Assembly (NCBI GenBank): GCA_012839765.1
Contig: DUMW01000022.1
Span: forward strand, 1 to 57,769
Length of the DNA stretch: 57,769 nt
Direction of reading: 5' to 3'
Origin: Bacillota bacterium
GTDB taxonomy: Bacteria > Bacillota > Limnochordia > DUMW01
Part shown: positions 1 through 57,769 of the stretch, piece after piece
How positions within the stretch are numbered: the first letter of the stretch is position 1
Layout: each line of letters starts with the position of its first letter
The notes under the pieces: model-generated
The model's input: only the letters and a program-made list of their open reading frames with translations
Told to the model about the DNA's origin: nothing
Database searches by the model: none
Position numbers and translations under genes: made by a program

Positions 1-2
1 GT

Positions 3-83
3 TACACGGTGAGACTACTGCCAAAGGAGCTTGGCACGCCAGATGAAATATTGGAACGATATGGGATCGAACGGTCAACTTAG
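3..83 (+). CDS. C-terminal end of an unidentified protein (cut by window start)
   Basis: An open frame runs from the window edge to a TAG stop and gives 26 residues ending in ILERYGIERST. The composition (charged, helical, no low complexity) looks like a genuine protein C-terminus, and a candidate hairpin terminator follows about 20 bases later, so the upstream transcription unit seems to end here. I do not recognise the family from so short a fragment. It could also be a chance open frame. Confidence 0.4.
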   Translation, partial: YTVRLLPKELGTPDEILERYGIERST

Positions 84-102
84 CACACGTTCTTTCTTTT
101 TT

Positions 103-134
103 CCCTGGGCTTATGTCAAAACCCCAGGATTTTT
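103..134 (+). terminator. Weak hairpin terminator upstream of the flagellar leader
   Basis: The inverted repeat CCTGGG (104-109) / CCCAGG (123-128) encloses a 13-base loop and is followed by ATTTTTGTC. The stem is short, so this is a modest candidate for ending the upstream gene before the flagellar leader begins. Confidence 0.35.
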
Positions 135-150
135 GTCTGAGAAAGAAGGG

Positions 151-171
151 ATTCGCGGGAATTTAGCGAAT
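151..171. promoter_or_regulatory. Dyad ATTCGC-N9-GCGAAT upstream of the riboswitch
   Basis: A perfect six-base inverted repeat with a nine-base spacer lies in the AT-rich stretch 60-80 bases before the riboswitch, where the operon promoter should be. I see no convincing sigma-A or sigma-28 consensus here, so this may be an operator or part of an atypical promoter. No protein can be named. Confidence 0.25.
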
Positions 172-230
172 ATGTTGTTAAGAATTTATGTTAAGGAATT
201 CATCGCGGTACTGAAGATAACAATCGAATA

Positions 231-323
231 GATCTCAACGATAAAGGCAAACCCATCGTGAGGTGGGGACGCAAAGCCTCGGGCCTACTGTCAGAGTAGG
301 AAGCCGGGTTACCGAAAGAGACT
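231..323 (+). promoter_or_regulatory. Cyclic di-GMP-I (GEMM-I) riboswitch
   Basis: The stretch has the GEMM-I core in order. It starts with AAGGCAAACC (244-253), then a stem CCCATC/GGTGGG closed by the GNRA tetraloop GTGA. GGGACGCAAAGCC (266-278) follows, then a second hairpin CCTACT/AGTAGG, and finally GCCGGGTTACCGA closing the first helix. TCTC (233-236) can pair with GAGA (318-321) as the outer base of P1. The family binds cyclic di-GMP and controls motility and biofilm genes; the Clostridioides difficile flgB leader is a known precedent. It lies about 90 bases before flgB, with a terminator-like hairpin between, which fits transcription attenuation of the flagellar operon. Direction of control (off with ligand) is inference. 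Confidence 0.93.
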
Positions 324-340
324 ATCTTTGTATAGTAGGG

Positions 341-390
341 GCAGTCCAGGTCCTTTCCTTTATTGTTGGGATCTGGGCTGCTTCTTGTAT
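341..390 (+). terminator. Terminator-like hairpin of the riboswitch expression platform
   Basis: GCAGTCCAGGTCC (341-353) pairs with GGATCTGGGCTGC (369-381) over 13 base pairs with two G-U wobbles, followed by TTCTTGTAT. The stem is strong but the U-tract is imperfect. It lies between the aptamer and the flgB ribosome binding site, where an intrinsic terminator under ligand control is expected. The competing antiterminator cannot be assigned by eye. Confidence 0.65.
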
Positions 391-414
391 CTATGTTCGG
401 AAGGAGTGAAGACA

Positions 415-804
415 ATGCAAACTAAAGCCATCGCTGGTTTGGCCTATGCCTTGGATGTGGCGGCCCTCAGGCACGAGATCATCAGTGAGAATATCGCCAA
501 CATCCATACGCCGAAATACAGGCGGAAGGACCTCCAGTTTGAGGAGACCTTGCAGCAGGCCCTGGGCCAAAGCCAGCGGTTGCAGCTCGTGGGTACCAAT
601 GAGAAACATATTGGGGCCCGGCTCAGCACTGGCCCCTTGGTGCAGGAAGTCCGCACTAAGATCCGCCAGGACGGCAACAATGTGGATTTGGAGTACGAGA
701 ATGCTACCCTAGCGAAGAATACCCTCTATTACCAAGCGGTCTCGACGGTGTTGACTAGTCATCTGAAGATGCTAGGGGCGGCCATTACCGAAGGGAGACG
801 ATAA
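415..804 (+). CDS. flgB: Flagellar basal-body rod protein FlgB
   Basis: This is the proximal rod protein, exported through the flagellar type III apparatus to join the MS-ring to the rod. The 129-residue product has the N-terminal rod/hook signature (ENIANIHTPKYRRKDL, about residues 25-40) and the usual FlgB length. I start it at ATG 415, where GGAAGGAG sits 7-10 bases upstream; an earlier in-frame codon at 328 would lie in the riboswitch terminator region and is rejected. It is the first gene of the operon, directly downstream of the riboswitch leader, so it is the first gene affected by attenuation. Confidence 0.95.
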   Translation: MQTKAIAGLAYALDVAALRHEIISENIANIHTPKYRRKDLQFEETLQQALGQSQRLQLVGTNEKHIGARLSTGPLVQEVRTKIRQDGNNVDLEYENATLAKNTLYYQAVSTVLTSHLKMLGAAITEGRR

Positions 805-807
805 TCC

Positions 808-1251
808 ATGGGTTTCTTCAGCTCCTTTGATATCAGCGCTTCTGCCCTGACCGCCGAGCGGTTGCGGATGGATGTGATTTCGGCGAATATCGCCAACGCC
901 CAAAGTACCCGCACCGAAACCGGTGACGTATACCGCCGGAAAATGGTGGTATATCGTCCCGCAAGCTATGCGCCCAGCTTCGCCCAGATCCTAGCGGGCT
1001 TGCAGGGGGACAAGGCGGCGGTGTCCGGCGTACGGGTGGCGGCCATCGTGGAGGACCGGTCAGAACTGCGCCGGGTCTATGAACCGGGACACCCCCACGC
1101 GGACCCCGAAGGCTATGTCACCTATCCCAATGTGGATGTAATTCGGGAAATGGTGGATATGATCGGAGCGGTCCGGGCCTATGAGGCCAATGCCACGGTG
1201 ATTCAGGCGGGTAAGACCATGGCCCAAGCGGCCCTGCAGATCGGCCGATAG
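808..1251 (+). CDS. flgC: Flagellar basal-body rod protein FlgC
   Basis: A second rod protein of 147 residues, three bases after flgB. The N-terminal heptad-rich helix and the SANIANAQSTRT segment (about residues 27-38) are the rod-family motif, and the C-terminal half (VDVIREMVDMIGAVRAYEAN, about 111-130) is the FlgC/FlgG C-terminal helix signature. The start ATG at 808 follows GGGAGACGATAATCC. The protein polymerises with FlgB, FlgF and FlgG to make the drive shaft. Synteny flgB-flgC-fliE is typical of Firmicutes. Confidence 0.95.
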   Translation: MGFFSSFDISASALTAERLRMDVISANIANAQSTRTETGDVYRRKMVVYRPASYAPSFAQILAGLQGDKAAVSGVRVAAIVEDRSELRRVYEPGHPHADPEGYVTYPNVDVIREMVDMIGAVRAYEANATVIQAGKTMAQAALQIGR

Positions 1252-1265
1252 GGAGGGATGCTGGG

Positions 1266-1559
1266 ATGAGAGTCGAGAATATTCGTCCGTTACAGATCGA
1301 AATCCAGCAGCCCCTTAACCAGCGGGTGCAGGGAAATGGACGTAGTTTTGCCTCGTTCCTCAAGGAAGCGGCAGAGGAACTTTTGCACAGCCAGCGGGTG
1401 GCCCATGAGGAGGCTTTGGCTTTGGCCCTTGGCCAAAGGGACGATCTGCACAATGTGATGCTGACAATGCAGAAGGCAGAGCTGAACTTGCAGCTTGTCA
1501 TTCAGATCCGGAACAGAGTAGTAGAAGCTTACCAAGAGATTATGCGGATTCAAGTTTAA
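1266..1559 (+). CDS. fliE: Flagellar hook-basal body complex protein FliE
   Basis: A small 97-residue protein in the canonical position after flgC. The conserved FliE pattern is visible: SFASFLKEA near residue 29, DLHNVMLTMQKAELNLQLVI near 61-80 and RNRVVEAYQEIMRIQV at the C-terminus. FliE is the adaptor between the MS-ring and the proximal rod and is needed early for rod export. ATG 1266 is preceded by GGGAGGGATGCTGGG; the nearby ATG at 1258 is out of frame. Confidence 0.95.
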   Translation: MRVENIRPLQIEIQQPLNQRVQGNGRSFASFLKEAAEELLHSQRVAHEEALALALGQRDDLHNVMLTMQKAELNLQLVIQIRNRVVEAYQEIMRIQV

Positions 1560-1575
1560 AATACCCAAGGATTGA

Positions 1576-3123
1576 GTGGCTCTTATGGAAATGTTCCAGC
1601 AGCTATTAGGCAGATTAAACGCGTTACCCCGTTGGACGAAAGTGTCCCTTGGGATTGGCCTGGTGGTCTTCATCGGGTTGGTGGTGGGCCCTATCCTTCT
1701 GTCCGGACGTCAGGAGTTGGTTGCCCTCTTTACTGGTCTGGATCCTAGGGACTCCGGGGAGATTGTGCGCAAGCTGGACGAACAAGGCATTCCTTACCGT
1801 CTCAGCGACCAGGGCAGGACCATCCTTGTTCCCCAAGACCAGGTGTATAAACTCCGGATTGACCTTGCCGCGGAGGGCTTACCCAGCGGTGGAGTGGTGG
1901 GGCTGGAAAGCTTCAAGGAAGCTAGTTTTGGCAGCACCGAGTTTGACCGGAGGGTCCAGTACGCCGCAGCCTTGCAGGGGGAACTGACTAGGACTTTGAG
2001 GCAATTGGAGGAAGTGGAAGACGCCCGGGTGCACCTGGTGATTCCCGAGCAGAGCATTTTCCTCAGGGATCGCTATGAGCCCACCGCTTCGGTGTTGGTT
2101 AAGCTGCGGCCTGGACGGACCCTGAGCGAATGGCAGATTCGGGGAATTGTGAACCTGGTGGCCTACAGTGTGGAGGGTATGAAGCCCAAAAACGTCACCG
2201 TGGTGGACACCCAAGGGAACACCTTGTCTGCTTTCCTGGCGGAGGACGGGGTCTTCCAGGTATCCGGTATGCAGATGCTCACCCAGTTTCAGCTGCAGCA
2301 GCAATATGAGCGCCATTTGGAGGATCGGCTCCGTGGTCTTTTGGAGCAGGTCTTCGGTTTCGGTCGAGTGGTGGCCCGGGTGAGTGTCTCCATGGACTTC
2401 GATTACCGGGAGATCACCAGTGAGGTTTTCGAACCCGGGGAAGAGGGGCAATTGATCCGCAGTGAGCAGTTGTATGAAGAGACCTTCCGGGGTAGCACCG
2501 AGATTCCCGGGGGGATTGCCGGCATCAGTTCCAATATCCCCACCTATGAGCAGGCCGAGGGAAGTACGGTGGGGGATTACGCCAAAAGCGACATTACCCG
2601 GAACTATGAGTTGAATCGGCATGTGGAAAGGACCATCGTCGCGCCAGGCAAAGTTACCAGTTGTTCCGCCGCGGTTTGGATTGATGGGGAACTGACCCCG
2701 GAACTGGAACAGCAAGTGCGGGAGACGGCTCTGGCCACCTTGGGTCTTGGGGACCGGGTACCGTACCAGGTAGCGGTCTACTCCACTGCCTTTGCTGCCA
2801 CCCCCTTCGATCAGCCAGATATTTGGGAAGAGCCGGTGGTAGAACCCGTACGTGATTATCTGCCCTGGGCCCTATTCGCCGCCGCATTAGCAATAATTAT
2901 TATTCTCGTTATAGTTCTGATAAGGCGGCGGAAGCATGCACCGGCGGAAGAGAGCGCAGTTCCCGAGTGGTTGAAGGCTGCCATCGAGGCGGCCGCCGAT
3001 GACGGCGCTTCACAGGAAGCAAGGAATACGCAGCACGACCTACAACAGGAAATTTCTCGGATGTACAAGGAGCAGCCGACGCAAGTAATAGATGCTTTAC
3101 GAGCCTGGTTGGGGGATGTATGA
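1576..3123 (+). CDS. fliF: Flagellar MS-ring protein FliF
   Basis: This 515-residue inner-membrane protein forms the MS-ring that houses the export gate and anchors the rod. A first membrane segment lies at about residues 22-43. The YscJ/FliF ring-building domains span roughly 45-400, and a second membrane segment lies at about 428-450. The cytoplasmic tail ends in a short helix (about 491-515) that binds FliG. The GTG start at 1576 follows AAGGA with a tight spacing; ATG 1585 is an alternative. The length matches the family. Confidence 0.96.
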   Translation: MALMEMFQQLLGRLNALPRWTKVSLGIGLVVFIGLVVGPILLSGRQELVALFTGLDPRDSGEIVRKLDEQGIPYRLSDQGRTILVPQDQVYKLRIDLAAEGLPSGGVVGLESFKEASFGSTEFDRRVQYAAALQGELTRTLRQLEEVEDARVHLVIPEQSIFLRDRYEPTASVLVKLRPGRTLSEWQIRGIVNLVAYSVEGMKPKNVTVVDTQGNTLSAFLAEDGVFQVSGMQMLTQFQLQQQYERHLEDRLRGLLEQVFGFGRVVARVSVSMDFDYREITSEVFEPGEEGQLIRSEQLYEETFRGSTEIPGGIAGISSNIPTYEQAEGSTVGDYAKSDITRNYELNRHVERTIVAPGKVTSCSAAVWIDGELTPELEQQVRETALATLGLGDRVPYQVAVYSTAFAATPFDQPDIWEEPVVEPVRDYLPWALFAAALAIIIILVIVLIRRRKHAPAEESAVPEWLKAAIEAAADDGASQEARNTQHDLQQEISRMYKEQPTQVIDALRAWLGDV

Positions 3124-3124
3124 G

Positions 3125-4129
3125 ATGAAGACACGCATGTCGGGGTTACAAAAAGCAGCAGTGCTGATGATTTCCCTTGGAGCGGACCTGTCCGCGTCCA
3201 TGATCCGCCAGTTGGATCCCACCGATGTGGAAGCCCTGGCGGCGGAGGTGGCCTCCACTAAGAGCGTGGACACGGAGACCCGACAGGCCGTTTTGCAGGA
3301 GTTTCGGGACATGTGCTTAGCCTTCGATTACGCCTCCCGGGGTGGTATCGATTACGCCCGGGCCATTTTGGAGAAGGCCATGGGACGGCAACAGGCGGAG
3401 GAGATCCTCTCCCGCCTGAAGAGCCGGTTCCAGCAGCGTCCCTTTGAATTTGCCCGGCGGGCTTCGGTGGATCAACTCCTCAGTTTCCTAGAGGGAGAAC
3501 ATCCCCAGACCGTGGCCCTCACCCTGTGCCACTTAAGTCCCGGTCAGGCGGCCGCCATTTTGGCCGAGCTGCCGCCGGAACAGCAGGCTAACGTGGCCAA
3601 AAGGATCGCCAGTATCGACCGGATTGCTCCCGATGCGGTGGCTTTGGTGGAACAAGCCCTCAAGGAGAAGCTCGCTTCCTACGAAGGTCAGCATGTAAAC
3701 GTCTCCGGGGGTATCGACGCCATCGTAGACATCCTGAACCGGGTGGACCGTACTACGGAAAAGGCGATCCTGGATCGATTGGCCCAGAATGATCCCGACT
3801 TAGCCGAAGAGATCCGGGAACGGATGTTCGTCTTTGAGGATATCATCTTCCTGGACGATCGGGCAGTCCAGCGGGTACTGCGGGAGGTCAGTTCCCGGGA
3901 TATCGCCTTGGCCCTCAAGACCGCCAGCGAAGATGTGGCCAATGTCATCTTCAACAACATGTCTTCCCGGGCTGCCGAGGCTCTTAAGGAAGATATTGCA
4001 GTGATGGGCCCCGTGCGACTACGGGAAGTGGAAGAGGCCCAAGGTCGGATTGTCAATATCATTCGTCGGTTGGATGAACTGGGCGAGATCGTCATCGCCC
4101 GGGGAGGGGAGGATACCGTCGTTGTCTAG
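3125..4129 (+). CDS. fliG: Flagellar motor switch protein FliG
   Basis: FliG is the upper C-ring protein that binds FliF and takes torque from MotA. The 334-residue product has the N-terminal FliF-binding domain (GLQKAAVLMISLGADLS), the middle domain with EHPQTVALTLCHL near residue 125, and the C-terminal torque helix DDRAVQRVLREV with the alternating charges that contact the stator. ATG 3125 lies two bases after the fliF stop, which indicates translational coupling; a longer start at 3092 would run inside fliF and give an extra non-conserved leader. Confidence 0.96.
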   Translation: MKTRMSGLQKAAVLMISLGADLSASMIRQLDPTDVEALAAEVASTKSVDTETRQAVLQEFRDMCLAFDYASRGGIDYARAILEKAMGRQQAEEILSRLKSRFQQRPFEFARRASVDQLLSFLEGEHPQTVALTLCHLSPGQAAAILAELPPEQQANVAKRIASIDRIAPDAVALVEQALKEKLASYEGQHVNVSGGIDAIVDILNRVDRTTEKAILDRLAQNDPDLAEEIRERMFVFEDIIFLDDRAVQRVLREVSSRDIALALKTASEDVANVIFNNMSSRAAEALKEDIAVMGPVRLREVEEAQGRIVNIIRRLDELGEIVIARGGEDTVVV

Positions 4130-4847
4130 CTTAGTGAAGGGTCAATTTGTTTGTAAGGTGCAAAACGGCAGTGTTACCTATGCCCTGTATCCGAAAGAGG
4201 TACGCACCCTGGAGGAGATTCGCCACGAACTGATGGAAATCCAGCAAAAACTGGCGGAAAAGAAACGGCACCTCCAACAGGAATTGGCCAGGGAGAAGGC
4301 CATGGTGTTGGCCCAGGCCCAAGAAGAGGCCGAGGGGATCGTGGCCGCAGCCAAGGCCGCCGCGGACGAAATCCGGGAAACCGCCAGGGAAGAGGGTTTC
4401 TCTGCGGGGTACGCGGAAGGCTTTGCCCAAGGCCAGGCAAAGGCCCAGGAGCTCATCGATCAAGCCCAGCGGGTTTTGGACGCGGCGGTGGCCGACCGAC
4501 GGCGTAAGATGGAGGAGTTGGAGCCCCAATTGATCGGGCTTCTGTGTGAGCTTGCTGGCAAGCTGGTGTCCTATCAGGCCAAATTCGACGACGATGTGTT
4601 GGCCGGGATTATCGAAGGGGTGCTCACGGCCGCGGAACAGGCCCGGCAGATTACCCTCCGGGTCCATCCTCACCGGGTGGCCTTGACGAGGGAACTTACG
4701 GCCCAGCTGCCCTACGAGGTGGCAGTGTTGGGCGATGACACTTTGGGTCTTGCTGATTGCTATCTAGAGTCGGATATCGGGGAGTACGATGGCCGGCTAA
4801 TCAGTCAAGTGGCGCGGCTGAAACAAAGACTGATTGAGACGGCGTAG
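4122..4847 (+). CDS. fliH: Flagellar assembly protein FliH
   Basis: FliH is the peripheral stalk-like regulator of the export ATPase FliI. The 241-residue product has a long charged Ala/Glu/Gln coiled coil (about residues 30-125) with a glycine-spaced stretch (GYAEGFAQGQAKA), then the conserved FliH/HrpE C-terminal domain with two-helix plus beta structure. The start is ambiguous. TTG 4122 overlaps fliG by eight bases and has GGGAGGA at a good distance; GTG 4134 is the alternative. A start at 4050 inside fliG is rejected because it adds unrelated sequence. Confidence 0.88.
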   Translation: MSSLVKGQFVCKVQNGSVTYALYPKEVRTLEEIRHELMEIQQKLAEKKRHLQQELAREKAMVLAQAQEEAEGIVAAAKAAADEIRETAREEGFSAGYAEGFAQGQAKAQELIDQAQRVLDAAVADRRRKMEELEPQLIGLLCELAGKLVSYQAKFDDDVLAGIIEGVLTAAEQARQITLRVHPHRVALTRELTAQLPYEVAVLGDDTLGLADCYLESDIGEYDGRLISQVARLKQRLIETA

Positions 4848-4857
4848 GAGTTTAGCT

Positions 4858-6162
4858 ATGGAGTTGTTGACCAAGTACCGTTCACGGATCAGGGAAGTAG
4901 ATCCCATCGTCCGTCTGGGGCGAGTGACCCGGGTGGTGGGGATCATTGTCGAGTCCATCGGGCCCGATGTACAGGTAGGCGAGTATTGCCTCATTGAAAC
5001 CGGCGAGGGCCAGGAGCCCATCGGTGCGGAAGTGGTTGGTTTTCGGGATGGGCGCATTTTGCTCATGCCCCTAGCTGAAATGGATGGTATCAAGCGAGGC
5101 AGTCGGGTCATTGCCACCGGCGGCCCCCTGAAGGTCCAGGTGGGAGAGGCCCTCTTGGGCCGGGTGGTGGATGGCTTGGGACGCCCCATCGACGGCAAAG
5201 GACCCCTTACCGGTTCCTGGCGTTCGGTAAACGGACGGGCGCCGGAACCCTTGAGCCGGGAGGTTATTGATGAACCCTTGTCCTTAGGGGTTCGGGCCAT
5301 TGATGGTCTACTTACCATTGGTAAGGGCCAACGGATCGGCATTTTCGCCGGTAGTGGTGTGGGTAAGAGCACCCTCATCGGAATGATCGCCCGGAATTGC
5401 GCCGCCGATGTGAAGGTCATTGCCCTGGTGGGGGAACGGGGGCGGGAAGTGAAGGAGTTTGTGGAAAGTCAGCTTGCCGCAGGCCAGGAATCGGTGGTGG
5501 TAGCCGCCACCAGTGACACTCCCCCCTTGATTCGACTGAAGGCCGGCTTTACTGCCACCACCATCGCAGAATACTTCTGCAATCAGGGGGCCGACGTGCT
5601 TTTGATGATGGATTCGGTGACTCGTCTGGCCATGGCCCAAAGGGAAATCGGCCTCAGTGCTGGGGAACCTCCCACCACCAGGGGCTACACCCCCTCCATG
5701 TTCAGCCTTCTGCCCAAGCTGATGGAGCGGGCGGGAAAGGCGGAACGGGGGAGTATCACCGGGATTTACACGGTGCTGGTGGAAGGAGACGATTTTAACG
5801 AACCCGTCTCCGATACAGCCCGGGGAATTCTGGACGGACACATCGTCCTTACCCGGAGACTGGCGGAACAGGGCCATTTTCCGGCCATTGATGTTCTGGC
5901 CAGCATCAGTCGGTTGATGCCGAAGCTGGTCAGTAAAGAACACTTGGTCAATGCCCGCAAGGTGGTTAAGCTTCTGGCCGCCTACCGCGAGGTGGAGGAC
6001 TTGATCCAAGTGGGGGCCTACAAACCGGGCAACAACCCGGAGACCGACTTGGCGGTGGAGATGTATGGTCCCTTGAACGGATTTCTGCAACAGGACCAAG
6101 AGGAAGCCATACCCTTTGAGGAAACCTACCAGCAGCTACAAGCCCTGGTGGGACACCTGTAG
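4858..6162 (+). CDS. fliI: Flagellar export ATPase FliI
   Basis: This is the F1-beta-like ATPase that unfolds and delivers substrates to the flagellar export gate. The 434-residue protein has a Walker A loop (FAGSGVGKST, about residues 163-172), Walker B strand VLLMMDSVTRLAMAQREIG near 245-265, and the PPTTRGYTPSMFSLLPKLMERAG segment that marks FliI/YscN ATPases. ATG 4858 is preceded by TAGGAGTTTAGCT. In most operons fliJ follows; here the next gene is fliK after only 34 bases. Confidence 0.96.
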   Translation: MELLTKYRSRIREVDPIVRLGRVTRVVGIIVESIGPDVQVGEYCLIETGEGQEPIGAEVVGFRDGRILLMPLAEMDGIKRGSRVIATGGPLKVQVGEALLGRVVDGLGRPIDGKGPLTGSWRSVNGRAPEPLSREVIDEPLSLGVRAIDGLLTIGKGQRIGIFAGSGVGKSTLIGMIARNCAADVKVIALVGERGREVKEFVESQLAAGQESVVVAATSDTPPLIRLKAGFTATTIAEYFCNQGADVLLMMDSVTRLAMAQREIGLSAGEPPTTRGYTPSMFSLLPKLMERAGKAERGSITGIYTVLVEGDDFNEPVSDTARGILDGHIVLTRRLAEQGHFPAIDVLASISRLMPKLVSKEHLVNARKVVKLLAAYREVEDLIQVGAYKPGNNPETDLAVEMYGPLNGFLQQDQEEAIPFEETYQQLQALVGHL

Positions 6163-6196
6163 ATAGAAGAGAACTGAGAGGGAAAGGAGGTGAAAA

Positions 6197-9004
6197 ATGA
6201 TGGAATTATCCCTGGCCATTGGGTCAGTACACAATCTGGTGGAACAGCTGGCACCGGGACAATCCACTAAAACTTCGAAAGAACACTTTCAAGCCACCCT
6301 GGCTGGGATCTTGGAGCTTTTGGTTCGGGGTGAGGCCAAGAGGCCTCCGGAACAGGCCTTGAAACAGCTTAAGTTGCCCATTAAGGGATTGAATGCTACT
6401 GGGGATCAGGAGATACCCCTGGATCCCAAGGAACTCTTGCAGGCGGTACTGGCCGTACCCATAGGGATGAGTCCCCTGGAGACTGTGGAGTTGGTGCCGG
6501 CCAAGGAAGGAGAAGGGGTTGCCATTGAACCCATCGGTGTTGGAGATCAAGTTTCTGTCCAATCTGCCAAGGAGGCTATGGTACAGCCCAGGTCCTTTGT
6601 CCATGGGCCCGAGATGCTTAGTGACCTGCCGGTGGCCTTTACAGCCCCCTCCGAGGAAGGGGTGCGCAACCCCCAAGCCCCAAAGATGCCACTGGCAGGA
6701 GCCGGGGATCCGGCACTGGAAACCTTCCCCACGGTCGACCCCAGAGGGACGGAATTGGAACTGGACAGGGTCCAGTCCGTAGGGGAGGAAGAGGTAAGCC
6801 TCCTGTTCCCAGATTCCGTGGGGGAAGGGTCAAGGGAGACCACGGTACAGCGGCCACCCTTAACCCAGGGGGTGGAAGGATCGGTACCGGGCATGGTGCC
6901 TAAGGAGACTCCCTTGGAGGGTCCCCAGGGGATGCTGGTACCCAAGTCTTCCCAGTCCCCAGATCTTCTCCGAAGCCGTGGGATGGTCCAACAGGGAACC
7001 ATCCTGGATCAGAAAACCGAGTGGGAGTCCGGTTCCTTGTGGCAAGCCCTAGGGGAGAGGTTGGTGGTAGAGGTAGCGCCTGGACCAAGGGAGTTTACCC
7101 TTTCCCCAGAAAGACCCCGTCGTAATCACTGGGTTCCCGGAGAGCTGCGGTCCAGTCAACCCTCGGGACCCCGGGAACTAGGGATCCGGGTCAATCCACA
7201 GCCACATAGACCCTTGGGGCAAGCGACCATCCCGGAGGTGGAGGCCTTCTCGACTTCTCAAGTAGCTTCCCCGGAGGAGACCCCGCGGGTGCAAAGGCCG
7301 GTGGATCTTTCGGTCTTCCCGGAGCAAGTCCTAGAAAGGGAACTGTTGGTTTCGACGGTGTCAAGGAATAGGGAAACCTTCAACCTCGTCGTTGGCGGCC
7401 AAAGGGAGGATACACGGCCTAGGGAAGTTGGGGAGAGGGTCCTTGTCCAGGAGCCCGCTACTGTGGTTTTTGAGGTGGTGCCATCTCCCAAAACGCTGGA
7501 GATACCTCTGATGATGCTTGGGTCCCGGGATCTTACCCCGGTGGAGGACCTCACCCGACAAGAGGAAGACATAGCCCATGGGGAACCTTTGGTTTTCGTG
7601 GAAGAAGAGCAAGGACAACCCCAACCGGTGCGCATGAAGACTCCTGTCCTGGTGGAGACAAGTTCCGGTATCGAGGTGCCAAGGGGAGGATCCCAACGGG
7701 TGGACACCGTCCCTTCCGAGGATACTCCAGAGCAGAACGGACAGGTTTTGGAGATGGAAAGGAGCCGCTTCTTACCGGAAGCTTTAGAGGGTGTAGCCTT
7801 TATTGAGGAGACAAGCTTCGCCGAGGAGATAAGCTCTCCGGAATTGGCAAAGGTCCAGACTGCGGAACCGGAAGGGCAAAGGGTTCGGGAAGAAGGGCCG
7901 TGGTGGATAGTTCGGGAACCTAGCCCGGAGCCAGCACCCCGGGCCGTATCAAACCCAGTGGCAACACCACAGGGGGACCGAGGCTTTGAGCCTACGTTGG
8001 ACGTGCCCCCACAGGCCCCAGCCCAAGTCTTGGACAGAGCGATTTCCAGAGGGCCTTTGGAAGAAGGAACGCAACCCTTGTCCGGGCCGGCTACCGAGCA
8101 ACCCAGGGAAGACGCTTCGGGCCAGAGAACGGCACCGGCGTCGGCGCAAGTGCCCCAACCGGAGCAGTTTACCGACCGGGTCATCCCGGAACAAAGGGTA
8201 GTGGAGCCGATGGGGCAGGCAAACACCACCCAGCCGGTGGTGACCGAAGTGGAACCGAAGGCTGCGGAAAGGATCGTAGCCCACGGTTCCCGGGAGCAGC
8301 CTTTCTCCGGAGAAAGGCCCAACTCCCGGCTGATCGGGGGGACGGAAGCGAAGGAGGCTTGGGTGGAAGACGTTTCCGTCGTCACTTTTCTGGACCAAAA
8401 CCCTGCGGCCCGTGAAGAGACCGGTGATCACCGGCGGGATGAAACACCACTGGGAGCCCGGCCGGAGGTCGTTCGGAGGAGCGAACCGGTTTTGCAGGAG
8501 CCTGCCTATGGAACAGAAGCGTTGCAATCTCCAGGTTCCCGGACGCCGGCGGTTTCGCTGGAGGGGGCTTTAGGAAAGGCCAGCGGTGAACCAGGGAACT
8601 TCCCGGTAGAGGAACTGGTGGAGGAAATCGTGCAGGCGGCCCAGCTGGTCTCGGCGGGGGAGGAACGGACCTTCCATTTGAAACTGGCCACCGACAAGGC
8701 GGAGATTAAGGTGGTTCTCAGTTTGGCCAATGACCGGATCAGCGGCCGGTTTGTGGTGGAAGAGGCGGCCTTGCTGCAGGTTTTGGAGGAGCGCTTGCCG
8801 GAACTGAGGGAAAGCTTCACCCGGGCCGGCGTGGATTTGGCCTCCTTTGATGCTTTCCTGCACCAGGAGCAAGGTCAACAGCATAGACAGAGTTTTTCTG
8901 CTGAACCTTGGCCCACTGTCGGATTGGCGGTGGTGGTGCCCCAGGTACAGCACCGGAAACCGACCAGGCAACTGGTTGGCACCAGTATCAATTTGCTAGC
9001 GTAG
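6197..9004 (+). CDS. fliK: Flagellar hook-length control protein FliK, unusually long
   Basis: The start follows a near-perfect AAAGGAGGTGA. FliK is the secreted ruler that measures the hook and switches export specificity through its C-terminal domain. Only the C-terminal part (about residues 800-900: FHLKLATDKAEIKVVLSLAN followed by GRFVVEEAALLQVLEERLPELRE) matches the Flg_hook domain. The first 780 residues are a Pro/Glu/Gln/Val-rich low-complexity linker. At 935 residues it is about twice the usual FliK length. Position between fliI and flgD supports the call; the linker cannot be identified by sequence. Confidence 0.85.
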   Translation: MMELSLAIGSVHNLVEQLAPGQSTKTSKEHFQATLAGILELLVRGEAKRPPEQALKQLKLPIKGLNATGDQEIPLDPKELLQAVLAVPIGMSPLETVELVPAKEGEGVAIEPIGVGDQVSVQSAKEAMVQPRSFVHGPEMLSDLPVAFTAPSEEGVRNPQAPKMPLAGAGDPALETFPTVDPRGTELELDRVQSVGEEEVSLLFPDSVGEGSRETTVQRPPLTQGVEGSVPGMVPKETPLEGPQGMLVPKSSQSPDLLRSRGMVQQGTILDQKTEWESGSLWQALGERLVVEVAPGPREFTLSPERPRRNHWVPGELRSSQPSGPRELGIRVNPQPHRPLGQATIPEVEAFSTSQVASPEETPRVQRPVDLSVFPEQVLERELLVSTVSRNRETFNLVVGGQREDTRPREVGERVLVQEPATVVFEVVPSPKTLEIPLMMLGSRDLTPVEDLTRQEEDIAHGEPLVFVEEEQGQPQPVRMKTPVLVETSSGIEVPRGGSQRVDTVPSEDTPEQNGQVLEMERSRFLPEALEGVAFIEETSFAEEISSPELAKVQTAEPEGQRVREEGPWWIVREPSPEPAPRAVSNPVATPQGDRGFEPTLDVPPQAPAQVLDRAISRGPLEEGTQPLSGPATEQPREDASGQRTAPASAQVPQPEQFTDRVIPEQRVVEPMGQANTTQPVVTEVEPKAAERIVAHGSREQPFSGERPNSRLIGGTEAKEAWVEDVSVVTFLDQNPAAREETGDHRRDETPLGARPEVVRRSEPVLQEPAYGTEALQSPGSRTPAVSLEGALGKASGEPGNFPVEELVEEIVQAAQLVSAGEERTFHLKLATDKAEIKVVLSLANDRISGRFVVEEAALLQVLEERLPELRESFTRAGVDLASFDAFLHQEQGQQHRQSFSAEPWPTVGLAVVVPQVQHRKPTRQLVGTSINLLA

Positions 9005-9013
9005 GGAGGGAGA

Positions 9014-9421
9014 ATGATGTCTGTATCGGCGGTCAATCGGCTAACGGGAGGGCAACCTCAGACCACTGTGGAGAGCGCGGCCATGGCCGGTGAGGATTTC
9101 TTGAGACTGATGCTGACCCAGCTGCAGATGCAGGATCCTACTGAGCCGTTGGACAACTCCGAGCTTTTGCAGCAGTTTCTGGCCATGACTACTATCCAGT
9201 CGCTGCAGGAGTTGTCCACCAGTAATAATCGGATTATGTATGATTCCTCCAAGTTGCTGGGTATGCACTTCCTAGGCCGCGAGGTCACGGTGGTAACCCA
9301 GGATGAGGAGATCAGCGGTCTGGTGAAGGGCCTCCGTTACGACGCGGGCAAGGTATTCTTAGTCATTGACGGCAAAGAGTACGCTTTGAGTGATGTGGTG
9401 GCGTTGTTGGAAAACCGTTAG
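9014..9421 (+). CDS. flgD: Flagellar hook cap / hook assembly protein FlgD
   Basis: FlgD caps the growing hook and is lost when the hook is complete. The 135-residue product has the N-terminal FlgD signature: DFLRLMLTQLQMQDPTEPLD (about residues 28-47) and ELLQQFLAMTTIQSLQEL. It then keeps a short tail equivalent to the beginning of the FlgD C-terminal part, as in the small FlgD proteins of Firmicutes. ATG 9014 and 9017 both fit the GGGAGGGAGA site. It lies directly downstream of fliK, the usual order. Confidence 0.93.
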   Translation: MMSVSAVNRLTGGQPQTTVESAAMAGEDFLRLMLTQLQMQDPTEPLDNSELLQQFLAMTTIQSLQELSTSNNRIMYDSSKLLGMHFLGREVTVVTQDEEISGLVKGLRYDAGKVFLVIDGKEYALSDVVALLENR

Positions 9422-9432
9422 GAGGCATTGCC

Positions 9433-9795
9433 TTGATCCAGAAAGTCGGTAATGTACGGACGCAGGTGGGGGTACAGGCGCCGGGCCGTGGGGCTTCCGA
9501 ATCCTTTGAGCAAGTGCTCCGGCAGACCTTGCACCCCCAGAGTACGGTGCAATTTTCCGCCCATGCCAAACGCCGGATGGCGGTACGGAACGTTACCCTT
9601 TCACCGGAGCAGTTGCAACGGCTAGATAGCGCTGTGGGGCAGGCGGCGGCCAAGGGGCTCAAGGAACCCCTGGTGCTGATTGAAGATCTGGCCCTGGTGG
9701 TTAGCGTCACGAACCGCAAGGTGATCACGGTGATCAAGGGTGGAGACGCAGAACAACGGGTATTTACCAATATCGATGGGGCGGTGATCGGCTAG
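9433..9795 (+). CDS. TIGR02530-type flagellar operon protein
   Basis: A 120-residue cytoplasmic protein with the pattern QFSAHAKRRMAVRNVTLSPE (about residues 40-59), then a region rich in LVLIEDLALVVSVTNRKVIT and ending in VFTNIDGAVI. These match the conserved small protein encoded between flgD and flgE in many Firmicutes and spirochaetes (TIGR02530). Its function is not well defined; location suggests a role in hook assembly. The TTG start at 9433 has GGAGG seven bases upstream, overlapping the flgD stop. Confidence 0.88.
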   Translation: MIQKVGNVRTQVGVQAPGRGASESFEQVLRQTLHPQSTVQFSAHAKRRMAVRNVTLSPEQLQRLDSAVGQAAAKGLKEPLVLIEDLALVVSVTNRKVITVIKGGDAEQRVFTNIDGAVIG

Positions 9796-9820
9796 GCTGG
9801 CCCTTTTGGAGGAGAGCCTA

Positions 9821-9847
9821 TAGCCTAAGTCAGAAGGATTTAGGCTA
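9821..9847 (+). other. Intercistronic hairpin upstream of flgE
   Basis: TAGCCTAA (9821-9828) and TTAGGCTA (9840-9847) form a perfect eight-base-pair stem with an 11-base loop in the 80-base gap before flgE. There is no T-tract, so it is unlikely to terminate. It could stabilise or guide processing of the flgE message. Confidence 0.5.
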
Positions 9848-9875
9848 CCCATTGACTTCAAAGGAGGTTGACGCA

Positions 9876-10739
9876 ATGCTAGGTTCACTTTATTCCGGTG
9901 TCACGGGGATGCGGGTGCATCAACAAAAACTAAATGTGATTGGTAACAACATTGCCAATGTGAATACCATCGGGTTCAAGAAAGATCGGGTGGTCTTCCA
10001 GGAGACCTTTGCCCGGACCTTGCAGGCGGCCTATGAGCCGGCGGGCAACCGGGGTGGTGTAAACCCCATGCAGGTGGGTACAGGGGTGGCCTTAAGCAGC
10101 ATCGACACCATCCACGAGCAGGGGGATCTGGCTAGCACCGGCCGGATGCTGGATCTAGCCATCCAAGGGGAAGGGTACTTCATCGTGGCCCAGCCCAACG
10201 GAGTAGTCTATACCCGGGCTGGCTCCTTCGATATTGACGCCGCGGGCAACCTGATCAATCCAGCGACGGGAGGTTTTGTCCAGGGCTGGAACGCGGTGGG
10301 AGGCGTCATTGACACTTCCGGTGCCCCCACGAACATCACCATTGACCCCAGGCATCTGGGATTGGGCGGGGGCAGTGCCAGCGAGCGGTTGGAGCAACTG
10401 ACCATCGATGACCGGGGTCGTCTCATCGGTGTGTTGGCGGATAACACCCCCATCATCCTGGGACAGGTGGCCTTGGCGATGTTCCCCAATCCCGCCGGGT
10501 TGAACAAGGTGGGTGGCACCAGCTTCAGTCAGAGTCTGAACTCCGGTGCTCCCCAGGTGGGCGAACCCCAAACCGGTGGTCGGGGCCGGATCATCCCCGA
10601 GAATTTGGAGATGTCCAACGTGGATCTCGTACAAGAATTCACGGAAATGATTACCACTCAACGGGGGTTCCAGGCCAACTCCCGAGTGATTACCACATCG
10701 GATGAACTGCTCCAAGAGACCCTGAACATCAAGCGGTAG
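9876..10739 (+). CDS. flgE: Flagellar hook protein FlgE (short form)
   Basis: FlgE polymerises into the external hook. The 287-residue product has the N-terminal rod/hook motif (GNNIANVNTIGFKKDRVVFQ, about residues 26-45), the FlgE/FlgF/FlgG core (IQGEGYFIVAQPNGVVYTRAG) and the C-terminal NLEMSNVDLVQEFTEMITTQ signature. It is much shorter than enteric FlgE and lacks a large D2 domain, close to the short hook proteins of Firmicutes. ATG 9876 has AAAGGAGG nine bases upstream; an earlier codon at 9852 would include that site and is rejected. Hairpins flank the gene on both sides. Confidence 0.92.
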   Translation: MLGSLYSGVTGMRVHQQKLNVIGNNIANVNTIGFKKDRVVFQETFARTLQAAYEPAGNRGGVNPMQVGTGVALSSIDTIHEQGDLASTGRMLDLAIQGEGYFIVAQPNGVVYTRAGSFDIDAAGNLINPATGGFVQGWNAVGGVIDTSGAPTNITIDPRHLGLGGGSASERLEQLTIDDRGRLIGVLADNTPIILGQVALAMFPNPAGLNKVGGTSFSQSLNSGAPQVGEPQTGGRGRIIPENLEMSNVDLVQEFTEMITTQRGFQANSRVITTSDELLQETLNIKR

Positions 10740-10745
10740 TTTGGT

Positions 10746-10770
10746 GGGAGGACCTCGGGCGGGTCCTCCC
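10746..10770 (+). other. Intercistronic hairpin between flgE and motA
   Basis: GGGAGGAC (10746-10753) and GTCCTCCC (10763-10770) form a perfect, GC-rich eight-base-pair stem with a nine-base loop, six bases after the flgE stop. There is no run of T after it, and motA follows 17 bases later. It may attenuate, block 3' exonucleases or mark a processing point. Confidence 0.55.
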
Positions 10771-10787
10771 GCAAAGAGGTGTAGACA

Positions 10788-11600
10788 TTGGATAGAGCAA
10801 CCATAATCGGTCTTCTTCTTGGGATTGTCGTTATCGTGGGTGGAATTCTCTCCAGTGATGGTTTTGGGGGCTTTTGGAACTGGCCCTCGGCGGTCATTGT
10901 GGTCGGAGGGACACTAGCGGCCACGGCCGCTGCCTTCCCATGGGAACAGCTGAAGCGGATCCCCCGTGCCATCCGTACAGTGCTGCGGCCGGACAATTTC
11001 CAAGTGACGGAGATCATTGACCAGATTATCCAGATGGACGATCTGGCCCGGCGCCACGGGCTTTTGGCCCTGGATGAGCAGCTGGATGATATTGCAGATT
11101 CCTTCCTGCGCCGGGGCGTGATGCTGGTGGTGGACGGGACCGACCGGGAGGATTTGGAGTATACCCTGGAGACGGAGATCATGCGTACCAAGCAGGAGAT
11201 CAGCGGGGATTGTCAAGTCTTTGAGACCATGGCGGGCTATTCACCGGCCTTCGGAATGTTGGGTACTGTCATTGGGTTGGTGAATATGTTGGGGAACCTG
11301 TCGGATCCTGAGTCCATCGCCCCGGCCATGGCGGTGGCCCTCATTACCACCCTGTACGGGCTGATCCTGGCTAACCTTCTGTTCGGCCCCGTGGCTACCA
11401 AGCTTGCCGCCCGGGGGGAGGAGCGGCTCCAGACCATGGAAGTGATCTTCGCGGGGGTGTTGGGGCTGCAGGCGGGAGAAAACCCCCGGAACCTCCGGGA
11501 GTCCTTGGAGGTCATTGCTGGCCTGCGGCGGGAGGTGAGTGACCCTGGTGGAACGGAACGGACAAGGGAGACGCGGGGATCGCTGGAATGGCCTGCCTAA
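10788..11600 (+). CDS. motA: Flagellar motor stator protein MotA
   Basis: MotA is the five-copy stator subunit that couples ion flow to torque on FliG. The 270-residue product has four membrane segments: about residues 4-22 and 30-48, and the pair around 150-172 and 180-200. The conserved AGYSPAFGMLGTVIGLVNML contains the channel proline, and a basic/acidic cytoplasmic loop lies between segments 2 and 3. The TTG start at 10788 follows AAAGAGGTG. Which ion it uses cannot be read with certainty. Confidence 0.94.
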   Translation: MDRATIIGLLLGIVVIVGGILSSDGFGGFWNWPSAVIVVGGTLAATAAAFPWEQLKRIPRAIRTVLRPDNFQVTEIIDQIIQMDDLARRHGLLALDEQLDDIADSFLRRGVMLVVDGTDREDLEYTLETEIMRTKQEISGDCQVFETMAGYSPAFGMLGTVIGLVNMLGNLSDPESIAPAMAVALITTLYGLILANLLFGPVATKLAARGEERLQTMEVIFAGVLGLQAGENPRNLRESLEVIAGLRREVSDPGGTERTRETRGSLEWPA

Positions 11601-12384
11601 ACGTAGCGCCCCCAATTACTGGCTGACGACCTATTCCGACTTGGTGACGCTGTTGTTATGTTTCTTCGTTTTATTGTACAGCTTTTCCAGTTTGGATGTG
11701 CAACGGTTTCACAGCGTCATCCGGGGATTCCAAAGCCTCTTTGGCTCTGGGATCATGGACGGGAGCTCCGGGATGTTTGAGGAGACCGCGGAGATCATGG
11801 ACACTGGCCCCGCCGACTATTCTGCTACGCTCTATGGCCTTTTGAAAAGGGATTGGGAGCAGTTGGCGAAGGTGGAACAGGAACTGGCCCATCTGCTGCG
11901 GCTTAGGGGTTGGGAGGAATTGATCAGTGTTCACCGGGAGGAATGGGGGTTGGTGCTGGGTTTCAAAGACAGCGTGTTATTTGAACTGGGGAAAGCAGAT
12001 TTAACCCCCGAGGCCTTGGGGATCTTAGCCGAGATTAGCCACTTCCTGTCCCAGTGGCCGAATCATGTGCGGATTGAGGGTCATGCGGACAATCTACCGA
12101 TCAATAACGAACGCTTCCCCTCAAACTGGGAATTGTCCACGGCTAGGGCCACTACGGTACTGCGCTACCTGCTGGGGGAAACAGGCTTTGACCCAGAACG
12201 GATTTCCGCAGTGGGTTACGGGGAGTACCGGCCGGTGGCGCCGAACGATACGCCCGAGGGCAGGCAGCAAAACCGACGGGTGGATATTGTCATCCTTCGG
12301 CAGTCCCTGTGGGAGGCCCATGGATTGGATATTGAAGAACTCTTGAGTGGGGAGGAGACGGCCAGTGGCGGAGACGACCAGTAA
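11539..12384 (+). CDS. motB: Flagellar motor stator protein MotB
   Basis: MotB pairs with MotA and anchors the stator to peptidoglycan. The product has the single transmembrane helix NYWLTTYSDLVTLLLCFFVL near residues 26-45, including the ion-binding Asp in YSDLVTL. A linker and the C-terminal OmpA-like domain follow, with EGHADNLPI and STARATTVLRYLL and an NRRVDIVI ending. It overlaps the end of motA by about 60 bases. GTG 11539 is very close to GGAGG; GTG 11548, nine bases on, is an equally reasonable start. Confidence 0.93.
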   Translation: MTLVERNGQGRRGDRWNGLPKRSAPNYWLTTYSDLVTLLLCFFVLLYSFSSLDVQRFHSVIRGFQSLFGSGIMDGSSGMFEETAEIMDTGPADYSATLYGLLKRDWEQLAKVEQELAHLLRLRGWEELISVHREEWGLVLGFKDSVLFELGKADLTPEALGILAEISHFLSQWPNHVRIEGHADNLPINNERFPSNWELSTARATTVLRYLLGETGFDPERISAVGYGEYRPVAPNDTPEGRQQNRRVDIVILRQSLWEAHGLDIEELLSGEETASGGDDQ

Positions 12385-12823
12385 AGTGGCTGGACGCTGG
12401 GGGTTTGTTGTCCTCGTCATCTTTCTTGCGGTGGGGGTGACGGTGGGCTCGGCCCTGTTCGCATATTATCTCATCCTCGGCGAGGTGTCCTTGCCCTTCT
12501 CGGGTAAGGGGGACGTCGCCACCGGTCCCATCGTGAAGTTGGGTGAGTTCATGGTGAACTTCGGTTCGCCGGACCGAATTGGTTATGCCCGGTTCGCGGT
12601 GGAATTGGAGTTGTACGAGAAGAAGGGCGTTGACATGGTGGAGAAGCGGATGGCGGCCCTACGCAACGCCGTGATTTTATACATCAGGGATTGCACCTAC
12701 GACGACTTTGGTAGCAGTGCTAGTCTGCGGCAAGTGGCGGAGGCCTTGATGGACAGGTTGAACAGCATCTTGCCCACGCCCATGATTGCCGACCTGTACT
12801 TTGTTGAATTTGCGGTGCAATAG
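12365..12823 (+). CDS. fliL: Flagellar basal body-associated protein FliL
   Basis: FliL is a single-pass inner-membrane protein that rings and stabilises the stator. The 152-residue product has one transmembrane helix (about residues 13-35, FVVLVIFLAVGVTVGSALFA) and the periplasmic FliL domain, with GEFMVNF and the late ILPTPMIADLYFVEFAVQ ending. GTG 12365 has GGGAGGAG nine bases upstream and overlaps the motB end; an upstream GTG at 12347 lies before that site and is rejected. Confidence 0.92.
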   Translation: MAETTSKVAGRWGFVVLVIFLAVGVTVGSALFAYYLILGEVSLPFSGKGDVATGPIVKLGEFMVNFGSPDRIGYARFAVELELYEKKGVDMVEKRMAALRNAVILYIRDCTYDDFGSSASLRQVAEALMDRLNSILPTPMIADLYFVEFAVQ

Positions 12824-12839
12824 AAGGTAGGTAAGGAAG

Positions 12840-13178
12840 TTGGGAAAGCCACAAGTGGAGATTCGCCCAGTGAAGTTTGTGGAATTTGCCCCGCCGGAGG
12901 GGGCTGACGGGTTGGTGGAACGGGAAGAGATGGTGGATCTACCGGTAGAGGTAGTCTGTGAGTTGGGGGCCACCAGTTTGACCTTGGAGGAGATCGCCCA
13001 GCTGAAGACCGGCTCGGTGATCGTCTTGAACCGGGGAGCCGGCGAGCCCATTCCCCTCAAGGCCAACGGGCGGCAGATCGCCGAAGGAGAGATCTTCCTA
13101 CTGGATAACCGGCTAGCCTGCCGGATTTCCCGGACCACGTTGACAAGACAAGAGGAGCAGAAGGGGACAAAACAGTGA
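12840..13178 (+). CDS. fliN: Flagellar motor switch protein FliN (SPOA domain)
   Basis: A 112-residue protein consisting mainly of a SPOA (FliN/FliM C-terminal) domain: LPVEVVCELGATSLTLEEIAQLKTG then GEPIPLKANGRQIAEGEIFL. FliN forms the base of the C-ring and docks FliH-FliI. Starts at TTG 12840 after GTAAGGAAG. A second SPOA protein (FliY) closes the same operon, so two FliN-type proteins are encoded; they may share the ring or one may be more specialised for export. Confidence 0.9.
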   Translation: MGKPQVEIRPVKFVEFAPPEGADGLVEREEMVDLPVEVVCELGATSLTLEEIAQLKTGSVIVLNRGAGEPIPLKANGRQIAEGEIFLLDNRLACRISRTTLTRQEEQKGTKQ

Positions 13179-13531
13179 AGCTGCCGCAGAGAGGGTTAAT
13201 CTTGGGAGGTTGTGGGGTGCTGGCCCTGGTTTTGGCGCTGGTGTTTCCCCAGGAGGGGGAGCTAGGCTTCTTCCGCCAGCTGTTGATGGTGCTGGCGATC
13301 CTGCTGTTTTTGCTGATGGCCCGGGAGTGGTTGCTGGACAGCCAAGGGGAGGCCAAGTTCCGGCGGGATATTCTGAAGGTGGTGGCCTGGCAGAAGCTTA
13401 GCCCCAGCAGTGGCATCTGCGTGGTGGAGGTTATGGACCGGGTATTGGTGATCGGGTACACCAAGGAGCAAATCCAGCTGCTTTATGCGGTGCCCGTTGA
13501 AGGAGAAAAGAAGGATCGTGAAGATGCGTAA
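13175..13531 (+). CDS. fliO: Flagellar biosynthetic protein FliO
   Basis: FliO is a small membrane protein that helps assemble the FliP ring of the export gate. The 118-residue product has two hydrophobic stretches near the N-terminus (about residues 8-24 and 34-47), then a short cytoplasmic beta domain (KVVAWQKLSPSSGICVVEVMDRVLVIGYTKE, given in part) that matches the FliO pattern of a 'GVCVVEVGDR' motif. The GTG start overlaps the fliN stop by four bases. FliO is poorly conserved, so the call leans on its place before fliP. Confidence 0.82.
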   Translation: MKLPQRGLILGGCGVLALVLALVFPQEGELGFFRQLLMVLAILLFLLMAREWLLDSQGEAKFRRDILKVVAWQKLSPSSGICVVEVMDRVLVIGYTKEQIQLLYAVPVEGEKKDREDA

Positions 13532-14282
13532 GACCATCGGCAAGTACAGTTTGATTCTGCTGGCCTTGGGACTTTGTGTGGCCATTGGATTGGAGGAGGC
13601 TTCTGCCCAGCCGGAGACCCTTTTGGACCTCATCGAGGAGCCGGGTTCCCGGGAGGGCTTTTTGGCCCTGGAGATCCTAGGGGTGCTCACTTTACTGTCC
13701 CTGGCGCCGGCTTTGTTGATTACCCTCACCTCCTTCACCCGGATCGTCATCGTTTTGTCCTTTGTCCGCAGTGCCATGGGCACCCAGCAGCTGCCGCCCA
13801 ACCAGGTGATTATCGGTATGGCGCTGTTTTTGACCTTCTTCGTCATGGCACCGGTGGGTCAAGAGATTAACGATCTAGCCCTGCAACCTTACCTGGCTGG
13901 GGAGCTGAGTTTGTCCGAGGCCTATGATGCCGCCGTTAAGCCTTTGCGGGACTTTATGTTTTCCTTTACCCGGGAGCAGGACTTGGCGGTGTTTGTGGAG
14001 CTGGCGGGGATCGAGGAATTATGGGATGAGGATGATGTTCCTACCTATGTATTGGTGCCGGCCTTCATGGTCAGTGAACTGCGCACGGCCTTTCAGCTGG
14101 GGTTCTTGCTGTTTATTCCCTTCTTGGTCATCGATATGATCGTGGCCAGCACCTTGATGTCCATGGGCATGATGATGCTCCCGCCGGTGATCATCTCCTT
14201 GCCCTTTAAGCTTTTGTTATTCGTACTGGCTGACGGGTGGAATCTGGTGATTAGATCCTTGCTTTTGACGTACCAACGATAG
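13524..14282 (+). CDS. fliP: Flagellar export gate protein FliP
   Basis: FliP is the main pore subunit of the flagellar type III export gate. The 252-residue product has a cleavable signal peptide (about residues 1-23), then four hydrophobic segments. The FliP signatures LTSFTRIVIVLSFVRSAMGT and VPAFMVSELRTAFQLGFLLF are clear. ATG 13524 lies eight bases after AAGGA and overlaps the fliO end by eight bases; GTG 13518 is an alternative. Confidence 0.95.
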   Translation: MRKTIGKYSLILLALGLCVAIGLEEASAQPETLLDLIEEPGSREGFLALEILGVLTLLSLAPALLITLTSFTRIVIVLSFVRSAMGTQQLPPNQVIIGMALFLTFFVMAPVGQEINDLALQPYLAGELSLSEAYDAAVKPLRDFMFSFTREQDLAVFVELAGIEELWDEDDVPTYVLVPAFMVSELRTAFQLGFLLFIPFLVIDMIVASTLMSMGMMMLPPVIISLPFKLLLFVLADGWNLVIRSLLLTYQR

Positions 14283-14292
14283 GAGCGACCGC

Positions 14293-14562
14293 ATGAACGA
14301 GCTTTGGGTAATCAACATCGCACGACAGGCCATCACCACCACGCTCATGGTGGCGGGACCTTTACTGGGGATTGGCCTTTTGGTGGGCCTGGTAATCAGC
14401 ATCATCCAGGCGGTGACCCAGATCCAGGAACAGACCCTGGTCTTTGTGCCCAAGATCCTGGCGATCTTGCTCACCTTGCTATTTCTGGGTCCTTGGATGC
14501 TGCGGATTATGCTGGATTTGGTGCACCGCCTTTGGGTGGACGTCTGGTTGGGGTTGTTCTAA
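14293..14562 (+). CDS. fliQ: Flagellar export gate protein FliQ
   Basis: An 89-residue two-helix membrane protein of the export gate with FliP and FliR. Both hydrophobic helical hairpins (about residues 15-38 and 50-75) are present, and the family motif LVGLVISIIQAVTQIQEQTL lies between them. ATG 14293 follows TAGGAGCGACCGC, ten bases after fliP. Confidence 0.95.
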   Translation: MNELWVINIARQAITTTLMVAGPLLGIGLLVGLVISIIQAVTQIQEQTLVFVPKILAILLTLLFLGPWMLRIMLDLVHRLWVDVWLGLF

Positions 14563-14574
14563 GGGGGAAGGGCG

Positions 14575-15348
14575 ATGGATCTGCAGCTTCATCTAAACCA
14601 TGTCTTCCTGGTCTTTACCCGTACCGCTGGGATTTTGGCCGGCACGCCGGTGCTCAGTGGCCGGACGGTGCCCACGGTGGTGAAAATCTGGGTGACCTTG
14701 ACGGTGGCTTTGTGTCTGGCCCCCATCGTCTCCCTGGAAAGGCCGGTGCCCGCCCACTGGACGGATCTTGTCCAGGCCATCGTGCAGGAGGCACTGATTG
14801 GGATTAGTATCGGCTTTGTGGTGCTCCTCTTCTTCTTGGTTATGCAGATGGCTGGTACTTTCATCGATCTGCCCATCGGCTTTCGGATGGCGGAGATCCT
14901 CAGTCCCCAGGTGGATGCCCGCTCTGCCCCCTTGGGCCAGTTGTATTATCTGGTGGCGGTTTTGATTTTACTGGCTACCGATGGGTACCAGTGGATCTTT
15001 CGGGCGATTGCCGAAAGCTTCGAGCTGTTGCCCCTGCTTACGCCCCCCAGTGGGGTGTGGGCCTCCATGGCCGATGGGTTGGGACGGTTGATCTACCAGC
15101 TTTTCAAGATTAGCCTGCAGATCGCCTTTCCGGTGATGGCGGCCATTTTCGTGGCGGATGTTTTGTCGGGGATTATTGCCCGGGCGGTGCCCCAGATTAA
15201 CATTTTTATCCTGGGGTTTCCCATCAAGATCGTCTTGGGCCTGTTGATGGTATTCTTCACCCTGCCCTATTTTGCCGGCCTATTGCGGGGGGTCTTCGAG
15301 TTCATGGGCCGGATGTTGTTGGAAGTTGTGCTTGCTTTGGGAGGCTAG
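14575..15348 (+). CDS. fliR: Flagellar export gate protein FliR
   Basis: FliR completes the FliPQR export channel. The 257-residue protein is mostly membrane-embedded, with the opening LNHVFLVFTRTAGILAGTPV typical of FliR, a central FIDLPIGFRMAEILSP segment and C-terminal VLGLLMVFFTLPYFAGLL. Start ATG 14575 has GGGGGAAGGG upstream. The order fliP-fliQ-fliR-flhB-flhA is conserved across Firmicutes. Confidence 0.95.
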   Translation: MDLQLHLNHVFLVFTRTAGILAGTPVLSGRTVPTVVKIWVTLTVALCLAPIVSLERPVPAHWTDLVQAIVQEALIGISIGFVVLLFFLVMQMAGTFIDLPIGFRMAEILSPQVDARSAPLGQLYYLVAVLILLATDGYQWIFRAIAESFELLPLLTPPSGVWASMADGLGRLIYQLFKISLQIAFPVMAAIFVADVLSGIIARAVPQINIFILGFPIKIVLGLLMVFFTLPYFAGLLRGVFEFMGRMLLEVVLALGG

Positions 15349-15352
15349 GACC

Positions 15353-16435
15353 ATGGCACCCTTGCGGTGGGATTTGCAGCTGTTTGCGGAGAAAACGGAA
15401 CAGCCGACGGAGAAGAAAAAACGGGATACCCGGAAAAAGGGTCATGTGGCCAAAAGTCAAGAGTTAAGCGTGGCCGCCAGTGTCCTGGTCCTTTTTGCTG
15501 GTTTTCATCTATGGGGAGATCACCTGGGGCGGGGGGTGTACCAGTTTTTCCACCGATGGCTGTTTACCCTGGGGGATCAAAGGGTAGATGCGGCCAGTGT
15601 TGGTGCTTTGGCCGAGACTACAGTGCAGGGTTTGGTGTCCATGTTGCTACCGGTCTTCTTGGTGAGTCTGTGTACAGGGATTGCGGTCCAGTTGGTGCAG
15701 GTGGGGTTTATGTATAACCCCGGGGGATTGGCTCCGAAGCTGGAGCGGATTAACCCCGTGGAAGGCTTCAAACGGATCTTTTCCAAACGGGCCTTGATCC
15801 AGTTGATCAAATCCCTCGCCAAGTTGATCCTTTTGGCCGCGGTGGCCTTTGTGCAGATTAGAAGGGATTACCCCCTGTTTGTGGCGAGCATGGGTAAGCC
15901 CTTGGAACAGAATCTGGTCTTCTTTGGCCAGTGGGTGTTAAAGCTTGGGGTACGTCTGGGCTGGATTCTGGTGGCCCTAGCCCTGCTGGACTATGCCTAC
16001 CAGCGGTGGGAATTCACCCAGAACCTGAAGATGACCAAAGAGGAAGTGAAGGAAGAACTGAAACAGACCGAGGGGGATCCCGTGGTGCGGGCCAGCATCC
16101 GCCGCAGGATGCGGGAGTTGGGCACCCGCCGAATGATGCAGATGGTGCCCCATGCCGATGTGGTCATCACCAACCCCACCCATATTGCGGTGGCTCTGCT
16201 TTATGACCTCAAGCAGCGGCCTGCTCCGGTGGTGGTGGCCAAGGGCAAGGGTCATGTGGCGGAAAAGATCAAGCAAATCGCCAAGAAGCACGATGTGTAC
16301 ATTATGGAGAATCCGCCTTTGGCCCGGGCGTTGTACCAGTCGGTAGAGGTCAATCACATGATCCCCGAGGAGCTGTTCCAGGCGGTGGCCGAGGTGTTGG
16401 CCTTTGTCTATCGGCTGAAGGGTAAGGTTTTGTAG
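15353..16435 (+). CDS. flhB: Flagellar export switch protein FlhB
   Basis: FlhB forms a loop around the export gate and switches substrate class from hook to filament by self-cleavage. The 360-residue product opens with the basic segment EKTEQPTEKKKRDTRKKGHV, has four membrane segments and carries the cleavage motif NPTH at about residues 274-277. Start ATG 15353 lies four bases after the fliR stop; the upstream codon at 15272 is inside fliR and adds unrelated residues. With FliK upstream, the switch machinery is complete. Confidence 0.96.
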   Translation: MAPLRWDLQLFAEKTEQPTEKKKRDTRKKGHVAKSQELSVAASVLVLFAGFHLWGDHLGRGVYQFFHRWLFTLGDQRVDAASVGALAETTVQGLVSMLLPVFLVSLCTGIAVQLVQVGFMYNPGGLAPKLERINPVEGFKRIFSKRALIQLIKSLAKLILLAAVAFVQIRRDYPLFVASMGKPLEQNLVFFGQWVLKLGVRLGWILVALALLDYAYQRWEFTQNLKMTKEEVKEELKQTEGDPVVRASIRRRMRELGTRRMMQMVPHADVVITNPTHIAVALLYDLKQRPAPVVVAKGKGHVAEKIKQIAKKHDVYIMENPPLARALYQSVEVNHMIPEELFQAVAEVLAFVYRLKGKVL

Positions 16436-16449
16436 GGAGGAATGGGCAA

Positions 16450-18495
16450 GTGAACGGGAAGAAGGGGCTGCGGGATTACCAAGATGTGATCATGATGGTG
16501 GGGATCGTGGGGATCGTTGTAATGATGGTGATCCCTTTACCACCCGCTGTCCTTGATCTGCTCTTGGCGGGGAATATCAGCTTTGCGGTGGTGCTGTTGC
16601 TAATCAGCATGAATGTGAAACGGCCCTTGGACTTCTCCGCCTTTCCCCCGGTGTTGTTGGTGGCTACCCTCTTTCGCCTGGCCCTCAATGTCTCCTCCAC
16701 CCGGCTGATTCTCCTCAGGGGCTATGCCGGGGAGATCATCAATGCCTTTGGGAACTTCGTGGTGGGGGGTAACTATGTCGTAGGTTTTGTGGTGTTCTTG
16801 ATTCTGGTGATTATTCAGTTCATCGTGATCACCAAGGGTGCCGAACGGGTGGCGGAAGTGGCGGCTCGCTTTACGTTGGATGCCATGCCCGGCAAGCAGA
16901 TGAGTATCGATGCGGACCTCAATGCGGGTCTCATTGGGGAGGACGAGGCCAGAAGACGCCGGGAAGAGGTGGCCCGGGAAGCGGACTTCTACGGAGCCAT
17001 GGACGGAGCCAGCAAGTTTGTGAAGGGTGACGCCATCGCCGGCATCGTGATTACCTTTATCAACGTTGTCGGTGGGCTGATCATCGGTGTGGTCCAGGGG
17101 GGCCTGACGGTGGACCAGGCCATTAAGAAGTATACCTTGCTTACGGTGGGAGACGGATTGGTCAGCCAGGTGCCCGCCCTGCTCATCGCCACCGCCACCG
17201 GTATGATCGTTACCCGCAGTGTCTCCACGGGCAACCTGGGTGAGGTGGTTATCGGGCAGGTGGGCGGGCAGCCCAAGGCCATGGGAATCGCCGCGGGAGT
17301 GCTTTTGGCCTTCAGCTTGGTGCCCGGCATGCCCTTTGTGCCCTTCATGGTGTTGGGGCTGATGTTGGGGTTCTTGGCTTATCAGATGACTAATATGGCT
17401 AGGCAGGAAGAGGAGCAAAAGCAGCAGGAACTGGCCCAGGAGCAACTCCAGCGGGCGGAAATCGTCACCCCAGAGGACGTGCTGGACATGATCAAGGTGG
17501 ATCCCCTGGAACTGGAAATTGGCTACGGACTAGTGGTCCTCACCGACGAACAGCAGGGTGGCGATCTGTTGGGCCGGTTTGGGGCCGTCCGGAAGCAATG
17601 TGCCTTGGAGCTGGGTATGGTGGTTCCCATGATCCGGATCCGGGACAATGTACAATTGGGGGCCCATGAATATGTAATCAAAATCTACGGGGCCAAGGTG
17701 GCCGGAGGCGAACTTCGTCCCCAGCGGTTCCTGGCCCTCTGCGGGGGGCCGGTGGAGCTAGCTGGGGAACAGGTGAAGGATCCCACCTTTGGGATGCCCG
17801 CGGTGTGGATCGAAGAGGACCAGCGGGAAGAAGCCGAAGCGTTGGGTTGTACTGTGGTGGATGCTTCCACGGTACTGGTAACCCACGTCACCCAGGTGAT
17901 CAAGGATCATGCCCATGAATTGATCAGCCGCAGTGACGTACAAAAACTGCTGAACAGTGTCAAGGAGGAGCATGGGCCCTTGGTGGAAGAACTGGTGCCT
18001 GGTCTTTTGAATGTGGGACAAGTCCAAGGGGTACTGAAGAATCTGCTGCGGGAAGGGATCAGTATTCGCAACCTGGTGGGTATCTTGGAGGCCATGGCGG
18101 ATCATGCCGCCACCGCCGATTCCCTGGAGACTTTGACGGAACTGGTGCGTCAGTCCTTGGCCCGGCAGATTACCGACACCTACGTGGGCCCCGATGGGAT
18201 CCTGCGGGTGATACGGTTAGATCCCGCCTTGGAAGAGGTCCTCCGGGAGGAGGCCCAGGAGGGAGGCACCGTGGATTCCCAGTTTGTCCACCGGCTGATG
18301 CACCGCCTCATGCAGGAGATCCAGAAGCTAGCCGCCGGAGGTTATCCCCCGGTGGTGCTGACTTCGCCGATGGTCCGACGGACCTTCCGGCGGATCATCG
18401 AACCGATGGTTCCCCAGCTGGTGGTCCTCTCCTTTGGGGAGGTTGACCCCCGGGCCCAGTTGGAAGTGGTGGGGATGGTCAAACTTGAAGGTTGA
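16450..18495 (+). CDS. flhA: Flagellar export gate protein FlhA
   Basis: FlhA is the nonameric export-gate ring that binds substrates and uses the proton gradient. The 681-residue protein has eight membrane helices in about the first 320 residues with the FHIPEP signature (DFSAFPPVLLVATLFRLALN), then a large cytoplasmic domain with a charged linker. GTG 16450 is preceded by GGGAGG. flhF and flhG, which usually follow flhA in Firmicutes, are absent; the next gene is the sigma factor. Confidence 0.97.
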   Translation: MNGKKGLRDYQDVIMMVGIVGIVVMMVIPLPPAVLDLLLAGNISFAVVLLLISMNVKRPLDFSAFPPVLLVATLFRLALNVSSTRLILLRGYAGEIINAFGNFVVGGNYVVGFVVFLILVIIQFIVITKGAERVAEVAARFTLDAMPGKQMSIDADLNAGLIGEDEARRRREEVAREADFYGAMDGASKFVKGDAIAGIVITFINVVGGLIIGVVQGGLTVDQAIKKYTLLTVGDGLVSQVPALLIATATGMIVTRSVSTGNLGEVVIGQVGGQPKAMGIAAGVLLAFSLVPGMPFVPFMVLGLMLGFLAYQMTNMARQEEEQKQQELAQEQLQRAEIVTPEDVLDMIKVDPLELEIGYGLVVLTDEQQGGDLLGRFGAVRKQCALELGMVVPMIRIRDNVQLGAHEYVIKIYGAKVAGGELRPQRFLALCGGPVELAGEQVKDPTFGMPAVWIEEDQREEAEALGCTVVDASTVLVTHVTQVIKDHAHELISRSDVQKLLNSVKEEHGPLVEELVPGLLNVGQVQGVLKNLLREGISIRNLVGILEAMADHAATADSLETLTELVRQSLARQITDTYVGPDGILRVIRLDPALEEVLREEAQEGGTVDSQFVHRLMHRLMQEIQKLAAGGYPPVVLTSPMVRRTFRRIIEPMVPQLVVLSFGEVDPRAQLEVVGMVKLEG

Positions 18496-18515
18496 AAGGC
18501 AAGGAAGTGATTGGC

Positions 18516-19292
18516 ATGTTTGCGAGGGAACACATCGAAGCATACAAGGTGCAAAGTCCGCGGGAGCGGCAGAAGGAACAACTTATTGAAGAGCATCTCC
18601 CCCTGGTACGCCGGATCGCAGAACGGTTGGCTATCGGCCTGCCCAGCCACATGCAGGTTGACGATCTAGTCAGCTACGGCTACTTGGGCTTGTTGGAAGC
18701 TGCGGACCGGTACGATCCCAGTCACGGCGTGCTGTTTTCCACCTTCGCCTCCAAGCGGATCCGCGGGGCCATGCTGGACGGGATCCGCTCGGAAGATTGG
18801 CTGCCCGATAGCCTCCGGCGGAAGATTAAGGCCATGGAGCGGGCCTATACCCAGCTGGACAACCAATACGGTCGTCAGGCCACCGATGAGGAAGTGGCCA
18901 AGTTCCTAAAGATCGATCTGGATCAACTGTATGATCTTCAGAAGAAGGCCGCTTCCACCATGATGCTGTCGTTGGAAGCTATGATCAATTCCCCCGACGG
19001 GGACGGAGGTCCCCTGGCCGATGTGATCCCGGACCAGCAAGCGGCCAATCCCCAGGAGGAACTGATCGAAGAGGAGCTAAACCAGCGTTTGGCCCAGGCC
19101 ATCAGCACCCTTCCCGAAAGGGACCAGATGATCTTGTCTTTGTATTACTACGAAGAGCTGACGGTGAGTGAAATCGGCGAGGTCCTTGGGATCTCCAAAG
19201 GGAGAGTGTCCCAATTGCATACCAGAGCCATTATGAGGCTTAAAGAACTGCTTAGTGATGAGGAGTGCACGCTGGGAGGGGAGGTGTGTTAG
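18516..19292 (+). CDS. fliA: Flagellar/sporulation-type sigma factor FliA/WhiG (sigma-28)
   Basis: A 258-residue sigma-70 family factor with regions 2, 3 and 4. Region 2 contains HLPLVRRIAERLA and DDLVSYGYLGLLEAADRYDP. Region 3 is around LRRKIKAMERAYTQL. The region 4 helix-turn-helix is ELTVSEIGEVLGISKGRVSQ, and FSTFASKRIRGAMLDGIRS marks the FliA/WhiG/SigD group. It directs RNA polymerase to late flagellar promoters. ATG 18516 has AAGGA ten bases upstream; TTG 18492 overlaps flhA and is less likely. Its place inside the riboswitch-led operon would extend c-di-GMP control to late genes. An anti-sigma FlgM is not in this window. Confidence 0.94.
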   Translation: MFAREHIEAYKVQSPRERQKEQLIEEHLPLVRRIAERLAIGLPSHMQVDDLVSYGYLGLLEAADRYDPSHGVLFSTFASKRIRGAMLDGIRSEDWLPDSLRRKIKAMERAYTQLDNQYGRQATDEEVAKFLKIDLDQLYDLQKKAASTMMLSLEAMINSPDGDGGPLADVIPDQQAANPQEELIEEELNQRLAQAISTLPERDQMILSLYYYEELTVSEIGEVLGISKGRVSQLHTRAIMRLKELLSDEECTLGGEVC

Positions 19293-20033
19293 ATGATCCG
19301 TGGTCTTTATACGGTGGCCAGTGCCATGGTCTTGGGGGATGTGCAGATGAATGTACTGGCCCACAACCTGGCCAACGCGTCCACCGACGGTTTTCACCGG
19401 CAACTGTTGATCCAGCAGGGCAGCCTGGGCCAAGCGGTCCATCGGAATGATGGCACCCGTACCACCTATATCGGCGATCTGCCCACGGGAGTGGTGGCCC
19501 AGGAGCTCTTCGTGGACACTAGCCAGGGTTCCCTGGTGGACACCGGCCACAGTCTGGATTTTGCCCTGGAAGGGGAGGGGTTCTTTGTGGTCCAAACTCC
19601 CCGGGGCCTGCGTTACACCCGCTGTGGAGCCTTCACCCTTACCGCGGAGGGGTTGCTGGTTACCAAGCAAGGTTACCGGGTCCAAGGGGAGCAGGGGGAT
19701 ATTTACCTGGAACCGGGTACCTTCCAGGTGAGCACCGCGGGGGAGATCACCCAGGGGGACGACCTAGTGGCCCGCCTGCAGATTGTGCGTATTCCCCCTG
19801 GGGACTTGCAGCCGGAGGGTCATGGCCTTTATGCCACCGGTGCCTCAGAACGGGTAACTTGGGCCCAGGACTACATGGTGGTTCAGGGGTCTTTAGAACA
19901 GACCAACGTTAGTGTCATTGAGGAAATGGTGAAGATGATCAGTGCCGTGCGGGCCTATGAGACGGCCCAGCGGATGATCACCGCCCAGGATGAAGTCTTA
20001 GGACATGCAGTGGAAATTGGAAAGGTATCTTAA
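19293..20033 (+). CDS. flgF: Flagellar basal-body rod protein FlgF
   Basis: A 246-residue rod/hook family protein: N-terminal LAHNLANASTDGFHRQLL (about residues 24-41), the core ALEGEGFFVVQTPRGLRYTR, and the C-terminal EEMVKMISAVRAYETAQRMI. It precedes flgG and is the more divergent of the pair, so I call it FlgF; both build the rod. The ATG overlaps the fliA TAG stop, after GGGAGGGGAGG. Confidence 0.88.
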   Translation: MIRGLYTVASAMVLGDVQMNVLAHNLANASTDGFHRQLLIQQGSLGQAVHRNDGTRTTYIGDLPTGVVAQELFVDTSQGSLVDTGHSLDFALEGEGFFVVQTPRGLRYTRCGAFTLTAEGLLVTKQGYRVQGEQGDIYLEPGTFQVSTAGEITQGDDLVARLQIVRIPPGDLQPEGHGLYATGASERVTWAQDYMVVQGSLEQTNVSVIEEMVKMISAVRAYETAQRMITAQDEVLGHAVEIGKVS

Positions 20034-20061
20034 GAAATCAATTTATAGGAGGTAATGCCCT

Positions 20062-20850
20062 ATGATGCGCTCATTATGGATTGCCGGTTCAGGAATGACT
20101 GCCCAGGAGCTGAGTATTGCCACCATCGCCAATAACCTGGCCAACGTGAACACCACCGGCTTCAAGAAGGCCCGTGTGGACTTCCAGGACCTGCTGTACC
20201 AGACGGTGCGGTACGGTGGAACCCCGGTGGTTCAGGGGGCCCAGATCCCTACAGGCATCCAGGTGGGTCATGGTGTGCGGCCGGTGGCCACCCAGAAGAT
20301 CTTCACCCAAGGGGACTACCAACAGACCGATAACCCCTTGGATCTGGTGATTGAAGGCGAAGGCTTCTTCCAGGTCACCTTGCCCGACGGTTCCACCGCC
20401 TACACCCGGGACGGAGCCTTCAAGGTGGACAGCAATGGTCTGTTGGTGACCTCCGACGGCTTTGTGCTGGAGCCGGAGATCCAGATTCCCGCCAACGCCC
20501 TGGATATCTCCGTCAGCACCGACGGGACCGTCTCTGTGCTGACCTCCGATGATGGGGTACCGGTGGAAGTGGGGCAAATCACCCTGGTACGGTTCATGAA
20601 CGCGGCGGGCTTGCGGAACATTGGCCGGAACCTCTTCAAGCAGACTCCCGCCTCCGGTGAGCCCATCTATGGTACTGCGGGACTTGATGGCTTTGGGACC
20701 ATCGCCCAGGGGTACCTGGAAATGTCCAATGTGAAGGTAGTAGAGGAAATGGTGGCCATGATCACCGCCCAGCGGGCGTATGAGGTGAACTCTAAGGCCA
20801 TCCAGGCCTCTGATGAGATGCTGCAGACCGCAAACAACTTAAGAAGATAA
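20062..20850 (+). CDS. flgG: Flagellar distal rod protein FlgG
   Basis: This 262-residue protein has all FlgG hallmarks: [18 protein letters not shown] at the start, [20 protein letters not shown], the [10 protein letters not shown]-like [20 protein letters not shown] and the C-terminus [20 protein letters not shown] then [19 protein letters not shown]. It forms the distal rod that passes through the P- and L-rings. AGGAGG lies nine bases before ATG 20062; ATG 20065 is possible. Confidence 0.95.
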
Positions 20851-20861
20851 GGTGAATACCC

Positions 20862-21827
20862 ATGGTACGGATCTTTCCCCTGATTCTCCTGTTAGTGCTC
20901 CTTAACGGCTTGCCGGCGACGGCGGGCCAGATCCGCATTGAGATCGCAGAACAGGTGGAAGTATCCGGCAGCAAGATTTACCTTGGGGACATTGCGGAGA
21001 TAGGGGGAGCGGACCCGGAAACACTGGCCCTCCTGCGGGCGGTGTACCTCGGGGAAGCCCCCCTTCCGGGCCAGCGCCGGACCATGACCCTGAGTCTGCT
21101 GCGAATGCGTCTGCAGCAGGCTAAGCTTCCCCTGGGGGAGCTGGAGCTTGTGGTACCGTCCACCTTTCAGGTGACCACCCGGTCCCAGCTTTTGGCAGGG
21201 GAACAGCTTCTGGGACTTGCCCAAAGGGTGCTGCAGGAGGCCTTAGCCCCCTATCCAAAGGCCCAGTGGGAACTGAGTAGTGCCGTGACGGATCTGTCTT
21301 TGCCCGCAGGGGAGGTGCAGTTGGTCCCTGCCGGACTGCCTTCTTTGGCCCGGACCATGGGGGTGCCCGTGGATATTCTCATCGACGGGGTCATGTACCG
21401 ACGGGTGGTGGTTTCCTTCCGGGTGACTTTACCCGTGTCGGTGGTGGCGGTGGCGGATTTTCACTCCAAACACGAGGTATTGGAGCCCGAACGCTTGGTG
21501 TTGGTGGAACGGGATTATTTCACCCTGCCGGGGATGCCCTTCGAAGGCTTGGAAGACCTGGTGGGAATGCGGGTGAAGCGCTGGGTCACCCCAGGGACGG
21601 TGCTCACCAGGGAGCTGGTGGAGCCCATTCCCGAAGTGGTGGCCAACCAAGTGGTGACCCTGGAAAGCATCTATGGTAATGTGCGGGCCGTAACCCAAGT
21701 GTTGTCTTTACAGGATGGTTACATTGGTGATTGGATTGAGGTGGCAAATCCCCAGTCGGGGCGGGTGATCATTGCGGAGGTGGTGGGTCCCGGCCGGGTG
21801 GTGTCCATTATGGTAAAGGGGGTATGA
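20862..21827 (+). CDS. flgA: P-ring assembly chaperone FlgA
   Basis: FlgA is the periplasmic chaperone for FlgI assembly. The 321-residue product has a signal peptide (about residues 1-20, MVRIFPLILLLVLLNGLPAT), a region with the early IYLGDIAEIGG motif, and the C-terminal SAF-like part. That part contains GMRVKRWVTPGTVLTRELVE and ends YIGDWIEVANPQSGRVIIAE. It is longer than enteric FlgA. It opens the flgA-flgH-flgI ring set, which is expected only where an outer membrane is present. Confidence 0.92.
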   Translation: MVRIFPLILLLVLLNGLPATAGQIRIEIAEQVEVSGSKIYLGDIAEIGGADPETLALLRAVYLGEAPLPGQRRTMTLSLLRMRLQQAKLPLGELELVVPSTFQVTTRSQLLAGEQLLGLAQRVLQEALAPYPKAQWELSSAVTDLSLPAGEVQLVPAGLPSLARTMGVPVDILIDGVMYRRVVVSFRVTLPVSVVAVADFHSKHEVLEPERLVLVERDYFTLPGMPFEGLEDLVGMRVKRWVTPGTVLTRELVEPIPEVVANQVVTLESIYGNVRAVTQVLSLQDGYIGDWIEVANPQSGRVIIAEVVGPGRVVSIMVKGV

Positions 21828-22396
21828 CGATGCGAAAGGCGCGCCTTGCTAGTGCCATGATTCTTGTTTGGTTGTTCGTCTTTTCCCAGGTGAGCCATGC
21901 TTCCTTCTTTGCCGGTTTGCTCCGGGATCGTAAGGCCTACAAGGAAGGGGATTTGGTGACGATTGTGGTGGTGGAACAGGCCCAGGCTACCCAGACGGCC
22001 TCCACCCAATCGGGGAAGGAGGGTTCCGTGGGGATCGGTCCGGGATTGGGCCTGTTGGATTTTATCCCCCTGCTGCGGGCCAGCGGCGGCGATGATCTGA
22101 GCAGTCGGGGGACCACCTCTCGGGGTAGTTCCCTGCAGACGAAGATTACTGCCCAGATTGTGGAACGCCTGCCCAACGGCAATTTTGTAATTGAAGGGAA
22201 GCATTCCTTCACCTTGAACGGGGAAAATCAGCAGATTTACATCCGGGGCGTGGTCCGTCCCGATGATATCGATGGGAATAATCAGGTTTTGTCTACCCAG
22301 ATCGCCGATGCGGAGATCAGCTACGAGGGGTTCGGCGTAGTGGGAGACAAACAAAAACCAGGGATTCTAACGAGGCTGTTTCAGTGGCTGTTCTAA
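21824..22396 (+). CDS. flgH: Flagellar L-ring protein FlgH
   Basis: FlgH forms the outer-membrane bushing of the flagellum. The 190-residue product keeps the family core: EGDLVTIVVVEQAQATQTAS, TKITAQIVERLPNGNFVIEG, and the late RGVVRPDDIDGNNQVLSTQI with ADAEISYEG. It has a signal peptide with probable cleavage after HA (about residue 27), but no lipobox cysteine; classical FlgH is a lipoprotein. The ATG overlaps the flgA stop by four bases; ATG 21830 is possible. Confidence 0.92.
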   Translation: MTMRKARLASAMILVWLFVFSQVSHASFFAGLLRDRKAYKEGDLVTIVVVEQAQATQTASTQSGKEGSVGIGPGLGLLDFIPLLRASGGDDLSSRGTTSRGSSLQTKITAQIVERLPNGNFVIEGKHSFTLNGENQQIYIRGVVRPDDIDGNNQVLSTQIADAEISYEGFGVVGDKQKPGILTRLFQWLF

Positions 22397-22408
22397 CAGG
22401 AGGGATTT

Positions 22409-23530
22409 GTGTTGAAGCTGCTTGCCATCTTGTGTAGTTTGTGCCTACTGTTCAATGCCGGTTTCATCGAGGCCGCCGATTCCCCAGGCCCCACCGTGCG
22501 GCTGAAGGACATTTTGCGGGTGGAAGGGGTTCATCCCCAGCAGTTGGTGGGGGTGGGCTTGGTGACCGGTCTGGCCGGTACCGGGGATTCCAACCGAAGC
22601 CCCACTTCCGAAGTGTTGAGCAACCTGCTCAAAAGTTTTGGCATCTCCGCGGATGCTGTACCTAGCCGCAACGCGGCCCTGGTGATGGTCACCGCCGAGC
22701 TACCCCCCTTTAGTCGCCCGGGGGACCGGATTGATGTCACCGTGTCCTCCATCGGTGATGCCCGGAGTTTGGCCGGCGGCATTCTGTTTTTGACACCCCT
22801 GATGGGGGATGATGAAGAGGTTTACGTTTATGCCCAGGGGCCTGTCTCCGTCGGCGGCTTTTCCGCCACGGGACCCACAGCTTCCGTGGCCCGGAACCAT
22901 CCCACGGTGGGGGTTGTCCCCGGTGGGGGTCTGGTGCAGGTTCCCGGTGCCACACCACAGCTAGATGCAGGAGGATACTTGATTCTGGTATTGAATAATG
23001 AGAATGCTGATTTTACCACCGCCGCTCGGGTAGCGGAGGTCTTGAACCGGACCTTCACCCCCGACACGGCCCTGGCCCTGGATCAAAGCCGCATTGCGGT
23101 GATTATCCCGCCGGCCTACGAGGATTACCGGATCGTGGACTTCATCTCGGACCTGGGGCAGCTGGAGGTCAACCCCGACAGCGTGGCTAAAGTGGTGGTG
23201 GATGAGCGCACCGGTATTGTGGTGGTCGGTGAACATGTGCGGATCGCGCCAGTGGCGGTGGCCGCCGGCAACCTGCAGGTGACCATCCAGACCGAGTACG
23301 GGGTGGTGCAGCCGCCGGCCTTCTCCGATGGGGAGACGGTGGTGGTACCAGACACCCAGATTACGGCCACCGAAGCCCAGAGTCAGATGACGGTGCTGCA
23401 ATCGGGAAGCACCATCCAGGATGTGGTGGCGGCGCTGAACGGTCTGGGTGCCAGTCCCCGGGATATTATCGCCATTTTGCAGGCGATCAAGGCCGCCGGG
23501 GCTTTGTACGGCCAGCTGGAGATTCGCTAA
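22409..23530 (+). CDS. flgI: Flagellar P-ring protein FlgI
   Basis: FlgI forms the periplasmic P-ring around the distal rod. The 373-residue product has a signal peptide (about residues 1-22), then the strongly conserved FlgI start: VRLKDILRVEGVHPQQLVGV and GLVTGLAGTGDS. PPFSRPGDRIDVTVSSIGDA follows (about 95-114), and the C-terminus is LNGLGASPRDIIAILQAIKA. TTG 22409 has AGGAGG upstream. Length matches the family. Confidence 0.96.
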   Translation: MLKLLAILCSLCLLFNAGFIEAADSPGPTVRLKDILRVEGVHPQQLVGVGLVTGLAGTGDSNRSPTSEVLSNLLKSFGISADAVPSRNAALVMVTAELPPFSRPGDRIDVTVSSIGDARSLAGGILFLTPLMGDDEEVYVYAQGPVSVGGFSATGPTASVARNHPTVGVVPGGGLVQVPGATPQLDAGGYLILVLNNENADFTTAARVAEVLNRTFTPDTALALDQSRIAVIIPPAYEDYRIVDFISDLGQLEVNPDSVAKVVVDERTGIVVVGEHVRIAPVAVAAGNLQVTIQTEYGVVQPPAFSDGETVVVPDTQITATEAQSQMTVLQSGSTIQDVVAALNGLGASPRDIIAILQAIKAAGALYGQLEIR

Positions 23531-23542
23531 GGGGGATGGACG

Positions 23543-23812
23543 ATGGAGATTCGTGCTGTTTCCGCGGGGTTGAGGAATGAAGAGGCTACTCAGCTGAAAA
23601 AGGCCTGCCAGGAGTTTGAGGCCATGTTCTATCGTCTGCTCCTTAAGGAAATGCGCAAAACCATTCCGGAGGGCGGCCTGATCAACCGTGGGTTGTCCAT
23701 GGAGATCTATGAGACCTGGCTTGATGAGCGCCTGGCCGATGAATTTGCCCTCCGAGGCGATTTGGGGATCGGACGGGCCTTGTATGCCCAGTTGAGCGGC
23801 TTACTCAGGTAG
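23543..23812 (+). CDS. flgJ: Rod-binding protein FlgJ (N-terminal domain only)
   Basis: An 89-residue protein equal to the rod-binding (N-terminal) domain of FlgJ: KACQEFEAMFYRLLLKEMRK (about residues 19-38) followed by SMEIYETWLDERLADEFALR and GLGIGRALYAQL-like GDLGIGRALYAQL. It caps or scaffolds the growing rod. The glucosaminidase domain of enteric FlgJ is absent, so a separate wall hydrolase must open the peptidoglycan. Confidence 0.92.
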   Translation: MEIRAVSAGLRNEEATQLKKACQEFEAMFYRLLLKEMRKTIPEGGLINRGLSMEIYETWLDERLADEFALRGDLGIGRALYAQLSGLLR

Positions 23813-23835
23813 TTTGACGCAAAGGGGACAGTGTT

Positions 23836-24801
23836 GTGAGTGAAGTATTAAGTCAGAAGGAAATCGATGAACTAATTGGTCAGCTATCGGAAGGGACTGT
23901 GGCGGAACGGCTCCCCGATGTGGTGCCCTACAACTTCAAACAGCCCAACAAATTCTCCAAGGACTTGATTCGTAGTATCGAGCGGATCTTTGACCAATTG
24001 AGCAGGAGCCTGAGTAGCAGCCTGTCCATGCTGATCCGTACCCGGGTTACCTGCCGGGTGGTGTCAGTGGAGCAGTTGAGTAACGATGAGTTTCTGCGGT
24101 CCATTCCGAATCCCTGTATCGTGGCCGCCTTCGAAATCGATCCTTTGCCCGGTGTCGCGATGATGGAGATGGGTATTGACATCGGCCTGGTCCTGTTTGA
24201 TATCCTCTGTGGGGGACCAGGGGAAGCGGTGGATCAGCGCACTGAACCCACAGATATTCAGCTGCGGGTCCTGCGCTACCTGATCAATACGATTCTGCAG
24301 CGGGATTTCCCCAATGCGTGGCGGGACGTTGTGAATATGCAGCCGGCTCTGCAGAGTATTGAGACCAACAGTGAATATTTGCAGCTAAACGCACCGGAGG
24401 AAATGGGGATCTTAGCCTCCCTGGCAGTGCAGGCCGGTCACCATGAGGGGATCCTGAACTTTTTTATGGGTTATAGCAGTCTGGAGGGGATCATTCCCCG
24501 CCTGCAGCGGGGATACCGGGGAGAGACCCGCAGTGTTTCCTCCGTGGAAGCGAAGGATTTAGAATCAACGGAACTGGCCAACGTGCGGGTACCGGTGGAA
24601 TTGGAGTTAGGGCAGGCGCGCCTTACCTTGGCCGAAGTGAAGGCCTTGGAGAAGGGTGACGTCATTTTGCTGGGCGATCTTGATCAACCATCCCTTGTAC
24701 GCATTGCCGGCCTGCCCAAGTTCCTGGCGGTACCGGGAGTATATAAAAGGCGGCTGGCCGGTAAGATTATTGGCATATGGGAAGGGGAAACCGATGAATA
24801 G
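23836..24801 (+). CDS. fliM: Flagellar motor switch protein FliM
   Basis: FliM is the middle C-ring protein that binds phosphorylated CheY. The 321-residue product starts with MSEVLSQKEIDELIGQL, the CheY-binding EIDxL-type peptide. The CheC/X-like middle domain follows (EIDPLPGVAMMEMGIDIGLV), and a SPOA C-terminal domain (about residues 250-320, LELGQARLTLAEVKALEKGD). GTG 23836 starts 23 bases after flgJ; its distance from AAAGGGG fits a ribosome binding site. Confidence 0.95.
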   Translation: MSEVLSQKEIDELIGQLSEGTVAERLPDVVPYNFKQPNKFSKDLIRSIERIFDQLSRSLSSSLSMLIRTRVTCRVVSVEQLSNDEFLRSIPNPCIVAAFEIDPLPGVAMMEMGIDIGLVLFDILCGGPGEAVDQRTEPTDIQLRVLRYLINTILQRDFPNAWRDVVNMQPALQSIETNSEYLQLNAPEEMGILASLAVQAGHHEGILNFFMGYSSLEGIIPRLQRGYRGETRSVSSVEAKDLESTELANVRVPVELELGQARLTLAEVKALEKGDVILLGDLDQPSLVRIAGLPKFLAVPGVYKRRLAGKIIGIWEGETDE

Positions 24802-25729
24802 GTACGAAATAACGGACCAACACAGGGACATATTGGGAGAAATCGGGAATATTGCTATGGGATCTGCCGCCACGGCCCTGTCGCAGATCCTCCAGGAAGA
24901 AGTGTTGATCACCACCCCCGATGTGGAGCTGGTGAATCTCGCTGAGCTGGAGGAACAGTTTCCCATACCTTGTTTGGTCTGTGAGATCAATTACGTTGCG
25001 GGACTGACCGGTTCCAACATCTTGATCCTCAAGCAGGAGGATGCTCGACTGATTGCTTCCCTCATGATCGGCGAGGAGGTTTCCGAGGACTTGGAAAATG
25101 ACGAGCTGGCCCTCAGCGCCTTGGGGGAAGCGATGAACCAGATGATGGGCTCCGCTGCCACTGCCATGTCCCAGTTCTTTTCTACAAGGGTGGTGATCTC
25201 GCCCCCGGCGGTGCAGGTGAACATGGTGCGGGGCGGGAGTGGCTTCTTTGCAAACTTTAGCAGTGATCACAGCGTGGTGCGGATCCGGTTTGAGATGACC
25301 ATTGGTGATCTTTTGGCCAGTACCATGGTTATGGTGATTCCCATCGAGTCCGCCATGGCCATGACCGATGAATTGTTGGGGGGGTTAGGGGAGGAAGCTA
25401 GTCCGGAACCGCCACCCCAGAAACCAGAGGTTCCAGAACCCAAGCCGGTGGAGCCGGTGAGATTCTTTGCCGAAGAAGAGGAGCAGAAATCAGAAACCCA
25501 GTTCGACTTCCAGGTGTTAAAGGATACTACGCTGAATGTGAAGGTGGTCCTGGGGCGGACAGAGATGACCATGGCCCAGATTCTGGCCCTGAGTAAAGGT
25601 TCCATTGTGGAACTGGATCGCCTGGAGGGCGAACCCGCGGAGATCTTGATCAACGGTAAAAGGGTGGCCTGGGGCGAAGTGGTGGTGGCCGGCGAACAGT
25701 TGGGTGTGCGCATTACAGAATTTGTCTAA
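24794..25729 (+). CDS. fliY: Flagellar motor switch phosphatase FliY (CheC-FliN fusion)
   Basis: FliY combines a CheC-type CheY-P phosphatase with a FliN-type SPOA domain in the C-ring. The 311-residue product has two phosphatase motifs, DILGEIGNIAMGSAATALS (about residues 10-28) and LGEAMNQMMGSAATAMS (about 110-126), each keeping the E-x-x-N pair. A Pro/Glu-rich linker (about 200-228) and the C-terminal SPOA domain with LGRTEMTMAQILALSKGSIV follow. ATG 24794 overlaps the fliM stop by eight bases; the longer frame from 24656 lies inside fliM. It is the last gene of the operon. No CheY is encoded nearby. Confidence 0.95.
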   Translation: MNRYEITDQHRDILGEIGNIAMGSAATALSQILQEEVLITTPDVELVNLAELEEQFPIPCLVCEINYVAGLTGSNILILKQEDARLIASLMIGEEVSEDLENDELALSALGEAMNQMMGSAATAMSQFFSTRVVISPPAVQVNMVRGGSGFFANFSSDHSVVRIRFEMTIGDLLASTMVMVIPIESAMAMTDELLGGLGEEASPEPPPQKPEVPEPKPVEPVRFFAEEEEQKSETQFDFQVLKDTTLNVKVVLGRTEMTMAQILALSKGSIVELDRLEGEPAEILINGKRVAWGEVVVAGEQLGVRITEFV

Positions 25730-25737
25730 TATCCGAA

Positions 25738-25764
25738 TCAGGGCGCGCCTGCGCCCTGAATTTG
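25738..25764 (+). terminator. Terminator of the flagellar operon
   Basis: TCAGGGCGC (25738-25746) and GCGCCCTGA (25751-25759) form a perfect nine-base-pair stem with a four-base loop GCCT, followed by ATTT. It lies nine bases after the fliY stop. The U-tract is short, but the stem is very stable. Confidence 0.75.
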
Positions 25765-26010
25765 GCCCCTGTGTTGCTTCTTGTCTTCCTCTTGTTTTAC
25801 CTCCCTGCCACGCTACTGGGCATTGGACAAATCCTGTAAGTTTAATTGTATGTCTGAAGGGCAAAGGGTGGGGGAGAGTGGTACCCCGCGATGGAATGTG
25901 ATATACTAACGTTGTTATGCTGGTGGTAGCGGAAGTTGCCGGTGGTTTTTCCGTGTTCTTACAGGGTCCTTGGTTTACAGGGGACAAATAGGGCAAAGGG
26001 AGGCATTTTT
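25765..26010. other. Intergenic stretch with one extended -10 candidate
   Basis: I find no gene here. An extended -10 (TGATATACT, TATACT at 25912-25917) lies about 95 bases before the PII-like gene, without a recognisable -35 hexamer. It may drive that gene with a short 5' leader. No riboswitch pattern was recognised. Confidence 0.3.
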
Positions 26011-26361
26011 ATGCAAGTGCTTTTCATCACGCTTTCCCGAACTGATGTGTTGCACGATATCCTAAGCGATTTCGTGGAGGCCGGCATCAAGGGTGCGACG
26101 GTCTTTAACACCCACGGCTTAAGTGAGCTGATCCCTGAGCGATTGCCTCTGTTCGGAAGACTAAGCCACCTCACCGCCGGAGCGCCAAAGGAACATCGGA
26201 CGATCATGACGGTGATCGAGGAACAGCAAGTAGAAGAAGCCATCCGGATCGTGGAAAACTACGTCGGGGACCTGGATGAACCGGACACCGCGGTGGCCTT
26301 CACCGTGCCTGTACTTTTCGCGAAGGGGCTGAGCGGTCACGAATGGCACGAGCAGGAATAG
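26011..26361 (+). CDS. PII-like (GlnB-superfamily) small regulatory protein
   Basis: A 116-residue protein that starts with a ferredoxin-like beta-alpha-beta pattern (MQVLFITLSRTDVLHDILSD) typical of PII-like proteins. GIKGATVFNTHGLSEL follows, a variable T-loop-like stretch, then IMTVIEEQQVEEAIRIVEN. Such trimers bind small molecules and control transporters or enzymes. The classical GlnB T-loop tyrosine signature is not seen, so it is not a standard nitrogen PII. GGGAGG lies seven bases before ATG 26011. The neighbouring antiporter is a possible partner, but that is inference. Confidence 0.65.
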   Translation: MQVLFITLSRTDVLHDILSDFVEAGIKGATVFNTHGLSELIPERLPLFGRLSHLTAGAPKEHRTIMTVIEEQQVEEAIRIVENYVGDLDEPDTAVAFTVPVLFAKGLSGHEWHEQE

Positions 26362-26436
26362 GAGAGTAGGTCTACTTTCCCCCAAAGCTTACGACAGGTA
26401 TGGTGTCCAGTGGTGGGATTCTCTCTCCTGTGCCGA

Positions 26437-26711
26437 CTATGTCCCGACAGAACGATTTTTCCGCCGCTGTTTTATACTCCCCAATAAAAAGAACGGCCTG
26501 GATAGACATCTGAGCTGTGCTTGTCCAGCGGAAGTTCGCGGGCCGTAGCCGACTAGTGAATTTGCCAATCCTGGTTTCAGGTTGCCAGGTTCATCGTCAA
26601 TGGAAACAACCCATGCTTCCTTTCCATTCCTAGCATCAACCTGATAGACACTTCTTAGGGTTACTACGCCTGTATATTTGTATAAATATACATGTGTGTT
26701 TATCTATGTCT
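26437..26711 (-). pseudogene. Decayed fragment with a PQQ-type beta-propeller repeat
   Basis: The 417-base gap between the PII-like gene and the antiporter holds an open minus-strand frame without a start codon. It reads TGVVTLRSVYQVDARNGKEA, then WVVSIDD, before becoming unpatterned and ending at a stop at 26437. The blade motif (V-x-x-VDARNGKEAW-x) is the hallmark of PQQ-like or BamB-like propellers. No intact gene surrounds it, so I call it a relic. It could be a chance match. Confidence 0.35.
26671..26692. promoter_or_regulatory. AT-rich dyad upstream of the antiporter gene
   Basis: TGTATATTT (26671-26679) and AAATATACA (26684-26692) form a perfect nine-base inverted repeat with a four-base spacer, 86 bases before the antiporter start. 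The surroundings are AT-rich (TATAAATATACATG), as in a promoter. It could be an operator for the antiporter. Confidence 0.35.
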
Positions 26712-26778
26712 TGGTGTGTGTCAGACGAAGCCGATTACTATGTCTGAAATCATATAGAAAGATGGAGTTGAGGTCTTG

Positions 26779-27966
26779 ATGTTGGCAGCTGCAGGTGTAT
26801 TGATGATCTTGGCCCTCTTTGGGGGTAAATTGGTCAACAGGGTCCATCTACCCAGCATCACCGGTTGGGTTATTGTCGGACTGTTGCTGGGTCCTTCGTG
26901 TCTGCGGGTGCTCACCCCTGAAATTACGGAGCTGCTCCAGCCCATTGAGGGGCTGGCCCTGGCGGTAATTGCCCTGGCCATTGGCGGCGAGTTGACGGTG
27001 CGCTCTCTAAAGAAGCTGGGCAATGCGATCATTACCATCACTTGGGTGCAGATGCTGGTCACCTTTGGGTTAGTCACCTTGGGCACGTACCTGGCCTGTG
27101 GTTCCTGGGCCCTGGCCGCATTACTGGGGGCTATGTCTGCGGCCACGGCACCCGCGGCCACCGTAGCGGTGATCCATGAGTTGAAGGCCAAGGGGCCCTT
27201 TACTAGGACTTTGCTGGCGGTGGTGGCCCTGGATGACGCCTTCACCATTGTCCTTTTTGGTATAGTCATGAGCTTTGTGGAGACCGCCTTGGGCGGTTCT
27301 GCTTTGAACGTTAGTTCTCTGGCCGCTCCCTTCTTGGAGATTCTCCTGTCCACTTTGCTTGGTGTGGGCGCGGGTCTGTTGGGGGTGGTGGTTCTGGACC
27401 GACTGCAGCACCGGACCGAAGTGTTGCCCTTTGTGCTGGGCCTTGCCCTGTTGGTGGGGGGAGTGGCGGAACTTTTCGGCTTGTCTTTGCTGCTGGCGGC
27501 TATGGTGGCGGGCTCGGTCATCGCCAATCTCGGCAAAAGACCCCGGGTCATGTTTGAAGCCTTGGAGTCGGTGGAACAACCCATCTACATCCTCTTTTTC
27601 TCCCTGGCGGGGGCTAAACTCCAGCTCGGTGCCTTGGGTGCAGTGGGCCTGCTTGGGATCAGTTATGTTCTGGCCCGCAGCTTCGGGAAAATACTGGGTA
27701 ATTACCTGGGAGCCTGGCTTGCCAAATCCCCCGAGGCGGTGCGCAAGTACTTGGGATATGCTATGCTGCCCCAGGCCGGTGTGGCTATTGGTTTGGCTAT
27801 TGTGGCCTTCGAACGGCTGCCTCAGTATGCTGATGTGATCATGACCACCACCTTGGCGGCAGTATTCATTTATGAGCTCATTGGTCCCCTAGCGGCCAAG
27901 TATGCCTTGGTTAAGGCCGGAGAGGTGCCTCAACGGGCAGAACCGGAGGTTACTTCCACCCCATAG
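26779..27966 (+). CDS. CPA2-family cation:proton antiporter (KefB-like membrane domain)
   Basis: A 395-residue integral membrane protein with about 11-12 hydrophobic segments and the Na+/H+ exchanger fold. Motifs include LPSITGWVIVGLLLGPSCLR (about residues 24-43), ALLGAMSAATAPAATVAVIH with the inverted-repeat proline/Thr pattern, and VVALDDAFTIVLFGIVMSFV with the ion-binding Asp pair. There is no cytosolic TrkA-N/RCK domain, so it is not a full KefB. It may exchange K+ or Na+ for protons. Start ATG 26779 (TTG 26776 is adjacent) has GAGG upstream. Confidence 0.87.
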   Translation: MLAAAGVLMILALFGGKLVNRVHLPSITGWVIVGLLLGPSCLRVLTPEITELLQPIEGLALAVIALAIGGELTVRSLKKLGNAIITITWVQMLVTFGLVTLGTYLACGSWALAALLGAMSAATAPAATVAVIHELKAKGPFTRTLLAVVALDDAFTIVLFGIVMSFVETALGGSALNVSSLAAPFLEILLSTLLGVGAGLLGVVVLDRLQHRTEVLPFVLGLALLVGGVAELFGLSLLLAAMVAGSVIANLGKRPRVMFEALESVEQPIYILFFSLAGAKLQLGALGAVGLLGISYVLARSFGKILGNYLGAWLAKSPEAVRKYLGYAMLPQAGVAIGLAIVAFERLPQYADVIMTTTLAAVFIYELIGPLAAKYALVKAGEVPQRAEPEVTSTP

Positions 27967-27998
27967 AAGGATTTCTCCTCCCGCTTTTTGTAAACGGC

Positions 27999-28007
27999 GC
28001 ATATAGT
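27999..28007 (+). promoter_or_regulatory. GCATATAGT motif, possible sporulation -10 (amidase)
   Basis: GCATATAGT lies 34 bases before the amidase start. The same nine bases occur 37 bases before the SPOCS-LysM gene. CATA-x-x-x-T resembles the -10 of mother-cell sigma factors E/K, but no convincing -35 element was found. Confidence 0.3.
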
Positions 28008-28041
28008 GATATGAGAGCCGTTTGACGCTAGGAGGTAACCT

Positions 28042-28740
28042 ATGGGAGGAGAGCGCAACCTTGTGATTGTAAATGGCTATTGGCTGCCCGAATCCGGAGT
28101 GGAACTGATTGATAACAACGTGTATGTGGAGATTGGGCTGTTGGCTGCAAGCCTCGGTATCAACTACCAAAAAGAAGAGAAAGGATACATCCTCAGCCGC
28201 ATCGAGCCGGCCCTGTTCGGTAGAATAATCGCTATTGATCCTGCCCACGGCGGAGCGGACTACGGAGTGGTGGGACCCAATGGGGTGCTGGAGAAGGATG
28301 TGAATCTGGATGTGGCCCTGCGCCTGTCCATCATGTTGGAGTTGGCCGGGGGGACCGTAGTCCTCACCCGCAAGACCGATTCCGCGGTGACACCGGAGGC
28401 CCGACAATCCACGCTCCTGGAGGCAGGGGTGGAGTGTTTGATCATCATCCATCAAAGTGATGCCCCGGGCATCCGGGGGTACCACCGGGGGGATCTGGAA
28501 TCCCACCGCTTTGCCTCCGCCATGCATCAAGAGCTTGTTTCTGACCTTCAGCTTAGGGATCTGGGGCTTCATGTAGCCACCATGGACCTTCTGCACCTGA
28601 TCCCAGTACCCGGGGCCATTGTGGAAACCATGTCCTTAGCCGATGCCTCCACAGAGAAGATGACCACTTGCATCCGAAAGCGACAGCAGGCAGCCGCAGC
28701 CCTCTACCGGGGCATCCGTGCTTTCTTCGAAGGGATCTAG
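28042..28740 (+). CDS. N-acetylmuramoyl-L-alanine amidase (Amidase_3)
   Basis: A 232-residue zinc amidase that cleaves between MurNAc and the peptide stem. The catalytic domain starts with IIAIDPAHGGADYGVVGPNG and keeps all four key positions: His69 (DPAHGG), Glu84 (LEKDVNLDVALRL), His137 (IIIHQSD) and Glu195 (GAIVETM). The first 55 residues form a small N-terminal region that is not a classical signal peptide. The missing export signal suggests mother-cell or spore-lytic action, as with CwlC. AGGAGG lies before ATG 28042. Confidence 0.88.
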   Translation: MGGERNLVIVNGYWLPESGVELIDNNVYVEIGLLAASLGINYQKEEKGYILSRIEPALFGRIIAIDPAHGGADYGVVGPNGVLEKDVNLDVALRLSIMLELAGGTVVLTRKTDSAVTPEARQSTLLEAGVECLIIIHQSDAPGIRGYHRGDLESHRFASAMHQELVSDLQLRDLGLHVATMDLLHLIPVPGAIVETMSLADASTEKMTTCIRKRQQAAAALYRGIRAFFEGI

Positions 28741-29044
28741 TCTGTTTCCCTCCTGTCCCTTGCCGTTAGCTCCTACGGTGGAGGAATGGGAGGGAGACCC
28801 TCGGGCCCGGGGTTTACACAATCACTGGTAAAGGGTCATAAACGGGGACAAGCCCTGGTTTTCCTGTGACCTCCCATTTGGAAAAAGCCATTTTTCCCCT
28901 TTGGCAAGTGGAACAGTGGTTCTTCTGTGTGAAATTCTTCGGTACTTACGGGGATAGAGCGGCACAATCGTAAGGTTTTTCAATAATAATTGGGCACTTG
29001 CTTCTTGACAGTCTGCTTGTCTATGTGATACATTATCTAGTTTA
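28741..29044. other. Intergenic region before veg
   Basis: No gene is seen in this 300-base stretch. The only structure is an AT-rich hairpin GGAAAAA (28880-28886) / TTTTTCC (28891-28897), a poor terminator candidate. The upstream veg promoter is at its right end. Confidence 0.4.
29005..29034 (+). promoter_or_regulatory. Upstream (P1) promoter of veg
   Basis: TTGACA (29005-29010) with an 18-base spacer to TACATT (29029-29034), which also has an extended TG. It is a vegetative sigma-A promoter candidate, the first of two in tandem. Confidence 0.55.
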
Positions 29045-29073
29045 TTGACATGGGGCACCACCTGTGGTATCAT
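29045..29073 (+). promoter_or_regulatory. Main (P2) promoter of veg
   Basis: TTGACA (29045-29050), 17-base spacer and TATCAT (29068-29073), about 33 bases before the veg start. This is a near-consensus sigma-A promoter. The veg promoter of Bacillus subtilis is a known very strong vegetative promoter, and this arrangement fits. Confidence 0.75.
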
Positions 29074-29105
29074 ATAGGGGACTACGTGGAGAAGAAGGTG
29101 ATCAA

Positions 29106-29366
29106 GTGACAGCAAAGGTTAACTCTCTTCAGGCAATTCGCCATGATTTGCAGAACTACGTAGGAAAGCCCATTCGATTGAGAGCTAACCGGGGACGTAA
29201 AAAGATCCTGGAAGCGGAAGGTATTCTGGAGAAGACTTATCCTAATCTGTTTGTGATTCGCTTGGAAGATGGCAGTCCTGTGCAACGGATGTCCTACACC
29301 TATGCCGATGTTCTCACGGAGACCGTAGAGCTTAAGTACCTCGATCGGAGAATTGGCGTCAGCTGA
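29106..29366 (+). CDS. veg: Veg protein (biofilm formation stimulator)
   Basis: An 86-residue small basic protein matching the Veg family: PIRLRANRGRKKILEAEGIL (about residues 20-39), YPNLFVIRLEDG and MSYTYADVLTETVELKY. Veg has an Sm-like beta fold and in Bacillus stimulates biofilm gene expression and affects germination. GTG 29106 has AAGGTGA upstream. An earlier in-frame codon at 29064 lies between the promoter elements and cannot be used by that transcript. Confidence 0.92.
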   Translation: MTAKVNSLQAIRHDLQNYVGKPIRLRANRGRKKILEAEGILEKTYPNLFVIRLEDGSPVQRMSYTYADVLTETVELKYLDRRIGVS

Positions 29367-29544
29367 TTCTTGGCCGTTCTTAGTGTTTTCCTCCTCTTGT
29401 TGTGCCCTGGGGTGAAGTTTGCCCCGCAGGGGCGTGGGCTAGCGTGCCCGTGTTTTCATGACCGTGTTTCCCAAATCCAACAAGCATTCTTAGCGGAGTC
29501 GGTGAATATATACAGACATAGACCAACCTTTTGGGGAGATGGCT

Positions 29545-30768
29545 ATGTCTTGGATACAGAGAGAGCCCGGCCGGCGCATCCTGAAAGAGGGGATGCGGGG
29601 GACCGATGTGGTTTGGCTCCAGGAGCAGCTGATCCAATGGGGTTATGCCCTTAATGGGGTCGATGGACATTATGGTCCCTTGACCGCTGGAGCTGTGAAG
29701 GAACTCCAACGGGATTTTAAACTCAGGGCCGATGGGATCGCTGGGCCCATGGTGTTCTCCCTGTTAAAATCACCACCTCCCTTTCATATCCATACTATTA
29801 CCCAGGATGTGACCTTAGGCAGTATCGCGCGGCAATGGGGAATCGGGATCGTCGGGCTGAAGGAGACTAATCGCCGCGTGACCCGCGCCGGCCTTTACCG
29901 AGGCCGTAGGCTGATTATCCCTTGCCGCCATATACTGACCTATGGGGATCCCGTTGGGCCTCGTCTGCTCAGCCGACTGACGGAAAACGCCCCGCAGATT
30001 ACGGGTTTGCTTCTGCCGGTTTCCTCTGGTGAAAAACCGAAGGAAGAACTCTTGCGCCTTGCCCTAGACCAGGATCTTGGGGTCTATCTGCAACTTTGCA
30101 TCGATGAGCAGTTTCCTCTTTTTGTGCGGTGGCGACGGCGCAAGGAGCTTCTGCAGGAGATCTCCCGGCTTTGTCATCGGACGATGGCTAGGGCCGTGTT
30201 AGTTGATTCCTTGTCCAACCCCAGGTTCTTTATCCTTTCCTTCCTAGGCCGCCTACGGCAGGTCCTGAACGAAAGACAACGTCAACTGATGGTTACATAC
30301 ACCCACCGCCGGAAAGGGCCGGTGTTTACGGGTTTAGCCCAGGGTGATTGGGTGGTACTCCAGCTTCCCCAGGAGGGATCCGCCCCTGGGCTGCCCCCCT
30401 GGTCCCTTTTGCGGGCAGGGATCCTGCGTCTTCGCCAACTGGTGCCTCCCTGGCGCATCCTCCTTAGCTTGCCCCTTTGCGGTTGGCGATACGACCCCGA
30501 CACACAAAGGACAGAACCCATCAGCCACTGGGAAGGTTTGGAGCTGCTACGCAAGGCCCGCAGCAAGCCCGGCTTTTCCGAGGAGTTCAAGGCCATGGAG
30601 TTTTCCTATGGCGCGGTCCAAGTGTGGCTGCCCACCGACTCTACCCTGGCCCACTGGCTGTGGCTGGTGAACCGGTATAATCTCGGAGGTGTTGTCCTTA
30701 CGGGTGTGGGACTGGAGGATGGTCGCCTGTGGCGGAATTTTAAACAGCATTTCTTAATTCATAAATGA
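29545..30768 (+). CDS. Spore-wall protein: PG-binding, LysM and GH18-like domains
   Basis: A 407-residue protein. A PG_binding_1 domain comes first (about residues 10-70, LQEQLIQWGYALNGVDGHYG). A LysM-like module follows (about 75-125, DVTLGSIARQWGIGIVGLKE), then a C-terminal domain laid out like the GH18 family of YaaH/SleL cortex enzymes. The GH18 catalytic D-x-x-D-x-D-x-E segment is replaced: the aligned stretch reads AVLVDSLSNPRF and has no Glu. The domain is therefore probably non-catalytic. No signal peptide is seen, common for forespore/mother-cell proteins. ATG 29545 has GGGGAG six bases upstream; ATG 29539 touches that site. Confidence 0.75.
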   Translation: MSWIQREPGRRILKEGMRGTDVVWLQEQLIQWGYALNGVDGHYGPLTAGAVKELQRDFKLRADGIAGPMVFSLLKSPPPFHIHTITQDVTLGSIARQWGIGIVGLKETNRRVTRAGLYRGRRLIIPCRHILTYGDPVGPRLLSRLTENAPQITGLLLPVSSGEKPKEELLRLALDQDLGVYLQLCIDEQFPLFVRWRRRKELLQEISRLCHRTMARAVLVDSLSNPRFFILSFLGRLRQVLNERQRQLMVTYTHRRKGPVFTGLAQGDWVVLQLPQEGSAPGLPPWSLLRAGILRLRQLVPPWRILLSLPLCGWRYDPDTQRTEPISHWEGLELLRKARSKPGFSEEFKAMEFSYGAVQVWLPTDSTLAHWLWLVNRYNLGGVVLTGVGLEDGRLWRNFKQHFLIHK

Positions 30769-30837
30769 CCCCGCGGACAAATATATTTAAGTATCCAACC
30801 CCGGAGCGATTCCGTGGCAAGTTTGGGTTGCAACGTG

Positions 30838-30846
30838 CATATAGTT
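30838..30846 (+). promoter_or_regulatory. GCATATAGT motif, possible sporulation -10 (SPOCS-LysM gene)
   Basis: Second copy of the nine-base motif seen upstream of the amidase, 37 bases before the start codon of the coat-type protein. Proposed as a mother-cell sigma -10 element; the -35 is not clear. Confidence 0.3.
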
Positions 30847-30883
30847 AACTGAATGGTCAAGCTTCGACAGGGAGGGGAATGCC

Positions 30884-32611
30884 GTGGGTTGCAAGGCAAC
30901 GACTCGCATACTTACACTGGAGGAAATAATCGGTACGAGTGTGGAGGAATTTAGGTTGGACGGCATGCTGGTGATTGGGGAGGACAGTCCCAGCGCCGAG
31001 GAGATCGTCTATTGCCGGGTGGAACCGAAGCTAACCCAGGTGAATGTAGCCAAGGACGCGGAGGGGGTGGAGGTCCGCGGGGTTGTAGACGTTTCCTGTG
31101 TTTACGTGGGCCGGAACAGCCCCGAGGCAGAGGCCGCGTTCACCAGCGTGCGGTGGGAGCAGGCCCTTACCTTTCACCGGGTAATTGAGATCCCGGGCAC
31201 CGAGGACACCATGCTTCCCTACGGGGAGGTCTGTGTCACCGGGATGAGTCAGGAACTACAGCCCGATGGGCGAACGGTGGATATCCACTTGGATCTGCGA
31301 GTAGATGCCAAGGTTACCGCCCTGCGCCGTCCCACCATCATCGAAGAGGTGTTGGTGACGGAGCCGGAGAAGGCCAAAGTGGATAAAGAACAGGTGCGGG
31401 TGGACGAAGTGATGGAACAGCTGAAGGCGGAGGTCCAGGCCCAAGGCACCTATGTCCTGGAGGAGGGTCAGCCCGCGGTGGGCCGGGTCCTGTCCTACAG
31501 CGCCGTCCCCAGGGTCAACAGCACTAGCCTTGACGGGGACTGGGTGGTGGTGGACGGGGACGTGGAGTATAAGGTGATCTACGTGGTGGAGGAGGAGCAA
31601 AGGTCCGAGGATGCGGCCCCGGTGGAGACCACCCTCGAGGAAGAGCTCTATAACAGTGAGTGGGCCCAGTGGCAGCAGGAGACCGCCCCTATTGCGGTGC
31701 AGGAAAAGGTGGCGGTGGTGACCTTCCGGGGGGTATCGCCCTTCGTCTGTCGGATGGAGGCCCGGCACACCAAGGAAGGGATGCGTTTTCATCCCCAAGT
31801 TACCCTGCGGGACCTTACGGTACAGGGCGAAGGCCGGGAGCTTGCGGTGTCCTGTAAACTTGAGTTGCAGGGCAACACCATCCACCGGCACAAGGTGACT
31901 TTGGTGAAGGATGTGGTTTCCAGCCAAGGGCGGGAGGTGTCGGTGCGGAAGGAGTTTATCCCCGTCACCGAAGTGGGCAGCGAGGGTCTGGCCCGGCGGA
32001 AGGCGGAACTGACGGTGGATATCCCGGAAGGAAAGCCTGCGGTGGAGCAGATCCTAGATATGACCGCCAAGGTTTGGACCGAAGACTACCAGGTGTTGGA
32101 GGATAGGGTCCTGGTGGAGGTGGGGGTGTTCTTGGAAGCCTGGTACACGCCCCATGACGGGGGAGGTTACGCCCCGATGCAGATGGCCAGCTGGAATGTG
32201 GAGAACCAGGTGACCATGGCCATTGAGTTGCCGGTGAACGACACCACCATGCATCCGGACCTAGAGCTTTCGGTGGAGTCCGTTGATTGGGATTTGGTCA
32301 CCCGGGGTCAGATCGAGGTGAGCTTGATCATCCAAGCCAACTGTACCCTGAAGAACCACGGGGAACGGGAAGTGGCTGTGGAGTTGGTGCTGGTGGAGCC
32401 CGAAGAGGACCGGCCGCCTTCCTATCGCTTTGTCATTGTGCAGCCGGGGGACACCCTGTGGAAACTAGCGGCCAAATACCGGACCACGGTCCAAAGGATC
32501 ATCGAAGCTAACCAGTGGCTGTTGGAGCAGCAGAATCTAGACGACCTGCAGCAGGGTTGGAAGCTTTTGATTCCCACCGAGAAAGTGAGCGAACTACGGC
32601 CCATCTCCTAG
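30884..32611 (+). CDS. SPOCS (DUF3794) and LysM protein, SipL-like spore morphogenetic factor
   Basis: A 575-residue acidic protein with repeated SPOCS/DUF3794 units in about residues 30-500; the repeated pattern includes CYVGRNS, EIPGTEDTMLPYGEV, FRGVSPFV and METASWNVENQ-like QMASWNVENQVTMAIELPV. A C-terminal LysM domain (about 520-570) has the clear VQPGDTLWKLAAKYRTTVQR pattern. This architecture is that of Clostridioides difficile SipL, which joins SpoIVA in coat assembly. GTG 30884 has GGAGGGG six bases upstream. The terminator at 32637 isolates it. Confidence 0.88.
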   Translation: MGCKATTRILTLEEIIGTSVEEFRLDGMLVIGEDSPSAEEIVYCRVEPKLTQVNVAKDAEGVEVRGVVDVSCVYVGRNSPEAEAAFTSVRWEQALTFHRVIEIPGTEDTMLPYGEVCVTGMSQELQPDGRTVDIHLDLRVDAKVTALRRPTIIEEVLVTEPEKAKVDKEQVRVDEVMEQLKAEVQAQGTYVLEEGQPAVGRVLSYSAVPRVNSTSLDGDWVVVDGDVEYKVIYVVEEEQRSEDAAPVETTLEEELYNSEWAQWQQETAPIAVQEKVAVVTFRGVSPFVCRMEARHTKEGMRFHPQVTLRDLTVQGEGRELAVSCKLELQGNTIHRHKVTLVKDVVSSQGREVSVRKEFIPVTEVGSEGLARRKAELTVDIPEGKPAVEQILDMTAKVWTEDYQVLEDRVLVEVGVFLEAWYTPHDGGGYAPMQMASWNVENQVTMAIELPVNDTTMHPDLELSVESVDWDLVTRGQIEVSLIIQANCTLKNHGEREVAVELVLVEPEEDRPPSYRFVIVQPGDTLWKLAAKYRTTVQRIIEANQWLLEQQNLDDLQQGWKLLIPTEKVSELRPIS

Positions 32612-32636
32612 AACCGAAGAACAGCAGTTTTCTTGA

Positions 32637-32664
32637 AGACCCCAATTTCAGCGGGGTCTTTTTT
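32637..32664 (+). terminator. Intrinsic terminator after the SPOCS-LysM gene
   Basis: AGACCCC (32637-32643) and GGGGTCT (32653-32659) form a seven-base-pair stem with a nine-base loop, followed by a clean T6. It lies 25 bases after the stop. Confidence 0.9.
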
Positions 32665-32794
32665 CATGGTGTTTGGTCGGTGGTTTTCGGACCATTGCCA
32701 ATGCCCAAGGATTACAAGCAGGAAAACTGTCCAGGGAGGCGAAATGTAGAATATACATTGATGAGTTATCTTGCATCTTTTGGAGGCTTTTAGC

Positions 32795-33931
32795 ATGCGG
32801 AAGCACTTCGCCTTATTTCTCATTGTCATGATCCTCTGTGCAAACTTCGGTTTGCTTTATGCCCAAGATTTCGATTTGCCCGCCCGGGCGGCGATCCTAA
32901 TGGACGCGTCTACGGGGCAGATTCTCTTTGCTAAGAATGAACATGAGCCCATGCCGCCGGCCAGCATCGTGAAGCTGATGACTACTTTGCTGGTGTTAGA
33001 GGCCTTGGAAAGCGGCCGGGCCAGCCTGGATGACATGGTGGTCACTAGCCACTATGCCAGCAGTATCGAAGGTTCCAAGGTTTTCCTGGCACCGGGGGAG
33101 ACCCATTCCCTGGAGAAGATGATGCAGGCCATCGTGATTTACTCCGGCAATGACGCCACGGTGGCGGTGGCCGAGTATCTGGCGGGGACCGAGTCCAATT
33201 TCGTACGCTTGATGAACGAGCGGGCCAAGGAGCTGGGGATGCACAACACCCATTTCATCGATTCCAACGGTTTGCCCATCGGAGAAATGGATAACTACAG
33301 TACCGCCTACGACATCGCCCTTTTGAGCCGGGAAGTGGTGAAGTATCCTAAGGCTTTGGAGTGGGCTTCTACGGAGTTTGCCATCTTCCGGGAACAGCCT
33401 CGGTTTGACATGCCGAACCGGAATCGATTGATCAGACTCTACCCCCATGCCGATGGATTGAAGACCGGGTATACTAGTGCCGCAGGATATTGTCTAGTGG
33501 GTACCGCACAGAAGGGCGATTTGCGCTTAATTTCCGTGGTGTTGGGTGCCGAAAGCGATGATGATCGGGTACAGCAGACCATCCGACTGCTGGACTATGG
33601 ATTTAGTTATGACTATCGTGATGTGGTGACCCAGGGGAAACTGCTGGGTCAGGTGGAAGTGATCGACGGCGTCAAGACCAAAGTGGACGTTGTGGCCGCG
33701 GAAGACGTGCGGTTGTTGGCCTCCCGGGGTGAACGGGATCCCTTCGGTCTGCACGTGGTTACCGATGAGTCGGTGCAGGCACCCATCGAGAAGGGACAAG
33801 TGGTGGGTACCTTGGAGATTACCTATCGGGGAGAGAAGGTCAAGGAGATCCCTGTGCTGGCCGCCGAAGATGTGGCGCGGGCCGGATTCTTCACCCGCCT
33901 GTGGCGTACCATCTTGGGTTGGTTTAAGTAG
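32795..33931 (+). CDS. dacF: D-alanyl-D-alanine carboxypeptidase, DacF-like
   Basis: A low-molecular-mass penicillin-binding protein that trims D-Ala from peptidoglycan stems. The 378-residue product has a signal peptide (about residues 1-23) and the three catalytic motifs Ser57-IVK60, Ser117-GN119 and Lys223-TG225. A PBP5-like C-terminal domain follows, and an amphipathic C-terminus (FFTRLWRTILGWFK) that would anchor it to the membrane. DacF of Bacillus works in spore cortex formation; the neighbours here support that but a vegetative role is possible. GGAGG lies eight bases before ATG 32795. Confidence 0.88.
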   Translation: MRKHFALFLIVMILCANFGLLYAQDFDLPARAAILMDASTGQILFAKNEHEPMPPASIVKLMTTLLVLEALESGRASLDDMVVTSHYASSIEGSKVFLAPGETHSLEKMMQAIVIYSGNDATVAVAEYLAGTESNFVRLMNERAKELGMHNTHFIDSNGLPIGEMDNYSTAYDIALLSREVVKYPKALEWASTEFAIFREQPRFDMPNRNRLIRLYPHADGLKTGYTSAAGYCLVGTAQKGDLRLISVVLGAESDDDRVQQTIRLLDYGFSYDYRDVVTQGKLLGQVEVIDGVKTKVDVVAAEDVRLLASRGERDPFGLHVVTDESVQAPIEKGQVVGTLEITYRGEKVKEIPVLAAEDVARAGFFTRLWRTILGWFK

Positions 33932-33947
33932 AACCGGAGTGGGTGAT

Positions 33948-34793
33948 TTGCAGGCAGTTTCGTTAAAGGCCTATGCCAAGATCAATTTGGCCCTGGATGT
34001 GCTCCGACGCCGGGAAGATGGTTATCACGAGATCCGCTCTGTGGTGCAGACAATCAGCCTGGCCGATGATCTGCGGTTGATTCTGAAGGACTCCCCGGAA
34101 ATCCAGCTGGTTTGTACTGGGGATGTGCCCCGGGATGAGCGTAACCTAGCCTACAGGGCAGCTCGCTTGTTACAGGAAGAGACGCAAATCCCTAAGGGAG
34201 TGCGGATCGAGCTGGAGAAAACCATCCCTGTGGGGGCGGGCCTTGGGGGTGGCAGTGCCGATGCCGCCGCGGTGGTTAAGGGCCTGAACGATTTGTGGGA
34301 ATTAGGATTATCCGAAAGGGAAATGCTCAGGATATGTGCCCGGTTGGGTTCCGACGTACCCTTTTGTCTTTTGGGCGGTACCGCCTTGATGCAGGGCCGG
34401 GGGGAAGTGGTGGAACCCTTGCCGCGCCTGGGAGAACTGTGGTTGGTGTTGGTGCGTCCCCGGGTACAGGTGAGTACGGCCCAGGTGTATCGGGCGTGGA
34501 GCCAGTTTCCACCGGGACAGCCCATGGTGGACCGGATGCTGGAGGCAATTCGCTTAAGGACCCCAATGGCCATTGCCCAAAGCCTGGGCAATATGCTGGA
34601 GCCGGTGGCCAGCTGCTTGTTTCCGGAGGTTGCCCAGGTAAAGTGGTTTCTGGGGAACCATACCCTGGGGGCGGTGATGTCCGGCAGTGGTCCTACGGTC
34701 TTCGGGATCGTGGAGAGTGAAGAGGAAGCCAGGGACCTGGAGGAACGAATAAAGAGCCATCCTTGGGATGTTTTTGTGGTCCGAACGGTGTGA
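33948..34793 (+). CDS. ispE: 4-diphosphocytidyl-2-C-methyl-D-erythritol kinase IspE
   Basis: IspE phosphorylates CDP-methylerythritol in the MEP isoprenoid pathway. The 281-residue product starts with VSLKAYAKINLALDVLRRRE, the IspE signature, has the GHMP ATP-binding loop PVGAGLGGGSADAAA (about residues 92-106), and ends with the MSGSGPTVFGI motif. TTG 33948 has GGAG eight bases upstream, 16 bases after the dacF stop; longer frames run into dacF. In Bacillus subtilis ispE also lies in the veg-glmU-prs block. Confidence 0.94.
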   Translation: MQAVSLKAYAKINLALDVLRRREDGYHEIRSVVQTISLADDLRLILKDSPEIQLVCTGDVPRDERNLAYRAARLLQEETQIPKGVRIELEKTIPVGAGLGGGSADAAAVVKGLNDLWELGLSEREMLRICARLGSDVPFCLLGGTALMQGRGEVVEPLPRLGELWLVLVRPRVQVSTAQVYRAWSQFPPGQPMVDRMLEAIRLRTPMAIAQSLGNMLEPVASCLFPEVAQVKWFLGNHTLGAVMSGSGPTVFGIVESEEEARDLEERIKSHPWDVFVVRTV

Positions 34794-34811
34794 TGGAACG
34801 GAGGTAAGAGC

Positions 34812-35621
34812 ATGGGGGGTACAGTTTCCAATCTCGAGCGGGTAGATGCGGTGGTCTTGGCCGGAGCACCCAATGATGGTCCCCTGCAGGAGGTCAGTGA
34901 TCTGCCCTATGAAGCCCTCATCCCGATGGCAGGCCGGCCCATGGTCTGCTATGTGGTGGATGCCTTGGAGGAAGCCCCACAGATCGGCCGGATTGTGGTG
35001 GTGGGCCCCCAGGAAGTCCGGTCGGTCCTGCGCCCCAGCACTGAAATGGTGGTCAGTGCCGGTAGCCTCGTGGACAACATTCAGGCCGGCTTGGCATACC
35101 TGGCACCCACCCGCCCCGTATTGGTGGTGACTTCGGACATACCCTTGATTACGGCGGAGGCCATTGAGGATTTTATCCATCGCTGTAAGCAGGTAGAGGC
35201 GGATCTGTACTATCCCATCGTGAGTAAGGAGGTCAATGAGCTGCATTACCCGAAGGTCCAGCGCACCTATGTCACTTTAAAGGACGGTACTTTCACCGGG
35301 GGCAATATGGTGCTTTTGCAGCCGGAGATCCTGGCCAAGTGCGAAGAGATTATCAGTCGGGCCGTGGGCATGCGGAAGAAGCCGGTCCAGTTATCCCGGA
35401 TGCTGGGCTTGCGGTTCATCATCCGTTACCTGCTGAAGAGGCTGGAGATGGCGGAGATCGAAGACCGGGCCGGGATGATCTTGGGCTTTTCCGGGAAAGG
35501 TATCGTTTCTCCTTACCCTGAAGTAGGCATTGACGTAGACAAACCTAGTGATTATCACCTGGTGCAGGACAAACTCCTGGAACGGCAGGAGGCCCAACGG
35601 GTCCGGACCAATCACAATTAG
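34812..35621 (+). CDS. MobA-like nucleotidyltransferase family protein
   Basis: A 269-residue Rossmann-like NTP transferase. It has the glycine-rich start RVDAVVLAGAPNDGPL, a GRPMVCYVVDALEEAPQIGR segment (about residues 40-59) equivalent to the nucleotide-sugar recognition region, and LVVTSDIPLITAEAIEDFI with the metal-binding Asp. The substrate is unknown; the family includes MobA, GlmU-like and IspD-like enzymes. It occupies the place where purR-yabJ-spoVG lie in Bacillus. It starts 18 bases after ispE and is probably cotranscribed. Confidence 0.75.
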   Translation: MGGTVSNLERVDAVVLAGAPNDGPLQEVSDLPYEALIPMAGRPMVCYVVDALEEAPQIGRIVVVGPQEVRSVLRPSTEMVVSAGSLVDNIQAGLAYLAPTRPVLVVTSDIPLITAEAIEDFIHRCKQVEADLYYPIVSKEVNELHYPKVQRTYVTLKDGTFTGGNMVLLQPEILAKCEEIISRAVGMRKKPVQLSRMLGLRFIIRYLLKRLEMAEIEDRAGMILGFSGKGIVSPYPEVGIDVDKPSDYHLVQDKLLERQEAQRVRTNHN

Positions 35622-35651
35622 GGCTAAGGTTTGTGTCGGCAAGGAGCCGGA

Positions 35652-35689
35652 ACAGGGCAGGTGTTTTGGTCTGTCCTGTGGAGCTTTTT
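35652..35689 (+). terminator. Terminator after the nucleotidyltransferase gene
   Basis: ACAGGGCAG (35652-35660) and CTGTCCTGT (35671-35679) pair over nine bases with one G-U wobble and a ten-base loop; GGAGCTTTTT follows. It separates the ispE unit from the tRNA. Confidence 0.55.
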
Positions 35690-35714
35690 GGTTTTTCCCT
35701 ATGGCGCCGGAGAG

Positions 35715-35743
35715 TTGACAGTCCGAGGTTTTTTTGATATAGT
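35715..35743 (+). promoter_or_regulatory. Promoter of tRNA-Gln
   Basis: TTGACA (35715-35720), 17-base spacer and TATAGT (35738-35743), 38 bases before the tRNA. A consensus sigma-A promoter. Confidence 0.8.
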
Positions 35744-35781
35744 AAGACACGCCGATAGCAAAAACCTTCTTTTTTCATCGC

Positions 35782-35855
35782 TGGGGCGTAGCCAAGCGGC
35801 AAGGCAAGTGGCTTTGGACCACTCATCCCTGGTTCGAATCCAGGCGCCCCAGCCA
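35782..35855 (+). tRNA. tRNA-Gln (anticodon TTG)
   Basis: The acceptor stem TGGGGCG/CGCCCCA, D-loop GCCAAGCGGCAAGGC, anticodon loop CTTTGGA (anticodon TTG) and T-loop GGTTCGAATCC are all present. The 3' CCA is encoded. T7 follows directly and probably ends the transcript. A near-consensus promoter lies just upstream. Confidence 0.96.
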
Positions 35856-35971
35856 TTTTTTTATTCCCCCATCCACCATTCTTTTTCACCGGACGATCAC
35901 TAGATACACGCAGGAAACCCTATTTACGACGTCGAATAGGTAGACCGAAACTAACTACAAGGTGTGATGTT

Positions 35972-37408
35972 ATGTCCGGGATAGCCGCCATCGTGTTAGC
36001 TGCGGGCCTAGGGACGAGGATGAAATCATCAATGCCCAAGGCTTTGCATCCCGTGTGTGGCGCGCCGATGATCCGCCATGTGCTCAACGCCCTGGGGGGC
36101 TTAGAGGATCCCCAGATCGTGATCGTGGTGGGCCATCGGGGGGAAGAGGTGCGCCAAGCCCTAGGGTCCCAATATACCTACGCTCATCAGGCAGAACAAT
36201 TGGGTACGGGCCACGCCGTGCTGCGAGCCGAGGAAGCCCTGCGAGATTTCACTGGGACTGTGGTGGTGCTGTACGGAGATACACCCCTGCTAAGACAGGA
36301 GACTGTGTCCAAGCTGGTGGCAGAACACAAGGCCACCGGTGCCGTGGCTACAGTACTGACGGCAAAGGTGGACTCTCCCCATGGTTATGGGCGCATTCTC
36401 CGGGATCCGGCGGGGGATTTTGTTGGTATCGTGGAGGAAAAGGATGCTACAGAAAGTCAACGTCTGATTGACGAGATCAATACGGGCATGTACTGCTTCG
36501 AGAAAGAAGACCTCTTTAGAAGCCTACAACTGATTTCGCCAAAGAACCAGCAGGGGGAGTACTATCTCACCGACGTATTTGCCCATTTTCAGGGCAAGAT
36601 CCATACTGTGCGCCTGGAGGATCCCACCGAGGCCTTTGGCGTGAATGATCGGGTGCAGCTGGCCATCGCCCAAAAGAAGCTGGGTCAAAGGATAAAGGAA
36701 CACTGGATGCGGGAAGGGGTTACCATCGTGGATCCCGATCAGACCATCATTGATGTGGGAGTGGAAATCGGGCTGGACACCGTAATCGCCCCCTATACCC
36801 TCCTGACCGGCACCACCCGAATTGGTGCCAACTGCGTCATCGGCCCCTTTAGCAGGATTCAGGATGCGGTCATCGAAGACAATGTGGTGGTCGATAGTTC
36901 GGTGATCGTGGGGAGCACCATCCACCGCGAGAGCACCATCGGTCCCTTCACCCATATCAGGCCTGGTTGTCATGTGGGTCCCCATGGGAAAGCAGGGTCC
37001 TACGTGGAGTTGAAGAACACGCGGGTTGGTCAGAATAGTAAAGTGCCCCATTTAAGCTACGTAGGTGATACAATTATTGGTGAGGGGGTAAACATCGGAG
37101 CCGGGACCATTACCTGCAACTACGACGGTATACAGAAGCACCAGACGCTTATCGATGATCGGTCCTTCGTGGGTAGCAATACCAGTTTGGTCGCCCCGGT
37201 GCATATCCATGAAGGGGCTTTCGTCGCCGCGGGTTCAACCATCACCTCCGATGTACCCAAGGAGGCTCTGGCTGTAGGCAGAGCAAGACAAAGAAACATC
37301 GAAGGATGGGTTTCCCGAAGGAAGTTGAGGCTGGCGGGAAGTCCAGGAGAGGAAATATGCAAGGATAAAAAGGGAGATGTGGCCAAGGGTGGAGACAAAG
37401 ACCTTTGA
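35972..37408 (+). CDS. glmU: Bifunctional GlmU (UDP-GlcNAc pyrophosphorylase / acetyltransferase)
   Basis: GlmU makes UDP-GlcNAc for peptidoglycan and lipopolysaccharide: it acetylates glucosamine-1-phosphate and then uridylylates it. The 478-residue product has the N-terminal uridyltransferase motif LAAGLGTRMKSSMPKALHPV (about residues 8-27). The C-terminal left-handed beta helix (about 250-450) shows the hexapeptide pattern, including RPGCHVGPHGKAG and GAGTITCNYDG. ATG 35972 follows AAGGTGTGA. The last residues overlap prs. Confidence 0.96.
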   Translation: MSGIAAIVLAAGLGTRMKSSMPKALHPVCGAPMIRHVLNALGGLEDPQIVIVVGHRGEEVRQALGSQYTYAHQAEQLGTGHAVLRAEEALRDFTGTVVVLYGDTPLLRQETVSKLVAEHKATGAVATVLTAKVDSPHGYGRILRDPAGDFVGIVEEKDATESQRLIDEINTGMYCFEKEDLFRSLQLISPKNQQGEYYLTDVFAHFQGKIHTVRLEDPTEAFGVNDRVQLAIAQKKLGQRIKEHWMREGVTIVDPDQTIIDVGVEIGLDTVIAPYTLLTGTTRIGANCVIGPFSRIQDAVIEDNVVVDSSVIVGSTIHRESTIGPFTHIRPGCHVGPHGKAGSYVELKNTRVGQNSKVPHLSYVGDTIIGEGVNIGAGTITCNYDGIQKHQTLIDDRSFVGSNTSLVAPVHIHEGAFVAAGSTITSDVPKEALAVGRARQRNIEGWVSRRKLRLAGSPGEEICKDKKGDVAKGGDKDL

Positions 37409-38342
37409 CAAGAAGATTAAGATTATCGCGGGAACGGCCAATCCCATGCTTGCCCAGGAAATCGCAGATTACTTGGGAATTCCATTGTTGGATTGCAAGA
37501 TTAACCGTTTTCGGGACGGAGAGGTCAACCTGAGGATCAACGAGACAGTACGGGGCGCTGAAGTCTATATCGTTCAACCAACGGGTTCTCCCGCTGCGGA
37601 AAATTTGATGGAGTTGTTGATTATCATCGACGCTTGCCGGCGGGCTTCCGCCAAGGAAGTGGCCGCGGTAATTCCCTACTACGGTTATGCCCGGCAAGAC
37701 CGTAAGACCCAACCGCGGGATCCCATCTGCGCGAAATTGGTGGCTAATTTGCTGACCGCCGCAGGTGCGGATCGGGTGTTGACCATGGATCTCCATGCCG
37801 GACAGATCCAGGGCTTCTTTGATATCCCTGTGGACAACCTATTGGCGCTGCCGATTATCACCAAGTACTTGATGAGCAAGAACCTGAAAGATGTGGTCGT
37901 GGTATCCCCCGATGTGGGTGGAGTCGGGCGCGCCCGGGAGCTAGCTCATAGGCTCGATGGTGATCTGGCTATCGTGGACAAACGGCGTCCCAAGCCGAAT
38001 GTGGCCGAGGCTATGCACCTCATTGGTGATGTGGAAGGGAAAGTGGCCATCCTGATTGATGATATTATCGATACCGGCGGGACCATTGTGCAGGCGGCAA
38101 ACCTGCTGCTCAAGAAGGGGGCCAAGGAAGTCTACGCCTGTTGTTCTCATCCTGTCTTTTCTCCTCCCGCTGCAGAACGATTGGCCGAGTCAGGGATCAA
38201 GGAAGTAATCGTTACCAACTCGATTCCCCTGAGTGAAGAAAAAAGACCGGAGAACTTGGTTGTCCTTTCGGTGGCACCGTTGTTTGGCGAGGCCATCCGG
38301 CGGATTTATCTGGAACAGTCCGTAAGCCGTCTGTTCTCTTAA
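37377..38342 (+). CDS. prs: Ribose-phosphate pyrophosphokinase Prs
   Basis: Prs makes PRPP from ribose 5-phosphate and ATP for nucleotide, His and Trp synthesis. The 321-residue product has PYYGYARQDRKTQPRDPI (about residues 102-119), the catalytic flexible region and the PRPP loop DDIIDTGGTIVQAANLL (about 224-240). The start is uncertain: ATG 37377 touches GGAG, while GTG 37389 has GGGAG 12 bases upstream. Either overlaps glmU by 20-32 bases. glmU-prs is a conserved Firmicutes pair. Confidence 0.95.
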   Translation: MWPRVETKTFDKKIKIIAGTANPMLAQEIADYLGIPLLDCKINRFRDGEVNLRINETVRGAEVYIVQPTGSPAAENLMELLIIIDACRRASAKEVAAVIPYYGYARQDRKTQPRDPICAKLVANLLTAAGADRVLTMDLHAGQIQGFFDIPVDNLLALPIITKYLMSKNLKDVVVVSPDVGGVGRARELAHRLDGDLAIVDKRRPKPNVAEAMHLIGDVEGKVAILIDDIIDTGGTIVQAANLLLKKGAKEVYACCSHPVFSPPAAERLAESGIKEVIVTNSIPLSEEKRPENLVVLSVAPLFGEAIRRIYLEQSVSRLFS

Positions 38343-38375
38343 AGATTTTCGATGTTGTGGCCGGGCAGTTTGTTA

Positions 38376-38411
38376 AGTCTTCGCCTGGGATCTGCTGGCG
38401 AAGACTTTCTT
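38376..38411 (+). terminator. Terminator after prs
   Basis: AGTCTTCGCC (38376-38385) and GGCGAAGACT (38397-38406) form a perfect ten-base-pair stem with an 11-base loop, followed by TTCTTC. It ends the glmU-prs unit. Confidence 0.85.
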
Positions 38412-38455
38412 CGGGCCACAGTGGTAAGGGAATATCGTAGGTTGGGAGTAGTCTC

Positions 38456-39253
38456 ATGGTCTATCTTCGGGAAGTGCGCCAGGTAGTGCCCCGGGGACGT
38501 GAAAAGGAGTATCCCTTTAAGGTCGCGGTGGAGAAGGTGCCTGCTTCCTTGGTCTTTCCCACCCCGGTGACCTTTTTTGTTGGTGAAAACGGATCCGGTA
38601 AATCCACTATTCTTGAGGCCATCGCTGCGGCGGTTCAGCTGCCCACCGTCGGTGGGGCTTCCATCCGCGATGACGAGACCTTGGCCAGTGCCCGGGAGTT
38701 GGCCAGACACCTTAAGTTGGCCTGGACCCGACGGACGCCCCGGGGCTTTTTCATGCGGGCAGAGGATTTTTTCAACTTTTCCCGACGCATGGCCCGCCTG
38801 GTCAAGGAGCTGGAGGCGGAGGCGGCCCAATATGAGGAGATCTTCAGTGGGTACGGATTGCACCTGGCTAAGGGTTCGATCCTGGCCCAACGGGAGGCCC
38901 TGGTTGAAAAATACGGAGAGAACTTAGATGCCAACTCCCATGGGGAGGCGGTATTGCACCTGCTTTTAGAGCGGATCGTCCCGGGAGGTCTTTATCTTCT
39001 TGATGAACCGGAGACGCCCTTTTCTCCCAATCGGCAACTGGCCTTATTGTCCCTGATCAAGGAAATGGCAGCGGAGGAAGACTGTCAGTTCGTTATCGCC
39101 ACCCACTCCCCGATTCTCTTAGCTTTACCCGGTGCCACCATTTACAGCTTCGATCATGGTGCCATCAGTAGTGTGACCTATGAGGAGCTGGAACACGTCA
39201 ACTTGACCCGGGACTTTCTGAATAATCCCGAGGCCTTCTTGCGGCATCTGTAA
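38456..39253 (+). CDS. AAA/ABC-type ATPase (COG3910-like)
   Basis: A 265-residue soluble single-domain ATPase. It has Walker A TFFVGENGSGKSTILEAIAA (about residues 39-58), a Q-loop region, an ABC-like NSHGEAVLHLLLERI in place of the LSGGQ signature, Walker B LYLLDEPETPFSPNRQLALL and the switch histidine FVIATHSPILLALP. No membrane partner is adjacent, so it is not a transporter. The family is predicted to bind DNA or toxins but has no settled function. No ribosome binding site of good quality precedes ATG 38456. Confidence 0.8.
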   Translation: MVYLREVRQVVPRGREKEYPFKVAVEKVPASLVFPTPVTFFVGENGSGKSTILEAIAAAVQLPTVGGASIRDDETLASARELARHLKLAWTRRTPRGFFMRAEDFFNFSRRMARLVKELEAEAAQYEEIFSGYGLHLAKGSILAQREALVEKYGENLDANSHGEAVLHLLLERIVPGGLYLLDEPETPFSPNRQLALLSLIKEMAAEEDCQFVIATHSPILLALPGATIYSFDHGAISSVTYEELEHVNLTRDFLNNPEAFLRHL

Positions 39254-39301
39254 CGGGGTTCTTTGGCTGGGAAAGCTTTCGTAACTTCTCCGGCCGGACG
39301 G

Positions 39302-39330
39302 TTGCAATTCTGGAAAGCCTCTGCTATAAT
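39302..39330 (+). promoter_or_regulatory. Promoter of tRNA-Arg
   Basis: TTGCAA (39302-39307), 17-base spacer and a perfect TATAAT (39325-39330), 22 bases before the tRNA. Confidence 0.8.
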
Positions 39331-39352
39331 ACAACTACAATCAATTTTGCGT

Positions 39353-39427
39353 GCGCCTATAGCTCAGCGGATAGAGCACTGGCCTCCGGAGCCAGGAGCG
39401 CAGGTTCGAGTCCTGCTAGGCGCACCA
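39353..39427 (+). tRNA. tRNA-Arg (anticodon CCG)
   Basis: Acceptor stem GCGCCTA/TAGGCGC, D-arm AGCTCAGCGGATAGAGC, anticodon stem CTGGC/GCCAG with loop CTCCGGA (anticodon CCG), T-loop GGTTCGAGTCC, and an encoded CCA. A run of seven T follows. Confidence 0.95.
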
Positions 39428-39744
39428 TTTTTTTGTCCTCCTATGGTGTCCCGCTGAGATTCTTTTACAGTGACCATAACCGAAAGAACCGCTCAAACAC
39501 TGATTACATAATGGTCTGCGGTCTTTTTCCTTTGTCAGGAATATGTAGGGGAATCCCCTTTCTTTTTTTATCTTCCCAACACAGCCTAGCGGGGGATTTT
39601 GGCCGTTTCGAAGGTCCTAGCCTGTGGGTCCTTAACTTTTACAGCTATAGCCGGAAACAGAGGTCTCAAACCCTTGGTACGAAAGGGTTTGCAGACCTCT
39701 GGCCGTGTCGGAGTTATGTAGGGGAAACTGCATTTTTTGCCTTG
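39428..39744. other. Gene-free stretch next to the transposase relic
   Basis: The stretch contains no convincing gene. It holds TATGTAGGGGAA twice (39545-39556 and 39716-39727) and the long hairpin listed separately. An open frame from 39433 lacks family patterns and shares the hairpin, so it is not called a gene. The content looks like the end of an old insertion sequence. Confidence 0.4.
39658..39701. repeat. Long imperfect hairpin
   Basis: CAGAGGTCT (39658-39666) and AGACCTCTG (39693-39701) pair over nine bases. After a small bulge AAACCCTT (39668-39675) and AAGGGTTT (39683-39690) add eight more pairs, with a short loop. There is no U-tract on either side. It lies next to the transposase relic and may be part of the dead element. 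Confidence 0.65.
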
Positions 39745-40085
39745 CCCAGGATTTTTCCTGATGTCTCCTAGACGCAGAGGTTTCTTAGCAAAATCAATTC
39801 CTAGGGCTTGTCCAATAGTGTCTGAAAGGCAATCGATAATCTCTCGGCTGAATATCGATGTCCGGTCCTCTTCTGTAGGATCCGCTAAATGGCTAGGGCA
39901 ATGAAACAGGTAAGGAAGTGGGTATTGATATGGTCTTCCACCGATACGTAGACCGGGTGGGTTTCTAGGATGTCTTTAGTAATCTTGGATGAGTCCTCAA
40001 TTTGCCACAGACCACGATATGTATCTAATGATCTCCTCGGTGGGCATATCCAGCTTGTTGGTACCAGCCTGTAGGTCCGGAATGG
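39740..40085 (-). pseudogene. Degenerate IS1634/IS4-type transposase (C-terminal part)
   Basis: The minus strand encodes a broken transposase. It reads LDMPTEEIIRYI in one frame, then DTYRGLWQIEDSSKITKDIL and ETHPVYVSVEDHINTHFLTC, and after an internal stop RILQKRTGHRYSAERLSIAF. A second frame then gives IGQALGIDFAKKPLRLGDIR. This is the C-terminal YRGLW-E/ARPVYV/HFLTCFIAL block of IS1634-like DDE transposases, with at least two frameshifts and stops at about 39889 and 39821. The N-terminal two thirds are missing. The element is dead. Confidence 0.85.
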
Positions 40086-40318
40086 GGTGGTTTTTTCTTT
40101 GCCTCTATTTTCCCTAGGGAAGTATATCTTTGGCGGAGGAGTGGGCTGTGGATATAGCGAAATGATCGAAGGAAGGGCACGCCCTGGATTACTACCGCGG
40201 GATGGTTTTTCTATTGTTTTTGGGCTATTGTGCACGATCCACGGGAAAGCGGTGGAGTTGCGCTGGGGATATGCGCTGGCACGCAAGGGTAAAGGAAGAT
40301 GGCCGAGGAGGGAGTTTT

Positions 40319-41455
40319 GTGAAAATCGTCATTGCTACCGATTCCTTTAAGGGCAGTATTTCTGCGGAGGGAGCCTGTCGGCTGATCAAACAGGGGATGG
40401 AAGCCGTACTGGATGCGGAATATATTCCTGTGCCTATGGCCGATGGTGGAGAGGGCACGGTGGAGGCCATGGTGGCTGCTTTGCAGGGGGAGTTGAGGCA
40501 GGTGGAGGTCACAGGTCCCCTGGGGGAGAAGGTCCTCGCATCCTTTGGGTTGGTCCGGGACCGCAAAACCGCGATTATCGAGATGGCCGCAGCCTCCGGG
40601 TTGCCCTTGGTGCCGGAACCTTTGCGGAATCCCGAGGTGACCACCACCTATGGTACGGGGGAGTTGATCCGGGCTGCCTTGGAGCAAGGTTGTGAGGAGC
40701 TCATCATTGGCATCGGTGGTAGCGCGACCAATGACGGGGGAGCGGGCATGATCCAGGCCCTTGGCGGGCGTCTGTTGCGAGAGGATGGCAGTCCGATCCC
40801 GTGGGGAGGAGCGGGGCTTTTGGAGTTGGCCCGAATTGATCTTTCGGGTTTGGACCCCCGCTTGGAGCAGGTGCGATTGCAGGTGGCCTGCGATGTGGAC
40901 AATCCTCTGTGTGGTCCCAAGGGCGCAGCCTACGTTTACGGGCCCCAGAAGGGAGCCACACCCCAGCAGGTGGAGCGACTGGATCGGGCCTTGGGTCATT
41001 ACGCGGATGTGATCCAAAGGGAACTGGGCAAGGACGTCCGGCATATCCCTGGGGCGGGAGCCGCCGGCGGCCTAGGCGCAGGCTTTTTGGCCTTCACTAA
41101 GGCAAAGCTGCGGCCCGGGGTGGAGATCGTGATGGAGACTGTAGGTCTGGAGGAGCTCGTCAAAGACGCGGATCTGGTGATTACCGGTGAGGGTGCCATC
41201 GATGGTCAGAGCGTCCGGGGCAAAACCCCGGTGGGGGTCGCTAGGGTGGCGGCCAAGTACGGGTGTCCGGTGATTGCCATTGTGGGCTCGGTGGGACCCG
41301 GTAGCCACGAGGTCCATACCCAGGGGATTACCGCCTACTTCTCCCTGATCAACCGGCCCATGTCCCTGGCTACCGCCATGGCGGAAACCGAGGATTTGAT
41401 CCTGGATTTGGCCAGTCAGATCGGACGTTTGGTGAAAGCCCTTGTCAGGCTGTAA
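40319..41455 (+). CDS. Glycerate kinase (GarK/GlxK family)
   Basis: A 378-residue type-I glycerate kinase that phosphorylates D-glycerate. It starts VKIVIATDSFKGSISAEGAC. Then come the conserved VPMADGGEGTVEAMV, TYGTGELIRAALEQGCEELI and GIGGSATNDGGAGMIQALGG (about residues 136-155), and LVITGEGAIDGQSVRGKTPV near the end. GTG 40319 has GGAGGGAG five bases upstream; the longer open frame from 40202 lacks family sequence. It is isolated from a dedicated pathway, so its supply of glycerate is unknown. Confidence 0.94.
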   Translation: MKIVIATDSFKGSISAEGACRLIKQGMEAVLDAEYIPVPMADGGEGTVEAMVAALQGELRQVEVTGPLGEKVLASFGLVRDRKTAIIEMAAASGLPLVPEPLRNPEVTTTYGTGELIRAALEQGCEELIIGIGGSATNDGGAGMIQALGGRLLREDGSPIPWGGAGLLELARIDLSGLDPRLEQVRLQVACDVDNPLCGPKGAAYVYGPQKGATPQQVERLDRALGHYADVIQRELGKDVRHIPGAGAAGGLGAGFLAFTKAKLRPGVEIVMETVGLEELVKDADLVITGEGAIDGQSVRGKTPVGVARVAAKYGCPVIAIVGSVGPGSHEVHTQGITAYFSLINRPMSLATAMAETEDLILDLASQIGRLVKALVRL

Positions 41456-41481
41456 ATTTCTTCTGTTCTCGTCGATACTTG

Positions 41482-41490
41482 TGATATAAT
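41482..41490 (+). promoter_or_regulatory. Extended -10 promoter of the nfnAB-folD unit
   Basis: TGATATAAT (TATAAT at 41485-41490 with an extended TG) lies 46 bases before the NfnA-like start. No good -35 hexamer is present, as allowed for extended -10 promoters. Confidence 0.5.
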
Positions 41491-41535
41491 AACCGCAAGT
41501 GTGGAAAGTGCACTGGGGAAGGAAGTGAGCATTAG

Positions 41536-42378
41536 TTGTATTTGGTTCGCAAGAATGAGGAGATTGGGCCGCAAATCAAGCGGATCGAAATAGAAGCACC
41601 ATTGATTGCAGCCAAAGCTAAGCCCGGTCAGTTTGTGATCATCCGGGTAGATGAAGGCGGAGAACGGATTCCCCTCACGGTGGCCATTGCCGATGAGGCC
41701 CAAGGGACCATCACCGTGGTAGCCCAGGTGGTGGGGAAGAGCACCGGGAAACTAGCTGCCGTCCCTGCGGGAGAGTATCTTTCGGACGTGGCGGGCCCCT
41801 TGGGTACTCCCGCGGACATCCGCTATGTGGGGACCGTGGTCTGTGTGGCTGGGGGCGTGGGCAACGCCATCATTTATCCCGAGGCCAAGGCCTTCAAGGA
41901 AGCGGGCAACCGCGTGATTACCCTCCTGGGGGCCCGTAGCAAATCCCACTATTTCTTCACCGAAGAATTGGAAGGGGTTAGCGATCGGGTGCTTTATGCC
42001 ACCGATGACGGCAGCTTCGGACACAAGGGTTTTGTGACAGACCTGTTGTCCGGACTTCTTGAACAGGGGGAGTCCATCGATCTCGTGGTGGCCATCGGAC
42101 CTATCCCCATGATGCGGGCGGTGGCAGAATTAACCCGGCCGAAGGGCATTCCTACCACCGTGAGCTTAAATCCGGTGATGGTGGATGGCACTGGCATGTG
42201 CGGTGGCTGCCGGGTCACCGTGGACGGACAAGTGAAGTTCGCCTGTGTGGATGGGCCGGAATTCGACGGACACAAGGTGGACTTCGAGGAATTAATGGCC
42301 CGAAACCGTCAATATACTGAGGAGGAGCAGTTCAGTCTGGGACACCATCACGAAGGTAGGTGTGTACTGGATGTCTAA
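41536..42378 (+). CDS. NfnA/SudB-like FAD and [2Fe-2S] ferredoxin-NAD(P) reductase subunit
   Basis: A 280-residue flavoprotein. The N-terminal FAD domain (KPGQFVIIRVDEGGERIPLT) is followed by an NAD-binding domain (VCVAGGVGNAIIYPEAKAFK). Near the C-terminus lies the cysteine-rich Fe-S motif DGTGMCGGCRVTVDGQVKFA, closed by a further Cys. This is the small subunit of NfnAB or sulfide dehydrogenase, which in Nfn bifurcates electrons between ferredoxin, NADH and NADPH. TTG 41536 follows AAGGAAGTGA. The partner gene follows immediately. Confidence 0.9.
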   Translation: MYLVRKNEEIGPQIKRIEIEAPLIAAKAKPGQFVIIRVDEGGERIPLTVAIADEAQGTITVVAQVVGKSTGKLAAVPAGEYLSDVAGPLGTPADIRYVGTVVCVAGGVGNAIIYPEAKAFKEAGNRVITLLGARSKSHYFFTEELEGVSDRVLYATDDGSFGHKGFVTDLLSGLLEQGESIDLVVAIGPIPMMRAVAELTRPKGIPTTVSLNPVMVDGTGMCGGCRVTVDGQVKFACVDGPEFDGHKVDFEELMARNRQYTEEEQFSLGHHHEGRCVLDV

Positions 42379-43807
42379 GATTCCACCAAGGACCAAAATG
42401 CCTGTGCAGCCTGCCGCAGAGCGGATCAAGAATTTTTCTGAAGTGAACCTAGGTTTTTCACCGGAAGAAGCGGTGGCCGAGGCCAAACGGTGTATCCAAT
42501 GCAAGCACCGGCCTTGTGTCACGGGGTGTCCGGTTCAGATCGATATTCCCGATTTCGTTCGCCTGATTGCCGAGGAGCGTTTTGCTGAGGCCTTGGCGAA
42601 GATTAAGGAAAAAAACAGCCTGCCGGCCATTTGTGGGCGGGTCTGCCCCCAAGAGCGGCAATGTGAAGCGATGTGTACTTTGGGTAAGCGTTTTGAACCG
42701 GTGGCCATTGGTGCCTTGGAGCGCTTTGTGGCCGATTGGGGCCGCGCCCAGGGAGTCGGGGAGGCTGTCCCGATGGAAAAGCCTGCTCAAAGCCTGGGCA
42801 AAGTGGCCACGGTGGGATCGGGACCTGCGTCTATCACCTGTGCCGCGGAGTTGGCCCGGTTGGGTTATGAGGTGACCATCTTTGAGGCCCTCCATGAGCC
42901 CGGGGGTGTGTTGGTTTACGGGATCCCGGAGTTTCGTTTGCCCAAGGCCATCGTCAAAGAGGAGATTGACTACGTCCGTTCCCTAGGGGTGGAAATCCGG
43001 ACCAATGTGATCATCGGGCAGACTTTGACCCTGCAGGAGCTGTTTACCCACGAAGGGTTCGATGCGGTCTTCTTGGGTGCGGGTGCCGGTACACCCTATT
43101 TCCTCGGGATTCCTGGCGAGAATGCCAACGGAGTCTTTTCCTCCAACGAATTCTTAACCCGGGTGAACTTGATGAAAGCCTATAAGTTTCCCCAGGTGGA
43201 TACGCCGGTGAAGATCGGCAAGCGGGTTGTGGTGGTGGGTGGAGGCAATACGGCTATGGATGCCGCCCGCACAGCCCGTCGGTTGGGGGCGGAGGTGACG
43301 GTTCTGTACCGACGTTCCAGGGAAGAGATGCCGGCGCGAAACGAAGAAATTGAGCACGCGGTTGAAGAGGGCGTGGTTTTGGAGCTTCTGTCCTATCCAA
43401 AGGAGATCTTGTACGATGAGAATCGCTGGGTCACGGGTCTGGTCTGCGGACGGATGGAACTGGGGCCTGCGGGACCTGACGGGCGTCGTCAGGTGATCCC
43501 CATTCCCGATTCCACCTTCCAGTTGGCGGCGGATACGGTGATTGTGGCCATCGGGCAGGGACCTAACCCCTTGTTGCTCCGCAGTACCCCGGGACTGGAC
43601 GCGGACAAACGGGGGTATATCGTGACCAAGGATCGGGTGTGGACCAACTTGCCTGGGGTATTTGCTGGCGGGGACCTCACTGGAGGTGCCAGTACGGTGA
43701 TTAGCGCCATGGGGGACGGCAAGGCTGCTGCCTTTGCTATCCACCGTTACCTACAGGAAAAAAAGGCCGTTAAGATGCCGGAGGGGGAGACAACAGATGC
43801 AAGGTAA
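42371..43807 (+). CDS. NfnB/GltA-like NADPH-dependent flavoprotein subunit
   Basis: A 478-residue GltD-type flavoprotein. The N-terminal part has two 4Fe-4S cysteine sets ([15 protein letters not shown] at about residues 37-51, and [15 protein letters not shown] at about 86-100). Then come the FAD-binding [20 protein letters not shown] and the NADPH-binding [20 protein letters not shown], and the closing [20 protein letters not shown]. With the preceding gene it forms an NfnAB/SudAB pair. ATG 42371 overlaps the preceding stop by eight bases. Confidence 0.92.
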
Positions 43808-44651
43808 GGTGCTTGACGGTAAAGCCATCGCTGCGGAGATCCGAGCAAAGGTGAAGGAAGATGTGGCGCGGATGCAAAGGGAGCGGGGGATTACGCCGGG
43901 TTTAGCGGTGATCCTAGTGGGAGACGATCCTGCTTCCCAGATCTATGTGAACTCGAAGAAACGTGCCTGTGAGGAAGTGGGGATCTATTCCAGACAGTAT
44001 CGGCTGCCGGCCGATACCTCTCAGACCGAACTACTGCAGCTGATCCATCGGCTCAATGTGGATCCTGCCATCCACGGGATCCTGGTCCAGCTGCCGTTAC
44101 CGGCCCACTTGGATGAAAAGCTGGTGATTGATACCATCAGCCCAGCCAAAGACGTGGATGGGTTCCACCCCATTAACGTCGGGAAGTTGTCCATTGGGGA
44201 ACCGAGCTTGCTCCCCTGTACTCCCGCGGGGATTATGGAGCTTTTGCGGCGCACCGAGGTGGATCTGGGGGGACGCCATGCGGTGGTGGTGGGCCGGAGC
44301 AATATTGTGGGCAAACCTACCGCGCTATTGCTCTTGCGGGAGAATGCCACGGTGACCATCTGCCATTCCCGCACCAAGGATCTGGCCAGTGAGTGTCAGC
44401 GGGCCGATATCCTCGTAGCGGCGGTGGGTAGACCGGAATTAATTAAAGGCCATTGGATCAAAAAAGGTGCCATCGTCATTGACGTGGGGGTAAACCGCGT
44501 GGAAGGCAAACTGTTCGGTGATGTGGAATTTGCGGCCGCAAAGGAAAGGGCCTCCTACATCACACCTGTGCCCGGCGGTGTGGGTCCCATGACTATTGCT
44601 ATGCTGATGGTAAACACCTTGCAGGCTGCAGGTGGACGCGCAGGGGAATAG
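43797..44651 (+). CDS. folD: FolD, methylenetetrahydrofolate dehydrogenase/cyclohydrolase
   Basis: FolD interconverts 5,10-methylene- and 10-formyl-tetrahydrofolate with NADP(H). The 284-residue protein carries [20 protein letters not shown] (catalytic Tyr/Lys region), [34 protein letters not shown] and the NADP loop [15 protein letters not shown]. It ends [23 protein letters not shown] 43797 overlaps the previous stop by 11 bases, so NADPH production and folate reduction are translationally coupled. A decayed copy of its 3' end lies at 44930-45088. Confidence 0.96.
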
Positions 44652-44737
44652 TTGCCTGGGGTTGAATGGGGGCGGCAGGACAAACCGTCCAAGCCTGCTC
44701 CACCTACGCCTGATCTGTAGCCTGTTTAGTCCTGGTT

Positions 44738-44856
44738 TAGGAGAAGATCCTGGACATCGCCCATGAGCCGGGTCCAGGGAGCCCAGGGTGATGAGCCTTT
44801 CCTGGAGGCTTGATGTTTTCCGATTACTGCTGAGGTGGTAGCTGAACCTTTGGGGA
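44738..44856 (+). pseudogene. Remnant of the 3' end of a RACo gene copy
   Basis: This stretch aligns with the last 130 bases of the RACo gene: CCTGGAGGCTTGATG, then a TTCC(G/C)ATTA(C)TGCTGA-like run and GAGGTGGTAGCTG. The intact gene reads CATGGAGGCCATGATG, TTCCCTGACTATGCTGA and AAGTGGCTGCTC. Both are followed by the same repeat (AAGATCTTCC). It is full of small changes and no longer codes. It is the left copy of a duplicated folD-RACo segment. Confidence 0.65.
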
Positions 44857-44928
44857 GAACAAGATCTTCCCCGAAAGCGCAAGAAGGTACAAAGGAATTC
44901 CTCCCGCGGATGTCAAAGGTGTTGAACG
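44857..44928 (+). repeat. 72-base repeat, left copy
   Basis: The first copy of an imperfect direct repeat beginning CAAGATCTTCCCCGAAAGCG and ending in GCGGATGTCAAAGGTGTTGAA. The second copy lies at 46966-47037, after the RACo gene. The two are about 80 percent identical by eye, better preserved than the pseudogene around the left copy. Confidence 0.8.
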
Positions 44929-44929
44929 C

Positions 44930-45088
44930 GAAGGTGCTATCGTCATTTACGTGGAAATAGACCACGTGGGCGCTAGACTGCTTGGGCCGCAAAGAATACA
45001 CCTGTTCCCGTTAGCGGAGTGCCCATATGATGGCCCTGTTGATGGCCAACACCTTACAGACCGCGGGGGCGGGGGCGAAATGGGGTAG
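44930..45088 (+). pseudogene. Duplicated 3' fragment of folD
   Basis: The segment reads like the last 190 bases of folD with deletions. It has GGTGCTATCGTCATTTACGT against GGTGCCATCGTCATTGACGT, ACACCTGTTCCCG against ACACCTGTGCCCG, and CTGTTGATGGCCAACACC against CTGATGGTAAACACC. The translation of its end (LMANTLQTAGAGA) follows FolD. It lies directly before the RACo start and shows that folD-RACo was once duplicated in tandem. Confidence 0.88.
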
Positions 45089-45093
45089 TTACC

Positions 45094-46959
45094 TTGGGCT
45101 TAGTGACTTTCTACTACGAAACGACATTGGAAGATAGACAGCCTGTGGCACAGATGTCTGCTACCGTTGGCAGCCCGTTGCTGGCTGTGGCACGGGCGGC
45201 AGGGATAGAATTGGAAGCCACCTGTGCCGGCAAGGGGCGCTGCGGTCAATGCCGGGTACGGGCGGTGGGGGACCTGGCCCCGGTGACGCCCACCGAAGAG
45301 AAGGTGCTCTCCAAAGAGGAACTGGCGGACAATATCCGGTTAGCTTGTCAGGCCAAGGTAATCGGCGATGTGGAGGTTTGGGTGCCCAGGGCGGTGAAGG
45401 GGCAGCGGATCCTGAGTTCCGGCCTAGCCCAGGAGGTGGAAATCGCTCCGGCGGTACAGAAGGAATGTGTCACGGTGGCAAAGCCATCCTTGGAAGATGA
45501 CTACTCCGATGCGGAAAGACTACAGATGGCTTTGGAAGCCTCTAACCGGCTCTCTTTGGATCTATTGCAGGCCCTGCCTTTGACGCTTCGCCAGGAGAAT
45601 CACCTGGTGACGGTGGTGAAGGGAGCGGGGGAACTGTTGGGTATTGAGCCAGGGGATACCACCGATCGAGTCTACGGGATCGCGTTTGACATCGGGACCA
45701 CCACGGTGGTGGGAAGCCTGGTGGATTTGAAGACCGGTCGGGAGCTTGCGGTCCATTCTGCCCTCAACGGCCAAGTGCCCTACGGGGCCGACGTGATCTC
45801 CCGGATCAATTATACTGTGGAGGAAGCCCAGGGTCTGGCCACCCTGCAGAGAGCCATCATCGCCACTTTGAATGAGATTATCCAGAAGTTAGTGGCCGAG
45901 ACCAAAATCAATGCCGAGGAGATTTATCAGGTGGTGGTGGTGGGGAACACCTGTATGCAGCATCTTCTGTTGGGGATTCCTCCCCGGTATTTAGCCGAAG
46001 CACCCTACTCCCCTTGTTTCCGGGACAGTGTAAGCACCTATGCCAAGGATCTGGGGCTGGCAGTTTTCCCCCGGGCCCTAGTGCAGACTCTACCCAATAT
46101 TGCCGGTTATGTGGGTGGAGATACGGTGGGTGTGTTGTTGGCCACGGACCTGCAACGAAAGGAAGAGCCCACTTTGATGGTGGACATCGGCACCAATGGG
46201 GAAATTGCCCTGGCGTGGAAGGGAAGGATCCTGGCCTGTTCCACCGCGGCCGGCCCCGCCTTTGAAGGGGCTCAGATCCGTCAAGGGATGCGGGCGGCAC
46301 CGGGGGCCATTGAAGGGGTGCGTCTGGGGCCGGAAGATGTGGAGCTACAAGTCATCGGCAGTGAGGAACCGGTGGGCATCTGTGGTTCGGGCCTGCTGGA
46401 TGCGGTGGCAGAACTGCTGCGCCGGGGCCTTTTGGATTCCACGGGACGTCTGCTTCAGCCGGAGCAAGTGCCGGCCGATGTCAGTGATCGGATCAAGAAC
46501 AGGCTGATCCCCTCCGAGGGCGGTGTGGACTTTGTCCTTGCTTGGGGACCTGGGGGAAAGCCTAAGGTGACCTTGACCCAGGGGGATATCAGACAGTTCC
46601 AGCTGGCCAAGGGTGCTATTTACTCTGGGATCACCGTCCTGTTGAAGGAGATGGGTGTGACGGTGGAGGAGCTCGGGGAGGTCCTGCTGGCCGGGGCCTT
46701 TGGGAACTACTTGGACAAAAAGAGTGCCGTAACGGTAGGATTGTTGCCCAAGATTTCCCCGGCGAAGATCACTTCTGTGGGGAACGCGGCCCGCACCGGT
46801 GCCTATTTAGCCTTGGCCTCAAAGAAGCTGCTAGGCAAGGCGCAGGAGATCGCCCGCGGCACCGTGCACGTGGAGTTGTCGGGGCGGTGGGATTTTCAGG
46901 AGACCTTCATGGAGGCCATGATGTTCCCTGACTATGCTGAAGTGGCTGCTCTTTTCTAA
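45094..46959 (+). CDS. RACo-type corrinoid-protein reductive activator
   Basis: A 621-residue protein that reduces inactive Co(II) corrinoid proteins with ATP. The N-terminal plant-type [2Fe-2S] domain has Cys44, Cys50, Cys53 (ATCAGKGRCGQCRVRAVG) and Cys85. A linker follows, then a large ASKHA-like ATPase domain with GIAFDIGTTTVVGSLVDLKT (about residues 195-214), MVDIGTNGEIALAWKGR and CGSGLLDAVAEL. Start: TTG 45094, with GTG 45103 possible. Its neighbours, a methyltransferase and a corrinoid protein, are the expected partners. Confidence 0.93.
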   Translation: MGLVTFYYETTLEDRQPVAQMSATVGSPLLAVARAAGIELEATCAGKGRCGQCRVRAVGDLAPVTPTEEKVLSKEELADNIRLACQAKVIGDVEVWVPRAVKGQRILSSGLAQEVEIAPAVQKECVTVAKPSLEDDYSDAERLQMALEASNRLSLDLLQALPLTLRQENHLVTVVKGAGELLGIEPGDTTDRVYGIAFDIGTTTVVGSLVDLKTGRELAVHSALNGQVPYGADVISRINYTVEEAQGLATLQRAIIATLNEIIQKLVAETKINAEEIYQVVVVGNTCMQHLLLGIPPRYLAEAPYSPCFRDSVSTYAKDLGLAVFPRALVQTLPNIAGYVGGDTVGVLLATDLQRKEEPTLMVDIGTNGEIALAWKGRILACSTAAGPAFEGAQIRQGMRAAPGAIEGVRLGPEDVELQVIGSEEPVGICGSGLLDAVAELLRRGLLDSTGRLLQPEQVPADVSDRIKNRLIPSEGGVDFVLAWGPGGKPKVTLTQGDIRQFQLAKGAIYSGITVLLKEMGVTVEELGEVLLAGAFGNYLDKKSAVTVGLLPKISPAKITSVGNAARTGAYLALASKKLLGKAQEIARGTVHVELSGRWDFQETFMEAMMFPDYAEVAALF

Positions 46960-46965
46960 TTGATC

Positions 46966-47037
46966 GCAAGATCTTCCCTGAAAACGCAAGAAGGTCCAAA
47001 GGAAACTTGTTGCGGATGTCAAATCATAAGGTGTTAA
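46966..47037 (+). repeat. 72-base repeat, right copy
   Basis: Second copy of the direct repeat: CAAGATCTTCCCTGAAAACG, then CAAGAAGGTCCAAAGGAA and TGCGGATGTCAAAT, ending GGTGTTAAG. It fills the gap between the RACo stop and the methyltransferase ribosome binding site, so it may also serve as an intercistronic element. Confidence 0.8.
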
Positions 47038-47055
47038 GTGGTAGGGGAGTGAACG

Positions 47056-47865
47056 TTGTTGATTTTAATTGGTGAATTGATCAATTCCAGTCGGCAGCCT
47101 GTCGCCGAGGCGATTGCTGCCAAAGATGTGAAGTACATCCAGAACCTGGCCCAGGCCCAGGCGGCCGCGGGAGTACATTATATTGATGTGAATTGCGGTA
47201 CCCGTCTGGCCGATGAGTCGCAGGTGCTGGTTTGGTTAACGCAGATCATCCAAGAAGTGGTGGATCTGCCCCTGTGCCTTGATTCACCCAACCCCGAGGC
47301 TTTATCGAAGGCCTTACAAGTCCATCGCGGGAAGGCCCTCCTGAATTCCATCAGCTTAGAACAGCAAAGGTATGAACAAATGCTGCCAATTGTCTTGGAA
47401 TACGGGTGTAGTGTGATCGGGCTGTGCATGGACGATGAAGGGATGCCAGAGACGGTGGCAGACACGGTGCGCTGTGCTGAACTCTTGGTGGAGCGGTTGC
47501 TGCAACGGGGTGTGCCGATGGAGGATCTTTACCTGGACCCCTTGGTTCGCCCCCTGAGCACCAACCATCAAGCGGCAACCACCTTTCTCGGGGCGGTGGC
47601 GGCGCTGAGGGACAGGTTTCCAACAGTCCATCTGACCTGTGGACTGAGCAATATTTCCTATGGATTGCCGAAACGGAGGATCCTGAACCAGGCCTTCCTA
47701 GTGGCGGCGATGGCCGCTGGCTTGGACAGCGCCATCCTCGATCCCTTGGATCGCAACTTGATGGCTTTGGTTTGTGCCACCGAGGCGATTCTAGGAAAGG
47801 ACCCGTATTGCGCTGGCTATCTAGCCGCGCATCGGGCGGGAATGCTAGAACACAAGGAAACTTAG
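47056..47865 (+). CDS. Methyltetrahydrofolate:corrinoid methyltransferase (AcsE/MtvA type)
   Basis: A 269-residue TIM-barrel pterin-binding methyltransferase that moves methyl groups between tetrahydrofolate and a corrinoid protein. It starts MLILIGELINSSRQPVAEAI, has the GVHYIDVNCGTR motif (about residues 40-51) with the pterin-binding Asp, VDLPLCLDSPNPEAL and LTCGLSNISYGLPKR. The pair of TTG codons at 47056 follows AGGGGAGTG. It lies between RACo and the corrinoid protein, so the three make one methyl-transfer module. No substrate-specific first methyltransferase is adjacent. Confidence 0.94.
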   Translation: MLILIGELINSSRQPVAEAIAAKDVKYIQNLAQAQAAAGVHYIDVNCGTRLADESQVLVWLTQIIQEVVDLPLCLDSPNPEALSKALQVHRGKALLNSISLEQQRYEQMLPIVLEYGCSVIGLCMDDEGMPETVADTVRCAELLVERLLQRGVPMEDLYLDPLVRPLSTNHQAATTFLGAVAALRDRFPTVHLTCGLSNISYGLPKRRILNQAFLVAAMAAGLDSAILDPLDRNLMALVCATEAILGKDPYCAGYLAAHRAGMLEHKET

Positions 47866-47877
47866 GGGGTAGTGGGA

Positions 47878-48519
47878 ATGGAAGCACTGTTGAAGGAGAT
47901 TTCCGAAGCGTTAATCCAAGGTAACGCGAACAAGGTGAAGGAATTGACCCAGAAGGGCCTCGACGAAGGCCTCCGTCCCGGCCAGATCATCCAGGAGGGC
48001 TTGATTTCTGGTATGATGATCATTGGTGAGCGGTTCAAGAAGAACGAAGTCTATGTACCGGAGGTTCTGATCGCCGCTCGGGCGATGCATGCTGGTTTGG
48101 ACATTGTGAAGCCGTTGCTGACCGAAGGGGAAGTGACGGAGCTGGGTACGGTAATCATCGGTACTGTGAAGGGTGACCTCCACGACATCGGTAAGAACCT
48201 GGTGGCTATGATGTTGGAAGGGGCCGGGTTCAAGGTCATCGACCTCGGTGTTGACGTTTCACCGGAGAAATTCGTGGAAGCGGCCAAAGAGAACAATGCC
48301 GATCTCGTAGGTATGTCGGCTCTGCTGACTACCACCATGGTCAATATGAAGGAAACCGTCGAAGCCTTCGAGAAGGCGGGGATCCGGGACCAGGTGAAGA
48401 TCATTGTTGGTGGCGCACCGGTAACCCAGAACTATTGCGATGAGATCAAGGCCGACGGCTATGCTCCCGATGCCGGTCGGGCGGTGAACGTAGCTAAAGA
48501 GTTGCTAGGCCTGGAGTAA
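47878..48519 (+). CDS. B12-binding corrinoid protein (MtbC/MttC type)
   Basis: A 213-residue methyl-carrier. The N-terminal four-helix cap (about residues 1-85) precedes the cobalamin-binding Rossmann domain. The D-x-H-x-x-G motif is at Asp100-Leu-His102-Asp-Ile-Gly, followed by GFKVIDLGVDV, SALLTTTMVNMKE and the closing GG motif IIVGGAPV. His102 should be the lower axial cobalt ligand. ATG 47878 has AGGGGG nine bases upstream; GTG 47872 is an alternative. Confidence 0.95.
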   Translation: MEALLKEISEALIQGNANKVKELTQKGLDEGLRPGQIIQEGLISGMMIIGERFKKNEVYVPEVLIAARAMHAGLDIVKPLLTEGEVTELGTVIIGTVKGDLHDIGKNLVAMMLEGAGFKVIDLGVDVSPEKFVEAAKENNADLVGMSALLTTTMVNMKETVEAFEKAGIRDQVKIIVGGAPVTQNYCDEIKADGYAPDAGRAVNVAKELLGLE

Positions 48520-48536
48520 GGCAGTGATGTCAGTGG

Positions 48537-48568
48537 GCCGGGAGGGGTCTTCCTTCCCGGCTATTTTT
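48537..48568 (+). terminator. Terminator after the corrinoid-protein gene
   Basis: GCCGGGA (48537-48543) pairs with TCCCGGC (48555-48561), and ATTTTTCT follows. It lies 18 bases after the stop and between convergent genes. On the minus strand it has no U-tract. Confidence 0.85.
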
Positions 48569-48577
48569 CTATCCCGT

Positions 48578-48988
48578 TTACGGCTGAAAGTAGGTCAGGA
48601 GCTTTCCGCGTTTTACGCCTCGGGTGCTTGTCATCTTGCCCGCGATCTCTTCGATTTCCGTGAGTCTTCCCCGCAGGACGATTACCTCCATACAGAGAGA
48701 ATGATCTAAATGCACATGCAGGGTGGAGATAATGTGCTCATGGTACGCATGTTGCAGGTCCATCAGTTTGTCCGCAAGCTCCCGCACGTGGTGATCATAG
48801 ACCAGGGTGAGGGTGCCCACGGCGGGGGTCTCGTCCCTGCGGGGACTGTTTGTCGCAAGATACTCCCGCATAAGATCCCGAATCGCCTCGGAACGATTGG
48901 TGTATCCCTTCGTGGCAATTAACTGATCAAAGTGATCCAAGAGGTCTTGTTCCACCGAAACACTAAATCTAGTTAGCTGTTCTTTCAC
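48578..48988 (-). CDS. nikR: Nickel-responsive regulator NikR
   Basis: A 136-residue ribbon-helix-helix repressor. The N-terminal RHH (LTRFSVSVEQDLLDHFDQLI, then NRSEAIRDLMREY) is followed by the ACT-like metal domain. The high-affinity nickel ligands are all present with the Escherichia coli spacing: His80, His91, His93 and Cys99 in THLHVHLDHSLCME-like STLHVHLDHSLCMEV. GTG 48988 has GGGAGGG nine bases upstream; TTG 48994 is too close. It is the last gene of the nik unit, suggesting autoregulation of nickel uptake. Confidence 0.94.
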   Translation of the reverse strand: MKEQLTRFSVSVEQDLLDHFDQLIATKGYTNRSEAIRDLMREYLATNSPRRDETPAVGTLTLVYDHHVRELADKLMDLQHAYHEHIISTLHVHLDHSLCMEVIVLRGRLTEIEEIAGKMTSTRGVKRGKLLTYFQP

Positions 48989-49004
48989 GGGCAATTTCCC
49001 TCCC

Positions 49005-50651
49005 TTAGGCTAAGAGCAACTTGGTATACCCATGGGTAGGATGGGCAAATACCTTCCGGGCGGGACCCTCCTCCAGGATCTGTCCCCCCTGAAGAATATA
49101 GACCCGATCCGCGATCTTTTGGGCCAGGGCTACATCATGGGTGATGAAGAGCATGGAAAAGCCCCGGGCGTACTGCAGCTCCTTCAGGAGCCGGAGGAGG
49201 TTGGCTTGGCCCGAAGGGTCCAAATGGGCCGCGATCTCATCCGCGATGAGTAGCTTCGGATCCATCACCAGGGCCCGGGCGATGGCCACCCGTTGCAGTT
49301 GCCCATGGCTAAGTTCACCGCATTTTCGTTCCATGGGGAGGTTTGTCAGTCCCAGTTGTTCCATAGCCCTTTGTACTTTCCGCAACCGAGACCCTTTGTC
49401 TTCCTTCCATAGCAGCAAAGGCTCCTCGATGGCGGAGCGGATGCTGAAGCGGGGATTGATCGCCCCCTCCTGGAAGACGATCTGGATCCCCCCCGGAGTG
49501 CGGGTGGCCCAGTGGTCCTGGACCGGTCGCTTGAGGAAAAGGACCTCTCCCCGATCGGCCTTTGTGATCCCCGCACTGATCGCCGCCAAGGTGGACTTTC
49601 CCGAACCGGTTTCCCCCAGTAGGGCCACCACTTCACCGTGGTCGATGGAAAGGGTCACACCCCTAAGGGCGGTGACGTCTCCTTGCGGGGTGGGGAAGGT
49701 CTTATGGAGATCCCTAACTTCCAGCAGTGTCCTAATCCCGCCGAAATGGCAAGCGATTTTGCGGTCTGCTTTCTTGTGCAAAGGGGGACGACTTTCTTGG
49801 CAAAGGCCTTCTTTTTGGGTGCAGCGGTCAGCGAAGGCACATCCGGACCGGTGCTGGACCTTTCCTTCCGGTGGCTGCATGCCCCACAGGTCCTTGTAGG
49901 GGAAATAGGCCGGGGAGGCGTAAAGTAGGCCGCGGGTATAGGGATGCTTGGGGTGGTTGATGATCTCCGGGGTCGGTCCCTCCTCCATAATATTTCCCCG
50001 GCACATCACTAAGATCCGTTGGGTCATCTCTTCGATCAAAGTCAGATCGTGGGAGACGATTAGGGTGGTGATTCCCATTTCCCGCTGCAATTCTAGCAGG
50101 AGCTTCCGGATCTGAGCCTGGCTAATGGGATCCAAAGCCGAGGTGGGCTCGTCGATGAGCAAAAGCCGGGGATTTGCTGCCAAAGCCATGGCGATTAAGA
50201 CCTTCTGGCGCATCCCCCCCGAAAGCTGGTGGGGATAGTGCTCCCCATGGCTAGGGTTTAGACCTACCGCGGTGAAAAGTTGTCCTAAGGAGGGAAAGTC
50301 TTTGGATGGACGGAACACCTCCCGGACCTGTTCTCCCACCGTTAGCACTGGATTTAGCACCTGCTGGGAATTGGCTAGGACCATGCCGATCTCTTTCCAC
50401 CAAAGGCGCCGTCGTTCCGCCAGGGGAAGTTCCAGGAGGTTATGCCCTTGGTAGTAGATTTGACCGGAAATGTGGGCCTCTGGTCGGTAACCGAAGATAC
50501 TCTCAAGTAGCGTGGTCTTCCCGCAGCCCGATTCCCCCACCAGTCCCGTGGCGGTGCCTGGGTGCAGGGTGAAGGAAACGCCTTCCACGGCCCGTATCCC
50601 TCCGGCGTATTCCACCGTCAAGTTCTTGATTTCCAGTAACGGTTGTGTCAT
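49005..50651 (-). CDS. Fused NikD-NikE-type ABC transporter ATPase
   Basis: One 548-residue protein with two ABC ATPase domains. The first has Walker A GLVGESGCGKTTLLESIFG, signature LSGGMRQKVLIAMAL, and DEPTSALD. A linker with the peptide/nickel oligo_HPY cysteine motif (CAFADRCTQKEGLC) joins it to the second: Walker A GETGSGKST, LSHGQLQRVAIARALV and DEIAAHLDPS. Transporters of this family normally use two genes. I start at ATG 50651 (MTQPLLEIKNL); ATG 50717 and TTG 50732 are in frame but overlap the permease end and give non-family residues. Confidence 0.9.
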   Translation of the reverse strand: MTQPLLEIKNLTVEYAGGIRAVEGVSFTLHPGTATGLVGESGCGKTTLLESIFGYRPEAHISGQIYYQGHNLLELPLAERRRLWWKEIGMVLANSQQVLNPVLTVGEQVREVFRPSKDFPSLGQLFTAVGLNPSHGEHYPHQLSGGMRQKVLIAMALAANPRLLLIDEPTSALDPISQAQIRKLLLELQREMGITTLIVSHDLTLIEEMTQRILVMCRGNIMEEGPTPEIINHPKHPYTRGLLYASPAYFPYKDLWGMQPPEGKVQHRSGCAFADRCTQKEGLCQESRPPLHKKADRKIACHFGGIRTLLEVRDLHKTFPTPQGDVTALRGVTLSIDHGEVVALLGETGSGKSTLAAISAGITKADRGEVLFLKRPVQDHWATRTPGGIQIVFQEGAINPRFSIRSAIEEPLLLWKEDKGSRLRKVQRAMEQLGLTNLPMERKCGELSHGQLQRVAIARALVMDPKLLIADEIAAHLDPSGQANLLRLLKELQYARGFSMLFITHDVALAQKIADRVYILQGGQILEEGPARKVFAHPTHGYTKLLLA

Positions 50652-50706
50652 CCCTAAGGAGGGGAACAAAGTTCCCCGTGGCCTCCCTTCGGTGCTTTCC
50701 ACCAAG

Positions 50707-51501
50707 CTATTTCCCATGGGTCGTTCCGTCAATTCCCCGATAAACTAAAGCCAAGGCCAGCAGCACCCAGGTGATGGCCACCTGGGGCGCCAGCAGCCAC
50801 CATTTCCAAAAGTCTGTGTGCCAAAGGGCGGGAAAGGCCAGGGCTTGGCGGATCAGTTGTCCCCAGCTGGGGACCGTGGGATCCCCCAGTCCCAACAGGG
50901 CCAGGCCTGCCTCCGCCATCACGGCGCGGTTGGCTACCCGCAGGGCCGAAAGTCCCATTAATGGCGCCAAGGAGGGCAAGAGATGCCGAAAGAACAGGTA
51001 CAGGGGTCCGGCGCCATAGCTGCGGGCGGCTTTCACAAACCGGGCTTCTTTCAACTGCGCGGTGTTGGCCCGGATGAGCCGGGCAGGCATCATCCAGGAA
51101 AACAGGGTTAAGACCAGGATGGTATTTCGTAAACTGGGCCCTAACCACGCCGCCAAGACGATTATTACCAAAAACTGGGGCAAGCCCAGGGTCAGATCAA
51201 TCAGGCGGGAAAGGACGGCGTCCCAAAGGCCGCCGTAGAACCCGGCCACAAACCCCACCACGGTGCCCAGGAGGGTGGCACCTAGGCTTACCGCGAAGGC
51301 CACCTGTAGACTAGTGCGGCCGCCCAACAAAAGCTGATGGGCAATGTCCTGCCCCAGATCATCGGTCCCTAAGGGATGCTCCTTGCCCGGAGGGGCCAAG
51401 GGGGGACCCTGGTTTTGGAGGGGGTATAAAACAGGTCCTAATCCCACCAAAAGCACCAGCCCAAGGAGTAGGCCAACTCCCATGAATCCTGAGGAGCCCA
51501 T
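50707..51501 (-). CDS. NikC-like ABC transporter permease
   Basis: A 264-residue inner-membrane permease of the dipeptide/nickel family with about six membrane segments. The EHPLGTDDLGQDIAHQLLLG motif (about residues 45-64) is the typical GTD start of the second permease, and the EAA loop is LIRANTAQLKEARFVKAARS then YGAGPLYLFFRHLLP. ATG 51501 has GGAGG eight bases upstream; ATG 51507 overlaps the NikB stop. The earlier long open frame is unrelated sequence in another frame of NikB. Confidence 0.9.
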   Translation of the reverse strand: MGSSGFMGVGLLLGLVLLVGLGPVLYPLQNQGPPLAPPGKEHPLGTDDLGQDIAHQLLLGGRTSLQVAFAVSLGATLLGTVVGFVAGFYGGLWDAVLSRLIDLTLGLPQFLVIIVLAAWLGPSLRNTILVLTLFSWMMPARLIRANTAQLKEARFVKAARSYGAGPLYLFFRHLLPSLAPLMGLSALRVANRAVMAEAGLALLGLGDPTVPSWGQLIRQALAFPALWHTDFWKWWLLAPQVAITWVLLALALVYRGIDGTTHGK

Positions 51502-51503
51502 GG

Positions 51504-52475
51504 TCATTCCTCCCGGACCCGGGGATCTAGACGCCGGCAGAGGGCATCCCCCAGGAAATTTGCGGTAACAACTCCTACGGAGGTAAACAGGAGGATCCCC
51601 TGCAACAGGGGATAGTCTGCGGCCAGGACCGCCTGCTGCAACAGCTGGCCGATCCCGGGATAGGCAAAGAGGATCTCGATTAATACCGCACCGCCAAGTA
51701 AGGTGCCCAAAGAGGTGAAGGTACGGGTCACGATGGGGACCAGGCAATTGGCCAGTCCGTGCTTGAACAGCCGCACCTTTCCCGAAAGGCCTTTTAAGTA
51801 GGCTGTATGCATAAAGGGTTCCTCCAAGACCCCGATCATGGTGTTACGACAGAGAAGAAAACTGCTGCTGAGCCTGCTTAGGGACAAGGTGGCGATGGGC
51901 AAAGCCCCATGGCGGGCTAGATCCTTCACATAATCCCACCAACCAACATACTGGGCGAAATGGGTCCGGGCCCCCCCGAGGGGGAACCACTGCAGCCGCA
52001 CGCTGAACCCGAAAAGGAGGAGAGTGCCAATCAGAAAGAGGGGCAATTCGCCCACAAGGACCAGAGCCCCATAAAGCACCCTCTCCCAGGGGCGCTTGCG
52101 GTACCAGGCCCCAAGACTCCCCAGGACCGTTCCGAGGATGGTGCTGATAAGAAGGCTTGGCACCACCAAAAGCAAGGTCCAACCCATGCGTTTTAGGACC
52201 AAGGGGAGCACCGGGGCTTTGAAGTAGATACTCTGTCCCAGATCGCCGGTCAGGATCCCTCGCCAATACTGCACATATTGCTGCCACCAAGGGGCGTCAA
52301 GGCCGTAATAGCGGCGGTAGTATTGGACCTGTTGCGCGGTGAGGACACTGATGGTATGATCCGCGTTGATCAGGGTTAGCAAGGGATCCCCGGGCAGCGC
52401 CCGGGGAAGGAGGAAATTCAAGTTGAACAGGATCAACAGGGTCAATCCATATTGGAGGAGCCGGTGCTTACTCAT
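51504..52475 (-). CDS. NikB-like ABC transporter permease
   Basis: A 323-residue permease with the N-terminal membrane segment (LLQYGLTLLILFNLNFLLPR), the LPGDPLLTLI and YYRRYYGLDAPWWQQYVQYW motifs of the first permease in dipeptide/nickel transporters, and the EAA loop MHTAYLKGLSGKVRLFKHGL. It is the first permease of the operon. Its start ATG 52475 overlaps the binding-protein stop by eight bases. Confidence 0.92.
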   Translation of the reverse strand: MSKHRLLQYGLTLLILFNLNFLLPRALPGDPLLTLINADHTISVLTAQQVQYYRRYYGLDAPWWQQYVQYWRGILTGDLGQSIYFKAPVLPLVLKRMGWTLLLVVPSLLISTILGTVLGSLGAWYRKRPWERVLYGALVLVGELPLFLIGTLLLFGFSVRLQWFPLGGARTHFAQYVGWWDYVKDLARHGALPIATLSLSRLSSSFLLCRNTMIGVLEEPFMHTAYLKGLSGKVRLFKHGLANCLVPIVTRTFTSLGTLLGGAVLIEILFAYPGIGQLLQQAVLAADYPLLQGILLFTSVGVVTANFLGDALCRRLDPRVREE

Positions 52476-54123
52476 TGGTTTGGGCGCTGTCCTCCTGCAT
52501 CAGGTAAGAGAGTTTGCTGTGGGTGGGTTCGTGGTGATCGAACATGTAGACCCAGCTGTCAAGCTTTGCCCTGTTGTAGACGAAAAAGTCAGTAGTGCAG
52601 AACAGCAAGATCTCCGGTACATTCTCCGCCAAAAGCTCCTGCAGCTGATTTAGCAGTTCCTGCCGGACCGCCGGATCGGTGGCCTCCCGCTGAAGCAAGG
52701 CTAGTTCCTTGATCTTTGGGTGGTGGAAGCCCGCCGATGTGAACTGGGAGACCAGCTGACTGGGTCCCTCCCAAGCAAAACGTAGGCGTAAGTAGTCTGG
52801 GTCCATGCCCATCCCACCATGGCCGAGGAGGGCCAACTGATAGTTCCCTTCTTGTACGAGGGTATCCTTTGTTCTGGCATCCACACTGCGCACCACCAGT
52901 TCTACGCCGATCTTCTCTAACTGTTGCTTCAGTACCTGCCCGATTCGTACCTCTCGATCCCCGGCAACCAAGAGGGTAAGGGGAGGAATGACCAGCTCCC
53001 CTTCCGCGATCAACTGTTCAGCCAATTCTACCGAGTGGGGATAGTCCCGCACCTGGGGGTAATAGTTGACGTGATCCCGGGGCAACAGGCCGAAGCTACC
53101 CGGTACCCCTGCGCCCCGGGTGATCAGTTCCACCAGCTGCTCACGATCAATGGCGTAGGCCAAGGCCTGTCGGAATTGCAGGTTCCCCAAGGGCTCCACG
53201 TTCAGGTTAAACAACAACCGATAACCCCAAAAGCCCGGGTTTTGCCTGATTCCGAAATTGGAGTTGGCGATGAAAAGGCCCAAGGCATCGGGGGATACGG
53301 TGGCTGCATCAACGGCCCCCTGGAGCAGGGCTAGCGTCTCGTCGGCCACGGGTACGAACTCGATCGCGGATACCCGCGGCGCGGGACCAAAGAACGCGGG
53401 GTTTTCCACAAAACGATAGGTGCCGTGTTCTTTATCGTAGGAGTCTAACTTGAAGGGACCGGTGCCGATGAAGGCCGCGGGTTCGGAAAAGGTATAAGGA
53501 TCAGTAACTTCGGCATAGACGTGCTTGGGGATGATGCGCACCGACCCTAACTTGCCTAGCATGGTGCTGTCGGGGGTGGTCAGTTCTGCAATGAGACGAT
53601 CCCCTTCCAGGCGGAAGGTTACCTCCCCGGGGGAAATATGGGCCAATACCGGTGGATATTTTAGGGCATACTCCATGGAAAACAGCACATCCTCCGGTGT
53701 AAGGTCCCGGCCATCATGCCACTTCACACCGGAACGCAAAGAGAAGACGATGGTGCGTCCGTCGTCTTTCACTTCGTAACTGCTAGCCAGCCAGGGAATG
53801 TAACCGGACTCGGTCCGCTCCAGGAGGCTGTCGAAGATGAGCTGCATTTTGTAGATGCCGGGACCCCGGGAGTAATGCAAATAGGGATTGGGTGCCCCCC
53901 AGTCCTGGCTGGGCAGACGGAGGACCGGCTTTTCTATCCTGGGTTCCTCTAAGGATTGTTCTGTGGGTTCTGCTGCGGACTGGGTGGGCAACTCCTCCCG
54001 TTCTTCCCAATGGGGGAGTTCCTCTGCCTCCTGTGGTCGCAGATTCCACGCCATGATTCCCGCAATCAGCACAGCACAGCCCAGAAAGATAAAAAGGGGA
54101 AGGAGCTTTTCTTTGCCTGCCAT
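52468..54123 (-). CDS. Substrate-binding protein of the nickel/peptide ABC transporter
   Basis: A 551-residue SBP_bac_5 protein. It has one N-terminal hydrophobic helix (about residues 5-24, LFIFLGCAVLIAGIMAW) that anchors it; the Cys there sits inside the helix, so a normal lipobox is not evident. The extracellular domain shows YEVKDDGRTIVFSLRSGVKW (about 120), EDVLFSMEYAL, PAAFIGTGPFKL and QALAYAIDREQLVELI. The start is unsure: ATG 54123 has a poor ribosome binding site; GTG 54171 lies right after AAAG. Nickel is suggested by NikR, not by the domain itself. Confidence 0.88.
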   Translation of the reverse strand: MAGKEKLLPLFIFLGCAVLIAGIMAWNLRPQEAEELPHWEEREELPTQSAAEPTEQSLEEPRIEKPVLRLPSQDWGAPNPYLHYSRGPGIYKMQLIFDSLLERTESGYIPWLASSYEVKDDGRTIVFSLRSGVKWHDGRDLTPEDVLFSMEYALKYPPVLAHISPGEVTFRLEGDRLIAELTTPDSTMLGKLGSVRIIPKHVYAEVTDPYTFSEPAAFIGTGPFKLDSYDKEHGTYRFVENPAFFGPAPRVSAIEFVPVADETLALLQGAVDAATVSPDALGLFIANSNFGIRQNPGFWGYRLLFNLNVEPLGNLQFRQALAYAIDREQLVELITRGAGVPGSFGLLPRDHVNYYPQVRDYPHSVELAEQLIAEGELVIPPLTLLVAGDREVRIGQVLKQQLEKIGVELVVRSVDARTKDTLVQEGNYQLALLGHGGMGMDPDYLRLRFAWEGPSQLVSQFTSAGFHHPKIKELALLQREATDPAVRQELLNQLQELLAENVPEILLFCTTDFFVYNRAKLDSWVYMFDHHEPTHSKLSYLMQEDSAQTNE

Positions 54124-54179
54124 AGCTTTGCGACAACATCGCGGGCCCGTTTGCCTGCTGTTGTCTACCACCTTTCGTT

Positions 54180-54584
54180 TTATTGTCCAGATATTCCCTT
54201 GATGTCCAAAACCGGTGTATCCGGGAAGGCATCAAGACCGGCGACGGTAAGTATGTTGTCTTTGCGCAGGATCAACCGTACCTCTGTGACACCGATGGGA
54301 TTGGGTCGATAGGGACTACGGGTGGCAAAGGAGCCTAAAAGGGGCTGGGTAGGATCGCCGTACCGATGTCCCTGCCAGGCATGCTCCCTGGGTATGAGGT
54401 GCAGCCAGTAGAGGACGAGCAGGTGGGAACAGTGTTCGACGCCCAGCAGTGCTTCTCGGTATGCCGGATCAACATGGATCTCCACCAGCTCCGGGAAGGG
54501 ATACCGATCCCGGGGTCCAACTTCCTTGGGAGCGACTACTTCCTTCCGGTATCGTACGTACCCAATGGGTTTCACTTGCCACAT
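54180..54584 (-). CDS. TrmO/TsaA-family tRNA methyltransferase
   Basis: A 134-residue TsaA-like beta-barrel protein. It has WQVKPIGYVRYRKEVVAPKE, EIHVDPAYREALLGVEHCSH and the signature TRSPYRPNPIGVTEVRLI (D/R-x-PYRPNPIG). TrmO adds a methyl group to N6-threonylcarbamoyladenosine-37 in tRNA. It is shorter than enteric TrmO and lacks its C-terminal extension. ATG 54584 is two bases after the FmdE stop, and GGGGA precedes it. Its presence in a nickel-uptake unit is unexplained. Confidence 0.85.
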   Translation of the reverse strand: MWQVKPIGYVRYRKEVVAPKEVGPRDRYPFPELVEIHVDPAYREALLGVEHCSHLLVLYWLHLIPREHAWQGHRYGDPTQPLLGSFATRSPYRPNPIGVTEVRLILRKDNILTVAGLDAFPDTPVLDIKGISGQ

Positions 54585-54586
54585 GG

Positions 54587-55111
54587 TTACTGTCCCCGGG
54601 TCCTGTCCCAGCGGACCGGTTCTTCTTGGGCACAGGGAATGCAGCAGATCTGCCCGTCCCGTACCCGTAACCTTCCTTCGCTGGTGCTCTCGCCACAAAA
54701 GCTGCACCGGAAAGAAGGATAAATCCGGGCCTTGGGGGGCGATTCCCAGACTACTTCGGTAACTTGGGCAAACTGTTCCTCTGGCATTGCCAGGAGCTCA
54801 TCAACGGACAAATCCTTCGGCCAATCCAGTGTCTTGGGACTGATGCGGATGGCCTTCTTTGCGGAGCGTAGTCCGAAGGTGTACACTTGCTTGCCGTAGT
54901 CCCGGAGAAATAGGTTACCCTTTCCTAGGGTAGCTCCCGTTACCACCGAGATGGCATCCACCGCACAGGAGGCATTTTCTACGATGGCTACTATCTCTTC
55001 GTCGGCGGCCCTTTCCGCAGCCAGCTTGTCCAGGGCCAAGGTCCCCACCCGATAACCAATGGCCAAGCCCTTGCAGGTATGGCCGTGAAACTCCTGACAC
55101 CGCTCCCACAT
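54587..55111 (-). CDS. FmdE-family metal-binding protein with zinc ribbon
   Basis: A 174-residue protein of the FmdE family (formylmethanofuran dehydrogenase subunit E-like). The core FHGHTCKGLAIGYRVGTLAL (about residues 8-27) carries the His/Cys metal site, and NASCAVDAISVVTGATLGKG a second conserved Cys. The C-terminal zinc ribbon is FRCSFCGESTSEG...CCIPC. Bacterial members do not make formylmethanofuran; a metal-handling role is likely. ATG 55111 has GGAGG nine bases upstream. A longer start would lie upstream of the promoter. First gene of the nik unit. Confidence 0.85.
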   Translation of the reverse strand: MWERCQEFHGHTCKGLAIGYRVGTLALDKLAAERAADEEIVAIVENASCAVDAISVVTGATLGKGNLFLRDYGKQVYTFGLRSAKKAIRISPKTLDWPKDLSVDELLAMPEEQFAQVTEVVWESPPKARIYPSFRCSFCGESTSEGRLRVRDGQICCIPCAQEEPVRWDRTRGQ

Positions 55112-55125
55112 GTGGTATTCCTCCA

Positions 55126-55152
55126 GTATTACGAATCTCAAATTCGTGTTAC
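55126..55152 (-). promoter_or_regulatory. Palindromic operator (candidate NikR box)
   Basis: A 27-base imperfect palindrome of the form GTA-N2-ACGAAT-N5-ATTCGT-N2-TAC lies directly after the -10 hexamer, across the expected transcription start of the FmdE-nik unit. NikR operators in several bacteria are GTATGA or GTGTTAC half-sites separated by 13-16 bases; here GTATTAC and GTGTTAC are 13 bases apart on the plus strand but in tandem orientation. The assignment to NikR is inference. Confidence 0.6.
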
Positions 55153-55156
55153 TGAC

Positions 55157-55186
55157 AGTATAGGGGAGGGGTTGCGGACATGTCAA
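55157..55186 (-). promoter_or_regulatory. Promoter of the FmdE-TrmO-nik operon
   Basis: On the minus strand TTGACA (55186-55181), an 18-base spacer and TATACT (55162-55157) form a near-consensus sigma-A promoter. It lies just upstream of the palindrome, and the FmdE start codon follows about 46 bases later. Confidence 0.8.
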
Positions 55187-55268
55187 GTATTAGTATGCTT
55201 GGTGAGGAAAGGATCTGGGTGAGCCGATGGGGGAAGGGGCCCAAGTCTCCTTGGACCCCGTTACGGTG

Positions 55269-57769
55269 TTAGTAACCGATCTCGATCTTGTGCTGTCCGG
55301 CGGGGAGGTTGAACTCCAACATCTCGTTGGCTCCCACCTGCCGGTAAAGGACCCACACATCACGGCCGTTGAGAAGTACCTTCCGGGGCCGAGCCGCGGT
55401 CCGCACTGCTACCTTGGTGAATTCCTCCACCACGGCCACTTCCAGGCAGAGGCCATCGCTTTCCTTGGTCAGGCTTGCGGCCATGGATTGATCGCTAGAA
55501 AGCTGCACCTGTCCTTCAAAGGTCACCTGGTTGCCGTTGAAAAGCCCTATCCGGTTCCAAGTGTCTTCTGCCCAACGGACATAGGCCACCTGGCCGGTGA
55601 CCGCCAAATCGCCAAGGGTCAACGGGTTGGTACTACTCTTCTTATTGAACGCGATCTGATCTTGCCAGTCCGGGGAGACGATGTCCAGGTACAGGGCCTG
55701 GTCATCGTCCTGCCCTATTTGAGCCTGCAGATCCAAGGCTTGTTCTTTGGGGCCGAACTGGACCAGTACCAGGAACTGATCCTCCACCGCGGGTTCGTCC
55801 CAGCTTGCCACCAGGTAGGGATGGGGTTGGGCGGTGGTGGCCAGATAGCCCTCTTCCAGCCTAAACTGGGGCACCCGGGAATCCAAAAACTCCACCAGGG
55901 CATGGTGTTTGCTCCCCTCCAGCCGGTAACTGTTTTGGCTGTGCGGGATCAAATCCCCTTCGGTGTGTAATACCCACTCAAAGGTGACCGGTAGACCCGA
56001 GGACCGGAGCCGATCGTAGACCAGAAGATAATCCTCCTTGATGAAGACGTTATGCCGCTGGAAGCTATCTAGATCCGCGTAGCTGTAGCCCCCCTCTCCA
56101 GACACGTAATTGAAGGTGTCGGAACCGAAGTAGCCGAGGATCTCACCTTTGTAGGGCTTTTCCTGACCCATGCCGTTTACCAGGATCGTGTTGTGGGCTG
56201 CGGTGGTCTGGTAATAGGTGGCGTGTAAGGGATTGCCGTAGCTGGAGATCCCGCTTTCGGCGAGGAGCTTATCTTCCCCGACCCACAGGTTGATTCCGTT
56301 GCGGTCCGGGTGGTCGTGGGCGGGAACGTAGGGCTGGGAGTTAAAGGAGAAAAGGGCGGCATCCTTCTCCCAACTGGTCCGCATGGTGACCACCCCTATG
56401 CCGGCAAAAAGCTGGGAAGTGGCCAGAAGCCCTGCGGGTGATTTGGCCTCCAAGGTGGGGTCGTACCAGAGGAAGTACCAGATATCCAGTGGTGGGCCAC
56501 CCAGTTCTGTCAGGTACCACTGATAGACCGGATCCTGGTACCGCTTGGCCGCTGCGGAGATATAGTACCTGATGTCTGTCCCCTGTACTACGGTGGCGGC
56601 GCAGTCGTTGATGTTGAGGTTATACTTCCGATCGGGACTGGTAAGGTGGATGAAGTAATACCCGGCGTTGCGCCAGAAGGGATGCTCCACGATCCTCAGG
56701 TCCCCCGCATCGGCTAGGGCCTCCGCAAAGGGGAGGATGTCCCGAATGGTGTGTACCGCGTAACCTACGCCCTCGGTGAACCCGCCACTGGGGCACTGTT
56801 CATCTAGGGACTGGATGGTGTTGTTCCGGGCCAGGATGATCCATTCCCGGGCCTCGGGGAAGTCGTGGTAGAAGGCCACGCCCGCCAAGCCCAGGGCACT
56901 GTAGACAATGGTCCACTGGTTGCTGTAGGCGGCGTTGCTCCGCACGTACCAGGGTACCTTGTTGACGAAATCGGAGATGATCTTCTGGCAGTGCCAGTAG
57001 ACCGCCTCCTTGATGGCTTCTTTTTCTTCTGCGGTCAAAAGGTCCTGCAGCCAATCGTAGCCTAGGGCCATGGCTACCAACATGCTGGAGGTGCCGAACC
57101 ATTCCCCATCGTCCCCGCCAGGGGGAAGTTGGGAGGTCGGACTGATTAAGGTCCAACCGGGCACCGTCCACCGGCCCCAGGTGGTGGCGGCCATCAGCCA
57201 CTCCTTGGCCCGCATCCCCAACTCCTCTTGGCCCGTGAGCAGATAAGCGCCGGCCAGTTGAATGACTTGGGAGCGCACCCGATTTGCCCGGGCCACCGCG
57301 GCCATGGCCAGGGCGAACTGCTCCACGTTGTCCCCCATCAGTCGCGTCACCACCCGTCCGTCGATCTCCCAGGGCTCCAGATCTTCGAGCCGCTCCTTCA
57401 CTGTGGGGATGGGCACAGTTAGGGCCTTGCGGGCATCGGCGGCGATGCGGTTGAGCAATTGCCGGTTGAGATAATTGCTGCTGAGCCGCTGGCGGAGTTC
57501 ATCCAATTGGCTGGATTGTATGAACAAATAGGGGTGCGGTACGGGCAGGTCAATGGTTAACTCGTCGTCCATGGTGGAGATAACCCCCTCCAATCTGGCA
57601 AGTTGTTCCCGTTGTAGAAATAAGCTTTGCTGGGTCAAAGCTTCCTCCAATCGGATCAAGCGCATGTCGCCGAAGTAGAGAACGGTGGTGGGATCAGCTT
57701 CGTGTCCCCAACCGGAGGCGTAGAACTCGAAACCGTCGACCTGATCCCAGCCTAGGGGTTCCCGGGAGA
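55269..57769 (-). CDS. Heparinase II/III-like polysaccharide lyase (N-terminus beyond window)
   Basis: The frame stays open to the window edge, so the N-terminus is missing; a Met at 57665 is internal. The first visible residues (DGFEFYASGWGHEADPTTVL, YFGDMRLI) look like the end of a carbohydrate-binding domain. An alpha/alpha-barrel domain follows with WYVRSNAAYSNQWTIVYSAL, then the heparinase II/III beta-sandwich with AHDHPDRNGINLWVG and TAAHNTILVNGMGQEKPYKG. It should depolymerise acidic polysaccharides by beta-elimination. No terminator or partner gene is seen before its stop at 55269. Confidence 0.85.
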   Translation of the reverse strand, partial: SREPLGWDQVDGFEFYASGWGHEADPTTVLYFGDMRLIRLEEALTQQSLFLQREQLARLEGVISTMDDELTIDLPVPHPYLFIQSSQLDELRQRLSSNYLNRQLLNRIAADARKALTVPIPTVKERLEDLEPWEIDGRVVTRLMGDNVEQFALAMAAVARANRVRSQVIQLAGAYLLTGQEELGMRAKEWLMAATTWGRWTVPGWTLISPTSQLPPGGDDGEWFGTSSMLVAMALGYDWLQDLLTAEEKEAIKEAVYWHCQKIISDFVNKVPWYVRSNAAYSNQWTIVYSALGLAGVAFYHDFPEAREWIILARNNTIQSLDEQCPSGGFTEGVGYAVHTIRDILPFAEALADAGDLRIVEHPFWRNAGYYFIHLTSPDRKYNLNINDCAATVVQGTDIRYYISAAAKRYQDPVYQWYLTELGGPPLDIWYFLWYDPTLEAKSPAGLLATSQLFAGIGVVTMRTSWEKDAALFSFNSQPYVPAHDHPDRNGINLWVGEDKLLAESGISSYGNPLHATYYQTTAAHNTILVNGMGQEKPYKGEILGYFGSDTFNYVSGEGGYSYADLDSFQRHNVFIKEDYLLVYDRLRSSGLPVTFEWVLHTEGDLIPHSQNSYRLEGSKHHALVEFLDSRVPQFRLEEGYLATTAQPHPYLVASWDEPAVEDQFLVLVQFGPKEQALDLQAQIGQDDDQALYLDIVSPDWQDQIAFNKKSSTNPLTLGDLAVTGQVAYVRWAEDTWNRIGLFNGNQVTFEGQVQLSSDQSMAASLTKESDGLCLEVAVVEEFTKVAVRTAARPRKVLLNGRDVWVLYRQVGANEMLEFNLPAGQHKIEIGY

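Follow-up and report, generated by a model that had tools for sequence, protein, structure and literature searches.

A c-di-GMP-I riboswitch and a sigma-H-type promoter motif precede the flagellar operon of a Limnochordia bacterium and recur across its class

The closest described counterpart of the leader reported here is the flgB riboswitch of Clostridioides difficile, an OFF switch placed over 29 genes (23 kb), sigD included (PMC6200980, PMC11477304, PMC5386303), and transcribed from a sigma-A promoter (PMC7438776, PMC5386303). Two designs of GEMM-I riboswitch have been described. In Cd1 of C. difficile, a proven OFF switch (PMC9262584, PMC5386303), the terminator consists of two downstream strands, and the antiterminator is formed when the 5' arm of the terminator pairs with the 3' strand of the aptamer; in the ON switch pilM of Geobacter, the terminator includes an aptamer strand (PMC9262584). 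The present locus shares with Cd1 (Cdi-1-3) a c-di-GMP-I aptamer, a downstream terminator (here a terminator-like hairpin) and a long flgB-first operon with a sigma-28 gene (PMC5386303, PMC6200980, PMC9262584, PMC11477304). It differs from C. difficile in the promoter, which is of the sigma-H type instead of sigma-A, and in the stretch 3' of the riboswitch, which is 338 nt long with an invertible switch in C. difficile, whereas about 30 nt separate the hairpin from flgB here.

The window, i.e., the whole stretch of 57,769 nt that was analyzed, is the start of contig C22 in a bacterial genome of 2.56 Mb (121 contigs). Judged from its sequence, the leader is likely to act as a c-di-GMP-I transcription-attenuation OFF switch heading one flagellar operon. 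The following elements were located in it:

104–134, + strand: terminator-like hairpin (CCTGGG...CCCCAGG, then ATTTTTG), read from the sequence, which would end the upstream gene and insulate the leader
145–171, + strand: sigma-H-type promoter, an exact consensus match, with -35 GAAGGGATT (145–153), 11-nt spacer CGCGGGAATTT and -10 AGCGAAT (165–171)
237–317, + strand: c-di-GMP-I (GEMM-I) riboswitch aptamer, from covariance-model matches and an alignment that includes 17 orthologous leaders and shows compensatory change at 10 pairs
281–292, + strand: P3 5' strand GGGCCUACUGUC, a candidate antiterminator strand forming 12 bp with 340–353 (2-nt bulge) on folding, non-specific in the swap control
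341–381, + strand: attenuator, an intrinsic terminator-like hairpin of 13 bp (341–353 with 369–381) and then UUCUUGU, from the sequence, a shuffle test and folding
401–408, + strand: Shine-Dalgarno sequence of flgB, AAGGAGTG, not within the hairpin, from the sequence

When the leader was searched with cmscan against Rfam, one complete aptamer of the c-di-GMP-I clan was found; the best match was full length at 237–317 on the + strand (RF03167, 68.7 bits, gathering score 59, E 3.5e-14), and a repeat search of 150–420 returned the same aptamer. The RF01051 model matched 236–316 with 73.5 bits against a gathering score of 35. With both models above gathering, the complete GEMM-I aptamer claimed by the first-pass annotation was confirmed, and the assignment of 237–317 to this riboswitch class can be regarded as firm on the covariance models. 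The P2 GNRA tetraloop reads GUGA in the window and GAAA in most relatives. The positions that we take to be equivalent to G20, A47 and C92 of Vc2 hold G, A and C. The pocket residues GGC, GCAAA and CC are retained in the pattern of c-di-GMP binders, and the G20 position is a selectivity factor among cyclic dinucleotides (PMC9262584). RF03167, which describes the c-di-GMP-I-GGC variant, is nevertheless the top Rfam model of the clan for this aptamer, and on this ground the ligand could be 3',3'-cGAMP or the unknown ligand of the c-di-GMP-I-GGC variants. That reading is scarcely likely and was rejected because the variant residue is missing: according to the cmscan alignment, the window reads the canonical GCAAA where the model consensus is GCGAA. 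Both the G equivalent to Vc2 G20 and the ligand-pairing C are retained, and the RF01051 score stands against an altered ligand as well. The RNA would thus bind c-di-GMP.

The 13-bp hairpin (341–353 paired with 369–381), also named in the first-pass annotation, was upheld, and as a terminator-like element it proved stronger than each of 20 dinucleotide-shuffled versions of the leader. The U-tract that follows it (UUCUUGU) is weak, with the lowest U score among the 18 orthologous leaders, and its loop is long (14–15 nt). These properties favor a hairpin that does not terminate, control being exerted instead through Rho, mRNA decay or translation, or the switch having decayed. Such a reading is rather improbable, as no shuffle matched the hairpin strength, the ribosome-binding site at 401–408 lies outside the hairpin, and clear terminators with U4–U6 are found in the orthologous leaders; the hairpin is more probably a terminator. 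According to equilibrium folding it is present at P = 0.87 anyway, and switching must therefore be kinetic.

To place the leader among its relatives, 61 genomes of the class were compared, of which 49 contain RF01051 matches and 59 contain FlgC. In 18 of the 61, from five families (f1, f6, f9, f12 and f16), a GEMM-I aptamer is found 0.5–1 kb 5' of flgC and on its strand, and direct reading of these leaders showed the order riboswitch, hairpin, flgB to be common to all 18. One further genome (G046, locus L194), in which the GEMM-I match precedes a FlgB-like, apparently broken frame unrecognized by Pfam, was left out of this set. When the 18 flgB-linked aptamers were aligned, compensatory change was observed in 10 of 20 pairs. 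A terminator-like hairpin follows the aptamer in every one of the 18 leaders at a distance of 8–57 nt, and in 13 of them it outscores 19 or all 20 of the shuffles; two were recognized by eye, namely f12 leaders in which the scan was not above shuffles and a GCCCAAGCCCCUGGCUUGGGC-type hairpin was seen. Behind the riboswitch, the order flgB-fliF-fliG-fliI-flgE-motA-motB-fliY-fliP-flhB-flhA is kept to the limit of each contig. Roughly two thirds of the class have no riboswitch upstream of flgB; it is therefore not essential for flagellar control. A c-di-GMP-II riboswitch before flgB was considered and dropped, since no match lay near flgC when positions were compared. GEMM-I also directly precedes flgB in three further loci, in Desulfotomaculum copahuensis (L119), a Clostridia MAG (L115) and a Bacillota MAG (L105), and the Clostridia MAG has a sigma-H-type site scoring 15/15 upstream. 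The other c-di-GMP-I aptamers of the class stand before different genes: the first gene downstream was FapA-like in 8 of 54 cases, encoded an HD domain in 6, a Flp/Fap pilin in 6, CheW, an MCP or curlin repeats in 3 each and GGDEF in 2, and a small secreted protein family was also found, in some cases behind tandem aptamers.

The direction of control was read from this layout. In 18 of 18 leaders the hairpin lies wholly 3' of the aptamer and never uses the aptamer 3' strand, so that a folded aptamer would be no obstacle to it. Very similar GEMM-I aptamers can work as ON or OFF switches, as pilM of Geobacter does in the ON sense (PMC9262584), and the antiterminator of the window lacks statistical support; an ON switch, in which c-di-GMP binding prevents the hairpin and turns the operon on, has therefore to be weighed. 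It is very unlikely, because the pilM terminator is built with an aptamer strand (T+A+H), whereas the hairpin here is entirely downstream in all 18 genomes, and c-di-GMP in general reduces motility; ON-switch logic was dropped on the ground that hairpin and aptamer share no strand. OFF control by transcription attenuation is likely, given a hairpin that avoids the aptamer and an arm complementarity in f6 that follows the logic of Cd1. Six genomes of f6 show complementarity between the 3' strand of the aptamer (CCGGACC...CCAAU) and the hairpin 5' arm (...UUGGGGUUCGG), with pairing energies of -17 to -22 kcal/mol, compared with -8 to -15 kcal/mol when arms or aptamers were swapped between families. 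The corresponding pairing is weaker in f9 and f16 than in f6, and poor in the window (-9.9). As shown by minimum free energy folding of growing window transcripts, P3 is replaced by pairs formed with the arm region once they are 340–360 nt long, and aptamer and terminator dominate from 365–385. The pairing of 281–292 with 340–353 was no better than that of shuffled or family-swapped arms, and since these controls fail to single it out, the window antiterminator was dropped as an established element and is kept as a candidate. Attenuation in the OFF direction, as first proposed, stands as an interpretation of the Cd1-like layout and the orthologous leaders.

Downstream of the leader, 30 flagellar genes were identified with NCBIfam and Pfam, all on the + strand from 415 to 25729, in the following order:

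415–804, + strand: flgB (TIGR01396)
808–9795, + strand: flgC, fliE, fliF, fliG, fliH, fliI, fliK (6197–9004), flgD and a TIGR02530 gene (NCBIfam/Pfam)
9852–18495, + strand: flgE, motA, motB, fliL, fliN, fliO, fliP, fliQ, fliR, flhB and flhA (NCBIfam/Pfam)
18492–19292, + strand: fliA, encoding sigma-28 (TIGR02479, 267.6 bits)
19293–23812, + strand: flgF, flgG, flgA, flgH (L-ring), flgI (P-ring) and flgJ (NCBIfam/Pfam)
23836–25729, + strand: fliM and fliY (CheC and FliN C-terminal domains), the operon end (NCBIfam/Pfam)

The product of 6197–9004 is a long FliK of 935 amino acid residues with a Flg_hook domain near its end (Pfam). Intergenic gaps do not exceed about 80 nt, a sigma-70 scan of 8–27 kb gave no promoter-like site on the + strand, and terminator-like sites in the same interval were at the level of chance (22 against 19.4 expected), in agreement with the 30 co-directional genes without a clear internal terminator described at first pass. 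A GC-rich hairpin (about 25741–25758) lies 3' of the fliY stop (25729), where a gap of 200 nt follows. The reading of 415–25729 as one long operon is supported by these features. None of fliJ, flhF and flhG was recognized within 415–25729, and a genome-wide search gave no FlhF above the cut-off; most Firmicutes flagellar operons differ in this respect. The genes flgA, flgH, flgI and flgJ lie inside the operon, unlike in C. difficile, whose flgB operon, to our knowledge, has no outer-membrane ring genes; the P and L rings are to be expected where a bacterium has an outer membrane. The arrangement of fliY is perhaps also different, and motAB is presumably within the C. difficile operon too. The first-pass annotation had correctly pointed to GEMM-I before the flgB operon of C. 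difficile (PMC6200980, PMC5386303). Its view that the present RNA exceeds that species by also controlling motAB, fliA and further genes was mostly mistaken, since a 29-gene, 23-kb operon including sigD is already controlled there, and the arrangement in the window is therefore not new in kind.

The flagellin genes are on other contigs than the flagellar operon, and one of them has a sigma-28-like site (TAAA...CCGATAA) about 100 nt 5' of its start; riboswitch control of the flagellins would therefore be indirect, and the site is consistent with a cascade in which the riboswitch acts on fliA and fliA on flagellin. Diguanylate cyclases are encoded in the genome, which contains, beyond the flgB leader, a second match to c-di-GMP-I and two to c-di-GMP-II. 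With flagellins on other contigs and further c-di-GMP riboswitch matches present, the proposal of a single master off-switch for motility was too strong. The second c-di-GMP-I riboswitch (locus L159 on contig C23, 1540–1900) directly follows a gene for a GGDEF diguanylate cyclase, and 3' of the riboswitch is a membrane-protein-like ORF of 68 amino acid residues with no Pfam match. The c-di-GMP-II matches are at G000:C27:54171–54254 (72 bits) and C63:12643–12729 (45.5 bits, below gathering).

Sigma-H acts in the transition phase and sets sporulation in motion. The element of the leader overlooked at first pass was its sigma-H-type promoter: positions 145–171 match the published sigma-H (Spo0H) consensus, [AG][AC]AGG[AG]WWW-N11-12-[AG][AG][AC]GAA[AT], with 0 mismatches (PMC4754846). 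The -35, the -10 and the 11-nt spacing are identical with those of the Spo0H/SigH-dependent promoters of Bacillota (PMC4754846), which are known to serve transition-phase, competence and sporulation genes. Exact matches to this consensus occur twice in the window (at 145 and 32718), compared with 0.07 per dinucleotide shuffle; the second (32718–32744) is directly 5' of a D-alanyl-D-alanine carboxypeptidase-like gene (ORF 32771–33931). The first sigma-H candidate, AAGGAATTC at about 194–202 with TGAAGATAA, was replaced by the better, exact site, from which transcription would start near 180. A sigma-70 promoter for the leader was dropped, as a scan of 1–900 found no sigma-70-like site.

The sigma-H consensus RNAGGAWWW/RNNGAATWW was scored at all spacings between 6 and 20. 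In a set made up of 17 of the 18 flgB riboswitch leaders and the doubtful G046, 15 of 18 reached at least 13/15 at spacing 11, compared with 0–7 of 18 at any other spacing. Among 17 riboswitch-free flgB leaders of the class, 9 did so at spacing 11, 6 at 12 and 0–4 at other spacings, while only 1 of 60 GEMM-I leaders of other genes reached the threshold at spacing 11. An AGGAWW-N11-GAA element, which fits the sigma-H consensus of PMC4754846, is kept upstream of the flgB-linked aptamers and missing before most GEMM-I aptamers of other genes. When named Firmicutes loci were picked by FliG, 19 of 70 reached 14/15 at spacing 11 against 0–4 at other spacings, 0–4 with permuted cores and 0 when coding sequence from these loci was scored; Alicyclobacillus, Thermoanaerobacterium saccharolyticum, Lutispora and Orenia are among those with the motif. 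The enrichment before flgB in other Firmicutes was seen irrespective of a riboswitch. In these motif counts related genomes were scored separately although their independence is incomplete, and the choice of sigma type followed inspection of the sequences; the motif result is therefore strong without being proof of sigma-H use.

The genome encodes sigH (327.3 bits against a cut-off of 294.8, TIGR02859), a SigH-like paralogue under that cut-off (G000:C15:8203–8790, 248.7 bits) and spo0A. The two SigH types are widespread in the class; the SigH-like paralogue is kept in most of its genomes, and in several it shares a contig with flgC at a distance of about 80–100 kb. The post hoc choice of the motif family, together with the sigma-A control of flgB in C. 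difficile (PMC7438776), leaves some room for a leader read by sigma-A in which the sigma-H-like motif is coincidental. This is somewhat unlikely in view of the empty sigma-70 scan of 1–900, the exact match where 0.07 were expected in the whole window, the prominence of spacing 11 in 15 of 18 leaders, and an enrichment before flgB in Firmicutes that survives the core, spacing and coding controls. The leader is thus probably read by sigma-H or a SigH-like factor; in the part of the literature covered, no paper was found that describes a flgB operon as driven by sigma-H.

In the mechanism that we propose, RNA polymerase with sigma-H or a SigH-like factor would initiate near 180. At low c-di-GMP, the aptamer would be unlocked, and its P3 strand could pair with the 5' arm of the hairpin, allowing read-through into flgB, on through fliA and to fliY. 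At high c-di-GMP, the aptamer would keep its own strands, the 341–381 hairpin would form, and transcription would end near 385–390. With the operon off, no sigma-28 would be made, and the flagellin genes elsewhere would be shut indirectly.

The riboswitch-flgB layout was already known from C. difficile; what is new here is its recurrence across a class and the sigma-H-type promoter. The C. difficile arrangement is thus not the oddity of one pathogen: it is found again in a distant class whose flagella have outer-membrane rings, and single members of other lineages share it. It is conceivable, though we hold this only tentatively, that flagellar construction in the class, and ancestrally in many Firmicutes, is begun by sigma-H, and that in several lineages a c-di-GMP riboswitch of the same leader vetoes it. 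If the sigma-H reading is true, one leader would join the signals of stationary-phase entry and of sessile life before a 25-kb operon and the sigma-28 cascade. A real sigma-H promoter would also answer what starts the flagellar cascade in Firmicutes without the fla/che control of Bacillus subtilis, and would tie motility directly to the factor of sporulation entry.
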